From contig NZ_NASZ01000019.1 in NCBI RefSeq assembly GCF_014596575.1, positions 1 through 64,000 of the forward strand: a stretch of DNA of 64,000 nucleotides, written 5' to 3'. The notes under the pieces are model-generated. The model was not told the origin of the DNA and searched no databases. It saw only the letters and a list, made by a program, of their open reading frames with translations. A program made the translations under genes and the position numbers. Positions 1 to 64,000 of the stretch are shown here, one piece after another; the first letter of the stretch is position 1; the number at the start of each line of letters is the position of its first letter. This DNA is from Flavobacterium pokkalii. GTDB taxonomy: Bacteria > Bacteroidota > Bacteroidia > Flavobacteriales > Flavobacteriaceae.

Positions 1-1158
1 CCCTTTTTGAATGTATTTTTTATGAACATCTAAAGTATAAATTGTAGAAATACTGTTTACTTTTCCAGCTAAAGAAGCCACGATAGCTGCTGTTAAAGCC
101 GCAACCGAAAGTCCCTTTAAACCTGTTGGCAAGAATGTTAACATCGCTGAGTAAGCTCCGTCTTTTCCTCCAACTAATTGTGGTAAATGACCTCCTTGGT
201 ACAACACATAAGCCGCAATACCTGGCAACATTACAATTACAGGCATTAATAATTTCAATAAACCAGCGAATAAAATTCCTGTACGGGCTGTTTGTAAATC
301 AGCTCCAAGGGCTCTTTGTGTGATGTATTGGTTACATCCCCAATAGTTCAGATTGATAATCCAGATACCTGCTAAATAAGATAAAACTCCAGGGAATGTC
401 AAATATTTATCAATTTCTAATTGTGTAGAAGTCGCTGTTGGACGTGGAATAATCATTTTGAAATGCTCCGGAGCTTCCTGCATCAATACGTTGAATCCGG
501 CTATGGCATCTTTTCCAACACCAAAATATTCCCCTACTGTTGTTAATGCAATATAAGAAGTTACTAAACCTCCAATAATCAATACAGCAACCTGAATAAC
601 GTCGGTATAAGCTACCACTTTCATACCTCCCAAAGAGATAATCAAAGCAAAAACAGCCAATCCTAACATGATCACATGAAGGTAATCACCTCCTGCTAAT
701 CCGTTAATGGCAACGGCTCCTAAGTATAAAATAGAAGTTAAGTTTACAAAAACATACAAGAACAACCAGAAAACTGCCATAATCAAAGCCGTAGTTTCAT
801 TATAACGGGTGGTTAAGAATTGTGGCATGGTGTAAATCTTGTTTTTCAAATAAACCGGAATAAACCAAATCGCAATGATAATCAAAGCAATCGCTGCAAT
901 CCACTCATAAGCAGCAACGGCAATTCCTAAGAAGAAACCTTCTCCACTCATCCCGATAAATTGTTCTGCTGAAATGTTAGAAGCAATTAACGAAGCTCCA
1001 ATGGCCCACCAGGTCAATGTTCCTTCGGCTAAGAAATACGCCTTAGCATCGTGTTCGTTTTGTTCACGCTTGCGGTAAACGATGTATCCGTAGATGGATA
1101 CAATTAAAAAGTAAATTATAAATACTGCATAATCTGCAAATTCGAGACTTGAGCTCAT
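1..1158 (-). CDS. Sodium/solute symporter (SSS family, vSGLT-like), 3' part cut by window edge
   Basis: Reading leftward from the ATG at 1158, the frame stays open for 386 codons to base 1, so the C-terminus lies outside the window. The protein is strongly hydrophobic with many membrane segments. Early residues read LIASNISAEQFIGMSG, the SSS-family signature around the first core helices that contribute to the sodium and substrate sites, and resemble the Vibrio sodium/galactose symporter. It is expected to sit in the inner membrane and drive uptake of a sugar or similar solute with Na+. The substrate cannot be told from sequence. No gene shares its transcript inside the window. The family assignment is secure; sugar specificity is inference. 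Confidence 0.9.
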   Translation of the reverse strand, partial: MSSSLEFADYAVFIIYFLIVSIYGYIVYRKREQNEHDAKAYFLAEGTLTWWAIGASLIASNISAEQFIGMSGEGFFLGIAVAAYEWIAAIALIIIAIWFIPVYLKNKIYTMPQFLTTRYNETTALIMAVFWLFLYVFVNLTSILYLGAVAINGLAGGDYLHVIMLGLAVFALIISLGGMKVVAYTDVIQVAVLIIGGLVTSYIALTTVGEYFGVGKDAIAGFNVLMQEAPEHFKMIIPRPTATSTQLEIDKYLTFPGVLSYLAGIWIINLNYWGCNQYITQRALGADLQTARTGILFAGLLKLLMPVIVMLPGIAAYVLYQGGHLPQLVGGKDGAYSAMLTFLPTGLKGLSVAALTAAIVASLAGKVNSISTIYTLDVHKKYIQKG

Positions 1159-1542
1159 AAGAAAATAATTTTTAGTTGATTAATATTAGTTGATAGATGT
1201 TAAATTGTTCGCGTTTTATTTATTATTCCTACTCAAAACAAACCTTTAAATTAGCCTTTTATGAATAATAAAAAGCTTCATTTCAAAGCTTCCGAATTTC
1301 GTTAAAATTCTCATTATAAAATCATGCATCTGTTTTATTATTAAACATTTTTTACGAAAAATGAAATCCAAAAGTAAAATAAAAATACTTATTTCCATCA
1401 TTTTTTTAAATGTAAAAACAACATTTATAAAAAACAAAGCCGTTAAAACATTAAAAAACAACACTTTAACCACTGTAAAAAGTAGTCATTTTTTTCTACA
1501 ACAAAAGTAATCAGAATCTCTATTCTTTAATTTTTATGCATT
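1159..1542. other. A+T-rich intergenic region, no gene recognised
   Basis: This gap of 384 bases lies between the symporter start and the birA stop, both on the minus strand. It is very A+T-rich with long A and T runs. A 75-codon minus-strand reading frame at 1246-1473 has a composition expected of random AT-rich DNA and no recognisable feature. I see no clear terminator hairpin or consensus promoter. Confidence 0.5.
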
Positions 1543-2271
1543 TTAATACAGCATTTGAATCTCTTTTAGTCCATATTCAACTAAATGATCATCTTCTAAA
1601 AGAACAATTAATTTCCCCGCAGCCGAAACTCCTTTTATAATTCCCATAAAGGTTTTTTCATCCTGAGTTTTAAACGGCATGGGGAGTCCGAGCTTAAAAA
1701 GCAAACTCATATAATGATCCCATAAAGTAGTTGCACTTAATTTTATAAGCTCCAGATTAGTCTTTAATTCCTGAACTATTAAATTCAAAATTTCTTCTTT
1801 ATCAAAAATAGCATTAGCCACAACTGCCATCGAAGACGCTTTGGGTAAATCCGTAAAATCGGTTTGATTTACATTCAAACCAATTCCAATAATTGTAAAA
1901 ACAGAACCGTCACTTTTAAAACTATTTTCAATCAAAATGCCAGCAATTTTGGAATTAGCTGACATAATGTCGTTTGGCCATTTAATACTCAAATTCTTAA
2001 TATTGTTTTTTTTCAAAGCTTCAATTACCGACAAGGCCGTTGCAATATTCAACAGATAAGCCTCATCTGCATTGGTAATAAAACCTTTCACAAAAACACT
2101 CATTATTAGGTTTTTATACTTTTCAGAATTCCAAACAGCTCCCATTTGTCCTTTGCCCTTAGTTTGATTTTCGGCAGTAACCACAGTAAAATTTTCCAAT
2201 TCCTGAGAACCCGATAAAGCTTTCAGAAAATCATTTGTAGAATCTATGGCATCGAGTTTGATTAGTTTCAT
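1543..2271 (-). CDS. birA: Biotin--[acetyl-CoA-carboxylase] ligase
   Basis: Attaches biotin through biotinyl-5'-AMP to the biotin carboxyl carrier protein of acetyl-CoA carboxylase in the cytoplasm. Visible motifs are DSTN near the N-terminus, the biotin-binding GKGQMGAVWNSE stretch (the family's GRGRxGRxW region), the catalytic KWPND motif, and GIGLNVN. The enzyme is about 242 residues and has no N-terminal helix-turn-helix, so it is a monofunctional ligase and not a BirA repressor. The frame opens at a TTG at 2277, but the ATG at 2271 gives the usual MKLIKLDAIDSTN start and is preferred. It is divergent from rsfS with about 96 bases between the starts. Confidence 0.95.
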   Translation of the reverse strand: MKLIKLDAIDSTNDFLKALSGSQELENFTVVTAENQTKGKGQMGAVWNSEKYKNLIMSVFVKGFITNADEAYLLNIATALSVIEALKKNNIKNLSIKWPNDIMSANSKIAGILIENSFKSDGSVFTIIGIGLNVNQTDFTDLPKASSMAVVANAIFDKEEILNLIVQELKTNLELIKLSATTLWDHYMSLLFKLGLPMPFKTQDEKTFMGIIKGVSAAGKLIVLLEDDHLVEYGLKEIQMLY

Positions 2272-2313
2272 TAGCAATTATTTTTGTAACATTTTTTAAT
2301 ATTATGTTAAGGT

Positions 2314-2348
2314 TCAAAAATAATCACAAAAAATGGTAACTTTACAAA
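2314..2348 (-). promoter_or_regulatory. Candidate birA promoter
   Basis: On the minus strand TATTTTTG (2321-2314) matches the Bacteroidota -7 consensus TAnnTTTG, with a TTTG (2348-2345) 23 bases upstream, at the upper end of the accepted spacing. It lies about 45 bases before the birA ATG. The pattern match is seen; activity is inferred. Confidence 0.4.
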
Positions 2349-2367
2349 CTTATTATAAAAACAATTC

Positions 2368-2739
2368 ATGGCAAAAAAGACTGTAAATAATGATGCTTTA
2401 TTGGCAAACATTATCAAAGGAATAGAAGAAGTAAAAGGAAATGACATAGATATTCTCGACCTTAGAGAAATTGATAGCGCAGTTTGCGACTATTTTGTTA
2501 TCTGCAACGGAAACTCAAATACTCAGGTTAACGCCATTGTTAACTCCATCCAAAAAATCGTTTCAAAAGAAATTAAAGACAAACCCTGGCATGTTGAAGG
2601 TACTGACAATGCCGAATGGGTACTTATGGACTATGTAAACATCGTAGTTCATGTTTTCCAAAAACAAATCAGAGAATATTATAATATCGAAAGTTTGTGG
2701 GGAGATGCAAAAATTACTACAATTGCAAACAAATACTAA
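2368..2739 (+). CDS. rsfS: Ribosomal silencing factor RsfS
   Basis: A 123-residue protein of the RsfS/YbeB/Iojap family. These bind ribosomal protein uL14 on the 50S subunit and block joining with 30S during starvation. The family core is visible as DILDLREIDSAVCDYFVICNG and KPWHVEGTDNAEWVLMDY, followed by VVHVFQKQIREYYNIESLWGDA; length is normal. It starts at an ATG just after the divergent birA control region and ends 18 bases before ftsH, so the two are probably co-transcribed. The rsfS-ftsH order is, as far as I recall, common in Flavobacterium genomes. Confidence 0.96.
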   Translation: MAKKTVNNDALLANIIKGIEEVKGNDIDILDLREIDSAVCDYFVICNGNSNTQVNAIVNSIQKIVSKEIKDKPWHVEGTDNAEWVLMDYVNIVVHVFQKQIREYYNIESLWGDAKITTIANKY

Positions 2740-2757
2740 AAAGAAAGATAAAAAATA

Positions 2758-4683
2758 ATGGCAAAAGATAATAATCCAAATCCTAACAAATTTAGAATAA
2801 GTCCGTGGTTAGTATATACTGCCATTTTGCTTATTTTCTTGTTCATAAGCTTTATAACCGGCAGTTCTAACTTACAGGAACCGGCTCAGCTAAAATCCTC
2901 TAACATAGACAATATGTTAGCTAAAGGAGAAATAAAAAATGTAATTATTTTCAATAATAAAGATGCTGAAATCTACCTTTCTGACAAAGGCTTAAAAGAT
3001 CCTGCCAATAAAAAAGTAGCCAAAGACATCTTTGACCGACCTAACAAAGGACCACATTACACCACAAAATTTGGTGATTTAAAATCTTTTCAGGAAAAAC
3101 TGGATCAGGCTAAAGCAGAGAAAAAACTGGTTGATTATGATTTTAAAGAATCCAGCAACTGGTCGGATATCATTATTAGTTTACTTCCGGTAATCATCAT
3201 CATTGCGGTGTGGATTTTTATCATGCGTAAAATGTCCGGTGGCGGTGCCGGAGGAGGCGGACAAATTTTTAGCATTGGAAAATCAAAAGCAAAACTTTTT
3301 GACGAAAAAACCGATGTTAAAACTACTTTTAAAGATGTAGCCGGACTGGAAGGTGCTAAAGAAGAAATTCAGGAAATCGTTGAATTCCTGAAAAACCCTG
3401 AAAAATATACCAATCTTGGAGGAAAAATCCCTAAAGGAGCTCTATTAGTTGGACCTCCGGGAACAGGAAAAACTTTGTTAGCCAAAGCCGTTGCCGGTGA
3501 AGCTCAGGTTCCGTTTTTCTCACTATCAGGTTCTGATTTCGTGGAAATGTTTGTAGGAGTTGGAGCTTCCAGAGTTCGTGATTTGTTCAAACAAGCCAAG
3601 GAAAAATCGCCTGCTATCATTTTTATTGACGAAATTGACGCCGTAGGTCGCGCCAGAGGAAAAAATAATTTCTCCGGTGGAAATGACGAAAGAGAAAACA
3701 CCTTAAACCAATTATTAACGGAAATGGACGGTTTTGGTTCTAATTCCAGTGTAATAGTTTTAGCAGCGACAAACAGAGCCGATGTTTTAGACAAAGCTTT
3801 GATGCGTGCCGGACGTTTTGACAGACAAATTTTTGTTGACTTACCGGACGTTCGTGAACGTGCCGAAATTTTTAAAGTTCACCTTGCTCCTTTGAAAAAA
3901 GTAGAAGGTTTAGATCTTGACTTTTTAGCTAAACAAACTCCGGGGTTCTCTGGTGCTGATATTGCTAACGTATGTAACGAAGCCGCTTTAATTGCTGCCC
4001 GAAACAACAAAACTGCTGTTGACAAACAGGATTTCCTTGATGCTGTTGACCGTATTGTTGGAGGTTTGGAAAAGAAAAATAAAATCATCACTCCTGAAGA
4101 GAAAAAAGCAATCGCAATTCACGAAGCGGGTCACGCTACAGTAAGTTGGATGCTAGAACATGCTGCTCCGCTTATCAAAGTAACTATTGTTCCTCGCGGA
4201 CAAAGTTTAGGTGCTGCCTGGTATTTACCGGAAGAACGCCAAATTGTTCGCACCGATCAAATGCTAGATGAAATGTGCGCTACAATGGGAGGTCGTGCTG
4301 CCGAAAAAGTTACATTCAATAAAATATCTACAGGAGCTTTAAGCGACTTAGAAAAAGTAACCCGTCAGGCGCGCGCAATGGTAACCGTTTATGGTTTGAA
4401 TGACAAAATAGGAAACGTTACTTACTATGATTCTACCGGACAAAGTGAGTACAATTTCTCTAAGCCTTACTCGGATGAAACCGCTCAAATTATAGACAAA
4501 GAAATTTCTTTACTTATTGAAAACCAATACCAAAGAGCCATTCAGATTCTGGAAGAAAACAAAGACAAACTGAACCAATTAGCTGATATTCTTATCGAAA
4601 AAGAAGTAATTTTCAAAGACGATTTAGAAACAATTTTTGGAAAAAGAAACTTTGACAAAAATCTGGAAGAAAGAGTCTCTTAA
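2758..4683 (+). CDS. ftsH: ATP-dependent zinc metalloprotease FtsH
   Basis: Membrane-anchored AAA+ protease that removes misassembled membrane proteins and short-lived regulators. A first membrane segment lies at about residues 17-37, a periplasmic part follows, and a second segment sits at about 137-157. Next come a glycine-rich linker, the AAA domain with Walker A GPPGTGKT at 232-239 and Walker B IIFIDEIDAVG, then the second region of homology around ATNRADVLDKALMRAGRFDR. The peptidase zinc site is HEAGH at 455-459. At 641 residues it is full-length. It follows rsfS by 18 bases and is closed by a strong hairpin terminator. Confidence 0.98.
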   Translation: MAKDNNPNPNKFRISPWLVYTAILLIFLFISFITGSSNLQEPAQLKSSNIDNMLAKGEIKNVIIFNNKDAEIYLSDKGLKDPANKKVAKDIFDRPNKGPHYTTKFGDLKSFQEKLDQAKAEKKLVDYDFKESSNWSDIIISLLPVIIIIAVWIFIMRKMSGGGAGGGGQIFSIGKSKAKLFDEKTDVKTTFKDVAGLEGAKEEIQEIVEFLKNPEKYTNLGGKIPKGALLVGPPGTGKTLLAKAVAGEAQVPFFSLSGSDFVEMFVGVGASRVRDLFKQAKEKSPAIIFIDEIDAVGRARGKNNFSGGNDERENTLNQLLTEMDGFGSNSSVIVLAATNRADVLDKALMRAGRFDRQIFVDLPDVRERAEIFKVHLAPLKKVEGLDLDFLAKQTPGFSGADIANVCNEAALIAARNNKTAVDKQDFLDAVDRIVGGLEKKNKIITPEEKKAIAIHEAGHATVSWMLEHAAPLIKVTIVPRGQSLGAAWYLPEERQIVRTDQMLDEMCATMGGRAAEKVTFNKISTGALSDLEKVTRQARAMVTVYGLNDKIGNVTYYDSTGQSEYNFSKPYSDETAQIIDKEISLLIENQYQRAIQILEENKDKLNQLADILIEKEVIFKDDLETIFGKRNFDKNLEERVS

Positions 4684-4707
4684 TAAGGCTTTTAATATAA
4701 ATTATTT

Positions 4708-4749
4708 AAAATCTTAATTCAAAATCCCGTTTTGAATTAAGATTTTTTT
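4708..4749 (+). terminator. Intrinsic terminator of ftsH
   Basis: A perfect 17-base-pair stem, 4708-4724 pairing with 4730-4746 around a five-base loop TCCCG, runs into a T tract. The downstream half also overlaps a candidate promoter for the next gene (TTTG 4731-4734 and TATCTTTG 4749-4756, spacing 14). Confidence 0.85.
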
Positions 4750-4793
4750 ATCTTTGGACGGTTACAAATAATATATCAAGTACCTAACAAAAT

Positions 4794-5396
4794 ATGAGTC
4801 TTTTTAGAAAACTTTTTGGATCTAGTAATTCATCTTCAGAAGAGGAAAAAGAAAGTCAGAGCACTAACTTTTTCCCTGAAAACAATATTTCTGTTGATGA
4901 ACGATTTATCTATAATTTCAAAAAAAACGGGGGGAAATTTTTATACTGTGAAAACAACGAAGAAGTAAAAGACCAATTTGAAAATATTTTAGAAGAAAAC
5001 GACTGGTTTGAAAGCGAAGTATTATGTTACGACCCTAAACTTTACGGGCTTTTGGACGAAAATAAACTTCCACACACCAATCCTTCCAAACCAAAATTCT
5101 TATTATCCAGTTGCGAAAATTTAATTGCTGAAGAAGGATCTATTCTTTTTTCCTCCAAACAAATTAAACAACACAAGCCTAACGAATTACCAACTAACAT
5201 CGTTGTTTTGGCCACAACCAGCCAAATTTTGGCTATGAAAAGTGACGGACTTAGCGCCATCAAAAAGAAATACGAAAGAGATTATCCTACCAATATTACC
5301 GCTATAAAATATTTTGAGAAAGCAAAAGAAGAAGACTTTACCCAATACGGCAGTTCTGCTAAAAATCTTTATTTATTGCTTTTAGAAGATCTTTAA
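4794..5396 (+). CDS. LUD domain protein (LutC/YkgG-like)
   Basis: A 200-residue cytoplasmic protein whose second half reads like the LUD domain. SCENLIAEEGSILFSSKQ and LPTNIVVLATTSQI resemble the LutC segment with its conserved Glu-Gly-Ser turn. LutC-type proteins take part in lactate oxidation together with iron-sulfur partners LutA and LutB, which are absent here, so a role in lactate use is not supported by context. The first 30 residues are low-complexity Ser/Glu. It is one base from cdsA and probably heads the cdsA-psd transcript. Function is inferred only from the fold. Confidence 0.7.
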   Translation: MSLFRKLFGSSNSSSEEEKESQSTNFFPENNISVDERFIYNFKKNGGKFLYCENNEEVKDQFENILEENDWFESEVLCYDPKLYGLLDENKLPHTNPSKPKFLLSSCENLIAEEGSILFSSKQIKQHKPNELPTNIVVLATTSQILAMKSDGLSAIKKKYERDYPTNITAIKYFEKAKEEDFTQYGSSAKNLYLLLLEDL

Positions 5397-5397
5397 A

Positions 5398-6288
5398 ATG
5401 AATGAAACTCTAAAAAGATCAATTTCAGGAGCTGTCTATATCGTTTTATTATTAGCTTCTATATTATACTCCACCGAAAGTTTTTTTATACTGTTTGGTA
5501 TTTTTCTGCTTATTGCTATCGCTGAATTTTGCAATCTGACTCAGCTCAACAAAATACTTCCCTTAATTGTGGGAGCACTACTCTATTGCAGTATTACGCT
5601 AATTAGTCATTATAACCAATTAACGACCGATACTATCAATCAATATTTAGGAACTAATATTGAAATCACACTAAACATTCAACAGCTTAACATCATTTTA
5701 TTAGCTACTACACTGGTAGTTTCGGTAAAATGCATCCTGTTTCTTTTTTATGACAATGTTCAAAAAATAAGTACTTCTTCTAAATACTTATATTTATTTG
5801 GCTACATCACACTTCCATTTGTGTTTATCACTAAAATTTCATTTGGTATCAAAGATTACAACCCAAAAATCATCATTGGATTATTCCTTTTAATCTGGAC
5901 TAATGATACTTTTGCTTATATCGTTGGAAAATCCATTGGAAAACATAAATTATTGGAACGCATTTCACCGAAAAAAACGATTGAAGGTTTTGCCGGCGGA
6001 ATTATTTTTGCCATTGTAGCAGGTTATTTAATTTCCAAATATTACATTCAGGCGAAACCTGAATTTAGCCAACAATCCATATTAATATGGACTTCCATTG
6101 CTGCTATTGTGGGCGTTTTTGGAACTATTGGCGATTTAATTGAATCTAAATTCAAACGAATTGCCGGTGTAAAAGACAGCGGAAACATCATGCCGGGTCA
6201 CGGAGGTGTGCTAGATAGACTAGATAGTGTTATATTTGTAGCACCAATAATATTTTTATTTTATCAAATTTTAAATTATGTTTCATAA
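5398..6288 (+). CDS. cdsA: Phosphatidate cytidylyltransferase
   Basis: Integral membrane enzyme that makes CDP-diacylglycerol from phosphatidic acid and CTP, the branch point of phospholipid synthesis. Several hydrophobic segments fill the first 240 residues. The family signature is at about residues 250-275: SKFKRIAGVKDSG, PGHGG (266-270) and DRLDS. The length of 296 is normal. The ATG follows the LUD gene stop by one base, and its last 11 bases overlap the start of psd, so the two lipid genes are translationally coupled. Confidence 0.96.
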   Translation: MNETLKRSISGAVYIVLLLASILYSTESFFILFGIFLLIAIAEFCNLTQLNKILPLIVGALLYCSITLISHYNQLTTDTINQYLGTNIEITLNIQQLNIILLATTLVVSVKCILFLFYDNVQKISTSSKYLYLFGYITLPFVFITKISFGIKDYNPKIIIGLFLLIWTNDTFAYIVGKSIGKHKLLERISPKKTIEGFAGGIIFAIVAGYLISKYYIQAKPEFSQQSILIWTSIAAIVGVFGTIGDLIESKFKRIAGVKDSGNIMPGHGGVLDRLDSVIFVAPIIFLFYQILNYVS

Positions 6289-6928
6289 AGAAGGAACCAA
6301 AAGCATCTTATTAGCAATTATTTTTACTGCTATAGTTTTATTAATTTCTGACAATTTAACTGATATCTTTTGGTTAAAAAAAGGATTGCAAATCTTTGCT
6401 TTTTTAGTTTTGATTATCATTTTACAATTCTTTAGAAACCCAAAAAGAACTGTTGTTATCAACGAAAATCAAATTCTTGCTCCGGTTGACGGAAAAGTGG
6501 TCGTTATCGAAGAAGTTTACGAAGGTGAATATTTTAAGGACAAACGTTTGCAGGTTTCTATCTTTATGTCACCTATCAACGTTCACGTAACCCGTTATGC
6601 GATGAGCGGAATTGTAAAATTCAGCAAATACCATCCGGGTAAATTTTTAGTTGCCTGGCATCCAAAAGCCAGCGAAGAAAACGAAAGAACAACCGTAGTG
6701 GTAGAAAACAAAACTTTCGGAGCCGTTTTATACCGCCAAATTGCAGGAGCTTTAGCCCGACGAATTGTTAACTACGCCGAAGAAGGTATGCAGGTAGTGC
6801 AGGGAACTGACGCCGGTTTTATAAAATTTGGTTCAAGAGTGGATTTATTCTTACCTTTAGGTACACCAATAAACGTAGTTTTAAACCAAAAAGCTATTGG
6901 AGGAAAAACCATTATTGCAACAAAATAA
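6278..6928 (+). CDS. psd: Phosphatidylserine decarboxylase proenzyme
   Basis: Produces phosphatidylethanolamine from phosphatidylserine, and acts downstream of CdsA. The 216-residue form belongs to the short class with two N-terminal membrane segments (about residues 9-48) followed by the catalytic part: APVDGKV, FMSPINVHVTRYA and GKFLVAWHPKASEENERT. The self-cleavage site that creates the pyruvoyl group is the Gly-Ser pair at residues 185-186 in KFGSRVD. It overlaps cdsA by 11 bases and is followed two bases later by the acyl-CoA-binding protein gene. Confidence 0.95.
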   Translation: MFHKEGTKSILLAIIFTAIVLLISDNLTDIFWLKKGLQIFAFLVLIIILQFFRNPKRTVVINENQILAPVDGKVVVIEEVYEGEYFKDKRLQVSIFMSPINVHVTRYAMSGIVKFSKYHPGKFLVAWHPKASEENERTTVVVENKTFGAVLYRQIAGALARRIVNYAEEGMQVVQGTDAGFIKFGSRVDLFLPLGTPINVVLNQKAIGGKTIIATK

Positions 6929-6930
6929 TA

Positions 6931-7191
6931 ATGACCGAAAAAGATTTAGATACAAGATTTAACGAAGCCGTAGAAAAAGCTTCCAAAATGACTCAGGCAT
7001 CTTTACCTCAGGATGTTCAGTTAAGACTTTATGCTTTTTACAAACAGGCAACTATTGGTTCAATGGAAATCAGACAAACTTCTAATTTTCATTTAAGAGA
7101 CGCTTTTAAAACCAATGCCTGGATGCAAATAAGCCATCTTACTGCCGATGAGGCCAAAGAAAACTATATCGAAATCATTAATTCTCTTTGA
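6931..7191 (+). CDS. Acyl-CoA-binding protein (ACBP fold)
   Basis: An 86-residue protein with the four-helix ACBP pattern: FNEAVEKASKM, then LYAFYKQATIG (the family's LYGLYKQATVGD region) and the helix containing AWMQISHLTADEAKENYI (the family's KWDAW...EAMxxYI). It should bind long-chain acyl-CoA esters in the cytoplasm. Its place directly after cdsA and psd, with only two bases between, suggests a role in supplying acyl chains for phospholipid synthesis. Key lysine and tyrosine positions are retained. Confidence 0.88.
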   Translation: MTEKDLDTRFNEAVEKASKMTQASLPQDVQLRLYAFYKQATIGSMEIRQTSNFHLRDAFKTNAWMQISHLTADEAKENYIEIINSL

Positions 7192-7203
7192 AAATAACTT
7201 TTT

Positions 7204-7980
7204 ATGAAAAAACTTTTCTTTCCATTAACAAGTTTATTTTTTTTTAGTCTCTTAATTTCATGCAACAACAAAAAACTAACCGAAGTTGTTGAAGTACCGC
7301 TTCCTACAGCTCAGGAAAAAGTAACTATTGGTTTTCCGGATGATGTAAAAGCTAATCCTGGTTCTTTTTTATTAGACAAATTACCGTATTCTTACGATGC
7401 CCTGGCTCCAACCGTTTCGCCTTTAACATTAGAAGTACACTATTCTAAGCATTATTTGTCATACACTAATAATCTGAATGAAGCCATTGCAGGTACAGAA
7501 TACGAAAACATGTCTATCGAAGAAATTCTGGCTAAACTGGATGTCAACGATATGGAATTAAGAAACAATGCCGGAGGTTTTTACAACCATTCATTGTATT
7601 GGAAATCCATGGCTCCTAATACCGGAGGAAACCCTAAAGACACTATCGCTGCTGCAATCAACAGAGATTTTGGTTCTTTTAAAGATTTCAAAACCGCTTT
7701 TATTCAGGAAGCTACCCAACAATTTGGCTCTGCCTGGGTTTGGCTGATTGTAGATAAAACCGGTAAACTCAAAATTACCAGTTCACAAAATCAGGATAAT
7801 CCGCTAATGAGAAATGCCGCTGTACCGGGAACGCCTATTTTAGCCTTAGACCTTTGGGAACACGCCTATTATTTAGGCTACCAATACCGAAGAAGAACGT
7901 ACATCGATTCCTTTTTTAACGTAATCAATTGGGAAAAAGTAGATGAAAATTACCGCAATGCCTTTTTAAGGAAATATTAA
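7204..7980 (+). CDS. Superoxide dismutase (Fe/Mn family), exported lipoprotein
   Basis: A 258-residue Fe/Mn superoxide dismutase with an N-terminal lipoprotein signal: a hydrophobic stretch and LLISC with the lipidated cysteine at residue 20. The metal ligands are in place: His79 (HYSKHYLSY), His129 (NHSLYW), Asp216 and His220 (DLWEHAYY). Iron versus manganese cannot be decided from sequence. Most Fe/Mn SODs are cytoplasmic, so a lipid-anchored form probably protects the periplasm or cell surface. It ends the phospholipid operon, 12 bases after the acyl-CoA-binding protein gene, and is closed by a hairpin terminator. Confidence 0.94.
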   Translation: MKKLFFPLTSLFFFSLLISCNNKKLTEVVEVPLPTAQEKVTIGFPDDVKANPGSFLLDKLPYSYDALAPTVSPLTLEVHYSKHYLSYTNNLNEAIAGTEYENMSIEEILAKLDVNDMELRNNAGGFYNHSLYWKSMAPNTGGNPKDTIAAAINRDFGSFKDFKTAFIQEATQQFGSAWVWLIVDKTGKLKITSSQNQDNPLMRNAAVPGTPILALDLWEHAYYLGYQYRRRTYIDSFFNVINWEKVDENYRNAFLRKY

Positions 7981-8000
7981 TTCCTTTTTCGAAATAAATT

Positions 8001-8046
8001 AAAAAAGCCAACACGTACAAAACTTAGTATGCGTTGGTTTTTTTTA
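8001..8046 (+). terminator. Intrinsic terminator after the superoxide dismutase gene
   Basis: CCAACACGTAC pairs with GTATGCGTTGG with one mismatch across an eight-base loop. An A run lies on the left and a run of eight T on the right. It closes the LUD-cdsA-psd-ACBP-SOD operon. Confidence 0.8.
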
Positions 8047-8118
8047 TGCTATTATCTCATAAACTTTCATAAAAGTTGCTGTTTCCAAAATCATAAATAA
8101 ATAGTAATATTTATTGGG

Positions 8119-8142
8119 TTTGTTTCCTTTTTCATAAATTTG
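8119..8142 (+). promoter_or_regulatory. Candidate promoter of the OstA-like gene
   Basis: TAAATTTG at 8135-8142 is a perfect match to the Bacteroidota -7 element TAnnTTTG, 16 bases before the TTG start. The only nearby TTTG (8119-8122) is 12 bases upstream, shorter than the usual 17-23, so the -33 element is uncertain. Confidence 0.45.
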
Positions 8143-8158
8143 ACAAAAATATACACCC

Positions 8159-9790
8159 TTGAATAAATCGCTATTTTTCATCTGTTTTAGCTTGTTTTTA
8201 ATTACTTCACTACAAGTAAAAGCACAAGCTCCTAAAAAAATAATTATTGAGCATTCTGATTTTGCCGATGTTAATCAGACCGAAATGCCCGATGCCTTTT
8301 TACTTACCGGGAATGTAGTGGTCAATCATGACGGAGCAGTACTAACTTGTAACAAAGCCTATTATTTTCAAAAAGAAAATTACATCAAAGCTTTTGGAAA
8401 TGTACAATTGGTTCAGGGAGACACCCTTTATCTAAACAGCAAATATGCCGAATACAATGGAAATGTAAAAAAAGCATTCGCCACCGGAGATGCCGTTTTA
8501 AGTTCGCCTAATGCAACCTTAAAAACGGACACTATTAATTTTGACCGCAATACTCAGGAAGCTTTTTACAATACCAAAGGAGTCATTACCAACAACGAAA
8601 ACACACTGGAAAGTAACTCCGGAAAATATTATGTTGCCGAAAGAAAATTCCAGTTTTTAACCGCGGTAACGATTACCAATCCAAAATACGTTATCAAGTC
8701 CAATCATTTGGATTATTACAGCAATTCGGGACACTCCTATCTCTTTGGTCCTTCAACAATCACCAGTAAAAACAACTACATTTATACCGAAAAAGGTTTT
8801 TATGACACCAAGAAAAACCTGTCTCATTTTCTTCGAAAATCCTATATCAAATACGACGACCGACTCATAGAAGGCGACAGTTTGTATTACGACCGAAACA
8901 AAGAATTTGCCTCGGCTACGCGAAATGTAAAAATTACAGATTCAATCAACAAAGGCATCGTAAAAGGACATTATGCCGAAGTTTTCCAGAAAAAAGATTC
9001 GATGTTTGTTACTAAAAGAGCCGTAGCTATCAATTTTGTTGAAAACGATTCGGTTTATATTCACGGAAAAAAACTGATGGTTACCGGAAAAGAAGGCGAC
9101 CGAATAATTCGTGCTTTCAACAATGTTCGTTTTTATAAAACCGATATGAGCGGAAAATGCGATTCGATTCACTCCAGCACTAAAACCGCTTTGACAAAAC
9201 TCATCGGAAATCCAATTCTCTGGAATGGTGAAAGCCAGATAACCGGAGATATAATGCATCTCATTGGCAATCAAAAAACACAAAAACTGGACTCGCTCAA
9301 AGTCCTCAACAACACCTTTATTATTTCCAAAGACACACTCGGAACGGGCTATAATCAAATCAAAGGAATGAATCTCTTTGGGAAATTTGAAGAAGGAAAA
9401 CTCCACGATGTGGACATCATCAAAAACGCCGAAGTTATTTATTATATGCGTAATGATGACAAAGAACTCATTGGAATTAACAAAAATGTAAGCAGTAAAA
9501 TCAATATTCTTTTTGACAAAAACACTATCGAAACCATTACTTTTTTCCAACAGGTGGATGGCGATATTTATCCCGAAGAAGAATTGGACGAACACGACCG
9601 AAAATTCAGAGGATTTAAATGGCGCGCTGATGAACGAATTAAATCCAAAGATGATATTTTTCCGGAAGAAGAAAATCTATACAACGAGAAAATGATTGAG
9701 GAAACTAAAAAGGACGAAGCCAAACCAAACGTCCCAATGGAAGTCAGAAAAGAAACACTCAATTACGACAAAAAGAAGAAAAAGAAGTAA
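8159..9790 (+). CDS. OstA-like / LPS-transport family exported protein
   Basis: A 543-residue exported protein with a signal peptide (about residues 1-22, ending VKAQA). It is built mainly of repeating beta-strand units of the OstA/LptA type (for example HDGAVLTCNKAYYFQKENYIK and GNVQLVQGDTLYLNSKYAEY). Such domains form beta-jellyroll bridges that carry lipopolysaccharide across the periplasm. The C-terminus is charged and ends in a lysine run. The start is a TTG; no in-frame ATG lies nearby and TTG gives a sensible signal peptide. A direct role in LPS transport is inferred from the fold. Confidence 0.82.
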   Translation: MNKSLFFICFSLFLITSLQVKAQAPKKIIIEHSDFADVNQTEMPDAFLLTGNVVVNHDGAVLTCNKAYYFQKENYIKAFGNVQLVQGDTLYLNSKYAEYNGNVKKAFATGDAVLSSPNATLKTDTINFDRNTQEAFYNTKGVITNNENTLESNSGKYYVAERKFQFLTAVTITNPKYVIKSNHLDYYSNSGHSYLFGPSTITSKNNYIYTEKGFYDTKKNLSHFLRKSYIKYDDRLIEGDSLYYDRNKEFASATRNVKITDSINKGIVKGHYAEVFQKKDSMFVTKRAVAINFVENDSVYIHGKKLMVTGKEGDRIIRAFNNVRFYKTDMSGKCDSIHSSTKTALTKLIGNPILWNGESQITGDIMHLIGNQKTQKLDSLKVLNNTFIISKDTLGTGYNQIKGMNLFGKFEEGKLHDVDIIKNAEVIYYMRNDDKELIGINKNVSSKINILFDKNTIETITFFQQVDGDIYPEEELDEHDRKFRGFKWRADERIKSKDDIFPEEENLYNEKMIEETKKDEAKPNVPMEVRKETLNYDKKKKKK

Positions 9791-9906
9791 TCAGATTACA
9801 GGCAGCAGAAAGCAGATTTCAGATTTATAAAACTCTGTGAACTTTGTTATTAAAAAATAATTTTTGTTTCTTCTTGAAAATATTTTAAAAAAATAATAAT
9901 TAAAAT

Positions 9907-9953
9907 AAAAACTCCCTGAACTTTGCGAAAATCTTTGCAAACTTTGCGGTAAA
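9907..9953. repeat. CTTTGC-rich repeated motif upstream of the aminotransferase gene
   Basis: The stretch contains four close copies of a CTTTG(C) word: CTTTGCGAAAAT, CTTTGCAAA and CTTTGCGG, with a related AACTTTG at about 9838-9844. Similar phrases are, from memory, scattered through Flavobacterium intergenic DNA. It ends seven bases before the GTG start of the next gene. Confidence 0.4.
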
Positions 9954-9959
9954 AATAAC

Positions 9960-11153
9960 GTGAATAACGACTTCTTAAAATACCAGGCACAAACTTCACC
10001 TTACCCATTGGGCATGGAAGTTTCACATGCCATTGGTTCTTATATCTACGGCACCAATAATAAAAAATACCTTGATTTTGTTGCCGGCGTTTCGGCTTGT
10101 ACTTTAGGACATCAGCCACCACGTGTCAATCAGGCGATTAAAGATCAATTGGACAAATATTCGCACGTTATGGTTTATGGCGAATATTCGCAAAGTCCGG
10201 CAGTGGAATATTGCAAATTGATGGCTTCGCTCCTGCCCGCTCCTTTGGACAAAACTTATTTAGTCAATTCCGGAACGGAAGCAATTGAAGGTTCTTTAAA
10301 ATTAGCCCGAAGAGTAACCGGCAGAAGCCAATGGATTTCCTGCTATAATGCTTATCATGGCAATACCATGGGTTCGATGAGCGTCATGGGATTTGAAGAA
10401 CGCAAACAAGCCTTTCGCCCTTTAATTCCCGATGTCGATTTTATCACCTTCAATAATGAAGCCGATTTAGAAAAAATCACAACCAAAACCGCCGGAGTTT
10501 TACTGGAAACCATTCAGGGAGGTGCCGGATTTATTGAACCACACAACGATTTCCTGAAAAAAGTGCGCGCCCGTTGTACTGAAGTAGGTGCTTTGTTAAT
10601 TTTGGACGAAATCCAACCGGGTTTTGGAAGAACCGGAAAATTATTTGGTTTCCAAAATTACGACATTGTCCCTGATATTATTGCCATGGGAAAAGGAATG
10701 GGGGGTGGAATGCCGGTAGGTGCTTTTACTGCTTCATCGGCGATGATGGATTTATTAACTGAGAATCCAAAACTGGGTCATATCACCACCTTTGGCGGAC
10801 ATCCTGTCATTGCGGCAGCCTGTTTAGCTACTTTGAAAGAATTAACTGAAACCAATTTAATGGAAGAAGCTTTAGAAAAAGAAAAGCTCTTCAGATCACT
10901 TTTGGTACACCCTTTGATACAGGAAATTAGAGGAAAAGGATTGATGCTGGCTGCAATGACCGCAGACGCCTCAATCACGAATGAAGTGATTTTAAAATGT
11001 CAGGACAAAGGACTTATATTATTCTGGCTCCTTTTTGAAGGATGCGCCATCAGAATTACCCCTCCTTTAACCATTTCTAAAGAAGAAATACGTGAAGGAT
11101 GCGCTATAATGCTCGAAGTGATGGATGAAGTATTGGCTTCCCAAAAAAAATAA
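9960..11153 (+). CDS. Class III aminotransferase (acetylornithine/4-aminobutyrate type)
   Basis: A PLP-dependent aminotransferase of 397 residues. Visible family elements are the VNSGTEAIEGSLKLAR cofactor-phosphate region, YHGNTMGSMS, LLILDEIQPGFGRTGKLFGFQ with the PLP-ring aspartate, and the Schiff-base lysine in DIIAMGKGMGGGMPVGAF. Substrate is not clear. Arginine-pathway, GABA, or related omega-amino acids are possible, and no pathway genes lie nearby. The start is a GTG, giving MNNDFLKYQAQTSPYPLGMEV; no upstream in-frame alternative looks better. Confidence 0.9.
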   Translation: MNNDFLKYQAQTSPYPLGMEVSHAIGSYIYGTNNKKYLDFVAGVSACTLGHQPPRVNQAIKDQLDKYSHVMVYGEYSQSPAVEYCKLMASLLPAPLDKTYLVNSGTEAIEGSLKLARRVTGRSQWISCYNAYHGNTMGSMSVMGFEERKQAFRPLIPDVDFITFNNEADLEKITTKTAGVLLETIQGGAGFIEPHNDFLKKVRARCTEVGALLILDEIQPGFGRTGKLFGFQNYDIVPDIIAMGKGMGGGMPVGAFTASSAMMDLLTENPKLGHITTFGGHPVIAAACLATLKELTETNLMEEALEKEKLFRSLLVHPLIQEIRGKGLMLAAMTADASITNEVILKCQDKGLILFWLLFEGCAIRITPPLTISKEEIREGCAIMLEVMDEVLASQKK

Positions 11154-11226
11154 CACCATACTTCCCCATTTTGTTAATTAAATTGTTCACAATAAATCAT
11201 TTTTTTCTTCAAAAATAACCCTAAGG

Positions 11227-12666
11227 ATGCCTAACTTTAAGCTAGGTCAAATTCTAAAAACAGACAGTATGCAACTAAGCAACGAAGAAGAAGATTATAA
11301 CTTATCGCTATCCAAATTTGAGTCGATGTTGAAAACCAACAAAGTACTCTTTTTTGACTCTGAAGAATTTGAAGAAATCATACTTCATTATCTCGACAGC
11401 GGTAAGGCCGCTTTAGCGAAAAAAGCACTTAAATTAGCATTAGACCAACACCCTAAATCTACAGGTTTAAAACTGGTTCAGGTAGAAATGCTGGTTTATG
11501 ATGACAAATTGGATATAGCCGAGAAATTACTTAACGAACTATATGCCATTGAGCCGCACAATGAAGAAATTTACATTCAAAAGGCAAATATCTGTTCTAA
11601 AAGAGACCAACATGAAAAAGCCGTTGAATTGTTAAAAATTGCTTTACAATACACCGATGATTATGCCGATGTGTATAATTTAATCGGGATGGAATACCTC
11701 TTTATGGACAATCTGGAAATGGCCAAGGAAAGTTTTATCAAATGTCTGGAAGAAGATATCGAAGATCAGTCTGCCTTGTACAATGTCGTGTATTGCTTTG
11801 AATTTTTAGACCAAAACGAAGAAGCCATAAAATTCTTAGACGAGTATATTGAAAAAAATCCGTACAGCGAAATTGCCTGGCACCAAAAAGGCCGTTTGCA
11901 TTACGGACTAAAAGATTACGAAAATGCCATTCGCGCTTTTGACTACGCCACTTTAATTGATGATGAATTTTTAGGTGCTTTCATGGAAAAAGCCAAAGCG
12001 CTGGAGCGTTTAGGCAAATTAGAAGAAGCCATCGAAAGTTACAATAGAACTATCGAATTAGAAGACGCAACTTCTTATGCCTTGCTTCGAATAGGAAAAT
12101 GCCATGAAAAACTGGGACACAAAGCTGAGGCATTGAAATTTTACAATCAAACCGTTCACGAAGATCCGTTATTGGACAAAGGTTGGATTGCCATTACCGA
12201 TTTTTATTTGCGTGAGCAAAACTTCCAAAAAGCTTTGTTTTATGTCAATAAAGCATTGGCTATCGACAATCAAAATCGCTTGTACTGGAAAAGATATGCA
12301 ACTATCAACAAACAGATGAACTTTTTTGAAGAAGCTGAATTTGGCTATCGAAAAGCAGTAGAATTTGGAGATACCGAAATTGACACCTGGTTGTTTTGGG
12401 TTGATATTTTACAATTTTTAGGCGAATTTGAAACGGCTATTCACACCTTATTAGAAGCCACCGATTATTTTCCGGAAGAAAGCGAAATCGAATACCGTTT
12501 ATCCGGTCTATATTTTATGATTAATGATGATCGAAAAGCTAAAATTCACTTAAGCAATGCGCTTCGTCTGAATTTTGACAACTATGTCCTGATTGAAGAT
12601 TTATTTCCGGTAGTTTGGGAGCAAAAAATGGTGCAAAATTATATCGAAAAACACAATAAACAATAA
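11227..12666 (+). CDS. Tetratricopeptide repeat protein
   Basis: Up to 479 residues made almost wholly of helix-turn-helix TPR units, for example EEAIKFLDEYIEKNPYSEIAWHQ and LEEAIESYNRTIELEDATSYAL. It has no signal peptide, so it is probably a cytoplasmic scaffold for protein contacts. An inner ATG at 11269 (MQLSNEEEDYN) may be the true start because the first 14 residues look unlike the rest. Against this, AAGG sits directly before the first ATG at 11227. Its stop overlaps the aroE start by one base (TAATG), so the two are coupled. The partner is unknown. Confidence 0.85.
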   Translation: MPNFKLGQILKTDSMQLSNEEEDYNLSLSKFESMLKTNKVLFFDSEEFEEIILHYLDSGKAALAKKALKLALDQHPKSTGLKLVQVEMLVYDDKLDIAEKLLNELYAIEPHNEEIYIQKANICSKRDQHEKAVELLKIALQYTDDYADVYNLIGMEYLFMDNLEMAKESFIKCLEEDIEDQSALYNVVYCFEFLDQNEEAIKFLDEYIEKNPYSEIAWHQKGRLHYGLKDYENAIRAFDYATLIDDEFLGAFMEKAKALERLGKLEEAIESYNRTIELEDATSYALLRIGKCHEKLGHKAEALKFYNQTVHEDPLLDKGWIAITDFYLREQNFQKALFYVNKALAIDNQNRLYWKRYATINKQMNFFEEAEFGYRKAVEFGDTEIDTWLFWVDILQFLGEFETAIHTLLEATDYFPEESEIEYRLSGLYFMINDDRKAKIHLSNALRLNFDNYVLIEDLFPVVWEQKMVQNYIEKHNKQ

Positions 12667-13415
12667 TGACCCAAAATTCTAAAAAGCGCTTCGGGCTACT
12701 GGGGCGCAATATCAGTTATTCCTTTTCTAAAGGACATTTTACAAAAAAATTCGAAAACGAAAAATACCAGGGCTACACCTACGAAAACTTTGATATTCAG
12801 GAAATCGGTGCATTTCCTGATATCATTAAAAATACTGAAAATCTAAGCGGGATGAATGTTACCATTCCATACAAAGAAGAAGTAATTCCTTTTTTAGACA
12901 AATTATCTAAAAAGGCCACTAAAATTGGAGCTGTAAACACCATTAAATTCACTAAAAAAGGAAAATTAAAAGGTTACAACACCGATTATTTTGGATTCCT
13001 AAAATCCTTAAAACCTTTATTACAACCGCATCATAAAAAAGCCTTAATTCTGGGAACCGGAGGCGCTTCTAAAGGAGTTGCTTTTGCCTTGGAAGAATTA
13101 GGAATTGGATACACCTTTGTTTCCCGAAAAGCATCTGAAAAAGCCATCGATTATAGTCAGCTGAATTCCGATATTTTTCAAGAATACCAAATCATTATCA
13201 ATTCGACACCAATAGGTACAAGCCCAAATATTGAAGCCTGTCCTGAGATTCCTTATGAATTCTTTACTGACAAACATATCGCTTACGATTTGATTTACAA
13301 TCCGGCTGAAACCCAATTTTTAAAAAATGCCAAAGAACGTGGCGCACAAATTAAAAACGGCTTAGATATGCTTATTTTTCAGGCCGAAAAAGCCTGGGAA
13401 ATCTGGAATAAATAA
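12666..13415 (+). CDS. aroE: Shikimate dehydrogenase
   Basis: Reduces 3-dehydroshikimate to shikimate with NADPH in aromatic amino acid synthesis. Family motifs are clear: LLGRNISYSFSKGHF (substrate pocket, the usual GxPxxHSxSP region), GMNVTIPYKEEV with the catalytic lysine, GAVNTIKF, NTDYFGF, and the nucleotide-binding GTGGASKGVAFAL. The length of 249 is typical. The start codon overlaps the stop of the upstream TPR gene by one base. It is followed by an inverted repeat, probably the end of this transcript. Confidence 0.96.
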   Translation: MTQNSKKRFGLLGRNISYSFSKGHFTKKFENEKYQGYTYENFDIQEIGAFPDIIKNTENLSGMNVTIPYKEEVIPFLDKLSKKATKIGAVNTIKFTKKGKLKGYNTDYFGFLKSLKPLLQPHHKKALILGTGGASKGVAFALEELGIGYTFVSRKASEKAIDYSQLNSDIFQEYQIIINSTPIGTSPNIEACPEIPYEFFTDKHIAYDLIYNPAETQFLKNAKERGAQIKNGLDMLIFQAEKAWEIWNK

Positions 13416-13446
13416 AAAATAAAAAGATAACAATTTATTATTATCA

Positions 13447-13499
13447 AATTCGGGTACAATCGAGGATTTAACATTAAAAAACCGCGATTGTACCCGATT
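13447..13499. repeat. Inverted repeat downstream of aroE
   Basis: CGGGTACAATCG (13451-13462) is exactly the reverse complement of 13485-13496. The pairing extends outward and inward to about 19 bases with one bulge and one mismatch, around a loop of about 20 bases. No T run follows, so it is either a weak terminator or a protein-binding or repeat element. Confidence 0.6.
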
Positions 13500-13549
13500 T
13501 GGCATTATTTGTGAGTCAAAAAAGACTAAAAATCATTTACAATTAACTT

Positions 13550-15004
13550 ATGACTTTAAAAAAAAACCTATTTCTGTTAAGTGCTTTCTTCTTATTTACT
13601 TCCACAATTTTTGCCGAAATAACACTACCTAAAATTTTAGGACACAATATGGTGTTACAACAAAAGAAAAAAGTGGCAATTTGGGGAACGGCAACTGCGG
13701 GCGAGAAAATTTCGGTTGCTTTTGCCGGACAAAACAAAAGCACAATTACCGATAAATCCGGGAATTGGATGATAAACCTCAATCCGTTGAAGGCCTCATT
13801 CGAAGCTCGGGAAATGATTATTAAAGGAAAAAATACTATTGTTTTAAAAAATATTTTGGTGGGAGAAGTATGGCTGTGTTCCGGACAATCCAACATGGAA
13901 TATGCGATGCGCAAATACAGTAATTATGAAACCAAAACCAAAGGATATCATCCGCCGGAAGACGATTTAACCAAAGCAAATAATACCAATATCCGCATCT
14001 TTCTGGATCGAAGAAAATACATGGATCCGGATCCGGAACATTTAGGTTGGGACGCCGCCATGGGACGCTCTTTAGTCGATTTTTCGGCTGTGGGTTATTA
14101 TTTTGCTAAAGATTTATACAACAAACTCCATGTTCCTATCGGAATGATTTCGGCTGCTGTACCGGGAAGCCGTATCGAGCCCTGGATTCAATCTTCAAAA
14201 TTAGATTTTGAACCCAAATTAAAAAACGGAAAAATGCTGAACAAACTCAATAATGACGGTGGCGACAGCGGAAAATTTTACGACACGATGATTCAACCGT
14301 TAATTCCTTATACTCTTAAAGGATTTTTATGGTATCAGGGCGAATCCAATTGTTTTTTGGGTGAAAACATAAGTTATGCCTACAAATTAAAAACATTAAT
14401 TGAAAGCTGGCGCAACGACTGGAAAGACAAAAAACTACCTTTCTATTTTGTACAAATTGCCCCTTATAATTATTCGGCATCCAAAGACAAACCGCTTACT
14501 ACGGAAACACTTCCAAAATTCTGGGAAGCCCAGGCTTTGAATTTAAAATTAAAAAATACCGCCCTTGCTACTATCACTGATTTAACCGATACGATAACCG
14601 AATTGCATCCGGGATACAAATGGGAAGTTGGCCGAAGATTGAGTCTGATTGCTGCTAACAAAGCGTATGGACAAAAAAATGTAGTTTGTTCCGGACCAGT
14701 ATTCCAAAAAATGAAAACAGTAAACAACACAATTGAAATCAGTTTTTCAAATACTGGCAGCGGTTTAGTCAGCCGTGACGGAAAATCATTAAGTTGGTTT
14801 AGCATTGCCGGAGCCGATGGAGAATATGTACCCGCCAAAGCTGAAATAAAAGGCAATACCGTAATTGTATCTTCTCCTGAAATAGCACATCCCTACTCGG
14901 TTCGTTTTGGATGGAATGAAGCCGCTCAGTCTAATTTTATCAATAAAGAAGGCTTGCCTGCAGTTCCTTTTAGAAGTGACAATCCCTGGAAAAAGCTTTT
15001 TTAA
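13550..15004 (+). CDS. Secreted sialate O-acetylesterase-like carbohydrate esterase
   Basis: A 484-residue exported protein with a signal peptide (about 1-22). It starts with the beta-sandwich segment LPKILGHNMVLQQKKKVAIWGTA that is typical of the sialate O-acetylesterase group. The nucleophile block VWLCSGQSNMEYAM carries the catalytic serine, and LKGFLWYQGESNC and the late TDLTDTITELHPGYKWEVGRRL region complete the SASA/DUF303-type fold. These enzymes remove O-acetyl groups from sialic acids or plant polysaccharides such as xylan. With no sialic acid genes nearby and a beta-helix protein next door, a plant or algal polysaccharide is at least as likely a substrate. Confidence 0.88.
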   Translation: MTLKKNLFLLSAFFLFTSTIFAEITLPKILGHNMVLQQKKKVAIWGTATAGEKISVAFAGQNKSTITDKSGNWMINLNPLKASFEAREMIIKGKNTIVLKNILVGEVWLCSGQSNMEYAMRKYSNYETKTKGYHPPEDDLTKANNTNIRIFLDRRKYMDPDPEHLGWDAAMGRSLVDFSAVGYYFAKDLYNKLHVPIGMISAAVPGSRIEPWIQSSKLDFEPKLKNGKMLNKLNNDGGDSGKFYDTMIQPLIPYTLKGFLWYQGESNCFLGENISYAYKLKTLIESWRNDWKDKKLPFYFVQIAPYNYSASKDKPLTTETLPKFWEAQALNLKLKNTALATITDLTDTITELHPGYKWEVGRRLSLIAANKAYGQKNVVCSGPVFQKMKTVNNTIEISFSNTGSGLVSRDGKSLSWFSIAGADGEYVPAKAEIKGNTVIVSSPEIAHPYSVRFGWNEAAQSNFINKEGLPAVPFRSDNPWKKLF

Positions 15005-15023
15005 TTAAAATTACGCTATATAC

Positions 15024-15049
15024 AAAGTCCTGCTTCGGTGGGACTTTTT
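15024..15049 (+). terminator. Intrinsic terminator after the esterase gene
   Basis: AAAGTCC pairs with GGACTTT, with a CTTCGG tetraloop at the tip and a T run after the stem. Confidence 0.75.
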
Positions 15050-15122
15050 CTTTCCCTTCCATTTCTCTCTCAGATATTTTACAAAAATTACTGTATATTT
15101 ACTATCAACCAAACCCTTGATT

Positions 15123-17633
15123 ATGAATAAACCACTTTTTTGTAGTCTGTTTTTATTAATTGCCTTTTTTTTAAATGCACAAACAAAATCATCCTATCAA
15201 TCTTTAGACCCAAAAAATCCAATTACTTTTAAAGGAAAAACCATCAGTTATCAGGGAAAAACCATCTCATTAGGACCAAAAGCCTTTTTTATAGATGCTC
15301 AGTTCAGTAAAGAACAGCTCTCCAAATATCCTTATGTATTTAACTCTATCAATGATGCGGTAAAACAACTTAGCAACGGAACGGAAACAGCACCAATGAG
15401 TTTGTACATTGCTCCAAACGTGTACTGGGTTGACAATCCTGATGACCCGGAAATCAGAAAACCGGAAGGAGATGGAACTGTACCTTATGCCTTAAATATT
15501 AAATGCGATTGGTTACGCTTTTTGGGTTTAACCAACAATCCCGAAAACGTAGTCATTGCAGCTAATCGCGGGCAAACTATAGGCGCTATAGGTAATTTTA
15601 CGCTTTTTAAAATATCTGGCGAAGGAACCAATGCTGAAAATGTCACTTTTGGAAATTATTGTAATGTAGATTTAAACTTCCCTTTAAAACCTGAACTTAA
15701 CAGAGTAAAAAGAGCAACAGCAATTGTACAGGCACAACTCATCCATTGTGATGGCGATAAAATTCTGGCCAGAAACTGCCGATTTATCAGCCGACTGAAT
15801 CTTTGTCCTTTTACGGGAGGGAAAAGGGTTCTTTTTGACCGCTGCCACTTTGAATCAACTGATGATGCACTTTGCGGAACAGCTGTTTATCTCAATTCAA
15901 CCTTAGACTTTTACAGTTCTAAACCATTTTATTGGACAAAAGGTACTGGTGCTGCTTTTTTAAATTGTAAAATACATTCGTTAACCAACGGGAATCAATT
16001 TTTTACAAAAGCAAATGGACAACTGGCAGTTATAGATACAAAATTCACTGCCGAAAATCCGATTTATTTGGGCTGGAATGATAATCTGCCACTCACAACC
16101 CGCAATTATCAATATTTGGTTAGTTTAAATAACAATCCTGTGTTAATTGAAAACAAAAATCCCGAATCGACTATCGATATGAGCAATTTGGATGTTTTAA
16201 ATGCTTATCGGTTTAATTTTAAAGGAAAAACTATTTACAACACCTACAATCTTTTAGCCGGAAATGACGATTGGGATCCAATGAACATCAAAAATATCGT
16301 TTTAACCGCCGAAAAAGAACAAGGCAAAAAACTACGTTTTTTACCCACACAACTATTAATTGAATCCTCTCAAAAAACTTTAGAAACCAAAAAAGACAAA
16401 GCTTTATTAAAAGCCTCTGCCTTTCGTTTTGGAAATTATGAAGTACAACCCGAAAAGATAAACTGGTCAGTAGCCTCTCAGGACAAAACTATTATTGAAT
16501 TAAAACCTTCTGCAAACAGCAACGAATGCGAAATTATTCCAAATCTTTTAGACGGAGACTCCAGAAATGTTATCATTACAGCCAAAACCACATCAGGCTT
16601 AGAAGCGGCTGTAGTGATTAAAATTAGTCCGCCAAAATTAGAAAGTCCGATTTTTACAGAAGCTCCTCATTTTGCAAAAATCAACAACGGTATTCTTAAC
16701 GTTCAGTATAAGATAAATACCGATTTCAAAGACCAAACAATCATAAACTACTACCGATGCACCGATAACAAAGGCGGAAATCCGATTGAAATTGCGGTTT
16801 CAAGAGATAATATCCCTTTAACAGAATATCCATTAACCATCGCCGATTCGTCTTATTACATTATGGCGACACTTGCCCCAAAAAACAATCGCAGTGATGC
16901 CGGAAAAACTATAAAAATAGTGACTCAAAAAGCCATTTCAGCCAATGAAATTACAGCAAACAAAAATACCTTGATAGCTGATTTCAAAAACAGTTCAACC
17001 AAAAATCAATTGGAAATTATTCCCGGATTTTGGACTTTTTCTCCTTTAGACAAAGAAGACATCAATAATTCAAACCCAAAAGACGCCTGGTATTTTGGCG
17101 AAGGATTTGATGGTGCTGCCAATCAGTTTGGACTTTTACCAACAGGCAGAAGTGCCCGCCTGCTCTACACTCCCGTAAAAAGAAATTATACCGACATGAC
17201 ATTTAATCTCCAAGTGACACCATTTAAAACCGCCGGTCAGGGATTTAGTGTTGCGCATATGTACATGGACATTCTGATTAAATGGGATGCCAAAACTAAT
17301 TCAGGCTATGCGTTACGTTTCATCCGAACTACAAAACACCACGATGCTGTAGATTGCATTTTATTGGAATATCAAAACGGAATTTCATATGAAATCAGCA
17401 AAGCTGTAACCACACACGCTTTTAACGGTCGTTGCAATATCAGTCTGGAAGTAAAAAACAATCATTTGACAGCAGCTTTGAGCAACAAACCGACAGATTC
17501 ACTTACTGCAAACAATCAACAGGAAACGATTCTTAGTGCTCTTATCAAACCTTCAATTTGGGGCGGTTTTGGAATTTTTTATAACGGAGGTTCGCAAACC
17601 ATGATAAACGAAATTCAAACGAGTTGGAAATAA
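15123..17633 (+). CDS. Large secreted right-handed beta-helix protein (pectinesterase/lyase-like)
   Basis: About 836 residues with a signal peptide (ending LNAQ). Residues about 40-350 resemble the beta-helix of pectin methylesterases and related enzymes: an SINDAVKQL segment, then successive short strands such as KILARNCRFISRLN, KRVLFDRCHFES and AAFLNCKIHSL. The middle holds an Ig-like segment, and the last 200 residues look like a jelly-roll (QFGLLPTGRSARLLYTP onward). The exact catalytic residues of known esterases or lyases are not obvious, so activity is uncertain. The TTG at 15117 opens the frame but the ATG at 15123 gives a better signal peptide. It probably works with the esterase upstream on an external glycan; no SusC/SusD pair is in view. 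Confidence 0.72.
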   Translation: MNKPLFCSLFLLIAFFLNAQTKSSYQSLDPKNPITFKGKTISYQGKTISLGPKAFFIDAQFSKEQLSKYPYVFNSINDAVKQLSNGTETAPMSLYIAPNVYWVDNPDDPEIRKPEGDGTVPYALNIKCDWLRFLGLTNNPENVVIAANRGQTIGAIGNFTLFKISGEGTNAENVTFGNYCNVDLNFPLKPELNRVKRATAIVQAQLIHCDGDKILARNCRFISRLNLCPFTGGKRVLFDRCHFESTDDALCGTAVYLNSTLDFYSSKPFYWTKGTGAAFLNCKIHSLTNGNQFFTKANGQLAVIDTKFTAENPIYLGWNDNLPLTTRNYQYLVSLNNNPVLIENKNPESTIDMSNLDVLNAYRFNFKGKTIYNTYNLLAGNDDWDPMNIKNIVLTAEKEQGKKLRFLPTQLLIESSQKTLETKKDKALLKASAFRFGNYEVQPEKINWSVASQDKTIIELKPSANSNECEIIPNLLDGDSRNVIITAKTTSGLEAAVVIKISPPKLESPIFTEAPHFAKINNGILNVQYKINTDFKDQTIINYYRCTDNKGGNPIEIAVSRDNIPLTEYPLTIADSSYYIMATLAPKNNRSDAGKTIKIVTQKAISANEITANKNTLIADFKNSSTKNQLEIIPGFWTFSPLDKEDINNSNPKDAWYFGEGFDGAANQFGLLPTGRSARLLYTPVKRNYTDMTFNLQVTPFKTAGQGFSVAHMYMDILIKWDAKTNSGYALRFIRTTKHHDAVDCILLEYQNGISYEISKAVTTHAFNGRCNISLEVKNNHLTAALSNKPTDSLTANNQQETILSALIKPSIWGGFGIFYNGGSQTMINEIQTSWK

Positions 17634-17656
17634 AAAACAGAATTATAAAGCACAAA

Positions 17657-17684
17657 AAAAGCCTCTTCTTTCGAAGAGGCTTTT
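17657..17684. terminator. Bidirectional terminator between the beta-helix gene and tRNA-His
   Basis: AAAAGCCTCTTC (17657-17668) pairs perfectly with 17673-17684 around a four-base loop. T-rich DNA follows on the plus strand, and seven T follow on the minus strand, where it lies eight bases after tRNA-His. It can serve both. Confidence 0.85.
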
Positions 17685-17691
17685 GATTTTG

Positions 17692-17766
17692 GGTGGATGA
17701 TGGGGTTCGAACCCACGACCCTCGGCACCACAAACCGATGCTCTAACCAGCTGAGCTACAACCACC
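17692..17766 (-). tRNA. tRNA-His (anticodon GTG)
   Basis: The minus strand folds into a complete cloverleaf: D arm AGCTC/GAGC, anticodon stem TCGGT/GCCGA with loop TTGTGGT (anticodon GTG), and T arm GTGGG-TTCGAAC-CCCAT. The extra G at -1 opposite C73, the identity element for histidyl-tRNA synthetase, is present. CCA is not encoded. The acceptor stem has one U-U mismatch, pair 5-68. Confidence 0.93.
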
Positions 17767-17850
17767 ATTTGTTTTTTGCTTGTTTGCGGTGGCAAAGATA
17801 CAACAGAAATCGAGTTCTCCAAACATTTTTTTAATAAAAATTAAAAAAAA

Positions 17851-18567
17851 TTATCGTAAATCCGCTAAACTATTGACAGCCAATAATCTTTCAACTGTAA
17901 ATCCTTCCGCAAATTCTAAGCCAACCAAGCGCCCAAGGTCTCTGGAACGATAATTTAAGCTCTCAAAAAAGTTTTTGGAGGTAATTGGCGACTCCGGTTC
18001 ATTGGAATTAGGGTCATAAAATTGTGAACGATAAGCCAAAATGGCCTCTATTTTCTTTTCGGTGAATCCGGTGATGTCCACTACAAAATCAGGTTCGATA
18101 TTTTTCCACTGAATGTAATGGTACACCACTTTGGGGCGCCAGGCTTTTTGAAACTTCCCTCCTGACTCCGTTTCTATTTTCATCAATCCGGATAAAAAGC
18201 AAGCATCGGAAACTAACTTACTCCCTTTTGCATGATCAATATGACGGTCATCTACCGCATTGCATAAAACAATCTCAGGTTGGTACTTGCGAATCATTTT
18301 AATAATTTCAATTTGGTGTTTTTCATCATTCACAAAAAAACCATCTCTCATATTTAAATTCTCGCGAACCGAAACACCTAATATTTTAGCCGCTGCGGCT
18401 GCTTCCTCATCTCTGATTTCAGCTGATCCGCGGGTTCCTAATTCGCCACGGGTCAAATCAATAATTCCAACTTTTTTCCCTAAAGAAACTTCTTTTAAAA
18501 TAGTCCCCGCACATCCTAATTCTACATCATCCGGATGCGCTCCAAACGCTAATATATCTAATTTCAT
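17851..18567 (-). CDS. bshB1: Bacillithiol biosynthesis deacetylase BshB1 (LmbE/PIG-L family)
   Basis: A zinc-dependent deacetylase that removes the acetyl group from N-acetylglucosaminyl-malate in bacillithiol synthesis. The zinc motif HPDDVELG is at residues 11-18, and RHIDH supplies a further ligand. ITSKNFFESLNYRSRDLGRLVGLEFAEGF near the C-terminus is typical of BshB1. The frame extends 19 codons upstream to 18624, but the ATG at 18567 gives the family's MKLDILAFGAHPDD start and is chosen. It is about 46 bases after menF and likely shares its transcript. No other bacillithiol gene is in the window. Confidence 0.92.
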   Translation of the reverse strand: MKLDILAFGAHPDDVELGCAGTILKEVSLGKKVGIIDLTRGELGTRGSAEIRDEEAAAAAKILGVSVRENLNMRDGFFVNDEKHQIEIIKMIRKYQPEIVLCNAVDDRHIDHAKGSKLVSDACFLSGLMKIETESGGKFQKAWRPKVVYHYIQWKNIEPDFVVDITGFTEKKIEAILAYRSQFYDPNSNEPESPITSKNFFESLNYRSRDLGRLVGLEFAEGFTVERLLAVNSLADLR

Positions 18568-18613
18568 TATTTTGTTTCTCTTTTCTCTTTTTTCTATTTT
18601 CTGCCTTCTAACT

Positions 18614-19675
18614 TCAAAGCACACTTTTCATCGTCATCGATTTATTCACACTTTCATTCCATTCTTTCTCAGGAATACTTTCTTTCGTAATCCCGCATCC
18701 AATGTACAAATACGCCTGTCTGGACTTAATTTGCATGCAACGCAAATTCACATACAAATCAGATTTTTGCTTTTTCTCGGCAAAATCTTTTTTATTCAAT
18801 TCGCCTAAAAATCCCGTATAATATTCCCGATTGTAATCTTCATTTTCTAAAATAAATGCTTTTGCCACTTCTTTTGGCAAACCACAAACGGCAGGTGTAG
18901 GATGCAATACCGAAACCACCTGATTTAACCTGGATTCTTTATTAATAACCCCTTCAATATCGGTTTTAATATGCAATACATTTCCCGCCTGAACAGTGTA
19001 CGGGCTCGAAATTGCCACCTCGGAAGTTAAGCCCTTAAGATTTTCCAAAATATAATCGGTAACATATTGTTGTTCTTCGACCTCTTTTTGTTCCCAAATC
19101 ACATCGGTTTTCCCTTCAAAATTTTGTGTTCCGGCTAAGGCCATCGTACAAAACTTTTTCTTACTCGCTTTTAACAAACGCTCCGGCGTGGCTCCCATCC
19201 ACAAACCTATTTTTGGATGGTACCAACAATAGCAAAATGCTGTTGGAAAACGTTGAATTAATTTAGTAAAAGCGGTAACCAAATCAAAATCCGGAACCTC
19301 CAGAATTTCTTTTCGGGAAAGCACCACCTTAGTCAATTCGCCATTTTTAATCGCTGTAATTGCTTTTTGAATCAAATTTTCAAAATGCGATTTTTCCTCA
19401 ACATTATCTTCCGAAGCGTAAACATGTGAATGATTTTCATCAAATGAAACTATATCCGATTCCCAAATTACCGATTGGTTCTTGGGTATCAAAATCATCT
19501 GACTGCCATCAAAAGGAGCAAAGACAAAACCGGTTTCATCTAAGGTTTCGGCAAAATACAAATGATCATTTTTTTGAAAAAAACCTCTCACTTCTGTTTT
19601 ATAAGGTTTACTGTAAATCACAAAAGGTAGTTTTTGGGCTTCCTGCTGCTTCACTTTTATAAAAAAATCAATCAT
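18614..19675 (-). CDS. menF: Isochorismate synthase
   Basis: Converts chorismate to isochorismate, the first step of menaquinone synthesis by the classical o-succinylbenzoate route. It shows the chorismate-binding domain: NGELTKVVLSRKEI, MGATPERLL, a central MALAGTQ region, VLHPTPAVCGLPKEVA, and REYYTGFLGE with magnesium-binding glutamates. The 353-residue length fits. It is 33 bases after the hotdog thioesterase gene, which supports a menaquinone role over salicylate or siderophore synthesis. Confidence 0.92.
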   Translation of the reverse strand: MIDFFIKVKQQEAQKLPFVIYSKPYKTEVRGFFQKNDHLYFAETLDETGFVFAPFDGSQMILIPKNQSVIWESDIVSFDENHSHVYASEDNVEEKSHFENLIQKAITAIKNGELTKVVLSRKEILEVPDFDLVTAFTKLIQRFPTAFCYCWYHPKIGLWMGATPERLLKASKKKFCTMALAGTQNFEGKTDVIWEQKEVEEQQYVTDYILENLKGLTSEVAISSPYTVQAGNVLHIKTDIEGVINKESRLNQVVSVLHPTPAVCGLPKEVAKAFILENEDYNREYYTGFLGELNKKDFAEKKQKSDLYVNLRCMQIKSRQAYLYIGCGITKESIPEKEWNESVNKSMTMKSVL

Positions 19676-19708
19676 ACATTGTTTTATTAAAAGTTAGTTG
19701 TATAGTGT

Positions 19709-20143
19709 TTAGTGTGTTTTCTTTCTTTTAGGCAAAACCATATTGGTGAGTTTGCACAAGGAAACCAAATTATTCCTTTCATCCACAACCCTTATTTCCC
19801 ACAAATGAATGCTGGCCCCCTGATGAATAATTTTAGCCGTGGCCGTAACCATTCCTTCTCTTTTGGATTTTAAATGATTGGCCGAAATTTCTATTCCGCG
19901 CACTTCGCTTACTTCAGGATTAATAAAAATAAAAGAGGCTGCACTGCCTACACTTTCGGCTAAAGCTACTGTAGCACCTCCATGCAACAGCCCCATCGGT
20001 TGATGAACACTCGGATTAACAGGCATTGTAGCAGTTAAAAAACCTTCACCTGCATCTACATATTGAATATTTAAGGTTTCCATTAAGGTATTTTTTGAAA
20101 TACGATTACAGTATTCCAGAATTTTTTCTTTATCGAATGTCAT
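19709..20143 (-). CDS. Hotdog-fold thioesterase, probable 1,4-dihydroxy-2-naphthoyl-CoA hydrolase
   Basis: A 144-residue PaaI/MenI-type thioesterase. The active-site segment HQPMGLLHGGATVALAESVGS is complete, with the HGG turn and the catalytic acidic residue. GIEISANHLKSKREG and the ATAKIIHQGASIHLWEIRV strands complete the hotdog core. Its position directly before menF suggests it is the DHNA-CoA thioesterase of menaquinone synthesis (MenI role). Phenylacetyl-CoA type substrates remain possible because the fold does not fix specificity. Confidence 0.82.
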   Translation of the reverse strand: MTFDKEKILEYCNRISKNTLMETLNIQYVDAGEGFLTATMPVNPSVHQPMGLLHGGATVALAESVGSAASFIFINPEVSEVRGIEISANHLKSKREGMVTATAKIIHQGASIHLWEIRVVDERNNLVSLCKLTNMVLPKRKKTH

Positions 20144-20282
20144 GCTTTTAATTTAATTGCTTGTAAAAATAAAGAAAAGAATAAATATTCCGCTCGAAAA
20201 TAGCCGCTATATTCACTCCAAACCGATTAAATAAAGTGTCAACGAATGAGTTTTTTTCTATTTTTACAAAAAAACAAAACAC

Positions 20283-21794
20283 ATGCGTCCTTTTTCGCTA
20301 CTTTTTATTTTCGGAATTCTGCTTACTATTTGTTCCTGCCGAACAGATTTTTCGACTGTTCCCAGCAACGGGAAATTAGTTTTCTCAAGAGATACCGTTT
20401 TTTTAGACACTGTTTTTTCAACAATTAGTTCGAGTACTTATCTTTTAAAAGTGTACAACCACAGCAAGAAAGATATTAATATTCCAACCATAAAATTAGG
20501 CAAAGGACTTGCTTCGAAATACCGTATAACCGTTGATGGCACGCAGGGACAAAACAACAAAATTTTCACAGATGTCGTTTTATTAGCCAAAGACAGTCTT
20601 TATATTTTTATCGAAACTACACCTACCATCGCTGATGCCAATCCGGATGATTTTTTATATACCGACGAAATTGAATTTGACAGCGGTAGTAATTTACAAA
20701 AAGTAAAACTGCTCACATTAGTCAAAGATGCTGTTTTTTTATACCCAAAAAGAGTAAACAATAACACTACTGAAACTGTCACTTTTGACGATACCGAATT
20801 TAATGGTTTTTATTTAGATGAAAATGATCCAACTAATGGCAACGAATTGCATTTTACCAATCAAAAAGCTTATGTAATCTACGGTTACGCCACCGTTCCC
20901 GAAGGAAAAACAGTCGTTTTTGACGCCGGAGCACGGGTTTATTTTCATACTAATTCCGGTTTAATTGTTCCGCAATCGGCTTCTTTGCAATGTAACGGAA
21001 CGGTTTCTGAAACGAGCCAATTAGAAAACGAAATCATTTTTGAAGGCGATCGCCTGGAAGCAGATTACGCCAATATTCCCGGACAATGGGCAACGATTTG
21101 GCTTCGTGACGGAAGCACTAATCATAAAATCAATCATCTTACGATAAAAAATGCAACAATTGGTCTACGAATTGACAATCAGGACAACACCACAGTTAGT
21201 TTAAAAAACAGCCAAATTTACAATTCGTCCAACTATGGAATTTTAGCTCAAAATGCCAAAATTACCGGCGAAAATCTGGTCATTAATACTGCCGGAATAG
21301 CCACTTTAGGCTGTATCTATGGCGGAAATTATCAATTTACCCATTGCACCATTAACAACTATTGGAACGGTTCGCAACAAAAAGCTTTACTTTTAAACAA
21401 TTACAAAACAGACAAAACGCCGACAGCTAAGGATTTGACTCAGGCCACTTTTAACAATTGCATTATTTACGGAGCCTATGCTAACGAATTGTTTTTGGAT
21501 AAAAATGAGGCTGCTCTTTTTGAATTTCAATTCAACAATTGCTTATTAAAATCCGAATCCAACAATTCCAATTCTTTATACAATTTCAACGACAACAGTC
21601 ATTACAACAATGTTATTTTGAATCAAAATCCGCGATTTTTAGACATTACCAATAACAAACTCAACATCAACAATACTTCCGCCGCTTTCGCAAAAGGAAA
21701 TCCGGCTTATTTAATTTCACTGGACATTAACGGAAAAACCCGAACTTTACCGCCCGATTTAGGTGCTTACCAAAGCGCTCCTCTTACAAACTAA
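20283..21794 (+). CDS. Surface lipoprotein with a right-handed beta-helix region
   Basis: A 503-residue protein with a lipoprotein signal; Cys19 in ICSC is the likely lipidated residue. The N-terminal 150 residues look like an Ig-like or Abnormal-spindle-type beta-sandwich (FLDTVFSTISSSTYLLKVYNHSKKDI). Residues about 190-480 form a beta-helix rich in short Asn-containing strands (IKNATIGLRIDNQDN, VSLKNSQIYNSSNYGILAQNAKITGENLVI). The enzymatic role, if any, is unknown. It is 33 bases from the bestrophin gene, and the two may be co-transcribed. Confidence 0.75.
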   Translation: MRPFSLLFIFGILLTICSCRTDFSTVPSNGKLVFSRDTVFLDTVFSTISSSTYLLKVYNHSKKDINIPTIKLGKGLASKYRITVDGTQGQNNKIFTDVVLLAKDSLYIFIETTPTIADANPDDFLYTDEIEFDSGSNLQKVKLLTLVKDAVFLYPKRVNNNTTETVTFDDTEFNGFYLDENDPTNGNELHFTNQKAYVIYGYATVPEGKTVVFDAGARVYFHTNSGLIVPQSASLQCNGTVSETSQLENEIIFEGDRLEADYANIPGQWATIWLRDGSTNHKINHLTIKNATIGLRIDNQDNTTVSLKNSQIYNSSNYGILAQNAKITGENLVINTAGIATLGCIYGGNYQFTHCTINNYWNGSQQKALLLNNYKTDKTPTAKDLTQATFNNCIIYGAYANELFLDKNEAALFEFQFNNCLLKSESNNSNSLYNFNDNSHYNNVILNQNPRFLDITNNKLNINNTSAAFAKGNPAYLISLDINGKTRTLPPDLGAYQSAPLTN

Positions 21795-21827
21795 AAAAAA
21801 CAGTTTCCGACTAAAAAAATACCCCTG

Positions 21828-22688
21828 ATGATTTCATACAATCCAAAAGACTGGCTTACTTTTATTTTTCGTTTTCACAAAGCCGACACTTTCCGACAAT
21901 TATTTCCTTTAATCATCTTAATTGGAATTTACTCCACAGCAGTTGCTTATTTAGAACTGGAATATTGGGATTTGCCGGATGACAGCCATGTAAAAAACAT
22001 TTCGATGATGCATGGAATGCTTGGGTTTGTGATTTCACTTTTGCTTGTTTTCAGAACCAACACCGCTTATGATCGCTGGTGGGAAGGCCGAAAAATGTGG
22101 GGCGCATTGGTAAACAACAGCCGAAATCTGGCCATTAAACTAAACGCTATCATTGAAGACGAAAAAGACCGGGCATTTTTTAGAAAAATTATTCCCGTTT
22201 ACGCTTCTATCCTGAATAAACATCTCAAAGACGAAGAAACGGCCAAACAACTCGCTGAAGATATTATATTGCACGACCACCATTCACATCGCCCGAATCA
22301 GGTAGCTAAAATGTTGTTTATGAAGGTAAATGAGCTGTACAAAAGTCAAAAAATCACAGGAGACCAACTGATTATTTTAAATAGCGAAATCCAGTCTTTA
22401 ACCGATATTTGTGGCGCCTGCGAACGCATTAAAAATACTCCTATCCCCTATTCTTATAGTGCTTTTTTGAAAAAATTCATCTTTTTCTATGTCATGACAC
22501 TTCCGTTTGGTTACGTTTTTAACCTCGGTTATTTTGTAATTCCTGTGGTGATTTTTATTTTCTATGTCTTGGCCAGTTTAGAATTAATTGCTGAAGAAAT
22601 TGAAGAACCTTTTGGGCATGACGACAATGATTTACCAAGCACTAAAATTGCCGAAAACATCAAAAAACACATCGAAGAAATCATTTAA
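21828..22688 (+). CDS. Bestrophin-family anion channel
   Basis: A 286-residue membrane protein of the bacterial bestrophin/UPF0187 group. It shows an early membrane helix pair (LFPLIILIGIYSTAVAYLELE and LGFVISLLLVFRTNTAYDRWWEGR), with the NTAYDRWWEGR motif typical of the family, and RIKNTPIPYSYSAFLKKFIFFY before the later helices. The tail carries the IEEPFGHDDNDLP signature. It probably forms a pentameric chloride or other anion channel. Its last 24 codons occur again, diverged, about 1.4 kb downstream at 24004-24078. Confidence 0.93.
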   Translation: MISYNPKDWLTFIFRFHKADTFRQLFPLIILIGIYSTAVAYLELEYWDLPDDSHVKNISMMHGMLGFVISLLLVFRTNTAYDRWWEGRKMWGALVNNSRNLAIKLNAIIEDEKDRAFFRKIIPVYASILNKHLKDEETAKQLAEDIILHDHHSHRPNQVAKMLFMKVNELYKSQKITGDQLIILNSEIQSLTDICGACERIKNTPIPYSYSAFLKKFIFFYVMTLPFGYVFNLGYFVIPVVIFIFYVLASLELIAEEIEEPFGHDDNDLPSTKIAENIKKHIEEII

Positions 22689-22974
22689 TTTTTTTTTTAA
22701 AGTTTACTTTATACGCTAATAAAAAAGAATCTTTAAGTATTTTATTGATTTATTCTATATAAAAACACCAAAAACAAGATTATTTTACAATAATTCAACA
22801 CAAAAAACAACTAATATTTCTGTAATTTTTTTCCTTTAAAAAAGCATTTTATACACTTAATCGATTTTTAAAACAGCTTTAACGGATTTTTTTTCTTTAT
22901 AATTTTTATCACATAATATTTACAAAAAAATTGATACCCAATCAATCATTAACTAAATCATTTGTAAACAAATT

Positions 22975-23883
22975 ATGAAAAAAATTGTACTATCATTATT
23001 AACACTGGCTATCTTTAGCTGTACAACAGAAAACGAAACAACAACTTCAGATGTAGCAGCAAGCAATCTTTCTGCAAAAGTTTCAACTTCAAAAAACTTA
23101 ATAACAGCTGCTGAACTTCCTACTACAAATTATTCATTAACAACTTACGAAAGCTGTAGTGCTAATTGTATTGAAGCAGGTTCTGCCATTTACTTTGAAA
23201 AAACTAATGAACAAACTGTTTCATGGGGTGGACCAAATAATGACAAATTTTCTAAAACAGTATATATCAAATATTTCAACACTTTAACTGATTTTAAAAT
23301 CTTAGTTCTAAGTACAGAAGGTTTCTCTGATCTTATCATCAACGGTATTGAGACTGGAATTGGTGCCACTGCAAATACTTGGGGCGAATACAGCCTTCCT
23401 TTAGGAACAACTTGGAATACTTGTGATATAAAGAATTTCAATGTAAAAGTTGCCGGAAATGGTCCACAAGCAGAATTCAATACTAGCTATGGTCTTGTTG
23501 GAAAATGTGAAAGTACTTGTTCTACTTCTTTTACAGGAAAAAGTATTTCATGTGACGAAACTCGTGAAGTTGAGTACACATTTACTTCAAAAGATGATGT
23601 TTCTAATTTAAAAATTCAAGGTGGTTTAACTAACTTTACAGGTGAAGATGCTGTAGTAACAATTACAGGTGGAAATTTAACTCATACTCAAAGAATTCCG
23701 GGAGGAGAAAAAAATTCAAATAGAATAATCACTATCGAAGGTAGTGTCAAAGCATGTGAAACTATCACTATTAATATCAAATGGAATTCTTCTAATTCTG
23801 GTGGAATTATAACAGGTTCCTGGTCAGCTGGTGGAACTGGAGTTTCTGTAGATCCTGTTGCAGGATTAGAATGTCAAAACTAA
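22975..23883 (+). CDS. Orphan lipoprotein with two cysteine-rich beta domains
   Basis: A 302-residue protein I do not recognise. The N-terminus is a lipoprotein signal with Cys16 (IFSC), followed by a Thr/Ser/Glu-rich spacer. Two domains of about 120 residues each follow, both opening with closely spaced cysteines (ESCSANC and ESTCSTSF) and predicted all-beta; internal disulfides are likely. It is probably outer-membrane anchored. The gene stands alone, with 286 AT-rich bases before it, a hairpin after it, and a diverged copy of the upstream gene's 3' end beyond that, suggesting insertion between the bestrophin gene and pheT. Confidence 0.75.
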   Translation: MKKIVLSLLTLAIFSCTTENETTTSDVAASNLSAKVSTSKNLITAAELPTTNYSLTTYESCSANCIEAGSAIYFEKTNEQTVSWGGPNNDKFSKTVYIKYFNTLTDFKILVLSTEGFSDLIINGIETGIGATANTWGEYSLPLGTTWNTCDIKNFNVKVAGNGPQAEFNTSYGLVGKCESTCSTSFTGKSISCDETREVEYTFTSKDDVSNLKIQGGLTNFTGEDAVVTITGGNLTHTQRIPGGEKNSNRIITIEGSVKACETITINIKWNSSNSGGIITGSWSAGGTGVSVDPVAGLECQN

Positions 23884-23905
23884 ACCTTTTTTATCATTAA
23901 ACAAA

Positions 23906-23939
23906 TTGAGGCTCATTACTTTTTTGTAATGAGCCTCAA
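23906..23939 (+). terminator. Hairpin terminator of the orphan lipoprotein gene
   Basis: A perfect 14-base-pair stem (23906-23919 with 23926-23939) closes over six T. The following bases ATATTTAT make a weak T tract. Confidence 0.7.
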
Positions 23940-24003
23940 ATATTTATAACCTACAATTGTTGAATACAAATAATAAAAATGACTTTTAAATTTGTACAAC
24001 TAA

Positions 24004-24078
24004 GATAATAACAACAATGATTTACCAACTTCAAAAATTGCTAAAAAAATCAAAAAACACATTGAAGAAATCATCTAA
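24004..24078 (+). pseudogene. Diverged remnant of a bestrophin gene 3' end
   Basis: Translated in frame, this 75-base stretch gives NNNNDLPTSKIAKKIKKHIEEII then stop. It matches HDDNDLPSTKIAENIKKHIEEII at the end of the bestrophin gene ending at 22688. Across the 66 most similar bases about 10 differ, several at silent codon positions. No start codon or upstream coding part exists, so it is a gene fragment and not a gene. Confidence 0.85.
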
Positions 24079-24153
24079 CTTTTGTTTCGAAACATTAATT
24101 ATACTTCAACAAAAAATATTATTGATAATAAACAGAAAACAAAGTTTAATCAC

Positions 24154-24184
24154 TTTGAAGCTCGGTTGACAATCCTTATATTTG
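24154..24184 (+). promoter_or_regulatory. Promoter of pheT (Bacteroidota consensus)
   Basis: TTTG at 24154-24157, a 19-base spacer, and TATATTTG at 24177-24184 match the Bacteroidota -33/-7 consensus exactly. The ATG of pheT lies 21 bases after the -7 element. Confidence 0.8.
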
Positions 24185-24205
24185 CAACCTTATTAAAATA
24201 TTCAA

Positions 24206-26626
24206 ATGAAAATATCTTACAACTGGTTAAAACAATTCATTAAAACCGATTGGAATTCAGAACAAACAGCAGCTTTACTGACTGATTTAGGACTTGAAGT
24301 AGAGGTTGTTGAAAAATATCAATCTGTAAAAGGAGGATTAGAAGGTATTGTAGTTGGACATGTACTTACATGTGAAAAACATCCGGATGCCGACAAATTA
24401 AAAGTAACTACCGTTGACTTAGGAAATGGAGCGCCAATACAAGTTGTTTGTGGTGCAAGCAATGTTGCCGCAGGACAAAAAGTACCTGTAGCGACTATTG
24501 GAACCGTTTTATACGATAAAGAAGGAAATTCATTTACCATAAAAAAAGGAAAAATCCGCGGACAGGAAAGTCACGGAATGATTTGCGCCGAAGACGAATT
24601 AGGTCTTGGAGAAAGTCATGACGGAATTATGGTCTTGGATAACGATTTAGCTCCGGGAACTCCTGCTGCTAAAGTTTTCAAAATAGAAAATGACGAAGTT
24701 TTCGAAATTGGCTTAACGCCAAACCGCGCCGATGCCATGAGTCACCTGGGGACTGCCCGTGATTTAAGAGCTGGTTTACTTCAAAACGGAGTTAGCGTTG
24801 AATTGATTACGCCATCTGTAAGTAATTTTAGAGTGGATATGCGCACTTTAAAAATTGATGTCAATGTTGAAGCACCGCTTTTGGCTCCACGTTATTGCGG
24901 AGTTACTATTTCGGGAGTTACTGTTAAACCATCTCCGGCCTGGTTACAAGACCGTTTGAAAGCTATTGGAATCAATCCAAAAAACAATATTGTGGATGTA
25001 ACGAATTATGTTTTACATGATTTAGGACAACCATTACATGCTTTTGATGCTGCTAAAATCAATGGTAAAATCCATGTAAAAACAGTGGAAGCCGGAACTA
25101 AATTTACTACTCTGGACGAAGTAGAAAGAACTTTACACGAAGAAGACTTAATAATTTGCGATGAAAAAGGACCTTTGTGTATTGCCGGAGTTTTAGGCGG
25201 ACAACATTCCGGAGTAAGCAATCACACTACTGCTATTTTCTTAGAAAGCGCTTATTTTAATCCGGTAAGCGTTAGAAAAACAGCTAAAAGACATCAAATC
25301 AGCACCGATGCTTCCTTTAGATTTGAAAGAGGAATTGATCCATCCATTACAGCTTATGCTTTAAAACGTGCCGCTTTATTAATTCAGGAAGTAGCCGGCG
25401 GTAACATCACTTCGGAAATTGTTGACATCAACACTAAGAAAATCGAAGATTTCTCAGTGTTTTTGAATTTTGATAAGGTAACTAAAATCATTGGACAAAA
25501 AATCCCAAAAGATACAATCAAACAAATTTTAGTTTCTTTGGACATCAAAGTAAACAGTGTTTCGGAAGCAGGATTAGGTTTGACTATTCCGGCTTATCGC
25601 GTGGATGTACAAAGAGAAATTGATGTTATTGAAGAAATCCTTAGAGTCTATGGATACAACAAAATTGATTTTTCAAACAAATTAAACGCGACTGTATTTA
25701 ACGCTCCAAGAAACGAAGATTACAAATTGCAAAATATCATTGGAAACCAATTGAATTCACAAGGATTCCACGAAATGATGGCCAATTCCTTAACGACATC
25801 TTCTTATGTTCAGCTTTCTGAAATGCTAAAAGAAGAGCACAATGTAACGATGTTGAATCCATTGAGTAACGATTTGGCAACTATGCGTCAATCTTTATTG
25901 TTTTCAGGATTAGAAGCCATTGCTTACAATATCAATCGTAAAAATGCCGATTTAAAATTATTTGAATTTGGTAAAACCTACCATAAATTCCTTTCAGGAT
26001 ACGAAGAACACAAACATTTAAGTTTGTTTTTAACGGGGAACAAAAATCAGGAAAACTGGACTAATCCTCAAAAACCTTCCGATTTCTTTTTATTCAAAGG
26101 TTATGTTGAAGGAATTTTATCCAGATTAGGAATTCAAAAAACACTAAATTCACCTGCAAAATCAGATGTGTTTTCTGAAGGAATTACCATCGGAACAGGA
26201 CACAATGTTTTGGTAGAATTTGGTGTGGTAAAAAAATCAATTCTAAAACATTTCGGAATCAAACAGGAAGTTTTCTTTGCCGATTTAAACTGGGAAAATG
26301 TAATAAAATCAATTCCTAACAAAATTAAATTCACCGAAATTAATAAATACCCGGAAGTTAGAAGAGATTTAGCCTTATTGCTTGATCAAAATGTGAGTTA
26401 TGACAGTATTTATAGCATCGCCAGACAAACGGAAAAAAGCTTATTGAAAAACATCAATCTTTTTGATGTTTACGAAGGAAAAAATCTTCCGGAAGGTAAA
26501 AAATCTTATGCTTTGAGTTTTATTTTACAAGACGATTCTAAAACACTTACCGATGCTCAAATTGACAAAATTATGAGTAAACTGCAAAAGAATTTTGAAA
26601 CCGAACTTGGAGCTACTTTGAGATAA
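24206..26626 (+). CDS. pheT: Phenylalanine--tRNA ligase beta subunit
   Basis: The beta chain of the alpha2-beta2 synthetase that charges tRNA-Phe. Domains in order: start helix MKISYNWLKQFI; EMAP-like tRNA-binding domain with HVLTCEKHPDADKLKV (about 50-155); B3/B4 editing domain with DVTNYVLHDLGQPLHAFDA; B5 DNA-binding-like domain (about 405-475, ending EEILRVYGYNKI); the catalytic-like module; and the C-terminal anticodon-binding domain YPEVRRDLALLLDQNVSY. At 806 residues it is complete. pheS is not adjacent. It has its own consensus promoter and a hairpin terminator. Confidence 0.97.
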   Translation: MKISYNWLKQFIKTDWNSEQTAALLTDLGLEVEVVEKYQSVKGGLEGIVVGHVLTCEKHPDADKLKVTTVDLGNGAPIQVVCGASNVAAGQKVPVATIGTVLYDKEGNSFTIKKGKIRGQESHGMICAEDELGLGESHDGIMVLDNDLAPGTPAAKVFKIENDEVFEIGLTPNRADAMSHLGTARDLRAGLLQNGVSVELITPSVSNFRVDMRTLKIDVNVEAPLLAPRYCGVTISGVTVKPSPAWLQDRLKAIGINPKNNIVDVTNYVLHDLGQPLHAFDAAKINGKIHVKTVEAGTKFTTLDEVERTLHEEDLIICDEKGPLCIAGVLGGQHSGVSNHTTAIFLESAYFNPVSVRKTAKRHQISTDASFRFERGIDPSITAYALKRAALLIQEVAGGNITSEIVDINTKKIEDFSVFLNFDKVTKIIGQKIPKDTIKQILVSLDIKVNSVSEAGLGLTIPAYRVDVQREIDVIEEILRVYGYNKIDFSNKLNATVFNAPRNEDYKLQNIIGNQLNSQGFHEMMANSLTTSSYVQLSEMLKEEHNVTMLNPLSNDLATMRQSLLFSGLEAIAYNINRKNADLKLFEFGKTYHKFLSGYEEHKHLSLFLTGNKNQENWTNPQKPSDFFLFKGYVEGILSRLGIQKTLNSPAKSDVFSEGITIGTGHNVLVEFGVVKKSILKHFGIKQEVFFADLNWENVIKSIPNKIKFTEINKYPEVRRDLALLLDQNVSYDSIYSIARQTEKSLLKNINLFDVYEGKNLPEGKKSYALSFILQDDSKTLTDAQIDKIMSKLQKNFETELGATLR

Positions 26627-26649
26627 TATTTTAAGAAAGTACATAAAAC

Positions 26650-26686
26650 AAAACCCATCCCGTTGTAAAAAACAGGATGGGTTTTT
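26650..26686 (+). terminator. Intrinsic terminator of pheT
   Basis: AAAACCCATCCCGTT (26650-26664) pairs with AACAGGATGGGTTTT (26671-26685) with one mismatch and leads into a T run. Confidence 0.8.
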
Positions 26687-26718
26687 CATTTGTAACAAAT
26701 TACAAAACCAACAAACAA

Positions 26719-27273
26719 CTATGATTTTGGCAATAAAACCGTATCCACTACGTGAATTACACCATTCGATTGATTCACATCAGCAATCGTAACTTCAGAC
26801 ATTCCTCCTTTTTCATCTGTAATGTATAATTTTTTTCCTTTCATCCAGGCAGTTAAAGTACCGCCACTAACTGTTTTTAATATCGCTTTACCATTACCTG
26901 CCTTAATTGCTTTAGCGATATCAGAGGCATTCATTTTTCCTGCCACGACATGATACGTAAGGATATTTTGCAACATTTTTAGATTTTCAGGTTTTAACAA
27001 TGTCTCCACAGTTCCTTTTGGTAATTTGTCAAAAGCAGCATTAGTTGGGGCAAAAACGGTGAACGGTCCTTTTCCTTGTAAAGTTTCCACTAAGCCGGCA
27101 GCTTTTACGGCAGCTACTAAAGTGGTGTGATCTTTAGAATTAACAGCATTTTCAATAATGTTTTTAGTAGGATACATTGGAGCACCACCTACCATTACCG
27201 TTTTTTGAGCAAAAGAGTTTACTCCGAATACTAATGCAAAAAATGCAACTGATAAAATTTTTCTAGCTTTCAT
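26719..27273 (-). CDS. Secreted fasciclin (FAS1) domain protein
   Basis: A 184-residue exported protein with a signal peptide ending SFA-Q. The single FAS1 domain is complete: DHTTLVAAVKAAGLVETL, the H1 motif GPFTVFAPTNAAFDKLP, the YHV motif in LTYHVVAGKM, and the H2 motif NGVIHVVDTVLLP. FAS1 proteins mediate cell adhesion or matrix contact; the ligand here is unknown. It is a single-gene unit on the minus strand facing pheT, with the pheT terminator between them. Confidence 0.93.
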   Translation of the reverse strand: MKARKILSVAFFALVFGVNSFAQKTVMVGGAPMYPTKNIIENAVNSKDHTTLVAAVKAAGLVETLQGKGPFTVFAPTNAAFDKLPKGTVETLLKPENLKMLQNILTYHVVAGKMNASDIAKAIKAGNGKAILKTVSGGTLTAWMKGKKLYITDEKGGMSEVTIADVNQSNGVIHVVDTVLLPKS

Positions 27274-27341
27274 AATGATACTTTTTTAAGTTATATAAAA
27301 GCATTTACGGTAATAGATTCACTTTGGTTTTAAAAAGAAAT

Positions 27342-27378
27342 AAAAAAAGTGAGACATTAAAAACATCTCACTTTTTTT
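27342..27378. terminator. Terminator of the type IX cluster (minus strand)
   Basis: AAAAAAAGTGAGA (27342-27354) pairs exactly with TCTCACTTTTTTT (27366-27378). Read on the minus strand it lies 45 bases after the stop of the OmpA-family gene. T tracts flank both sides, so it can also act on the plus strand. Confidence 0.8.
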
Positions 27379-27422
27379 ATCTTTCCTGTATTTATTTTTG
27401 GAAACCAAAAACTTTGTAAAGC

Positions 27423-29546
27423 TTACAAATTCTTTATCACAAATTCACTTCTTCGGTTTAACTCATGTTGTTCTTCCGAACAGGATTCACTAGGTTCACA
27501 TTTTACAATTTGTACCGTTTCGCCATAGCCTTTGGCAAAAATTTGTTTGGCCGAAATTCCCTGACTAATGAAATAATCGCGGGTAGAATTGGCTCTTTTC
27601 GTTGAAAGTTCCAGATTATATTTTGCATTTCCGCGATTATCGGTGTGCGAACCAACCTCAACCACCATATCCGGATATTTTTTCATCAAATCAATTACCT
27701 TATTCAAAATAGGCTTCGATTCTTTACGAATGTACCATAAATCATAATCAAAATAAATGGGATCGGTTTTAATAAGCAATCGGTCTTTGTCTTTTACAAT
27801 ATCTTTCTCAGCTGCCACAATCGTTTCCACCTTTTCCTTCTTCTTGGCTTCGGCTACAGCAATGGCTTTTTTAGCAGCCAATTCTTTTTCAACTTTAGCT
27901 TTTTCAGCAAGGATTTGGGCTTCTTTCTTTTGTTTGACAACAAGCAAAGCTGCTTCTTTTTTCTTTTGTTCTATGGCAGCTAATTCTTCTCTCTTAATCG
28001 CTTCTTTCGATTTTAAAGCCATCGAAGCATCATTGATTTTCTTTCTGTCTTTATACAACTTCAGGAATTTTGAAGCTTCGGTATATTGTTCTTTTGACGC
28101 GTAAACAGTATAGCTTTTTTCGCAATCAACCGAAAAAGAAAAACGTCCGTCAGCAGTTGTCAGTGCCGTTTCAATTTGTTTTTTATTAGCATCCTGCAAA
28201 ATTACTTTTGCACTGCTCAAAGGAAGTTTGGTGTCGATATCCGTTATAATACCGGCAATGTACTGCATACAATTTTCTACTACCAAAGGCTGAATTTCGT
28301 TGATTTCATAAATATCATCCGAGCCTTTTCCGCCTTTTCTGTTCGAAGCAAAATAACCGTGTTTAGTTTCGGAATCAATTACAAAAGAAAAATCGTCATA
28401 ACCGGAATTAATTGGCAAACCAACATTCAAAGGCGTTGAAAACTCGCCATTTTTTATTTCAGAAACAAAAACATCCAACATTCCGTAACCCTCATGTCCA
28501 TTGGAAGAAAAATATAATTTGTTCTCTTTTGAAACAAACGGAAATTGTTCTTTTTTATCGGTGTTAATTGTTGGCCCTAAATTCTTAGGCGCTCCATAAT
28601 CCGAACCTAAAATTGCCACACTGTAAATATCAAAAGAACCTAAAGAACCCGGCATATCAGAAGCAAAATACAAAGTCTTCTCATCCTGACTCAAAGCTGG
28701 ATGTTCTACTGAATAATTATCGCTATTGAATGGCAAAGCGGTTATATTACGCCATTTCCCATCAATCAATTCGGCTTTATAAATTTTAAGCGTAGAAATT
28801 TTATGGTCATTTTTAGCCCTCACACCGTCGTTAGAATTATTGCGGGTAAAATAAACTGTTTTCCCGTTTTTAGTAAAAACAGCATTCGCATCGTGTAACG
28901 GAGAATCTAATTCGACAGCAAACTTTTTAACAGAATCCAGTTTTGGGTTTTTAAGCGAAACCGCCATTAAATCCAAATAACTTTCGTTATTCCATTTGTA
29001 CATTTTTTCAAAAGCATAAGGCTTTATTTTTACAGCCGAAAAAACTAATTTTTGTTTGTACGGAACCGCTCCAAACTCTGAATTTGGGGTATTAACAGGC
29101 ATATTTTTAATATCGTAGCGATTGCCTAAAGCCGAGATATTTTCTAAAACCAAATTGTCTTTTTCCAATTTTTCAATTGCTTTTTGATTATTGGTTTTCA
29201 AAAAATAATCGCGCATTACTTTATTTGCTTCTTCATAATTTCCCGAAGCTTTTAAAGTTTGTGCATATTTAAAATAATAATCTCCGTCAACACTTTCCGG
29301 AAAACGGGCGATTAAAAAACGGTATTGTCTTTGCGCATTTGCATAATCATTGGTAAAATAATAACTGTCCGCCAGATTTTTTACAACTTCAAAAGAGCGG
29401 TTGTTATCTATAATCGATTCATACAACGGAATCGATTCACTGTAATACGTTCGGTCAAATAAGCGTTTGGCTCTTTGTAAATCCTGAGTTTGTGCCTTTG
29501 CAAATTGAAACGCCAACACAATTAAAATAAGAGATATTCTTTTCAT
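27423..29546 (-). CDS. OmpA-family outer membrane protein with WD40-like propeller
   Basis: About 707 residues with a signal peptide (MKRISLILIVLAFQFAKAQ). In order it has TPR-like helices (about 20-130), PD40/WD40-like beta-propeller blades (HPALSQDEKTLYFASDMPGS, KLYFSSNGHEGYG, HGYFASNRKGGKGSDDIYE), a CarboxypepD-regulatory-like Ig domain, a charged Lys/Ala/Glu helix, and an OmpA peptidoglycan-binding domain with GSHTDNRGNAKYN and LSTKRANSTRDYF. This architecture accompanies PorP/SprF and gliding-type secreted proteins. A TTG at 29582 opens the frame, but the ATG at 29546 gives the signal peptide and begins 10 bases after the PorP/SprF gene stop. It probably anchors the secreted partner's complex to peptidoglycan. 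Confidence 0.92.
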   Translation of the reverse strand: MKRISLILIVLAFQFAKAQTQDLQRAKRLFDRTYYSESIPLYESIIDNNRSFEVVKNLADSYYFTNDYANAQRQYRFLIARFPESVDGDYYFKYAQTLKASGNYEEANKVMRDYFLKTNNQKAIEKLEKDNLVLENISALGNRYDIKNMPVNTPNSEFGAVPYKQKLVFSAVKIKPYAFEKMYKWNNESYLDLMAVSLKNPKLDSVKKFAVELDSPLHDANAVFTKNGKTVYFTRNNSNDGVRAKNDHKISTLKIYKAELIDGKWRNITALPFNSDNYSVEHPALSQDEKTLYFASDMPGSLGSFDIYSVAILGSDYGAPKNLGPTINTDKKEQFPFVSKENKLYFSSNGHEGYGMLDVFVSEIKNGEFSTPLNVGLPINSGYDDFSFVIDSETKHGYFASNRKGGKGSDDIYEINEIQPLVVENCMQYIAGIITDIDTKLPLSSAKVILQDANKKQIETALTTADGRFSFSVDCEKSYTVYASKEQYTEASKFLKLYKDRKKINDASMALKSKEAIKREELAAIEQKKKEAALLVVKQKKEAQILAEKAKVEKELAAKKAIAVAEAKKKEKVETIVAAEKDIVKDKDRLLIKTDPIYFDYDLWYIRKESKPILNKVIDLMKKYPDMVVEVGSHTDNRGNAKYNLELSTKRANSTRDYFISQGISAKQIFAKGYGETVQIVKCEPSESCSEEQHELNRRSEFVIKNL

Positions 29547-29556
29547 CGTTATCATA

Positions 29557-30492
29557 TTAAAAGAATCTTGGTGATTTATCAAAACCTTTACCTAATAAAT
29601 CTAAATTAAACAGCATAAAAACTTCGTGTGTGCCCGAATTGAATTGCCCAAAATTTGAAGTCGTATAATCGTAAGCGTAACCAACACTTATACTTGGAGA
29701 AACTTTGATATTCATCAAGGCACTTACCGAATCATCAATGCGGTAAGAAGCTCCCAATTCAAATTTTTCATTAAACAATACATTAGCAGAAACATCCAAA
29801 GAAGCAGCCGAACCTGGAACAATTCGGCTCATAAAAGCCGGTTTCAGCTTAAATGAATCCGACAAATTAAACACATAACCTCCGGTGAAAAACATATGTG
29901 CTTTCTCAGAACCAAAAGCATTAATTCCGGAACGTTCTTCGATGTGTTTGGACGAAAGTAAATTAGGCGCCGAAAATCCTAAATAATAATTATCGGTAAA
30001 GAAATAAGCTCCTGCACCAATATTTGGAAAAACATGATTTATATTTTCCTGAAAAGCGGCATCTGTTGAAGCGTCTCCACTTTCAAAAACAAAACCGTTA
30101 AAATTCGTTTTAAACGAGGTGAATCCTGCTTTTAATCCCAAAGATAATTTTGCCCGACTGCCCATATCCAAAACATAGGCAAAATCAGCATAGAAATTAT
30201 CTTCTTTTTTAGCTCCGTCACCAATGTCATCAGAAATAATTGAAACGCCCATTTCAACTTTTTTATTCAATGGTATGTGTCCAAAAAAATTAAACGTTTT
30301 AGGTGCTCCAACCGCTCCCGCCCACTGCGAACGATACAAAATCCCTAAGTCCAGCATGGCTTGCGTTCCGGTGGCATAAGCCGGATTGACCACATTCATA
30401 TTATACATATAATGCGTATATTCCGGATCTTGCTGGGCAGTTACTTTTAGTAAAAACAATAAAAAACTGATACTGAATATTATTTTTTTCAT
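29557..30492 (-). CDS. PorP/SprF family type IX secretion outer membrane protein
   Basis: A 311-residue outer membrane beta-barrel with a signal peptide ending VTAQ. The N-terminal DPEYTHYMYNMNVVNPAYAGT-like segment (here NPAYATGTQAML) and SQWAGAVGAPKTFNF are hallmark PorP/SprF sequences, and alternating strands fill the rest. SprF-type proteins are dedicated partners that help one secreted type B-domain protein leave through the type IX system and stay at the surface. Here the partner is the large protein just upstream, 31 bases away. Confidence 0.94.
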   Translation of the reverse strand: MKKIIFSISFLLFLLKVTAQQDPEYTHYMYNMNVVNPAYATGTQAMLDLGILYRSQWAGAVGAPKTFNFFGHIPLNKKVEMGVSIISDDIGDGAKKEDNFYADFAYVLDMGSRAKLSLGLKAGFTSFKTNFNGFVFESGDASTDAAFQENINHVFPNIGAGAYFFTDNYYLGFSAPNLLSSKHIEERSGINAFGSEKAHMFFTGGYVFNLSDSFKLKPAFMSRIVPGSAASLDVSANVLFNEKFELGASYRIDDSVSALMNIKVSPSISVGYAYDYTTSNFGQFNSGTHEVFMLFNLDLLGKGFDKSPRFF

Positions 30493-30523
30493 TCGAAATC
30501 TTATTTAATAATAATGAATCCCT

Positions 30524-33175
30524 CTAGCGGTTTAAGTATAATCTTCCCTGAATTGGTTTTTTATTTCCTTTGTTCAAATGAAGCACATAAAAATAAACTC
30601 CGTTTGGTGCTATACCGTCTATACCAACTTTGTAATCAGAATTTCTACCATCCCAGGCCGGCTTACTTTTATTTCCTTTGAAAAGCAAATTGCCGTAGCG
30701 GTTGTATATTTCTAAAGTAAAATCAGGATAAATAAATTCGATTGTTGGAATTCTAAAAGTATCATTCACCGTATCTCCATTTGGAGAAAAACCGTCCGGA
30801 ATAAAGAAATCCGGTGTTTCTTCGCAATTAGAAAGCACCACTGTTACCTCTAATGCATCTGAGTAACAATTGGTCGAATTGGAAAAATTAAATCCATAAT
30901 AGGTTTTTCCGTCCGTTAAAAGCGAACTTGCGTTTAACTGATTACCATTTTCGGCAGCATCAAACCAAACCAAAGTATCATCGGCAGTAGTTTTATCACT
31001 TAAATTCTGAATGGTTGGATTGTCTAATCCGCAGAAATTTTGTCCGTCTGTAGCAAGAACCGGAGTATCTGATTCGTTAATAGTTACCGTTACAGCTGCT
31101 CTTCCGGATTCACATCCTGTGGTTGCATTTGCTTCTTTTACATAATAAGTTCCCGTAACTAATAATGTAGAAGTATTTAAAACAGTAGAACTTGAAACCG
31201 AATCAAACCATTGGTATTGTGAACCGCTGGGTGTCAAATTAGCAATGCTTGCCAAATCATTTTTACAACCAACAAAACTGCTTCCAGAGGGAGTAACCGG
31301 AACGGTATTTACCACAAACGCTTTGGTTTTATTCAAAGCCATCACACTACATCCATTCCCATTATCAAGAACAGAATTTAAAGTAAACGTGGTATTTCCT
31401 GAATTAGCAAGCGCTGAAGCCGGAATTACAAAACTGGTATTTCCTGAAGCAACGTTAAGCGTAACATTTTGATTAGTTGCAACATTTGAATCACTTAAAG
31501 AATAATCAATCGTGATATTAGTCAACGTTCCCAATCCTGTTAGTTGAACCGTAGCAGTCTGTCCTAAACAAATATTATTAATACTTAAAGCCACCGCAGA
31601 TACATTTGGTAAAGGCTTCACTGTAATTAATTTAGCCAAAGCCACCGAATTGCTACAACCTGTAGTTAAGTTTACAATATTCGTAACGGTAAACACTGTA
31701 TTTACGCCTACATTCGGAATTAAATTAGCCGGAATAGCAAAATTAGCTATACCGCTGGCAACCGTAAAATCCAATTGTTGGTTAGCCGCTGTGTTATCTC
31801 CTGATAAATTATAGGTTATTCGGTAATTTCCGTCTGTCAAATTAGTATTTCCTGATAATTGAACCTGAGCATCCATTCCTTTACAAACCGGATCTATAAC
31901 GACTGTTGCATTGTTAATTCTTGGCAAAGGATTAATACTCAAAACATCTGTAATACTGCCTAAGGTATTAGTACAAGCACCATAATAAGAAGTATTTTTG
32001 ATACTGGTTATCGTAAAAGTGTAATCTCCTACTGTTTGTAAATAATTTTTATCTATTAAAAAATTAAAAATTCCATTTGTAAAATTTCCATTTACAGTAA
32101 AAGGATAATTTGAAATTCCGTTGTTAATCGAGTAAGCAACATCATAATTCCCATTTGGCACTGGCTGTGGTCCTTTGGTTAATGTAGCGGAATAAGTGGC
32201 TGCAGGGATTTGGTCTTCACAAATATCAGAGTTTACCATCAAGGTACTTCCTGTAAAATCTATTAGGTCTTCAATAATTATTTTTACATCTGTATATGAA
32301 TCGGTACAAATTGGATTATTGGACGTTACCGTATATCTAAAACTGTAAACTCCGGCTCCGAAGTTATTATAAATTGTTTGAACATCAACCTTATTATCAA
32401 TAGAGCTTGTGATTTGACCTGTAGCATTTAATTCTGTCCATTTTCCACCTGCATCTTCTCCAACCAATAAATTATTTAAATTCAAATTATTATAAGCTGC
32501 CAAATTTACATTACTACAAAGAAGTAAATCCATAGGGTCTCCTGGAACAGGTTTTCTAAAAACAGAAACAGAGATTGATGCTGATTGCTCCGGACAACTA
32601 TCTAAAGTAGGAATTGTATAAGTATAAGAATAGTTTCCTTCTCCCAAAAGCTTAGGATTAATTGTATTCCCTGACAAAGTAACCGAAGTAGTATTACCTG
32701 TCCATGTACCGTTTTGCAGAGGAGCTAATTGAGTTCCGTCAAAAGCTAAAAACAAATTAAAAGAAGTTACATCATCACAAACAGAAACATTTGGACTGGG
32801 AACGCCGGTATAAGGACCTATTTTAACCGTAACAGTAGCTTCATTATCGGAACAAACAGAAGGATCCTGAACATAAGTATAGGTGTAAACATCACTATTA
32901 CGTAGTAATTGTGCATTCAAAATCCCATCAAAAATTGCAACTTCAAGTGGTTTCGAATTATCAATCCAAGTACCTCCTGTCGCAGGACTACCTCCCAAAA
33001 GACTAAAAAGATTGATAGTCTTACTACTATCTTTTATTAAATCATCAGCACAAATGGTGAGTGAAGCATCTTCTCCTGCACATTGCGAGTAACTATTTGA
33101 GGATAAAAAAATTAAAAAAAAGAACGATACTGTTACAAAATATTTTTCAATAAAATAAAGTAGTTTTTCAATCAT
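30524..33175 (-). CDS. Large secreted protein with gliding-motility-type (type B) C-terminal sorting domain
   Basis: An 883-residue surface protein. After a signal peptide (to about residue 30) come repeated Ig/PKD-like modules of about 100 residues rich in Thr, Asn and Val, each with paired cysteines; QYQWFDSVSSSTVLNTSTL and TYYVKEANATTGCESG are typical of CHU_C-associated Ig repeats. The last 90 residues form the type IX sorting domain: FFIPDGFSPNGDTVNDTF, EIYNRYGNLLFKG, WDGR, and GVYFYVLHL. It is expected to be exported by the type IX system and displayed as an adhesin. The PorP/SprF and OmpA-family genes follow directly. Confidence 0.93.
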   Translation of the reverse strand: MIEKLLYFIEKYFVTVSFFFLIFLSSNSYSQCAGEDASLTICADDLIKDSSKTINLFSLLGGSPATGGTWIDNSKPLEVAIFDGILNAQLLRNSDVYTYTYVQDPSVCSDNEATVTVKIGPYTGVPSPNVSVCDDVTSFNLFLAFDGTQLAPLQNGTWTGNTTSVTLSGNTINPKLLGEGNYSYTYTIPTLDSCPEQSASISVSVFRKPVPGDPMDLLLCSNVNLAAYNNLNLNNLLVGEDAGGKWTELNATGQITSSIDNKVDVQTIYNNFGAGVYSFRYTVTSNNPICTDSYTDVKIIIEDLIDFTGSTLMVNSDICEDQIPAATYSATLTKGPQPVPNGNYDVAYSINNGISNYPFTVNGNFTNGIFNFLIDKNYLQTVGDYTFTITSIKNTSYYGACTNTLGSITDVLSINPLPRINNATVVIDPVCKGMDAQVQLSGNTNLTDGNYRITYNLSGDNTAANQQLDFTVASGIANFAIPANLIPNVGVNTVFTVTNIVNLTTGCSNSVALAKLITVKPLPNVSAVALSINNICLGQTATVQLTGLGTLTNITIDYSLSDSNVATNQNVTLNVASGNTSFVIPASALANSGNTTFTLNSVLDNGNGCSVMALNKTKAFVVNTVPVTPSGSSFVGCKNDLASIANLTPSGSQYQWFDSVSSSTVLNTSTLLVTGTYYVKEANATTGCESGRAAVTVTINESDTPVLATDGQNFCGLDNPTIQNLSDKTTADDTLVWFDAAENGNQLNASSLLTDGKTYYGFNFSNSTNCYSDALEVTVVLSNCEETPDFFIPDGFSPNGDTVNDTFRIPTIEFIYPDFTLEIYNRYGNLLFKGNKSKPAWDGRNSDYKVGIDGIAPNGVYFYVLHLNKGNKKPIQGRLYLNR

Positions 33176-33280
33176 ACTTGGAATTTTTTGATGACACTTC
33201 AGCTAATTTATTGCTAATGTAAGAAATAAAGTATCAAGAATATCAAAAAAAATCGACAAAATACATCGTAGAAACACCAT

Positions 33281-33309
33281 AAAAAAAGCCCCACAATTTG
33301 CGGGGCTTT
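33281..33309 (-). terminator. Intrinsic terminator of rpsA
   Basis: On the minus strand AAAGCCCCGC pairs with GTGGGGCTTT across AAATT and is followed by a run of T. It lies 22 bases after the rpsA stop. Confidence 0.85.
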
Positions 33310-33330
33310 CAAAATTATAAAAACAGAGAA

Positions 33331-35106
33331 TTATTTTTTCTCAGATTTTTCCATTTTAGCTTTCAAAGCAGCTAACACATCATTGTTATCTCCTAAAGTT
33401 GCAGCAGGTGCATTAGTAGAAGCAGCAGCAGTGTTTTCAGAAGCAGCTTTCACATTTTTCTCTTCTTCTTCACGGAAGATAGCAGTGTGAGAAGCAACTA
33501 CTCTTTTGAATTCTTTGTTGAATTCAATTACTTTGAAATCAGCAGATTCACCTTTTTTCAATTTCTTTCCGTCTTCTTTTTCCAAGTGACGAGTAGGAAT
33601 GAAAGCAACGATATCTTCACCAAATTCTACAGTAGCTCCTTTGTCAACGATTTCAGAGATTTCACCATTGTGGATAGTTCCTACAGCAAAAGCTTCTTCA
33701 TATTTATCCCAAGGATTAGCAGTAGTTTGTTTGTGACCTAAAGATAATTTACGTCCTTCAACATCTAATTCTAATACAACAACATCTAATTTCTCACCTA
33801 CGTTTACGAATTCAGATGGGTGTTTGATTTTCTTAGTCCAAGATAAATCAGAGATATAAATTAATCCGTCGATTCCTTCTTCTAATTCAACGAAGATTCC
33901 AAAGTTAGTAAAGTTTCTAACGATACCTGTGTGTTTAGAACCAACTGGGTATTTAGAAGTGATATCAGTCCAAGGATCTTGAGTTAATTGTTTGATACCT
34001 AAAGACATTTTACGATCGTCTCTGTCAAGAGTTAAGATAACTGCTTCAACCTCATCACCTACTTTTACGAAATCCTGAGCAGAACGTAAGTGAGTAGACC
34101 ATGACATTTCAGAAACGTGGATTAAACCTTCAACACCTTCAGCAACTTCGATAAATGCACCGTAATCAGCGATAACAACTACTTTACCTTTTACTTTATC
34201 ACCTACAGTTAAGTTAGCATCTAATGCATCCCATGGGTGAGCGTTTAATTGTTTCAATCCTAATTGAATTCTTGTTTTCTCATCATCGAAATCAAGGATT
34301 ACAACGTTTAATTTTTGATCTAATTCAAGAACTTCAGATGGGTGGTTGATTCTTGACCAAGATAAGTCAGTGATGTGGATTAATCCATCAACACCTCCTA
34401 AGTCAATAAACACACCGTAAGAAGTAATGTTTTTAACAACACCTTCTAATACTTGTCCTTTTTGTAATTGACCAATGATTTCTTTTTTCTGTACTTCAAT
34501 ATCAGCTTCGATAAGCGCTTTGTGTGATACTACAACGTTTTTGAATTCGTGGTTGATTTTCACAACTTTAAATTCCATAGTTTTGTTTACGTAAACATCG
34601 TAATCTCTAATTGGCTTAACATCAATTTGAGAACCTGGTAAGAACGCTTCGATACCGAATACGTCTACGATCATACCACCTTTAGTTCTGCATTTAACGA
34701 AACCGTTAACGATTTCTCCAGTTTCATTAGCAGCGATAACTCTATCCCATGATTTGATTGTACGTGCTTTTCTGTGAGACAATACTAATTGACCTGTTTT
34801 ATCCTCACGGATGTCGATTAATACTTCTACTTTATCTCCAACTTTTAAGTTAGGATTGTAACGAAATTCGTTTAAAGAGATAACACCTTCAGATTTAGCA
34901 TTGATATCAACGATTACGTCTCTATCAGTAATTCTTACAACAACTCCTTCTACTACTTCTTCTTGATCTGTAGAGATGAAAGTTTTAGATACTAATTCTT
35001 CGAATTCTTGTAAGTTTTTCTCATCAACTGCATCAATACCTTCTTCGAAATTGTGCCAGTTAAAATTTGCTAAAAACTCTTCTTGTGATTTTAATTGTTC
35101 AGACAT
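33331..35106 (-). CDS. rpsA: 30S ribosomal protein S1
   Basis: A 591-residue RNA-binding protein that helps load mRNA on the 30S subunit. Six S1 domains follow each other from about residue 45 to 540. The middle ones are the most conserved (VLEGVVKNITSYGVFIDLGGVDGLIHITDLSW; VKGKVVVIADYGAFIEVAEGVEGLIHVSEMSW). The tail is Ala/Asn/Glu-rich and ends in lysines. S1 is expected to matter in a group that rarely uses Shine-Dalgarno sites. A consensus promoter sits about 120 bases upstream, leaving a leader of roughly 110 bases that could hold an autoregulatory site. Confidence 0.98.
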   Translation of the reverse strand: MSEQLKSQEEFLANFNWHNFEEGIDAVDEKNLQEFEELVSKTFISTDQEEVVEGVVVRITDRDVIVDINAKSEGVISLNEFRYNPNLKVGDKVEVLIDIREDKTGQLVLSHRKARTIKSWDRVIAANETGEIVNGFVKCRTKGGMIVDVFGIEAFLPGSQIDVKPIRDYDVYVNKTMEFKVVKINHEFKNVVVSHKALIEADIEVQKKEIIGQLQKGQVLEGVVKNITSYGVFIDLGGVDGLIHITDLSWSRINHPSEVLELDQKLNVVILDFDDEKTRIQLGLKQLNAHPWDALDANLTVGDKVKGKVVVIADYGAFIEVAEGVEGLIHVSEMSWSTHLRSAQDFVKVGDEVEAVILTLDRDDRKMSLGIKQLTQDPWTDITSKYPVGSKHTGIVRNFTNFGIFVELEEGIDGLIYISDLSWTKKIKHPSEFVNVGEKLDVVVLELDVEGRKLSLGHKQTTANPWDKYEEAFAVGTIHNGEISEIVDKGATVEFGEDIVAFIPTRHLEKEDGKKLKKGESADFKVIEFNKEFKRVVASHTAIFREEEEKNVKAASENTAAASTNAPAATLGDNNDVLAALKAKMEKSEKK

Positions 35107-35225
35107 GCTGATTAAAAATTTGTATTCTGTGTTCGCTTGAGCTTCTTAATGTGATAGAAAACTACAGAAGTTGTTGATATAAATAGTTGATACCTAAAGG
35201 AAACTCTTATTCACCAAAAGGTGCG

Positions 35226-35256
35226 CAAAATTACAACATAAATTCGTAACCACAAA
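35226..35256 (-). promoter_or_regulatory. Promoter of rpsA (Bacteroidota consensus)
   Basis: Minus-strand TTTG (35256-35253), a 19-base spacer, and TAATTTTG (35233-35226) match the -33/-7 consensus. It predicts transcription from about 35219. Confidence 0.75.
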
Positions 35257-35573
35257 ACAAATCTCACTGATAATCACTTAGTAAACAAAATAATAACCCA
35301 AACAGCGATTTTATCAGTCATTTCAACTAAAATTTGACAACTTTTCGAAAGTTGTCAAATTTACTAAACAGCGATTTTTACTGATTTTTGGAGCAGAAAG
35401 TATTGATTTTTAATGATATTTTGTAAAGCTATTTTGATATATTTGAAAATTAATAACACAACCGCTCATACACATCTACCTTTTTCAGGTGGCTTTATAT
35501 GATTTTATCATACATACACGTTAGTTGTGCTTAATTCACGAAAAACATCCTACAAAAACTTTAAAACATAAAT
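35257..35573. other. Repeat-rich intergenic region before the methyltransferase gene
   Basis: It holds a perfect 15-base-pair hairpin at 35330-35362 (AAATTTGACAACTTT, loop TCG). The hairpin is flanked by an imperfect direct repeat beginning AAACAGCGATTTT at about 35301 and 35366. Further on, an imperfect palindrome runs from CACAAC (35457-35462) to GTTGTG (35524-35529), with inner hairpins ACCT/AGGT and TATGAT/ATCATA. I see no coding sequence in it. Confidence 0.6.
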
Positions 35574-36155
35574 ATGAACGATTTAAATATTCTAGACAAG
35601 CCTAAGATTCACTCAGAAATCGAAAAGAAGTCTAAAGAAATTGGTTTTACAATGCCTTCTGACCTTTACATCGGAACTTTATTAAAAACATTGACAACAT
35701 CTAAACCAAAATCAAATATTCTGGAATTAGGAACAGGCATTGGATTGTCTCTATCCTGGATGATAGATGGAATGGATTCTGAATCCAAATTAATTAGTAT
35801 CGACAATAACCCGAAACTGATTGAGATAGCTGAAAATTATTTTGGAGAAGATAAAAGAGTGAAAATAATATATGCGGACGGAACAGAATGGATTAAAAGT
35901 TATAAAGGAGAAAAATTTGATTTAGTTTTTGCAGATGCCTGGCCAGGAAAATATAGTGAAGTTGATGAAATACTTGATTTAATAAAAATTGGTGGCCTAT
36001 ACATTATTGATGATATGTTGGCTCAACCTAATTGGCCTGAAGGACATCAAGAAAACGTTGATAAACTAATAGAATATTTAGAAAATCGAAAAGATTTCAA
36101 TCTGACTAAAATGAATTGGTCAACTGGAATTATAATAGCAACAAAAAAGTACTAA
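35574..36155 (+). CDS. Class I SAM-dependent methyltransferase (O-methyltransferase-like)
   Basis: A 193-residue Rossmann-fold methyltransferase. Motif I is NILELGTGIGLSLSWMID (about residues 47-64), followed by the acidic ribose-binding SKLISIDNNPKLIEIA, then VKIIYADGTEW and FDLVFADAWPGKYSEV (motif IV). This order matches catechol O-methyltransferase-like proteins, but the substrate is unknown. The gene stands alone between rpsA and hsp20 in repeat-rich intergenic DNA with hairpins on both sides, which suggests an accessory, possibly horizontally acquired gene. Confidence 0.85.
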   Translation: MNDLNILDKPKIHSEIEKKSKEIGFTMPSDLYIGTLLKTLTTSKPKSNILELGTGIGLSLSWMIDGMDSESKLISIDNNPKLIEIAENYFGEDKRVKIIYADGTEWIKSYKGEKFDLVFADAWPGKYSEVDEILDLIKIGGLYIIDDMLAQPNWPEGHQENVDKLIEYLENRKDFNLTKMNWSTGIIIATKKY

Positions 36156-36182
36156 GTATAACAAAAGCTATAATCCCACGCT

Positions 36183-36206
36183 GCCGCACGAATCCTTTCG
36201 TGTGGC
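36183..36206. terminator. Hairpin downstream of the methyltransferase gene
   Basis: GCCGCACGAA (36183-36192) pairs with TTCGTGTGGC (36197-36206) with one G-T wobble and a four-base loop. It is much more G+C-rich than its surroundings. No T run follows; it may be a terminator or part of a repeat element. Confidence 0.55.
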
Positions 36207-36228
36207 AATTAAACATAATTATTAAAAC

Positions 36229-36261
36229 CTAATGAGATCCTTCCTTCGTCAGAATGACAAG
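36229..36261. repeat. Copy of a widespread intergenic repeat (GTCATTCTGACGAAGGAAG type)
   Basis: Read on the minus strand, this segment contains TGTCATTCTGACGAAGGAAG followed by GATCTC. From memory, variants of this phrase occur in many copies in intergenic DNA across Bacteroidota and other phyla. Only one copy is seen in this window. Confidence 0.55.
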
Positions 36262-36448
36262 TTTGCGATAAAAAAACAACCATTCAAAAACTGAAAATTT
36301 GACATTTATTTCTTAAAAATTATCAAAATTTTCAGAAACAAAATTACATCAAAAAACACAACAACTAACTTATTGTCAGTTTATTGCAAATGGTATTTTC
36401 TTTGCTATTCAATTATAAAAAGATTGTTTAACTTAAAATTTTATTATT

Positions 36449-36886
36449 ATGACAATTGTTAGATATCAAAACCAATGGCCTAGTTTATTTGACAGATTTT
36501 TTAATAATGATTTTGAAAGTTGGAATAGAGACAATTTTTCAAAAACCAACACTACTTTACCTTCTTTAAATATCAAAGAAAACAAAGACTTCTTTTTTGT
36601 AGAAGTGGCTGCTCCGGGATTTGAAAAATCAGATTTCAAAATTGAACTGAATAATGATTTATTAACCGTTTCTTCTGAAAAAAAACTAAACAATGAAGTC
36701 AAAGATGGAGAACGAATTACCAAACAGGAATTCAGCTACCAGTCTTTTAGTCGTTCCTTCACACTTCCTGAATTAGTCGATGAAGAAAAAATTTCAGCCA
36801 AATATGAAAATGGAATTTTAGCTATCAGCATCCCTAAAAAGGAAGCCGCAAAACCAAAATCTCCAAAATTAATCGATATCAAATAA
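36449..36886 (+). CDS. Small heat-shock protein (Hsp20/alpha-crystallin)
   Basis: A 145-residue chaperone that binds unfolding proteins without ATP. The alpha-crystallin domain spans about residues 38-135: LNIKENKDFFFVEVAAPGFEKSDFKIELNNDLLTV, then YQSFSRSFTLPELVDEEKISAKYENGILAISIPKK. The GILAISIP motif is complete. The N-terminal arm (RYQNQWPSLFDRFFNNDF) is typical of Bacteroidota members. It is a single gene with a shared terminator after it. An imperfect inverted repeat upstream (CTGAAAATTTGA 36291-36302 with 36323-36335) has no known role. Confidence 0.95.
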   Translation: MTIVRYQNQWPSLFDRFFNNDFESWNRDNFSKTNTTLPSLNIKENKDFFFVEVAAPGFEKSDFKIELNNDLLTVSSEKKLNNEVKDGERITKQEFSYQSFSRSFTLPELVDEEKISAKYENGILAISIPKKEAAKPKSPKLIDIK

Positions 36887-36895
36887 ACTAAAAAC

Positions 36896-36931
36896 AAAAA
36901 AAGAGTTAGTTTTCGCTAACTCTTTTTTTTT
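36896..36931. terminator. Bidirectional terminator between hsp20 and cmk
   Basis: AAAAAAAGAGTTAG (36896-36909) pairs with CTAACTCTTTTTTT (36916-36929) around TTTTCG. T runs on both strands allow it to end both convergent genes; its right edge overlaps the cmk stop codon. Confidence 0.85.
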
Positions 36932-37622
36932 ATTCTTTAATTTTATCCTGAACCAATTTCAAAACCAATTCAAATTGCTCTTCCCTGTTCAGATTAGAAT
37001 TATCAATTTCTATTGCGTCTTCTGCTTTCACTAAGGGCGAATTACTGCGATGGGTATCAATGTAATCGCGTTCTTCCACATTTCGAAGCACTTCTTCAAA
37101 AGTTACCTGATCGCCTTTTTGGATTAATTCATCATAACGTCTTTGTGCTCGGGTTTGCGCACTGGCAGTCATGTAAATTTTAAGTTCGGCATCCGGAAAA
37201 ACAACTGTCCCAATGTCTCTACCATCCATAACAATTCCTTTGTTTTTACCCATTTGCTGTTGCTGTTCTACCAATTTAGCACGAACCTCCGGAATTTCAG
37301 CCACCTTACTCACAAAACCGGAAACTTCAATAGTACGGATTTGCTTTTCCACATTTTCACCGTTTAAATACATTTCAGCAAAACCTAATTCGGTATTAAA
37401 TTGAAATTGCAACTGGATGTTTGGCAAACTTTCAACTAGCGATTGTTTATCCAAATAATCGGTTTTTATATAGCCTTTTTGCATCGAAAAATAAGCAATC
37501 GCACGATACATGGCTCCTGTATCTACATATACATAACCTAATGCTTTAGCCAGTTGTTTAGCCAAAGTACTTTTCCCAGTTGAAGAAAATCCGTCGATTG
37601 CAATGGTAATCTTTTTATCCAA
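36930..37622 (-). CDS. cmk: Cytidylate kinase
   Basis: Phosphorylates CMP and dCMP to the diphosphates using ATP. The P-loop GFSSTGKST is at residues 11-19. YVDTGAMYRAIAYF, the NMP-binding region with MDGRDIGTVVFPDAELKIYMTAS, and the lid YIDTHRSNSPLVKAEDAIEID are all present. The 230-residue length is normal. It is on the minus strand, separated from the M1 peptidase gene by that gene's terminator. Confidence 0.97.
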   Translation of the reverse strand: MDKKITIAIDGFSSTGKSTLAKQLAKALGYVYVDTGAMYRAIAYFSMQKGYIKTDYLDKQSLVESLPNIQLQFQFNTELGFAEMYLNGENVEKQIRTIEVSGFVSKVAEIPEVRAKLVEQQQQMGKNKGIVMDGRDIGTVVFPDAELKIYMTASAQTRAQRRYDELIQKGDQVTFEEVLRNVEERDYIDTHRSNSPLVKAEDAIEIDNSNLNREEQFELVLKLVQDKIKE

Positions 37623-37685
37623 AATTCTAGTTTCTAAGTTTATTCAAAAAAGCAATAAAAGTACATTTTTTTAATCTTAGCAAAC

Positions 37686-37720
37686 AAAAAAGGCTGTTGA
37701 AAATTTCAACAGCCTTTCTT
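37686..37720. terminator. Terminator of the M1 peptidase gene
   Basis: AAAGGCTGTTGAAA (37689-37702) pairs perfectly with 37704-37717, leaving almost no loop as drawn (in practice a few inner pairs open). On the minus strand it is followed by TTTTTTG, 20 bases after the peptidase stop. Confidence 0.85.
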
Positions 37721-37739
37721 TATAAATTAAAATCTAGAA

Positions 37740-39995
37740 TTATTTATCTTTTGTAAAAGGAATGGTTCTGCCATCTCCAACAATCATATCGAAACCAGAT
37801 TTATCTTCTTTAAATTTAAATTTCAAACCAGCTCGTTTGGATTCAAATTCATCTTTTCCAATGGATTCAACCGAAAAATCGGAATAATCAGGAATATCAA
37901 CGTTTAACAAAGTATTCTTTTCTGAAATGGTAATTTTAAAAGGCAATCTGGAATTAGAATAAACACCAAAATACGGATCATAAATCATATCTTTTTCTAC
38001 TAAACCATTCGCTGCTGTCCAGGTATTATTAACCTCATTACTATCCGGAAAAACATGTTCCGGATCTAAAACAATACTTTCAATTTCTTCAACAGAGTTA
38101 TGTTTAAATGTCCATTGTGTATTTTTTTGCCAAACTTCAACAGGCAATTTTACTCTGTCGGTTTTTCCGCTTTTAAGTTTAATATCCATTACCACAGGCA
38201 TAGGCATTTTTTCAAAGTTTTCTATTGTGATATATACTCCTTTTGCCGGGTCATTTTTTACATATTTAATAGCATTCACACCCTGATCAAAACGCCAGTT
38301 GTATTGGAACCATCCTCTCCAAAACCAACTTAAATCTTCTCCTCCTACGTTTTCCATGGTTCTAAAAAAATCATCCGGCTGCGGATGTTTGAAAGCCCAA
38401 CGCTCCATATAGGTTTTGAAAGCCAAATCGAAGCGTTCTTTTCCTAAAATTTGTTCTCTCAGAATCACTAATCCTGCACTTGGCTTAGCATAACATAATT
38501 TACCAATATTTGCTTCTTTCATATTATCCGGCGAACTCATCATCGTTTCTAATTTCGGATCGGTATATAAAAAGCTGCTCTCATGCATATCTTCTTTTTC
38601 ACCCTTAAACTCTCCGTTATTAAAATCAACATCACTAAGCGAGTTAATAAAAGTATTAAAGCCTTCATCCATCCAGGCAAATAGTCGCTCATTTGATCCA
38701 ACAATCATAGGAAACCAGTTATGTCCAAATTCGTGATCTGTAACTCCCCACAAACTTTTTCCTTTTGACTTCCATCCGCAAAAAACAATTCCCGGATATT
38801 CCATCCCTCCTTCATTTCCTGCCACATTAGTAGCTACCGGATAAGTGTATTCTATCCATCTTTTAGAATAATTTTCTATCGAATGTTTTACAAATTCTGT
38901 TGAACGCCCCCAGGCATCGTTGCCGGCACTTTCCTCTGGATAAACCGAAAGCGCCAATGCTTTTTTTCCACTTGGCAAATTGATTCTGGCTCCATCCAAA
39001 ATAAAGGCTGCCGAAGACGCCCAGGAAACATCTCTTGCATTATTCAGTTTAAAATGCCAGGTTTTAGAATTCCCCGAAGTATTTTTGGCCGTCAAAACAT
39101 CATTCAAAGAATGAATCATCACCGTATTATCGCTATTCTTAGCTTCATTATATTTTTTAAATTCTTCAACAGAAAAAACTTCTTTTGGATTCGTCAATTC
39201 TCCGGAACAAACCACAACATGATTCGATGGCGCTGTAATTGATATATCAAAATCGCCATATTCCAAATAAAACTCAGATGCTCCCAAGTACGGATTCACA
39301 TTCCACCCTCTTACATCATCATACACACACATGCGGGGATACCACTGTGCGATGGTAAAAATCTTTCCGTTTTTAGTTTCCAAAACTCCGGTTCTGTCCG
39401 AACCTTCATTTGGAGAAATATAAGAAAACTCTATTTTGAATTCCACTTTCCCTCCTTTAGACTTTAACTCTTTCGGAAGAAACAACTGCATTCTGGTATC
39501 ACTTATAAGATACTTAGCCTCCACATCAGCTACTTTCTTATTATCGATTTTTATAATTTTTACTGATTTGATTTTGTGCCCTCCGTCAAAAACCTGTCCC
39601 TGACGTCCATTTCGACTTCCGGTAATCGGTACAATAGCCTCACCACGGGAATCTCCCCTGAATAAATTTTGATCCAGATTCAACCACAAAAATGACATTG
39701 AATCAGTACTATTATTGGTATAGGTAATAATATCTGTAGCCGAAATTTCATTTGTTTTTTCGTTTAAAACAGCTGTTAACTTATAATCAGCTCTGTTTTG
39801 CCAATATTCAGCGCCGGGCTGGCCACTGGCCGAACGGGTCAATGTTCCGTTTTTGGTATAAAAATTCGGGCTGAAAGCATCATGATAATCATAATTAGAA
39901 ACCTGTTTGATAACTGATATTTCCTGTGCTGCCAAAGAAGCACCTCCTAGTAATATTGCTATTTGAAAAATAGCGACCGACTTATTTATTTTCAT
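37740..39995 (-). CDS. Secreted M1-family zinc aminopeptidase
   Basis: A 751-residue exported metallopeptidase with a signal peptide ending AQEIS. The zinc site is HEFGH at residues 421-425 with the third ligand Glu444 (WMDEG), the HExxH-x18-E spacing of family M1. The substrate-binding GAMEN motif of the family appears as GGMEY just before it. The N-terminal beta-sandwich (residues about 50-290) is also typical. It probably trims peptides in the periplasm or outside the cell. It is a single gene with its own terminator. Confidence 0.94.
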
Positions 39996-40105
39996 ATTCT
40001 TTTCTATTTAAAACAAATTAATAAAAAAAATTACAGATTTCTTCTATAATAATGGTGCTTTAATTTAATTTTATGAAATATCTTTACCTCATAAAATTCT
40101 AAATT

Positions 40106-40954
40106 TTGACAACAAGTATTTCAAACAACTTTCTTTCAGCAAAAATTAACTCTAAAGGCGCTGAATTATTTTCTTTAAAAACAAATAACCAGGAATACAT
40201 CTGGGAAGGAAATCCTGATTTTTGGGGTAAACATGCACCTGTTTTATTTCCAATAGTAGGCACATTAAAAAACAACAGCTATCAAATTAACGAGAAAAAA
40301 CACAAGCTGTCCCGTCACGGATTTGCCCGGGATATGACTTTCGAATTAATTGAAAAAACCGAAAACAGCGCTACTTTTTCCATTCAATCTTCCGAAGAAA
40401 CCCTTAAAGTTTATCCATTCGAATTTGAATTGCAAATTCAATATTTACTTGAGGAAAAAAAATTAAACACCAGCTATAAAGTCATTAATAAGTCACAATC
40501 TCAAATGCCTTTTTCCATTGGAGCGCATCCGGCCTTTGCGTTAAACGGAAATTTTGAAGATTTTGAAATTCAATTCGAAAAAGACGAACCACTTGTCTAT
40601 TCTTTATTAGAAAATGATTTAATTTCTAATCAGACAAAGACACTCGAAAAACAAAATGGTGTTGTTCCTCTAAATTACAAACTCTTTGAAAATGACGCTT
40701 TGATTTTTAAAAATCTAGTTTCCAAAAGTTTAAACATCCTAAAAAATAAAACTCCGCTGCTAAAAGTAGATTTTCAGGGATTTCCACACTTGGGCATTTG
40801 GACTAAAAAAGACGCACCATTTCTTTGTATCGAACCTTGGTATGGTTATTCAGACACTAATGATTCAACTGGAAATCTTTTTGAAAAAGAAGGCATTCAA
40901 CTTTTAGATGCTAATGAAATTTTTCAATCTAATTTTACAATCGAAATAGCTTAA
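40106..40954 (+). CDS. Aldose 1-epimerase family protein
   Basis: A 282-residue galactose mutarotase-like beta-sandwich protein. GAELFSLKTNNQEYIWEGNPDFWGKHAPVLFPIVGTLK is a clear start of the LacX-type subgroup. The catalytic histidine regions appear as LSRHGFARDMTFE and PFSIGAHPAF, and CIEPWYGYSD carries the usual catalytic acid. It interconverts sugar anomers; the precise sugar is unknown. The start is a TTG at 40106; no in-frame ATG lies near and the reading from here aligns with the family's N-terminus. Confidence 0.9.
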   Translation: MTTSISNNFLSAKINSKGAELFSLKTNNQEYIWEGNPDFWGKHAPVLFPIVGTLKNNSYQINEKKHKLSRHGFARDMTFELIEKTENSATFSIQSSEETLKVYPFEFELQIQYLLEEKKLNTSYKVINKSQSQMPFSIGAHPAFALNGNFEDFEIQFEKDEPLVYSLLENDLISNQTKTLEKQNGVVPLNYKLFENDALIFKNLVSKSLNILKNKTPLLKVDFQGFPHLGIWTKKDAPFLCIEPWYGYSDTNDSTGNLFEKEGIQLLDANEIFQSNFTIEIA

Positions 40955-40991
40955 ATTTTCACTCAACAAAAACGCTTACAGCAAAATTCTA

Positions 40992-41549
40992 ATGAAAAAA
41001 ACATTCTTTTTAAGCATACTTTTACTTGCAACCTTTGTTACAAATGCCCAAACTTACATAAAAATCAATGGTTTATCAGCTTTGGTAGCTGTTCCACAAA
41101 TTGGTATTGAAACCAGTATTGGATCAAAATCAACTTTTAGTGTTGATGTTTTTGCTTCATTTTGGAAATCTTTTGACGGAAAACCAATGCAAGCAGTAAT
41201 GCTAACACCTGAATACCGCTATCATTTTAAAGAAAAATACAATGGGTTTTATGCAGGAGCTCATGCCGGACCTGACATTTACAAAATTCAAAAATGGAAT
41301 TATTGGGGAACTAATAAATACGAAGAAGGGCTTGGTTATCGCATTGGTGCCACAATCGGATATCAAAAAAAGATAAACAACAAGTTTGTTTTAGATGCTT
41401 TTTTTGGTGGAGGTTGGCATCAGGGCTTTTATAAAGGTTATTATACTGATGGAACTCCCGGAAGATATGAAACAGCAAAACATTACAACAAAAGCGGTGA
41501 ATGGCTTCCATACAGAGGCGGAATCATGATTTCTTATCAACTAAATTAA
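40992..41549 (+). CDS. Outer-membrane beta-barrel protein, DUF3575-like
   Basis: A 185-residue exported protein with a signal peptide ending TNAQ. Alternating strands with aromatic ends (TPEYRYHFKEKYNGFYAGAHAG, YRIGATIGYQKKINNKFVLDAFFGGGW) and a final strand ending in LN suggest an eight-stranded outer-membrane barrel. The resemblance to DUF3575 is from memory. Function is unknown. Its stop overlaps by four bases with the convergent VF530-like gene. Confidence 0.8.
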   Translation: MKKTFFLSILLLATFVTNAQTYIKINGLSALVAVPQIGIETSIGSKSTFSVDVFASFWKSFDGKPMQAVMLTPEYRYHFKEKYNGFYAGAHAGPDIYKIQKWNYWGTNKYEEGLGYRIGATIGYQKKINNKFVLDAFFGGGWHQGFYKGYYTDGTPGRYETAKHYNKSGEWLPYRGGIMISYQLN

Positions 41550-41773
41550 TCAAATCTGGGCATTGACCTAACATACAATTCTTCGACTTTTTTTCTCGCC
41601 CAATCGGTTTTTCTCAAAAAAGTTAAACTCGATTTCACCGTTGGATTATGAGAAAAACAACGAATTGGAATTAATTCAGCCAAAGTATCAAATCCATAAT
41701 ACTCAACTAATTTTTCTACAATTACTTTTAACGTTTTTCCGTGAAGCGGATCATTTGATAGTGGTTTTTCCAT
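41546..41773 (-). CDS. VF530-family (DUF2132) small protein
   Basis: A 75-residue protein reading NDPLHGKTLKVIVEKLVEYYGF, LAELIPIRCFSHNPTVKSSLTFLRKTDWARKKVEELY. This is the full VF530/DUF2132 pattern, a compact helical family reported as DNA-binding in structural work. Its cellular role is unclear. It is divergent from smpB and overlaps the neighbouring barrel gene tail to tail by four bases. Confidence 0.9.
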   Translation of the reverse strand: MEKPLSNDPLHGKTLKVIVEKLVEYYGFDTLAELIPIRCFSHNPTVKSSLTFLRKTDWARKKVEELYVRSMPRFD

Positions 41774-41804
41774 AAATACAAAAATAAATCAATTTCGTTA
41801 AAAC

Positions 41805-41837
41805 TTTGTGGAGATTTACTAATTGTTTCTACATTTG
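41805..41837 (+). promoter_or_regulatory. Promoter of smpB (Bacteroidota consensus)
   Basis: TTTG (41805-41808), 21 bases, then TACATTTG (41830-41837). The ATG is only five bases beyond the -7 element, so transcription would start at or next to the start codon. Confidence 0.7.
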
Positions 41838-41842
41838 CATTC

Positions 41843-42301
41843 ATGGTAAAGACAGTCAACATACTTAATAAAAGAGCGCGATTTGATTATGAAATAATCG
41901 AAAAATACACGGCAGGAATTGTGCTGGCCGGTACTGAAATCAAATCCATCCGATTAGGAAAAGCCAATATCGCTGAAAGTTTTTGTGAATTCAACGAAAA
42001 AAACGAACTCTTTGCTATCAATACTTATATTGAAGAATACGCTTTTGGGAACCAATTTAATCACAAATCCCGAAGTGAAAGAAAACTGCTTTTAAACAAA
42101 CGCGAATTAAAAAATCTCGCCCGAAGCGTTCAGGCAAAAGGTTTGACTATTATTCCACTGCGTTTATTTACCAACGAAAAAGGAATTGCCAAACTGGAAA
42201 TCGGACTTTGTAAGGGTAAGAAAAATTACGACAAACGCGAATCTTTAAAAGAGCAGGACACGAAACGAGATTTGGACAGAATCAAAAAAGCTTTTAATTA
42301 A
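41843..42301 (+). CDS. smpB: SsrA-binding protein SmpB
   Basis: The RNA-binding partner of tmRNA in rescue of stalled ribosomes. The 152-residue protein shows the beta-barrel core KRARFDYEIIEKYTAGIVLAGTEIKSIR, the AFGNQFNHKSRSERKLLLNKRE segment that contacts tmRNA, LKLEIGLCKGKKNYDKR-type strands (here AKLEIGLCKGKKNYDKRE), and the basic C-terminal tail RDLDRIKKAFN. The ATG at 41843 gives the standard N-terminus, which places it only five bases from the -7 promoter element. The tmRNA gene is not in this window. Confidence 0.97.
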   Translation: MVKTVNILNKRARFDYEIIEKYTAGIVLAGTEIKSIRLGKANIAESFCEFNEKNELFAINTYIEEYAFGNQFNHKSRSERKLLLNKRELKNLARSVQAKGLTIIPLRLFTNEKGIAKLEIGLCKGKKNYDKRESLKEQDTKRDLDRIKKAFN

Positions 42302-42313
42302 TTTTAAAAGCCT

Positions 42314-42955
42314 TTAATTTTTATCTTCTAATAAAGGAACAAAACGAAATTCACCCAATTCATGTTTTTCAAATTGGGTTTCGTTTTTACGAATGAGTAA
42401 TGTCATAATTTGAATTTCCTCCCCAAGCGGAATAACCAATCGACCGCCAATTTTTAATTGTGCCATCAAGGGTTGCGGAATATAAGGAGCTCCGGCCGTT
42501 ACAATAATACTGTCAAAAGGGCCGTAAGTTGGCAATCCTTTATAACCATCTCCAAAAGTAAGATGTTTAGGTCTGATTCCTAATTTTGGAAGTAAAACGG
42601 AGGTTTGTTTAAACAACTCATTTTGTCTTTCTACACTATAAACCTTTGCTCCCATCATACACAAAACCGCCGTTTGATAACCGGAACCGGTTCCTATTTC
42701 CAAAACTTTATGATCCTTTTTAATTTCCAACAACTGTGTTTGAAAAGCAACGGTATAAGGTTGCGAAATAGTCTGACCTGCTCCAATAGGAAAAGCCTTA
42801 TCCTGATAAGCATAAGCCTCAAAACTGGAGTTCAAAAAAAGGTGTCTCGGGATTTTTTTTATCGCATCAAGAACCCTCAAATCAGTAATCCCCTTTTGTT
42901 GCAAAGTGCTTACTAATTGATTGCGAAGTCCTTGATGTTTGGCTGTATCTTTCAA
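42314..42955 (-). CDS. pcm: Protein-L-isoaspartate O-methyltransferase
   Basis: Repairs isoaspartyl residues in damaged proteins using SAM. The 213-residue protein has FPIGAGQTISQPYTVAFQTQLLEI, which forms the isoaspartate-binding loop, and motif I VLEIGTGSGYQTAVLCMMG. VYSVERQNELFKQ, HLTFGDGYKGLPTYGPFDSIIVTAGAP and LKIGGRLVIPLGE complete the fold. It is on the minus strand, 13 bases from the smpB stop in convergent orientation. Confidence 0.96.
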   Translation of the reverse strand: MKDTAKHQGLRNQLVSTLQQKGITDLRVLDAIKKIPRHLFLNSSFEAYAYQDKAFPIGAGQTISQPYTVAFQTQLLEIKKDHKVLEIGTGSGYQTAVLCMMGAKVYSVERQNELFKQTSVLLPKLGIRPKHLTFGDGYKGLPTYGPFDSIIVTAGAPYIPQPLMAQLKIGGRLVIPLGEEIQIMTLLIRKNETQFEKHELGEFRFVPLLEDKN

Positions 42956-43020
42956 TGGTTAGGGTTTATTTTTTTTGTAAAAATAACAGTAAAAATTCCA
43001 AAATGCAAAACCCAAAATCC

Positions 43021-43063
43021 AATTCAATTATACTATTATATTAAATTGAATTTCCTACTTTTG
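43021..43063 (+). promoter_or_regulatory. Candidate control region of the Gfo/Idh/MocA gene
   Basis: TACTTTTG (43056-43063) matches the -7 consensus 17 bases before the ATG; no TTTG lies at the expected -33 distance. In its place an inverted repeat, AATTCAATT (43021-43029) with AATTGAATT (43044-43052), could be an operator. Confidence 0.4.
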
Positions 43064-43079
43064 TTAAAAATACATTATC

Positions 43080-44045
43080 ATGCTTAAAGTAGGAGTTTTA
43101 GGTGCCGGACATCTGGGGAAAATTCATTTACGTTTATTACAACAATCTGAAAAATACGAGTTAGTTGGTTTTTATGACGAAAATCAGGAATACGCTCAAA
43201 AAATCGCTAAAGAATTTGGTTATACTAACTTTACTACCATTGCCAAATTAATTCACGCCGTAGATGTAATTGACATTGTAACTCCCACTCTTTCACACTA
43301 CAAATGTGCCAGAGCCGCGATAAAATCAGGCAAACACGTTTTTATTGAAAAACCAATTTCCAATACGATTGAAGAAGCCGAAGAAATTATTGCTTTAGCC
43401 AATGAATACAATGTAAAAGGACAAGTGGGGCACGTAGAGCGTTTTAATCCTGCTTTTATTGCTACCAAAAACATGATTGAAAATCCAATGTTTATTGAAA
43501 CACATCGTTTGGCAGAGTTCAATCCTCGCGGGACAGACGTTCCGGTAGTTTTAGACTTAATGATTCACGATATCGATGTGATTTTAAGTGTGGTTAATTC
43601 AAAAGTAAAAAACATCAGTGCCAGCGGTGTTTCGGTAATCAGTGAAACTCCGGATATTGCCAATGCGCGAATCGAATTTGAAAATGGTTGTGTAGCCAAT
43701 TTGACTGCCAGCCGAATTTCGATGAAAAACATGCGCAAAACCCGCTTTTTTCAAAAAGACGCCTATATCTCGGTGGATTTTTTAGAAAAGAAATGTGAGG
43801 TAGTAAAAATGAAAGATGCTCCTGAAGTTCCCGGAGATTTTGATATGATTTTGCAAAATGCAGAAGGCGTAAAAAAACAAATCTATTTTTCAAATCCTGA
43901 CGTAACACAAAACAACGCTATTCTGGACGAATTGGAAACTTTTGCAGATGCTATCAATAATAATACTACTCCGATTGTTACCTTAAATCAGGCAACTGAA
44001 GCTTTAAGAGTAGCTTATCAGATTATCGATTGTTTTAAAAAATAA
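43080..44045 (+). CDS. Gfo/Idh/MocA family oxidoreductase
   Basis: A 321-residue NAD(P)-dependent dehydrogenase. The N-terminal Rossmann motif is GVLGAGHLGKIHLRLL, and HVFIEKPISNTIEEAEEII carries the family's EKP motif with the catalytic lysine. FNPRGTDVPVVLDLMIHDIDVIL supplies the second-domain active-site histidine. The natural substrate, a sugar or related polyol, cannot be deduced. It is followed by a long inverted repeat and then the 3-hydroxyacyl-CoA dehydrogenase gene; whether the two are co-transcribed depends on whether that repeat terminates. Confidence 0.93.
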   Translation: MLKVGVLGAGHLGKIHLRLLQQSEKYELVGFYDENQEYAQKIAKEFGYTNFTTIAKLIHAVDVIDIVTPTLSHYKCARAAIKSGKHVFIEKPISNTIEEAEEIIALANEYNVKGQVGHVERFNPAFIATKNMIENPMFIETHRLAEFNPRGTDVPVVLDLMIHDIDVILSVVNSKVKNISASGVSVISETPDIANARIEFENGCVANLTASRISMKNMRKTRFFQKDAYISVDFLEKKCEVVKMKDAPEVPGDFDMILQNAEGVKKQIYFSNPDVTQNNAILDELETFADAINNNTTPIVTLNQATEALRVAYQIIDCFKK

Positions 44046-44061
44046 TATCCTAAATTAGTTT

Positions 44062-44110
44062 AAAGTTTAAGGTTTAAAGGTTTTTAAAACTTTAAACCTT
44101 AAACTTTTTT
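44062..44110. terminator. Perfect 18-base inverted repeat, probable terminator
   Basis: Bases 44062-44079 are the exact reverse complement of 44090-44107, with a ten-base loop and further T after. The stem is made of TTTAAA and AAGG blocks and is low in G+C. It lies between the oxidoreductase and 3-hydroxybutyryl-CoA dehydrogenase genes. Confidence 0.65.
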
Positions 44111-44127
44111 AACTTTAAACAAAAAAC

Positions 44128-45015
44128 ATGAAAATAGTAGCAGTAATAGGTGCAGGAACTATGGGTAACGGAATTGCGCATACTTTTGCGCAAAATGGTT
44201 TTACCGTAAAACTGGTTGATGTTTCCGAAGAAGCTTTGGAAAAAGGCATGAACACTATTTTTACCAACCTCGAAAGAATGCAAAACAAAGGAAGCATTTC
44301 TGCCGAAGACAAAATGAAAACCCTTTCCAATGTTATCTGTTACACCGATATAGAAGACGGAATTGTTGGCGCCGATTTAGTCATTGAAGCTGCAACCGAA
44401 AATCTGGATTTAAAACTACGTATTTTTAGAAAATTAAACGAATTCTGTTCGCACAACACCATATTTGCCACGAATACTTCTTCGATTTCCATTACCCAAA
44501 TTGCGGCTGAAGTAGCGCATCCGGAACGCGTGATTGGGATGCATTTTATGAATCCGGTTCCTATGATGCCGTTGGTGGAAGTCATTCGCGGATATAACAC
44601 GAGTGATGAAGTCACCGAATTTATCATGAATTTGAGTAAAAAATTAGGCAAAACTGCTGTTGAAGTTCATGATTACCCTGGTTTTGTTGCTAATAGAATT
44701 TTGATGCCGATGATAAACGAAGCCATTGAAACCCTATACAACAAAGTGGCCGGTGTAAGTGAAATAGACAATGTGATGAAATTGGGTATGGCACATCCAA
44801 TGGGACCATTGCAATTGGCTGATTTTATTGGCCTTGATGTTTGTCTTTCAATCATGAATGTAATGTATGATGGTTTTAAAAATCCAAAATATGCTCCTTG
44901 CCCACTTTTAGTCAATATGGTAAATGCCAAAAAACTGGGTGTAAAATCCGGAGAAGGATTTTATGATTATTCCGAAAGTAAAAAAGCCGAAAAAGTTGCT
45001 AATCAGTTTCTTTAA
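44128..45015 (+). CDS. 3-hydroxybutyryl-CoA dehydrogenase
   Basis: A 295-residue NAD(P)-dependent 3-hydroxyacyl-CoA dehydrogenase. The nucleotide fold is IAVIGAGTMGNGIAHTFAQNGF at the N-terminus (here VAVIGAGTMG). ATNTSSISITQIA and RVIGMHFMNPVPMMPLVEVI contain the catalytic Ser/His, and GFVANRILMPMINEAIE starts the C-terminal dimerisation domain. It acts in butanoyl-CoA or fatty acid metabolism. It is 27 bases before the YggS-family gene and may be co-transcribed with it. Confidence 0.94.
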   Translation: MKIVAVIGAGTMGNGIAHTFAQNGFTVKLVDVSEEALEKGMNTIFTNLERMQNKGSISAEDKMKTLSNVICYTDIEDGIVGADLVIEAATENLDLKLRIFRKLNEFCSHNTIFATNTSSISITQIAAEVAHPERVIGMHFMNPVPMMPLVEVIRGYNTSDEVTEFIMNLSKKLGKTAVEVHDYPGFVANRILMPMINEAIETLYNKVAGVSEIDNVMKLGMAHPMGPLQLADFIGLDVCLSIMNVMYDGFKNPKYAPCPLLVNMVNAKKLGVKSGEGFYDYSESKKAEKVANQFL

Positions 45016-45048
45016 ATAATTTTTTTAACAAAAAAATATAAGATGCCA

Positions 45049-45708
45049 ATGTCAATACCTACTAATTTACAGCAAGTAAAATCAACATTGCCTGAAAACG
45101 TAACGCTGGTTGCAGTTTCTAAAACCAAACCCGTTTCGGATTTAATGCAGGCTTACGAAGCAGGACAACGCATTTTTGGAGAAAACAAAATCCAGGAAAT
45201 GGTTGAAAAATGGGAACAAATGCCTAAAGATATTCAATGGCACATGATTGGTCATGTGCAAACGAATAAGGTCAAATTCATGGCACCGTTTGTGAGTTTG
45301 ATTCATGGCGTGGATAGTTTGAAATTATTACAGGAAATCAACAAACAGGCTCAAAAAAACAACCGTATAATTGATTGCCTGTTGCAAATACACATTGCCG
45401 ACGAAGAAACAAAATTCGGATTTGACGAAGAAGAACTTGAAATACTTTTAAACTCAATTGAATTTCAGGAAATGAAAAACATTCGTATTTTGGGATTGAT
45501 GGGAATGGCTACATTTACAGATAATCAGGAAAAAGTAAAACAGGAATTCACACACTTGAAAGCGATTTTTGACAGTATTCAAATGCAGTCAGTTCCAACA
45601 TTAAACTTTTCTACATTATCCATGGGTATGTCTGGCGATTATAAATTAGCTATCGAATGCGGTAGCAATATGATACGTGTGGGTAGCAGCATTTTTGGAA
45701 GTAGATAA
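45049..45708 (+). CDS. YggS/PROSC-family PLP homeostasis protein
   Basis: A 219-residue alanine-racemase-fold protein that binds pyridoxal phosphate and helps balance free PLP and amino acid pools. The PLP lysine is in LVAVSKTKP (Lys25 from this start). GENKIQEMVEKWE, WHMIGHVQTNKV, LMGMATFTDN, and LSMGMSGDYKLAIECGSNMIRVGSSIFG complete the family pattern. An ATG six bases upstream (45043) is also possible; MSIPTNLQQVKSTLP fits the family better. Confidence 0.94.
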   Translation: MSIPTNLQQVKSTLPENVTLVAVSKTKPVSDLMQAYEAGQRIFGENKIQEMVEKWEQMPKDIQWHMIGHVQTNKVKFMAPFVSLIHGVDSLKLLQEINKQAQKNNRIIDCLLQIHIADEETKFGFDEEELEILLNSIEFQEMKNIRILGLMGMATFTDNQEKVKQEFTHLKAIFDSIQMQSVPTLNFSTLSMGMSGDYKLAIECGSNMIRVGSSIFGSR

Positions 45709-45730
45709 TATTTAAATTAAGAATAAACGA

Positions 45731-45783
45731 TTATTGATTTCAGTTTTAAACTGGACACTAAAAACCGAACACTGAACACTATT
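45731..45783. repeat. ACACT-rich repeated phrase before the exonuclease gene
   Basis: GGACACTAAAAACCGAACACTGAACACT contains three ACACT words at near-regular spacing, directly before the TTG start at 45784. Similar phrases are, from memory, scattered in Flavobacterium intergenic DNA. A weaker related sequence, TAGTGTTTAGTGTG, lies at about 19700-19713 in reverse orientation. Confidence 0.35.
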
Positions 45784-47145
45784 TTGTACGCAATACTAGA
45801 CATAGAAACTACCGGAGGACAATACAATGAAGAGGGCATTACCGAAATCGCTATTTATAAGTATGACGGTCACCAAATTGTAGATCAATTCATTAGTTTG
45901 GTCAATCCTGAAATTCCTATCCAACCGTTTGTGGTCAAATTAACCGGAATTAATAACGCGATGTTGCGTTCGGCTCCAAAATTTTTTGAAGTAGCCAAAC
46001 GCATTATTGAAATAACCGAAGGTTGCATTTTAGTCGCTCACAATGCCGATTTTGATTATCGAATATTGCGAATAGAATTTCGTCGTTTGGGTTATGATTT
46101 TAATGCCAAAACCCTTTGCACGGTTGAATTATCTCAAAAATTATTACCGGAGCAAACATCGCATAGTTTAGGAAAATTGGTTCGTGCTTTAGGAATCCCA
46201 ATGGCTGACAGACACCGTGCCAGCGGAGACGCTATGGCAACGGTAAAACTGTTCAAAATGCTTTTGGATAAAGATGTTGAAAAAACCATTATCAGCGGTT
46301 TGATTAAATCGGAAATCCAAAAAGGAATTGCGCCTAAATTATTAGATATTATCGACAGCCTGCCTTCAAAAACCGGAGTATATTATATTCACAATGAAGA
46401 AGGTAAAATTATTTTTATTGGCAAAAGCCGAAATATCAAAAAAAGAGTCAATCAGCATTTTACCGGAATTACCCGAAGTGCTAAAAAAATTCAGAAAGAA
46501 GTTTTTACGGTTACCTACGAAGAAACCGGAAACGAACTTATAGCAATGATTAAAGAACTTCAGGAAATCAAGGTTAACAAACCTGTTTACAACCGTTCTT
46601 CCCGCAAAGATCGCTTTTCATGGGCTATTTATTCCGAAAAAGACACCGAAGGTTATCTGCAATTGAAATTGCAAAAAACCGATGGCCGCAAAAAAGAAAT
46701 TCTTTCCTACGCAAATGCCCTGGACGGAAAAAACGCCTTATTTCGCATAACGGCTAATTATCATTTGTGTCAAAAATTAACCGGATTATATGAAACAAAA
46801 ACCCATTGTTTCCAGCACACCATAAACGAATGTGACGGCGCTTGCATAGGCAAAATTCCTAGTTCGGAATACAATGAAAGAGTGCTCCGGTTTATTGACA
46901 AAAACAGTTTTGAAAACAAAAATTTAATCATCATTGACCGCGGCAGAAATACCAGCGAAAGAAGTGCTGTTTTAGTAGAAAATGGTGTTTTTAAAGGTTA
47001 TGCTTTTTATGATTTGAATTACCAGATTACCAATCCGAATATCCTGAAAAATATTCTGGTTCCTATGGAAAGCAGTCGGGACATTCAACGTCTGATTCAG
47101 GCTTACATTAGAAAAAACAAAGCGATAAAAATCATTCATTTTTAA
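45784..47145 (+). CDS. DnaQ-like 3'-5' exonuclease fused to a GIY-YIG nuclease domain
   Basis: A 453-residue two-nuclease protein. Residues 1-165 form a DEDD exonuclease: AILDIETTGG (catalytic Asp6 and Glu8), LVAHNADFDYRIL, and HRASGDAMATVKLF. At about residue 197 TGVYYIHNEEGKIIFIGKSRNIKKRVNQHF begins a UvrC/Cho-type GIY-YIG domain, and a Cys-containing region (THCFQHTINECDGACIGKI) follows. UvrB-binding and helix-hairpin-helix regions of UvrC are absent. It likely acts in DNA repair, as proposed for Cho-like proteins. The start is TTG, giving MYAILDIETTGG. Confidence 0.9.
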   Translation: MYAILDIETTGGQYNEEGITEIAIYKYDGHQIVDQFISLVNPEIPIQPFVVKLTGINNAMLRSAPKFFEVAKRIIEITEGCILVAHNADFDYRILRIEFRRLGYDFNAKTLCTVELSQKLLPEQTSHSLGKLVRALGIPMADRHRASGDAMATVKLFKMLLDKDVEKTIISGLIKSEIQKGIAPKLLDIIDSLPSKTGVYYIHNEEGKIIFIGKSRNIKKRVNQHFTGITRSAKKIQKEVFTVTYEETGNELIAMIKELQEIKVNKPVYNRSSRKDRFSWAIYSEKDTEGYLQLKLQKTDGRKKEILSYANALDGKNALFRITANYHLCQKLTGLYETKTHCFQHTINECDGACIGKIPSSEYNERVLRFIDKNSFENKNLIIIDRGRNTSERSAVLVENGVFKGYAFYDLNYQITNPNILKNILVPMESSRDIQRLIQAYIRKNKAIKIIHF

Positions 47146-47156
47146 ATTACCATTGC

Positions 47157-47990
47157 ATGAGCTTTTTATCAACATATGCACTTTTCAGAAAAAAAGTTTA
47201 CGTAGTAATTTATCAAACTAACACCAAAGCCGGACGTTTATTTGATTTAATATTACTGGGACTCATTCTTTTCAGTGTCTTGTTGGTAATGATGGAAACG
47301 GTTTCAGAATTTAATTTAAAATACCATTCCTATCTAATAACATTCGAATGGATCATTACGATACTGTTTACCATTGAATATATTTTTCGAATTCTTTCCA
47401 TCAACAAGCCTGTACGCTATATTTTTAGCTTTTACGGAATCATCGATTTACTGGCTATTTTACCAATGTACCTTTCACTGGTAATTACCGGAAGTAATAT
47501 TTTGACGGTCATCAGAGCGTTACGATTGTTGCGTTTGTTTAAAATTTTGAATAATCCGCAGTTTACCACACAATCTTTAAAACTAAAAAGAGCACTAGAA
47601 GCAAGCAAAGGAAAAATTGTCGTTTTTATTTATTTTGTTCTCATCAGCACCATAATTATTGGTTCTACCATGTATCTGATTGAAGGTAAAGAAAGTGGTT
47701 TTACCAGTATTCCTACCAGCATTTATTGGACTATTGTAACCTTGACCACTGTAGGTTATGGCGATATTTCACCTCAAACTCCTTTGGGACAATTTATAGC
47801 TTCCTTTGTTATGATTATGGGTTATGGCATCATTGCTGTTCCCACCGGAATCGTATCTGCTGAAATCAATAAAATAAATAAAAGTAAAGATGTTACGCCT
47901 CAAAATCCCTGCATAAATTGTGATAACACCGATTATCCTGGCAATGCAAAATTTTGTCCTCAATGCGGACATTCATTAGAAAACAATTAA
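47157..47990 (+). CDS. Voltage-gated-type potassium channel with C-terminal zinc ribbon
   Basis: A 277-residue six-segment channel protein. S1-S4 lie at about residues 30-140; the S4-like segment has regularly spaced arginines (VIRALRLLRLFKIL). The pore holds the selectivity filter TVGYGD at 198-203, followed by the S6 helix. The end reads NPCINCDNT...FCPQCGHSLENN, a CxxC-CxxC zinc ribbon. The stop is one base before the miaA start, so the genes are coupled. K+ selectivity is inferred from the filter. Confidence 0.92.
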   Translation: MSFLSTYALFRKKVYVVIYQTNTKAGRLFDLILLGLILFSVLLVMMETVSEFNLKYHSYLITFEWIITILFTIEYIFRILSINKPVRYIFSFYGIIDLLAILPMYLSLVITGSNILTVIRALRLLRLFKILNNPQFTTQSLKLKRALEASKGKIVVFIYFVLISTIIIGSTMYLIEGKESGFTSIPTSIYWTIVTLTTVGYGDISPQTPLGQFIASFVMIMGYGIIAVPTGIVSAEINKINKSKDVTPQNPCINCDNTDYPGNAKFCPQCGHSLENN

Positions 47991-47991
47991 A

Positions 47992-48915
47992 ATGAAACAC
48001 CTCATTACCATAGTCGGACCTACAGCCATTGGAAAAACAGCTTTGAGTATTCAACTGGCTAATCATTTTAATTGCGAAATTGTTTCCTGCGACAGTCGGC
48101 AGTTTTTTAAAGAAATGACTATCGGAACAGCCGTCCCTAATGCTGATGAATTGGCTGCTGCAACACATCATTTTATCCAAAGCAAATCAATTTTTGAAAA
48201 TTATACCGTAGGCGATTACGAAAAAGAAGCCATTTCTAAAATTGATAGCTTATTCCAATACAATGATTATGTAATTTTGGTCGGAGGTTCGGGCTTATAT
48301 GTCAATGCGGTTTTGAAGGGTTTTGATGATTTTCCGGACATTGATAGCGCTATTCGTGAAGAAGTTACTGCTAATTATGAAAATTTGGGACTGAATTATT
48401 TACAGGAACAACTTCAAAAATTGGATCCAGACTATTTTGAAAAAATCACCAATGAAAATCCGCAAACCTTACTCAATCCGCAACGCATGATGCGATTTGT
48501 GGAAGTTTGTTTGGGCACCGGAAAACCTTATTCTTCTTTTTTAAACCAAAAGAAAAACGAGCGTAACTTCACTCCTATTCTCATCGGTTTAGAAGCCGAC
48601 AGGGAAATGATGTACAACCGCATCAATCTCCGCGTGGACATTATGATGAACGAAGGTTTGCCAAAAGAAGCCGAAAATTTATATCCACACAAAGCATTAA
48701 ATGCACTTCAAACGGTTGGTTACCGTGAATTATTTGCTTATTTTGACAAAGAATTCACTTTGGAGTTTGCCATTGAAGAAATCAAGAAAAACACCCGTCG
48801 TTTTGCAAAACGCCAATTAACCTGGTTCAAACGCGATGAAAACACCAAATGGTTTGATTTTCAAACACCAATAAATAAAATTATTGATTACATTGATTCT
48901 CAAACAAAATCATAA
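47992..48915 (+). CDS. miaA: tRNA dimethylallyltransferase
   Basis: Adds a dimethylallyl group to A37 of tRNAs that read codons beginning with U. The P-loop VGPTAIGKT is at residues 8-16. CDSRQFFKEMTIGTA forms the A36/substrate motif, LVGGSGLYVNAVLKGFDDFP is the family loop, and NTRRFAKRQLTWFKRD lies near the C-terminus. The 307-residue length is normal. The start is one base after the K+ channel stop. The acyl-ACP thioesterase follows at 27 bases. Confidence 0.97.
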   Translation: MKHLITIVGPTAIGKTALSIQLANHFNCEIVSCDSRQFFKEMTIGTAVPNADELAAATHHFIQSKSIFENYTVGDYEKEAISKIDSLFQYNDYVILVGGSGLYVNAVLKGFDDFPDIDSAIREEVTANYENLGLNYLQEQLQKLDPDYFEKITNENPQTLLNPQRMMRFVEVCLGTGKPYSSFLNQKKNERNFTPILIGLEADREMMYNRINLRVDIMMNEGLPKEAENLYPHKALNALQTVGYRELFAYFDKEFTLEFAIEEIKKNTRRFAKRQLTWFKRDENTKWFDFQTPINKIIDYIDSQTKS

Positions 48916-48942
48916 ATCGTTAATCTGAAATCATAAATTTAC

Positions 48943-49683
48943 ATGCCTATTTCTCCTAATTTCACTTCTGTTTTAAGCAAAGATTACGAAATCAACTTTA
49001 CGCAATGTTTGCCTTCAGGAAGTATAAAATACACCGAATTATGCAACCTTTTGCAACTTACTGCTGCAGAACACGCCGAAATTGGAGGCATCAGCTTTAG
49101 CGATATGCAGCAATTTGATCAGGCATGGGTTTTAAGCCGAATGCGGGTTGAAATTACCTCTTTACCCAAATGGAAAGATACTGTGACGGTAAAAACATGG
49201 ATTAACAGTCTGGAAAATTCCCGTTCGGTACGTGCCATGGAAATGTATTTGAATGGAGAAAAAATTGTAGGCTGCGAAACTTTTTGGGCTGTTTTTAATA
49301 CCAAAAGCCGTCGTCCGGAACTTTTAAGTTTGACACACGACCATTTCGAACTTTTTCCGGAAGTAAGAGCCACCAAAGAAGGTTTTTCAAAAATTGACAT
49401 CAATCCCGATAAAGAAGAAGTTTTTGGCAAAACGGTTATTCTGTCTGATTTGGACATTGTCAATCACGTCAATAATGTCAAATATCTGGAATGGTGTATG
49501 GATTTGGTTGATGAAAACATCATTTTGAAACAAAAAATCAAAAGTTTTGAAATGAATTTCATGAAGGAACTTTCTCTACGTGATCAGGTAATTATTCATG
49601 AAAATGTTGCTGATGAATGCATTGTTTTTAGCATCACTAAAGAAGATAAAAACTGTTATGCATTGCAGATGAATTTGAAGTAA
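48943..49683 (+). CDS. Acyl-ACP thioesterase (double hotdog)
   Basis: A 246-residue thioesterase of the FatA/plant-like acyl-ACP group. It has two hotdog halves. The first holds LLQLTAAEHAEIGGISFSDM and QAWVLSRMRVEI. The second has the catalytic region SDLDIVNHVNNVKYLEWCMD, in which Asn and His belong to the active site. It releases fatty acids from the acyl carrier protein. The preferred chain length is unknown. Confidence 0.9.
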   Translation: MPISPNFTSVLSKDYEINFTQCLPSGSIKYTELCNLLQLTAAEHAEIGGISFSDMQQFDQAWVLSRMRVEITSLPKWKDTVTVKTWINSLENSRSVRAMEMYLNGEKIVGCETFWAVFNTKSRRPELLSLTHDHFELFPEVRATKEGFSKIDINPDKEEVFGKTVILSDLDIVNHVNNVKYLEWCMDLVDENIILKQKIKSFEMNFMKELSLRDQVIIHENVADECIVFSITKEDKNCYALQMNLK

Positions 49684-49697
49684 ACATATAAAACAAA

Positions 49698-50033
49698 ATG
49701 ATTAAAATTGAAAAATATAATCAATCAAAAACAATTAAAATAACAACATGCATTTTTGTTATTTTAATATTAGTCTTTATAATTTCAACTTTTGCTAGAT
49801 ATTATTCAACAAAATTAAATCTAACAAACCCTTTAATTCCAAAATATTTGGTCGAAATGTCTATTAGACCATTTTTAAAGAAAGGAATAATATTAATTAG
49901 TGGGCTTTTTGGAGTTTTAGCCTTATCATTTCTTAAAAAAAATCTTTTGGCTTTTATCCTTGGACTTATAGTAATAACATATTTTATTTTCTCAAATCAC
50001 TATATAGGAAGTTGGCATACTCAAATTAACTAA
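49698..50033 (+). CDS. Small three-helix membrane protein of unknown function
   Basis: A 111-residue protein I do not recognise. Membrane helices fall at about residues 14-36, 57-75 and 79-98, with a short N-terminal basic stretch and a loop rich in Pro/Leu. No motif is visible. Codon use is AT-rich and similar to the zeta-like genes that follow, and both look accessory compared with the housekeeping genes around them. Confidence 0.6.
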   Translation: MIKIEKYNQSKTIKITTCIFVILILVFIISTFARYYSTKLNLTNPLIPKYLVEMSIRPFLKKGIILISGLFGVLALSFLKKNLLAFILGLIVITYFIFSNHYIGSWHTQIN

Positions 50034-50084
50034 TATTCTAAATCTTAAATCTCACTAAAACATTCTTTACTTATATTTGTAAAA

Positions 50085-50660
50085 ATGGAAGAAAGAAATT
50101 TATATATAATTGCTGGTTGTAACGGTGCTGGAAAAACCACTGCATCATTTACAATTTTACCAGAAATACTGGATTGTAAAGAATTTGTGAATGCTGATGA
50201 AATTGCGAAAGGTCTTTCGCCATTCCAACCTGAAAAAGTAGCATTTGAGGCTGGTAGAATAATGCTTCATCGAATTAATGAACTACTTTTTCAAAACCAA
50301 AATTTTGCTTTTGAAACGACACTTGCCACAAGAAGTTACAAAAACAAAATTATTGAAGCTAAAAGCAAAAATTACAACGTCACTTTACTCTTTTTTTGGT
50401 TAAAAAATCCTGAATTAGCGATAGAAAGGGTAAAAACAAGAGTTTCTGAAGGTGGTCATAATATCCCAGTTGATGTAATTGAACGTAGATATAGTAAGGG
50501 TATTAAAAACTTATTCGAAATTTACATCCCAATTACAGATCAAGTTCTTATCTTTGATAATTCAGAAGGCCAACATAAATTAATTGCTGAAAAATCAAGT
50601 AGTGAAGATTTAAACATTCTTAACGAACAGAAGTTTAACGAATTAAAAAAAAACTTATGA
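50085..50660 (+). CDS. Zeta-toxin-like ATPase (predicted ABC-type ATPase family)
   Basis: A 191-residue P-loop protein of the COG4185/zeta-toxin-like group. Walker A is GCNGAGKTT from residue 11. NADEIAKGLSPFQPEKVAFEAGR contains the conserved NxD motif after it, and FETTLATRSY is the FETTL motif of zeta kinases. LLFFWLKNPELAIERVKTRVSEGGHNIP carries the arginines that bind phosphate. Zeta toxins phosphorylate UDP-N-acetylglucosamine, but whether this branch does so is unknown. The stop overlaps the start of a 48-codon gene (TTATGA), suggesting a toxin-antitoxin-like pair. Confidence 0.85.
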   Translation: MEERNLYIIAGCNGAGKTTASFTILPEILDCKEFVNADEIAKGLSPFQPEKVAFEAGRIMLHRINELLFQNQNFAFETTLATRSYKNKIIEAKSKNYNVTLLFFWLKNPELAIERVKTRVSEGGHNIPVDVIERRYSKGIKNLFEIYIPITDQVLIFDNSEGQHKLIAEKSSSEDLNILNEQKFNELKKNL

Positions 50661-50803
50661 CACCTGAAGCCAAAATAGAACGTAGAAATAAAATCATAAA
50701 GGGACTTGAAAAAGCTTATGAGAAAATGCTTCTTTTCAAAAAAAAACATAAAAGCGAACTTGTAATCATCAAAAATAATAAGATTGTAAAAATAAAAATG
50801 TAA
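50657..50803 (+). CDS. 48-residue basic protein coupled to the zeta-like ATPase
   Basis: The ATG lies inside the stop codon region of the upstream gene (ATGA overlap), and the frame is open for 48 codons: MTPEAKIERRNKIIKGLEKA at the start and a tail reading VIIKNNKIVKIKM. The protein is very lysine-rich with a predicted N-terminal helix. I recall similarly placed small proteins next to zeta-like ATPases in Flavobacteriia, but cannot confirm. It could be an antitoxin or a partner. A terminator lies about 95 bases downstream. Confidence 0.65.
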   Translation: MTPEAKIERRNKIIKGLEKAYEKMLLFKKKHKSELVIIKNNKIVKIKM

Positions 50804-50893
50804 CACACTTTTGTTATTGAATTTATCTTTTATATCAAAAACACAATTAGATAATTTCAAAAACAATCTTAATTTTTACTAATAAAAAGTTAT

Positions 50894-50928
50894 AAAGCCA
50901 GGCTGAATTTTCATGCTTGGCTTTTTTT
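50894..50928 (+). terminator. Intrinsic terminator overlapping the M23 peptidase start
   Basis: AAAGCCAGGC (50894-50903) pairs with GCTTGGCTTT (50915-50924) with one wobble, followed by a T run to 50928. It should end the zeta-like transcript. The only ATG of the M23 gene (50913) is inside it. Confidence 0.75.
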
Positions 50929-51626
50929 GTGTTACTTTAATAAAAAAAGAAATCATCGAAAATCTGTTCCAAAATAGCGATTCTGTCCATTTATTAGTCA
51001 ATGCGCATTCCCAAGAAGATTATTTTACTTTGGATTTATCGGTTTCGAATTCGGATTTAAATAAATTCAACTTAAATAATGTTTCGGCGTTTGAAACCTA
51101 TCTGGAAGAACAACGAAAAAAAACAGCAGGCAAAATCGCTTTTGGCGGCTATCTTGAAAAACGGAATTTGTACCAAAGAAGTTCCAATTTTAAAAATAAA
51201 ACTACTCAGGAACGCAACATTCATATAGGTATTGACTTATGGGCAGCAGCCGGAACTGCCGTCATTTGTCCGCTTGATGGCTGTGTGCATAGTTTTAAAA
51301 ACAATACTTCCACAGGCGATTATGGTCCGACAATTATTTTGAAACATCAAATCAAAAATCAGGAATTTTATACTTTATTCGGACATCTGTCGTTAGAAAG
51401 TATAACAAATCTAAAAGTCGGGACGCTTTTTAAAAAAGGACAACAACTGGCAACTTTGGGAAAACCGGAAGTAAATGGCGATTATGCGCCGCATTTGCAT
51501 TTTCAAATCATCAAAAATATCGGCGATTTTTCAGGTGATTATCCGGGTGTTTGCAGTGAAAATGATTTGGATTTTTACAAAAAAAATTGTCCCAACCCTA
51601 ATCTGTTATTAAAAATAAAAAAGTAA
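50913..51626 (+). CDS. M23-family peptidoglycan peptidase-like protein
   Basis: A LytM/M23 domain protein of up to 237 residues. The zinc site is built from HIGIDLW (His and Asp) and HLHFQI near the C-terminus, with FYTLFGHLSLE between. It cuts peptide cross-links of peptidoglycan, but no signal peptide is visible, so cytoplasmic or non-classical action, or a different substrate, is possible. The only in-frame ATG is in the terminator hairpin; the true start may be a non-ATG codon a few residues later (the first ~8 residues, MLGFFCVT, look unlike a protein N-terminus). The lipoprotein gene starts one base after its stop. Confidence 0.82.
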   Translation: MLGFFCVTLIKKEIIENLFQNSDSVHLLVNAHSQEDYFTLDLSVSNSDLNKFNLNNVSAFETYLEEQRKKTAGKIAFGGYLEKRNLYQRSSNFKNKTTQERNIHIGIDLWAAAGTAVICPLDGCVHSFKNNTSTGDYGPTIILKHQIKNQEFYTLFGHLSLESITNLKVGTLFKKGQQLATLGKPEVNGDYAPHLHFQIIKNIGDFSGDYPGVCSENDLDFYKKNCPNPNLLLKIKK

Positions 51627-51627
51627 A

Positions 51628-52104
51628 ATGAAAAAACTGATTCTTATCTTAAGCCTGATTGCAGTAGTAGGATGTAAATCAAAAAAAGCACATCAAAAAG
51701 AACCAAAACCGGATGATATTGTAAAATTGGCTTCAAGCCAAATCAATTCAAGTCAGAAAAACAAAGCTTACGAATTAGGCAAACGCGTTTTAATGACCTG
51801 TAATACTTCCAAGTTTAAACCGTTTACAAGCAGTGAAGCTACGGCTTCGGTAATTCATAATATTACCATAGATAAACTTTCAAAAACCTGCACGAAATTC
51901 AGAATGTGGTATGGCAGTTTTATTGACTTACAACTGGCAGAAGTATATCAAAATAACGAAGATCAAACTACCGTCTATCGATTTAAGGCTTTATATACTA
52001 AAAAAGTAGCCAACAAAGAATTGCGTGTTTTTATAAATTCCGAAAATCTGGTTTCAGCCATAAAAACCTCTGATTGGGTTGACCATTTCACCTATAACAA
52101 ATAA
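51628..52104 (+). CDS. Small lipoprotein of unknown function
   Basis: A 158-residue protein with a lipoprotein signal (VVGC, Cys16) followed by a lysine-rich spacer. The remainder looks like an alpha/beta fold with several beta strands (FRMWYGSFIDLQLAEVYQ, TTVYRFKALYTKKVANKELRVFINS). I do not recognise the family. It is one base from the M23 gene stop, so both proteins are probably made together; a cell-envelope role is likely. Confidence 0.75.
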   Translation: MKKLILILSLIAVVGCKSKKAHQKEPKPDDIVKLASSQINSSQKNKAYELGKRVLMTCNTSKFKPFTSSEATASVIHNITIDKLSKTCTKFRMWYGSFIDLQLAEVYQNNEDQTTVYRFKALYTKKVANKELRVFINSENLVSAIKTSDWVDHFTYNK

Positions 52105-52194
52105 GAGCAGTTAAATATGAAATCAAAATCCACCAACTATTTTTGACCACATTACCATAACAAAAAAACAACTAAATCAGCACTTAAACTCCAA

Positions 52195-52524
52195 TTATTG
52201 CCAATTCAATTCGCTTATTTCGATAAATTCCAATGCTGGAATAGCATTTTCAAAGCGGTATTTTTTCCCTTTGGAAGCCAGTTTCCAAAAAAAATCAGCG
52301 TCAATCGGATAAGGGATTTTTAAGGACAAAATCCGGTTTTTATCAGGAATTGTTTTCGCAATTCCATAAACGTAATTCATGACATCATAAACGGTAAACT
52401 GAAGCTGAAATTCGGCTCGGAGTTCTTCGCTATTTGCTAAACAAACAGTGGAAGTTTCCGTTTCTAAATCCTGAAACGGAACTCCCACTATCTTTTCTAA
52501 AGTTTCAAAAACAATACTTTTCAT
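52195..52524 (-). CDS. Hypothetical protein of 109 residues
   Basis: I do not recognise this protein. It is acidic to neutral and mixed alpha/beta, and has no signal peptide or membrane segment. It reads KSIVFETLEKIVGVPFQDLE at the start and YPIDADFFWKLASKGKKYRFENAIPAL near the end. It is 27 bases downstream of the nucleosidase gene on the same strand, which makes it probably co-transcribed and supports it being a real gene. Confidence 0.6.
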   Translation of the reverse strand: MKSIVFETLEKIVGVPFQDLETETSTVCLANSEELRAEFQLQFTVYDVMNYVYGIAKTIPDKNRILSLKIPYPIDADFFWKLASKGKKYRFENAIPALEFIEISELNWQ

Positions 52525-52551
52525 AAGCTTTTGAAAAACAATTGTGATTTT

Positions 52552-53136
52552 TTATCCAATTTGAAAAATTTCGCCAAATGCCAAAGCCGCTTTATGCACT
52601 AAAACCGGCCAGTCTTCGGCTGCATTATCATCGGCGCCATCAGAGATATATTTTAGACATAAAAACGGTATTTTCTCTTTCATCGCAATGGTTGCAATTG
52701 CATAAGCTTCCATATCCACAACGTCATACTTGGTTTCAGTATGTCCCATTTCAAAATTATCGCCGGTTCCGCAAATTCCGAGGGGAAATGGCTCCATTTG
52801 CAATCCATACTGCAAAACAGACGGAATATTAGTATATGGCGTTACATAACGTTCATAACCCAATCCGCTCACATCCATGTCACGCTGTACAAACTGAGTA
52901 CAACACACCACATCACCCTTTTTAAAAGCACTACTTCCTGCCGAACCCAAATTAACAATTAAATCCGGTTTTTTTTGATGAATGGCTTTCGTCAATTCAT
53001 AAGTTGCATTTACTTTTCCTACTCCTACAAACAAGGTATTTTGTTCGTTAAATACCTCAGCTGCTTCCATTTCTAAAGCAAAGACAAACAGTATGTTTTC
53101 TATTTGAAATTGATAGTTTTGATTAATTGTTATCAC
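52552..53136 (-). CDS. Phosphorylase-superfamily nucleosidase (MTA/SAH nucleosidase-like)
   Basis: A 194-residue member of the purine nucleoside phosphorylase superfamily. LIVNLGSAGSS supplies the phosphate or ribose-binding loop, and VDMEAYAIATIAMKEKIPFLCLKYISDGAD carries the ribose-binding Glu of MTAN-type enzymes and the catalytic Asp. It likely removes adenine or a related base from methylthioadenosine or S-adenosylhomocysteine. The futalosine route is unlikely because menF points to the classical menaquinone pathway. Confidence 0.85.
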   Translation of the reverse strand: MITINQNYQFQIENILFVFALEMEAAEVFNEQNTLFVGVGKVNATYELTKAIHQKKPDLIVNLGSAGSSAFKKGDVVCCTQFVQRDMDVSGLGYERYVTPYTNIPSVLQYGLQMEPFPLGICGTGDNFEMGHTETKYDVVDMEAYAIATIAMKEKIPFLCLKYISDGADDNAAEDWPVLVHKAALAFGEIFQIG

Positions 53137-53224
53137 GTATTTTAATTATTTTATCAATCTGTTAAATTAAAAATGCAAAATTACAAATTATAAACCGTAC
53201 TCCGGAATATTAAAAATTTGAACT

Positions 53225-53260
53225 AAAAAAAGCCATCAATGAGTAATCAAAGATGGCTTT
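53225..53260 (-). terminator. Intrinsic terminator of the TPR gene
   Basis: AAAGCCATC (53229-53237) pairs with GATGGCTTT (53252-53260). On the minus strand it is followed by seven T, 21 bases after the stop of the TPR gene. Confidence 0.75.
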
Positions 53261-53281
53261 GGGTGTTGTAGTCTACAAAAC

Positions 53282-54556
53282 TTATTTTTTCATTTTAGCT
53301 TTGATAGCATTTTTCTCTGCTGTCATTTCTAAAGCTCCGTACACTCCCGAAAGTGTCTTAGCTATATCCTGATTCTCAGGATCTAACTCGTATGCTTTTT
53401 TCAAATAAGGCAAAGTACTTCTAAATAGGTCTTCTCTTTTCTTTTTCAAAACATCGTAACGTTTCATTTCTTTATCAGAAGTCCCTAATTTATTCATCTC
53501 TTCAATAAGTGGTTTTTCATTTTGTAATTTCAAAACCGCTAAATTGATGTAAGCGTTAATATAATCCGGTTTTAATTCAATTGCTCTTTTATAATACTTC
53601 TCAGCTTCTTCATTACTGTTATTATTCGAAGCGATAACTCCTAAATTATAAACTAATCCGGCATCATTTGGATTTTTAGCCAATACTTCGGTTATAATTT
53701 CTTTGTACTTATCAAAATCTTTGGTTTGCAAATACAAATTTGCTTCAGTCAATTTTAAAGATGAATCATCCGGATTTGCTTTTACAGCATCAGCTACTGC
53801 TTTTTTAGCCTCAGCAATCTGACCTTTTTCAACCAAAATCAAAGCCATATTTTTGTAGATTTCACCTCTTTTTGAAGGAATTTCTTCTGTTCTTGGCTTT
53901 TCGTGAGTTCCTAATTTAACCGCTCTGTCTCTTTCAGCAGCAGAAGCAAAACCTACTTCCTGTCCGTTAACTTTGCTTACCGCTAAATATTCAGTTCCTT
54001 TTCCTGAATAATTTAGTTTTTTCAACTCCGAATACAATTCCATTGCTTTATCATAATCTTTAGCACTTACATAAGTAGAAGCCGCATAATAAAGATTGAT
54101 TGTATCATTTCTATCTAACAAATAAGCTTCGTATAACTTTTGAGCCCCTTCGATATTATTATTTGCCTTAGTTGCCTCAACTCCGCTATTAATCAACATA
54201 CCTTTGATTCGGGTAATTGAGGTAGCTGCCTGAGCAGAATACTTCGCTTTTCCGGAAGCTTTTTCGTTAGCAATTAATTCTTTATAAGTATCTGCCGCTA
54301 ATTTCATATTAGCATCAGTATCTACTTTTTTCTCCACAAAATCCATGTAGGCATTTCCTTTTAAGAAAAGAGCCTGTGCTTTTTCTTCTTCAGAAGCATT
54401 AGCTATTAATGGTTCAGCTGCTTTTAAAACTGCCAAAACTTCTTTCATATCACCTGCTTTAGCTGCTTTATCTGCCGCTCTTAATTCTTTTTTCTGTGCA
54501 AAAGTTGCCACAGACAATAATAAAGCCGATGATAACATTATAAATTTACTATTCAT
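53282..54556 (-). CDS. Exported TPR-repeat protein
   Basis: A 424-residue periplasmic or outer-membrane-facing protein with a signal peptide ending ATFAQ. It is all-helical with TPR units in at least three places: KDYDKAMELYSELKKLNYSG, AEAKKAVADAVKANPDDSSLKL, and SNEEAEKYYKRAIELKPDYINAYINLAVL. Its partner is unknown. It is 45 bases after gyrA on the same strand and may share the gyrA transcript. Confidence 0.85.
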   Translation of the reverse strand: MNSKFIMLSSALLLSVATFAQKKELRAADKAAKAGDMKEVLAVLKAAEPLIANASEEEKAQALFLKGNAYMDFVEKKVDTDANMKLAADTYKELIANEKASGKAKYSAQAATSITRIKGMLINSGVEATKANNNIEGAQKLYEAYLLDRNDTINLYYAASTYVSAKDYDKAMELYSELKKLNYSGKGTEYLAVSKVNGQEVGFASAAERDRAVKLGTHEKPRTEEIPSKRGEIYKNMALILVEKGQIAEAKKAVADAVKANPDDSSLKLTEANLYLQTKDFDKYKEIITEVLAKNPNDAGLVYNLGVIASNNNSNEEAEKYYKRAIELKPDYINAYINLAVLKLQNEKPLIEEMNKLGTSDKEMKRYDVLKKKREDLFRSTLPYLKKAYELDPENQDIAKTLSGVYGALEMTAEKNAIKAKMKK

Positions 54557-54601
54557 AATTGTTCTTTTTTAATATTTATAATTTTTATTTTGATTCTAAA
54601 T

Positions 54602-57247
54602 TTATGCTTCATCGTCGTCATCGGAATCATCAGCTTCATCATCAGGAGCCTCATCTTCCTCTTCGTCGTCTTCGTCTTCAGTTGAGCCATCATCTTCTAA
54701 AACCTCTAAAACAGGTTTCACTCTTTCGATAGATTCCCCTTGAACCACATTACCTTCTTCATCTACAACCACTTCTTCCTCATCGTCTTTCATAACTTTA
54801 GCAACTGCCGCAATAGAATCGTTTCCTTTCAGGTTAATTAATTTAACCCCCTGAGTAGCACGTCCCATTACTCTTAAATCTTCAATTGCCATTCTGATTG
54901 TCAATCCGGATTTGTTGATAATCATCAAATCATCCGCATCGGTAACCGCAGAAATAGAAATCAAACTTCCTGTTTTTTCGGTAATGTTAAGCGTTTTAAC
55001 ACCTTTTCCTCCACGGTTTGTAATTCTGTAAACATCAACACCATCATCTTCAACTAATTTGGTACGTTTACCGTATCCGTTTTCAGTAACAACCAAAATT
55101 TGAGAATCGCTTATCGCATCTTTATCCACAGTAACCATACCAATTACCTCATCCGATTCATCTTTTAAGCTAATTCCGCGTACCCCCGAAGCAGTTCTTC
55201 CCATCGGACGGGTTTTAGTTTCTTCAAAACGAACTAACTTACCAGATTTAACAGCGATGATAATTTGGCTTTCTCCGTTTGTCAATTCAGCACCAATTAA
55301 TTCATCTCCTTCTTTAATAGTAATAGCAGCAACACCATTAGCTCTTGGTTTAGAATATTTCTCCAAAGAAGTTTTCTTAACCTGCCCTTGTTTAGTAACC
55401 ATTACTAAGTTATGTGTCTTAATATAATCCTGATCTTTTAAATCCTGAGTACAAATAAAAGCTTTTACTTTATCGTCACTTTCGATATTAATCAAATTCT
55501 GGATTGCTCTACCCTTAGCGGTTTTAGTTCCTTCCGGAATTTCATAAACACGCATCCAGAAACATTTTCCTTTTTGGGTAAAGAACATCATATATTGGTG
55601 GTTTGTAGCCACAAACATGTGCTCTAAGAAATCCTGATCTCTGGTTCCGGCACTTTTTTGACCAACACCACCTCTGTTCTGCGTTTTGTATTCCGATAAA
55701 TTCGTACGTTTGATATAACCGGCATGTGAAATAGTAATTACCACATTTTCATCGGCAATTAAATCCTCGATACTTACATCTCCGCCTGAATATTCAATAG
55801 AAGAACGACGCTCATCACCGTATTTATCACGGATTTCGATTAATTCTTCTTTAATTAAATCGGTTCTTAAATTTACGTCGGCTAATAAAGCTTTCAAATG
55901 ATCAATTAACTTCATCAACTCCTCATATTCCGCACGTAATTTATCCTGCTCCAGACCTGTTAACTGACGCAAACGCATCTCAACAATCGCACGAGCCTGA
56001 ATATCGGTCAATTTAAATCTTTCGATTAATTTTTCACGGGCTTCTTCGGTATTTTTCGAACCTCTGATTAACGCAATTACTTCGTCAATATTATCCGAAG
56101 CAATAATCAATCCTTCTAAAATATGCGCTCTTTCTTCGGCTTTACGCAATTCAAATTGTGTTCGGCGAATTACCACATCGTGACGGTGCTCTACGAAATA
56201 ATGAATCAAGTCTTTTAGATTCAACATTTGCGGACGACCTTTCACTAATGCAATATTGTTTACACTGAAAGAAGATTGTAATTGTGTAAACTTAAACAAG
56301 GTATTCAAAACTACATTTGGCGTAGCATCACGTTTCAAAATATAAACGATACGCATACCATTTCGATCCGATTCGTCACGAATATTTACAATTCCTTCAA
56401 TCTTTTTCTCGTTAACTAAATCAGCAGTACGTTTAATCATATCTGCTTTGTTAACCTGATAAGGAATTTCAGTAACTATAATACATTCTCTGCCGTCAAC
56501 TTCTTCAAAATTAACTTTAGCACGCATAACCACACGTCCTCTTCCTGTTTTGAAAGCTTCACGAACACCTTCATAACCATAAATCACACCTCCGGTCGGG
56601 AAATCAGGTGCTTTAATATGAGTCATTAACTCATCGATTTCAATATCATTATTATCGATATAAGCCAAGGTTCCGTTTACAACCTCAGTAAGGTTATGAG
56701 GAGGCATATTAGTTGCCATACCTACTGCAATTCCTGTTGCTCCGTTTACTAATAAAGTAGGAACACGCGTAGGCATTACTTTTGGTTCATATAAAGTATC
56801 GTCAAAGTTCAATTGGAAATCAACCGTTTCTTTTTCGATATCCGCCAGAATTTCTTCTGAAATCTTTTTCATTCTGGCCTCGGTATAACGCATCGCTGCC
56901 GGACTATCGCCATCCACAGAACCAAAGTTCCCCTGACCATCAATTAACAAATAACGCATACTCCACTCCTGTGCCATACGCACCATAGTGTCATATACCG
57001 AAGTATCTCCGTGTGGGTGGTACTTTCCTAAAACCTCCCCAACAATTCTTGCTGATTTTTTATGAGCAGATCTTGAAGTTACTCCTAAATCATACATCCC
57101 ATAAAGTACTCTTCGATGTACCGGCTTCAAACCATCTCTAACATCAGGAAGTGCTCTGGATACAATTACCGACATTGAATAATCAATGTAAGCTGATTTC
57201 ATTTCATCTTCTATGTTAATAGGAATTAACTTTTCTCCTTCAGACAT
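54602..57247 (-). CDS. gyrA: DNA gyrase subunit A
   Basis: The breakage-reunion subunit of gyrase, 881 residues. The active tyrosine is Tyr121 in RYTEAR. The quinolone-determining region reads [14 protein letters not shown] at 77-90, with Thr82 and Asp86 at the positions of E. coli Ser83 and Asp87. The C-terminal domain has pinwheel blades with GyrA-box-like QNRGGVGQ and further repeated GxGV elements. The last 45 residues are almost wholly Asp/Glu, a tail of the kind known to tune wrapping in other gyrases. gyrB is not in the window. Confidence 0.97.
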
Positions 57248-57450
57248 AAGTTGTTATATTAATTAATTATTTTCGTTTCAAAACGTGCCAATATACGGAT
57301 TTTTGAAATTTTTAAAAGCTTTTCCTCGTACTAATTTCAAAGATTTATTAACAAACAAAGCTCCACTTTTGTTTACTATTTTAAAGAAAAAAACAAGCGT
57401 TTTTCTCATTTTTTTCGTCAATTAGCTGACATAAGTACTTAGGTATGGTT

Positions 57451-57482
57451 TTTGTTTTTCAATTAACAATTCACTAAATTTA
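57451..57482 (+). promoter_or_regulatory. Candidate promoter of clpC
   Basis: TTTG (57451-57454), 20 bases, then TAAATTTA (57475-57482), one base off the TAnnTTTG -7 consensus. The clpC ATG follows 21 bases later. Confidence 0.55.
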
Positions 57483-57502
57483 CAATACTAGAAATAAAAA
57501 TT

Positions 57503-60052
57503 ATGGATGACAATTTTTCACCAAGAGTAAAAGATGTTATTACCTACAGTAAAGAAGAAGCTTTACGACTAGGTCATGACTTCATTGGGACAGAACACCT
57601 GATGCTTGGTATCCTTAGAGATGGTAATGGTAAAGCAATACAAATATTAAACAACCTGTCTATAGACCTGGATCATTTACGCAGAAAGGTAGAAATCCTA
57701 AGCCCTGCAATCCCGGGAATAGATAGTAATTTAGAAAAGAAAAACCTGCATTTGACACGCCAGGCGGAGCGCGCTTTAAAAACAACCTTTCTGGAAGCTA
57801 AGGTTTTCCAAAGCCCTTCAGTAAGTACCGCTCACCTGTTACTATGTATTTTAAGAAACGAAAATGACCCTACAACCAAGCTACTCAATAAACTAAAAAT
57901 AGATTATGACGTAGCCAAAGAACAATATTTGAATATGACACCAAACGAAGAAGAATTCTTAGAAAACTTACCAAGAGCTACAGACTCTTACAACGACGAT
58001 TTAGGACAAGATGACAGTTTAAAAGAAGGCAGTTTCAACAATCCTGCTAATAAGTCTAATAAAAAATCGAAAACACCGGTTTTAGACAATTTTGGTAGAG
58101 ATTTAACCGAAATGGCCGAAGAAGGAAAACTGGATCCTGTGGTGGGGCGCGAAAAAGAAATTGAACGTGTTTGCCAAATTTTAAGCCGTCGCAAAAAAAA
58201 CAATCCTTTATTAATAGGAGAACCGGGAGTGGGTAAATCAGCTATTGCCGAAGGTTTAGCTTTGCGTATTATCCAAAAGAAAGTTTCCCGTATTTTATTC
58301 AACAAACGCGTAGTTACTTTGGATCTGGCCAGCTTAGTTGCCGGAACCAAATACAGAGGACAGTTTGAAGAACGTATGAAAGCCGTGATGAACGAATTAG
58401 AAAAAAATGACGACATCATTCTTTTTATTGACGAAATTCACACTATTGTGGGTGCTGGCGGAGCTACAGGTTCACTTGACGCTTCAAACATGTTTAAACC
58501 AGCCTTGGCCAGAGGCGAAATCCAATGTATTGGTGCCACAACTCTTGATGAGTACAGACAATATATTGAAAAAGACGGTGCCTTAGAAAGACGTTTTCAA
58601 AAAATCATTGTTGAACCTACTTCTGTAGAAGAAACAATTACTATTCTGAACAATGTTAAAAATAAATACGAAGACCATCACAATGTAACTTATACTCCGG
58701 AAGCTATTGAAGCCTGTGTAAAACTAACCAACCGATATATGTCGGAGCGTTTTTTACCAGACAAAGCTATTGATGCTATGGACGAAGCTGGTTCTCGTGT
58801 ACACATTACCAACATTGAAGTTCCTAAGAAAATATTAGACTTAGAGCGTCAATTAGAAGACATCAGAGAATTAAAAAACGCTGTTGTTAAAAAACAAAAA
58901 TACGAGGAAGCCGCTAAACTTAGAGATGATGAAAAACGTCTTGAAAAAGACTTAGCTGTTGCGCAAGAACAATGGGAAGAAGATGCTAAAAGTAACCGAA
59001 TCCAAGTAACGGAAGACAATGTTGCCGATGTAGTTTCGATGATGACCGGAATTCCTGTAAATCGTATCGCACAAACAGAAAGCAATAAATTAGCTAAACT
59101 ACCGGAACTTATCGAAAGTAAAGTTATTGGTCAAAAAGAAGCCGTAATCAAAATTGCCCGTTCTATCCAAAGAAACCGTGCGGGATTAAAAGATCCTAAT
59201 CGTCCAATTGGTTCGTTTATTTTCTTAGGTCAAACAGGAGTTGGAAAAACCCAATTAGCGAAAGTTTTAGCCAAAGAATTATTCGATTCTGAAGACGCTT
59301 TAGTTCGAATTGACATGAGCGAATACATGGAGAAATTTGCCATCTCTCGTTTAATTGGAGCGCCTCCGGGATACGTAGGCTACGAAGAAGGGGGACAATT
59401 GACTGAAAAAGTTCGCAGAAAACCGTATGCGGTAGTTCTTTTAGATGAGATTGAAAAAGCACATCCGGACGTATTTAACATGTTGTTACAAGTATTAGAC
59501 GACGGATTCTTAACAGACAGTTTAGGTAGAAAAATCGACTTTAAAAACACCATTATCATCATGACTTCTAACGTAGGAGCCAGACAATTAAAAGATTTTG
59601 GTCAGGGAGTTGGTTTTGGAACTGCTGCCAAAGTAGCTCAGGCTGATGACAATTCGAAAAGCATCATTGAAAACGCTTTGAAGAAAACTTTTGCACCTGA
59701 ATTCTTAAACCGAATTGACGATGTAATTGTATTCAACGCTTTAGAAAAACACGATATTGATTTAATTATCGAAATCGAATTGAAAAAATTATACGCCCGA
59801 ATTGCAGATTTAGGCTATATTTTAAAATTATCTGATAAAGCCAAAGCTTTCATCGCCGACAAAGGTTTCGACAAACAATTTGGAGCCAGACCTCTAAAAA
59901 GAGCCATCCAAAAATATGTTGAAGACGCTTTAGCCGAAGAAATCATTACTTCGAAAATTGCCGCCGGAGACGAAATTTTTATGGATATCGAAGACGGTTC
60001 ACAAGAATTAAGTGTAAAAATTAACAAAGCAGGAGAAACAACTAATCTATAA
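57503..60052 (+). CDS. clpC: ATP-dependent Clp protease ATP-binding subunit (ClpC type)
   Basis: An 849-residue AAA+ unfoldase that feeds ClpP. The N domain has two repeats ([15 protein letters not shown] and [13 protein letters not shown]). The first AAA module has Walker A GEPGVGKS at 239-246 and Walker [13 protein letters not shown]-like coiled segment ([17 protein letters not shown]) identifies ClpC as opposed to ClpA or ClpB. The second module has GQTGVGKT at 576-583, and the DAEEI-like end closes the protein. A strong hairpin terminator lies after the stop; that hairpin is repeated 1.1 kb downstream. Confidence 0.96.
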
Positions 60053-60073
60053 CAAACTGCTATCCTTTTTATT

Positions 60074-60112
60074 AATAAACCCGTTACGTTTTCACAACCT
60101 AACGGGTTTATT
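60074..60112 (+). terminator. Terminator of clpC, first copy of a duplicated hairpin
   Basis: AATAAACCCGTTA (60074-60086) pairs exactly with TAACGGGTTTATT (60100-60112) around a 13-base loop. The 36 bases from 60077 to 60112 recur at 61193-61228 with one difference (C/T in the loop). Confidence 0.88.
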
Positions 60113-60132
60113 TATGATTAATATTAAAAAAC

Positions 60133-61062
60133 ATGGAAGACAAAAATAACATCTACTCTATATCTGCTTTTATTAATTTATTAGGATTTTCTAGTCACTT
60201 AGAAATTTCAAGTTATGATGTTAGAACTAAAATTGGAAAAGAAGCAATTGAAAGATTAAAAATACTAGAAGAAGCATTAGATTTAACTGAAACAGCTCAA
60301 TCTAAAAACCCACAATTTTTCCCTAAATCTTTTCGTATTTCCAGATTTAATGACGCATTAATTCTAGGAATGGACATTGAATCTGAATTTTTACCAGCAA
60401 TCGGAAAACCAGACCAAGGACAAACATTTGGACCACTAAATAGATTACTCACCAAAAAATCTAAATCATCAGAAGAAATCGAGAATCACTTTTCAAATTT
60501 ATCTTTTGAATTATGTCAATTTATTGGTATAGTATCTAGAATTCATAATTATATCAATGATAAAGAATCACAAATACACATGCCCGGTTGTCGTTCGGTC
60601 ATATCTTCTGGTATGAGATATAAGTTCATCAGAAATAAAGATAAAAAAGAAGATTATTTTTCAGCTAATTTTAGCTTCTCAAATGCTTACAAAGTAAATG
60701 AAATGGGAAGCAAATATGGTTTTGAAGGTAATAAATGTTATTTAGAAAACAATGTAGCAAAAATTGCAGGAGGTAATTCCTATTGCAAACGTGCTATTGG
60801 ACTACTTAAATTCATTTATGATAAAGACATCGATGATGTTTTTAACGGAAAAGCCGAAAAACCTTTTTCAAATTACGCAAAATACACAATCTCAAATTTA
60901 AACGAAGTAATACTGTTTAGAAAGAAATATTATTTTAGAGAAATCGATACAATACCCGGCGGTAATTTACAACTGTTTCCAGAGATTATTAATTTAATCG
61001 AAAATGAGAGCTATCTAAACGATAGTTTTTCAGAAGGTTTTTTTAGGATTCTTAAAAAATAA
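60133..61062 (+). CDS. Orphan protein of unknown function, probably frameshifted at the 3' end
   Basis: A 309-residue protein I do not recognise. It is probably cytoplasmic, with no signal peptide or membrane segment, and looks alpha/beta with a helical N-terminal third. Codon use is AT-rich and differs from clpC and the RimB-RimK gene at its sides. The stop at 61060-61062 is in a run of six A (CTT AAA AAA TAA). Shifting one base gives an open frame continuing 39 codons to 61177 (NNTPELETINKTIYPFFL onwards), so the ancestral protein was probably about 347 residues. It lies between two copies of the clpC terminator, which suggests insertion as a unit. Confidence 0.7.
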   Translation: MEDKNNIYSISAFINLLGFSSHLEISSYDVRTKIGKEAIERLKILEEALDLTETAQSKNPQFFPKSFRISRFNDALILGMDIESEFLPAIGKPDQGQTFGPLNRLLTKKSKSSEEIENHFSNLSFELCQFIGIVSRIHNYINDKESQIHMPGCRSVISSGMRYKFIRNKDKKEDYFSANFSFSNAYKVNEMGSKYGFEGNKCYLENNVAKIAGGNSYCKRAIGLLKFIYDKDIDDVFNGKAEKPFSNYAKYTISNLNEVILFRKKYYFREIDTIPGGNLQLFPEIINLIENESYLNDSFSEGFFRILKK

Positions 61063-61177
61063 CACACCCGAACTTGAAACAATTAACAAAACAATATACC
61101 CTTTCTTTTTAAACACACATATACCGTTAATTGATGATTTAAATGAAGTTTTAGAAACCCTAAAAAAAACTGAATAA
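61061..61177 (+). pseudogene. Out-of-frame continuation of the upstream orphan gene
   Basis: From 61061 the frame one base on from the orphan gene reads NNTPELETINKTIYPFF, LIDDLNEVLETLKKTE-stop, with hydrophobic and charged residues in a protein-like order. No start codon precedes it. It continues smoothly from the orphan frame if one A is removed from the A run before 61060. A sequencing error in that run is possible. Confidence 0.6.
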
Positions 61178-61192
61178 TAAAATTTTCTAATA

Positions 61193-61228
61193 AAACCCGT
61201 TACGTTTTCATAACCTAACGGGTTTATT
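61193..61228 (+). repeat. Second copy of the clpC terminator hairpin
   Basis: Thirty-five of 36 bases match 60077-60112, including both stem arms (AAACCCGTTA and TAACGGGTTTATT). It ends the transcript of the orphan gene and forms a direct repeat around it. Confidence 0.9.
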
Positions 61229-61313
61229 CTTTTAACACAATTTCCTTTCTTTTCAATAACAAATAACTACTTTTGACGTTTATAAAAATCCCATCACCTC
61301 AATAAAAAGCAAA

Positions 61314-62702
61314 ATGAATAAAGTAATAGTTGGTAGCGAAGAATGGTGCTCTTTTCCAGAATTAGGCATTCCAATCATTAAAGCCAGAGTCGATTCAGGA
61401 GCTAAAACTTCTGCCTTGCATGCTATCAATATTGCTCCGTTCACCAAAAATGATTCTAACTGGGTTAAATTTGACATTAACCCAATACAAAACAATTCCA
61501 AAACCATTATCCATTGCGAAGCTCCTTTGATTGACAAAAGAGTCGTAAAAAGCTCCAGTGGATTTCGCGAACAGCGCTTTGTTATCCAAACCAATTTAAA
61601 AATTGGCGAATCAAGCTGGCCAATAGAAATGACTCTGACCAACAGAGACACGATGGGATTCCGAATGCTGCTAGGGCGCGAAGCCATGAGCGGAAGGATT
61701 CTGGTTGATCCGGAACAACAATTTTTACTTGGACAACCTACTAACGACAATCTTAAAGAGATTTATAAAAATTCAGAAAAAGCGCCAAGCGGCTTGCGTA
61801 TTGGTTTATTAGCCAGCAATCCTGAATTGTACAGCAACAAACGAATTATGGAAGCCGGCGAAATGCGCGGTCATGAAATGCATTTTCTAAACATCAAAGA
61901 ATGCTACATCAAACTGGATGCAAAAAAACCGGAAATCCATTATCGTGGCGGGAAAATTCTGAATCAATTTGACGCTATTATTCCTCGAATTCGTCCGAGC
62001 ATTACTTTTTACGGCTGCTCCTTAACGCGTCAATTTGAAGCACTGAATGTCTTTTGCTTAAATTCATCAACCGCCATAACCCAATCCAGAGATAAACTTT
62101 TTTCCCTGCAATTATTACTGCAAAGCGGAATCGGAATCCCAACCACCGGATTTGCCAATTCTCCGCTGGACACCGACGATTTGATAAAAATGGTAGGCGG
62201 TTCTCCGCTAATCATCAAATTACTGGAAGGTACTCAGGGTAAGGGAGTCGTTTTAGCCGAAACCAAAAAAGCCGCCGAAAGCGTTATCAATGCTTTCAAA
62301 AGTTTAAATGCCAACATTCTGGTTCAGGAATTCATCAAAGAAGCCAACGGAAAAGATATTCGCTGTTTTGTAATCGACGGAAAAGTCGTTGCCTCTATTC
62401 AGCGTGAAGCCATGCCGGGAGAATTCAGAGCGAACATTCATCTTGGCGGAACTGCTTCGGTGATTAAAGCTACTTCTGAAGAAAAGAAAATTGCCATTAA
62501 AGCCGCCAAAGCGATGGATTTAAAAGTAGCCGGTGTGGATATTATTCGCTCTTCAAAAGGACCTTTGTTATTAGAAGTAAATTCCTCCCCGGGACTGGAA
62601 GGAATCGAAACAGCAACTCACAAAGATATTGCCGGAGAAATGATTAAAGCGATTGAAAAAAACTTTAAATTAGAATCTAATGCTAAGCCGAAAGAACTAT
62701 AA
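61314..62702 (+). CDS. RimB-like retropepsin domain fused to RimK-like ATP-grasp glutamate ligase
   Basis: A 462-residue fusion. Residues about 1-145 match the RimB/DUF785 aspartic-protease-like fold: [14 protein letters not shown] (active-site Asp) and [16 protein letters not shown]. Residues about 155-455 are a RimK-type ATP-grasp ligase, with [38 protein letters not shown], and [14 protein letters not shown] carrying the metal-binding residues. In Pseudomonas separate RimA/RimB/RimK proteins control glutamylation of ribosomal protein S6; here both activities probably sit in one chain. The target in this organism is not shown by sequence. Its 3' end overlaps the convergent EamA gene by 20 bases. 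Confidence 0.92.
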
Positions 62703-63531
62703 AAGCAATTGAAAATAACGCTAAAACAAGTCCGAAGTAATTCAGCTTTGATAATTTTTCTTTAAAAGCAATCACTCCTACCAAACTTCCTAACAAAATT
62801 ACTCCCATATTCATCCCTGCAAAAACAGTGGATGGATGGGAGGAATATATTTGATGCGCTTTTAAATAAAACAAAATATTCCCAAAGTTAAAGCAACCAA
62901 CAAAGAAACCAAAAAACAAATTTTTAGCTTCAAAACCAATTCCTAATCGTAGTTTTTCATACAACACCACTGCAAACATTAAAAACAACGCAATTCCAAA
63001 AACCACCAATAACGAAGTGGTATAAGGAACCGCTGTAAAAGCCGCTACTTTTTTGAATAAAATATCAATTAAACCAAAGCCTAAAAAAACCAAAACCGGA
63101 TATTTTAAACCTCTGTTTTGATTTTCGGATGTTTTATTCAAAACACAAAATAAAGCCGCAAAACCAATTCCGATTCCGATAAGTTTTACCAACACAAACT
63201 GTTCCCCGAAAAGCAACCAGGCTGCCAAAATAGACACAAACAAAGACAATCTTTGAGCCGCATCGGTTTTTACAATTCCAATATTTTTAATTGAAGCAAT
63301 CAAAAACATAAAAACCACGGGCAACAAAATTCCTAAGCCGAGATACAGAAAAATTGGAATTTCATTATTTAAAGCTGTTACTTCAGGAGAAAAAACCAAA
63401 AGACAAAACACAAGTGCAAAAACATAGTTAAACAACACAATCTGCTTCGCATTGGTTTCCTTATTTCGGGCAATTTTAAAAATCACACCTACCGAAACAC
63501 TGCAAATCACACTCAATATCAAATACAACAT
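62683..63531 (-). CDS. EamA/DMT-family transporter
   Basis: A 282-residue membrane protein with about ten helices in two EamA repeats. [31 protein letters not shown]-like and [37 protein letters not shown] segments are typical of DMT exporters. The substrate is unknown. The frame opens at a TTG (63558), but the ATG at 63531 gives a first helix right at the start and is preferred. It overlaps the RimB-RimK gene tail to tail. Confidence 0.85.
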
Positions 63532-63548
63532 CAGACTAATTTTAGATA

Positions 63549-63581
63549 AAAAAAACAAAAGCCATTCTGTCGAATGGCTTT
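63549..63581 (-). terminator. Terminator of the PiT phosphate transporter gene
   Basis: AAAGCCATTC pairs with GAATGGCTTT around four bases, with TGTTTTTTTT after it on the minus strand. It lies 16 bases past the stop of the transporter gene. Confidence 0.8.
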
Positions 63582-63596
63582 AGATTTTTTTTTATT

Positions 63597-64000
63597 TTAC
63601 AGGAAAATTTTCAACAGATAATAACAAATAGCAGCCAAAAGTGCCGAGATAGGAATTGTTAAAATCCAGGCCCAGATTAAACTCACCGTTACTCCCCAGC
63701 GAACCGCCGAAACACGTTTAGTTAACCCAACACCAATAATAGAACCTGTAATGGTATGCGTAGTACTTACCGGAATTTTTAAGTGCTCTGTAAAATACAA
63801 AGTTAAAGCTCCGGCGGTTTCTGCAGCAACTCCTTCAAAAGAAGTTACTTTAGTAATCTTAGACCCCATTGTTTTTACAATTTTCCAACCACCACTTAAA
63901 GTTCCTGCTGCAATTGCCGAATAACAGGCTAATGGAATCCATTCCGGCATAATTCCTGGTGTATCTCCATCCGGTAAAGCCACCTGCAACCAGCTTGGCA
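63597..64000 (-). CDS. PiT-family inorganic phosphate transporter, C-terminal part
   Basis: The last 134 or so codons of a transporter continuing past the window edge; no start is visible and the frame is open to base 64000. GTLSGGWKIVKTMGSKIT and the second PiT signature STTHTITGSIIGVGLTKR, with membrane helices ending IPISALLAAICYYLLKIF, identify the family. It takes up phosphate with H+ or Na+. A hairpin terminator closes the gene. Confidence 0.92.
   Translation of the reverse strand, partial: PSWLQVALPDGDTPGIMPEWIPLACYSAIAAGTLSGGWKIVKTMGSKITKVTSFEGVAAETAGALTLYFTEHLKIPVSTTHTITGSIIGVGLTKRVSAVRWGVTVSLIWAWILTIPISALLAAICYYLLKIFL

Follow-up and report, generated by a model that had tools for sequence, protein, structure and literature searches.

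Homology-facilitated illegitimate recombination (HFIR) has been described in three competent species (Acinetobacter, Pseudomonas stutzeri and Streptococcus pneumoniae) and invoked for the diversity of E. coli (PMC2884548). HFIR has been reported for conjugation in E. coli (PMC3240628) and is also the route proposed for T6SS arrays of Vibrio in which 3′ ends have been displaced (PMC5361080). In the Rhs loci and T6SS effector-immunity arrays of Vibrio cholerae, the upstream anchor is constant and a new module is added, behind which the older, displaced 3′ end is kept (PMC5361080). The minimal mobile elements of Neisseria consist of differing whole-gene cassettes between conserved flanks (PMC3082526).

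The locus studied here lies in a 64,000-nt stretch of Flavobacterium pokkalii DNA, hereafter the window, and resembles each of these systems in part (Table 1). As in HFIR, one end of the foreign DNA appears to have been anchored by homology and the other attached non-homologously. HFIR gives the anatomy seen here when its non-homologous joint lies slightly inside the anchor gene; the event differs in being natural, old and read from sequence. Compared with the T6SS and Rhs loci, the anchor is a housekeeping-type neighbour gene, the displaced end is a dead stub, and the cargo is a lipoprotein without a known toxin role. The bestrophin-pheT slot resembles a minimal mobile element in holding different whole genes between conserved flanks: it is empty in F. 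daejeonense DSM 17708 (locus L032), carries a lipoprotein gene of one family (family 1) in the window and of another (family 2) in L206 and in L033, which comes from a Flavobacterium MAG. However, the joint in the window is one-sided rather than a clean two-sided exchange, and the cassettes occupy several slots of one neighbourhood and differ between species, not strains. Homologous recombination in both flanks, a further mark of such elements, is not found in the window: a duplicate of the native end is retained on the right, so that the right joint involved no homologous exchange in the flanking gene.

Table 1. Features of the bestrophin-pheT locus, in positions of the window
Feature	Position	Strand	Remarks
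Bestrophin-like gene	21828-22688	+	Pfam PF25539
Bestrophin, native part	21828-22637	+	Pfam PF25539; 20/810 bases differ from F. daejeonense L032
Current bestrophin 3′ end, probably donor-derived	22638-22688	+	7/51 bases differ from L032
Foreign spacer with the lipoprotein's upstream module, 286 bp	22689-22974	+	Homology to the spacer between bestrophin and the lipoprotein gene in L033
Orphan lipoprotein gene, 302 aa, family 1	22975-23883	+	First ~36 codons common to other lipoproteins, then an all-beta body
Perfect 14-bp hairpin behind the lipoprotein gene	23906-23939	+	RNA fold -23.3 kcal/mol, z = -8.4, 0/200 shuffles
Displaced native bestrophin 3′ end, non-coding stub	24008-24078	+	60/71 identical to 22618-22688; joined to the native spacer
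Native bestrophin-pheT spacer	24079-24205	+	124/127 identical to L032
pheT (presumed; name recognised from the protein)	24206-26626	+	99% identical protein in L032

The strongest direct repeat that a repeat search returned for positions 20000-26000 pairs 22618-22733 with 24008-24123 at 76% over 116 nt. Over the 71 nt that lead up to both stop codons, the bestrophin end and the stub are 85% identical with 11 differences, and the stub is in frame with the bestrophin end, stop codon included. This tail repeat is far beyond chance: the match in the gap behind the lipoprotein gene has z = 23.5, a value reached by none of 200 shuffles. The original prediction, which placed at 24004-24078 a copy of the upstream bestrophin end with about 85% identity, is borne out by 60 of the 71 bases at 24008-24078, and it also described correctly the interval between the copies, where, besides the hairpin, the lipoprotein gene is the sole ORF of at least 60 aa after an overlap filter. 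Its statement that many of the base changes are silent fails, since this applies to only 3 of the 11 (the translations are DDNDLPSTKIAENIKKHIEEII and NNNDLPTSKIAKKIKKHIEEII).

The empty site is provided by F. daejeonense, in which bestrophin (98% identical to that of the window) is separated by 127 bp from pheT (99%); no match to the lipoprotein is found in L032. Window positions 15835-22697 match L032 at 95.5% and positions 24008-30072 at 96.9%, the two flank matches overlap by 80 bp in L032, and the two copies stand 1,390 bp apart, which is the net gain of the window over the empty site. Among 62 loci holding both genes on one stretch, drawn from the best 80 of 413 loci in which bestrophin was found, the bestrophin-pheT gap is below 450 bp in 30. 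L032 and these 30 loci agree with the predicted original order of bestrophin then pheT, and F. daejeonense is a relative of the kind proposed as a check, with bestrophin next to pheT and without the lipoprotein. It is highly improbable that the lipoprotein gene is instead ancestral in the slot and was lost in F. daejeonense, the repeat having arisen later in the window lineage by duplication of part of bestrophin. L033 and L206 do hold a lipoprotein gene between bestrophin and pheT, albeit a different one; yet the stub is joined to the spacer of the only bestrophin end of F. daejeonense, the direct junction recurs in the 30 loci above, and a loss followed by a separate duplication with exactly that spacer is less economical.

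Because the stub runs into an L032-type spacer (124/127), the downstream copy can firmly be taken as the native end, which goes against the claim of its foreign origin. Behind the intact bestrophin, the spacer is unlike that of L032 (73/146 columns). The final codons of that gene are likely foreign, a moderately supported reading that draws on the divergence of the tail and, as much, on the spacer behind it. The identity of bestrophin to L032 is 0.967-0.981 and drops to 0.863 in the last 51 bases, while that to the more distant L033 (bestrophin 90% identical) stays between 0.79 and 0.84 along the whole gene; the switch from native to donor sequence would lie near 22628-22639. The excess of changes in the tail (7/51 against 20/810) gives a Fisher p of 0.0006, which is optimistic because four of the seven changes cluster in a five-base stretch and one is common to both window copies, hence probably a change in L032: without the latter p is 0.003, and if the cluster of four is counted as one event as well, 0.15. 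At all six positions of the tail where the upstream copy has a base of its own, the stub agrees with L032. Each of the five private changes of the stub is G:C to A:T, in keeping with decay. The predicted insertion of a unit carrying the lipoprotein gene and a foreign bestrophin end stands in outline, with its polarity reversed: the foreign end most likely lies upstream, where it finishes the intact gene.

The spacer in front of the window lipoprotein gene matches the L033 bestrophin-lipoprotein spacer with z = 10.1 over the whole and z = 4.9 over its first 150 nt (0/300 shuffles each), compared with -0.7 to 0.3 and -0.9 to 0.7, respectively, for four lipoprotein-free control spacers. Spacers before the other family-2 genes give z = 6.1 (L205), 3.6 (L067), 2.4 (L210), 1.5 (L206), 0.9 (L209) and 0.0 (L207). 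Over the 150 nt upstream of its start codon, the window gene is akin to family-2 genes, with values of 13.2 (L033), 10.8 (L205), 5.7 (L067), 5.0 (L210), 2.5 (L209), 1.2 (L206) and 0.9 (L207), and not to the other three close family-1 genes (-0.6, 1.4 and 0.2). The body belongs to family 1, with a score of 947 against the F. gillisiae protein and 60 against L033, and hhalign aligns only 23 N-terminal columns between the two families. L033 is the best match for the first ~36 codons (z = 19.2), but these also match the family-1 gene of UMI-01 (z = 13.6), on which ground a purely family-2 type of 5′ coding module was rejected. Within this shared 5′ module, the families seem to be set apart only by the upstream region, and the window gene looks like a chimera in which a family-1 body follows an upstream region of family-2 type.

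The comparison thus shows an empty site, a right-hand stub that is native, a left-hand spacer that is foreign and an insert without a recombinase gene. They are probably to be explained by one-sided homologous recombination anchored in bestrophin, that is, by HFIR or a close equivalent, a recombination route that is already known. A recipient Flavobacterium with bestrophin directly before pheT would have taken up a fragment of the DNA of another Flavobacterium, with the lipoprotein gene behind bestrophin. At the left end, homologous recombination in the last ~60 bases of bestrophin would have kept the gene intact, with donor codons at its end; at the right end, where HFIR would be expected to involve microhomology of a few bases, the fragment would have been attached non-homologously, immediately before the final 71 bases of the recipient's bestrophin. 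The native tail, the spacer and pheT would thereby have been displaced 1,390 bp downstream, the tail becoming non-coding and decaying. The insertion would have been tolerated because the bestrophin frame was completed and pheT kept its native upstream region. Consistent with HFIR, the left joint keeps the bestrophin frame, with identity to L032 falling from ~0.97 to 0.86 over the last 51 bases, and 22689-24007 contains no ORF of at least 60 aa but that of the lipoprotein, hence no recombinase or transposase ORF. On this reading, the window is a readable natural gene gain by one-sided recombination, in which empty site, native stub and foreign spacer are all visible; it would show how a gene can be added at the 3′ end of a neighbour without harm to either neighbour, and displaced 3′ stubs could mark such acquisitions in genomes.

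A second case with the same anatomy, also in favour of HFIR, is found in F. gillisiae (L038, the same locus as L121), where a family-1 gene lies between tolC and bestrophin. These two genes are within about 30-70 bp of each other in L037, L039, L040 and L045, and L036 has about 1.3 kb between them. Behind the F. gillisiae lipoprotein gene, the last ~500 nt of tolC recur as a decayed copy that has ~220 nt deleted (z = 20.0, 0/200 shuffles) and that by eye continues into the tolC-bestrophin spacer of L037. Several points count against HFIR. A divergence step was looked for in F. gillisiae tolC and none was seen; a right-hand stub of the upstream gene occurs in only 2 of 11 lipoprotein loci, the others having z between -1.1 and 2.1 (with 44 nt examinable in L207); the spacers of L206 and L207 are unlike that of the window; and the p value of the bestrophin tail rises to 0.15 on the strictest count. 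No clear mirror-image stub is present among the 11 loci (the top one, L206, has z = 3.0, 1/200 shuffles), and a test for a recG stub in F. granuli gave none.

Direct repeats around the cargo, with the gene in front of it left intact, in two cases, are also what a transposition-like insertion into the bestrophin 3′ end would leave, with a ~70-bp target-site duplication and both copies derived from the same native end; on the count in which the clustered changes are one event, the left tail indeed shows no significant divergence. Such an insertion is decidedly unlikely, since the insert has neither a transposase ORF nor a framing inverted repeat, the repeats measure 71 and ~500 nt instead of a short fixed target-site duplication, and the spacer is homologous to that of another species from just behind bestrophin on.

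The kind of donor, the way its DNA was taken up and the manner in which the right-hand end was joined are inferred. A search of 398 Flavobacterium genomes and of plasmids, phages and viral contigs turned up no donor, which counts against HFIR, and family 2 has no match in viral contigs either. The F. pokkalii genome carries a DprA-family gene (PF02481). In F. johnsoniae, natural competence was not seen under the conditions tested (PMC7965970). A Campbell-type integration, in which a circular DNA with a donor bestrophin end and the lipoprotein gene enters by a single crossover within ~70 bp and leaves a hybrid copy on each side, would yield the same anatomy of a repeat on both sides with the cargo between, and the private changes at the stub start (24010 and 24013) could then be donor bases. 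This is unlikely, given that the lipoprotein occurs in no plasmid, phage or viral contig record, that decay explains the five private stub changes, and that an arm of ~500 nt would be required in F. gillisiae against ~71 nt in the window. One-sided recombination remains our preferred explanation.

Close family-1 genes (E ≤ 1e-100) are present in 4 of 398 Flavobacterium genomes and any match in 9, the own genome included; their sites are bestrophin-pheT in the window, tolC-bestrophin in F. gillisiae, the recG-efflux operon interval in F. granuli, and elsewhere in UMI-01. Family-2 genes (E ≤ 1e-50) are present in 6 of 397 genomes, between bestrophin and pheT (L033, L206), after bestrophin at a contig end (L207), just before pheT (L205), between recG and the efflux operon (L209), and between tolC and bestrophin in F. 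glaciei (L210), where the gene is truncated. Nine of the ten close copies thus lie in the recG-efflux-bestrophin-pheT neighbourhood, which spans 16.6 kb in F. glaciei, or 7 of 8 without the seed loci (the window and L033); the count leaves out L067 because this locus was found by inspecting the slot itself. The F. glaciei gene (L210:10558-11106) is cut to 182 residues and is apparently a decaying copy. Outside the neighbourhood lie a distant family-2 relative (G316) and five distant family-1 relatives, four beside what we take from sequence to be a pyrB/pyrR-like pair and one beside a presumed ABC-F-like gene; the wider family gives weak matches in 6 of 397 genomes besides the own. Tentatively, the neighbourhood may be a site of surface-lipoprotein diversification, in which a shared upstream and signal-peptide module is repeatedly combined with unrelated bodies and changes slots by one-sided recombination, similar to the exchange of variable ends at Rhs or T6SS effector loci; we regard this as less likely than not. 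Two unrelated lipoprotein bodies with related 5′ modules in several slots would make surface-protein exchange in Flavobacterium directly testable. A listing-level search of the literature on Flavobacterium illegitimate recombination, lipoprotein variable regions and conserved flanking genes did not return this lipoprotein locus.

The N-terminus of the window lipoprotein is lipobox-like by eye, and its structure model is all-beta (pLDDT 83.6), with a family-1 body that we read as two sandwich domains; the family-2 model is mixed beta and helix at low confidence (pLDDT 69.6). The window protein and three relatives have no Pfam match up to E 0.1, NCBIfam matches fall below the curated cut-offs, and the window protein has no PDB sequence match up to E 1. 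A fold search with the window model returned generic beta-sandwich matches (integrins, staphylococcal adhesins, CBM3), with TM by query of at most 0.29 among the 50 matches listed, and because these are only generic, no function is claimed. From the lipobox-like N-terminus and the sandwich matches, one may guess at a surface-exposed binding or shielding role. The low GC3 of the gene (0.155, the lowest of 510 ORFs) was considered as a sign of foreign origin and rejected: all 12 of 12 lipoprotein genes lie below the mean GC3 of their neighbours, so that a low GC3 seems to be typical of this class of genes. The hairpin behind the gene is an ordinary perfect stem with no T-run after it.

Upstream of the gene, the motif ACTTNATCGNTTTT-N6-16-NCGGATTT at 22855-22889 is one of exactly two copies in the genome, the other (G000:C5:47505-47541) standing upstream of another, probably long, reading frame; the backward control gave none. 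Since none of the 59 other genomes among the 60 searched has the exact motif, the exact pattern lends no support to a genus-wide regulon.

A scan for tail copies covered 671 ORFs in 864 kb of the F. pokkalii genome (3.89 Mb, 68 contigs), window included. The bestrophin copy has the top score (43.5) among those outside other ORFs, and the single higher score (45.0) lies inside a neighbouring ORF. Scores of at least 20 number five, two outside ORFs (the window and C1:302768-303598) and three inside neighbouring ORFs; reversed-sequence controls never reached 15, let alone 20, and upstream-sequence controls reached 20 twice and 30 once. These two controls replaced one that paired tails with other loci, which was contaminated by orthologues. 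A scan of 822 ORFs gave five scores of at least 18, from the window, L095, L091, a tandem paralogue pair in L126, and L088 (18.0); reversed controls gave none and upstream controls one, again the L126 pair. In L095 (5880-7080), a ~105-nt decayed recG end lies behind bestrophin, which therefore seems to be the inserted gene there. In F. urocaniciphilum (L091:6760-7060), the bestrophin end is repeated (34 nt, 85%) beyond a short palindrome-rich element, with no gene between. The L126 pair (11554-12830) consists of two tandem lipoprotein-like genes with ends 91% identical, a recent duplication. In the F. pokkalii genome itself, a regulator-like gene, LytTR-type by eye (G000:C1:302768-303773), carries a decayed copy of its own end ~75 nt behind it.
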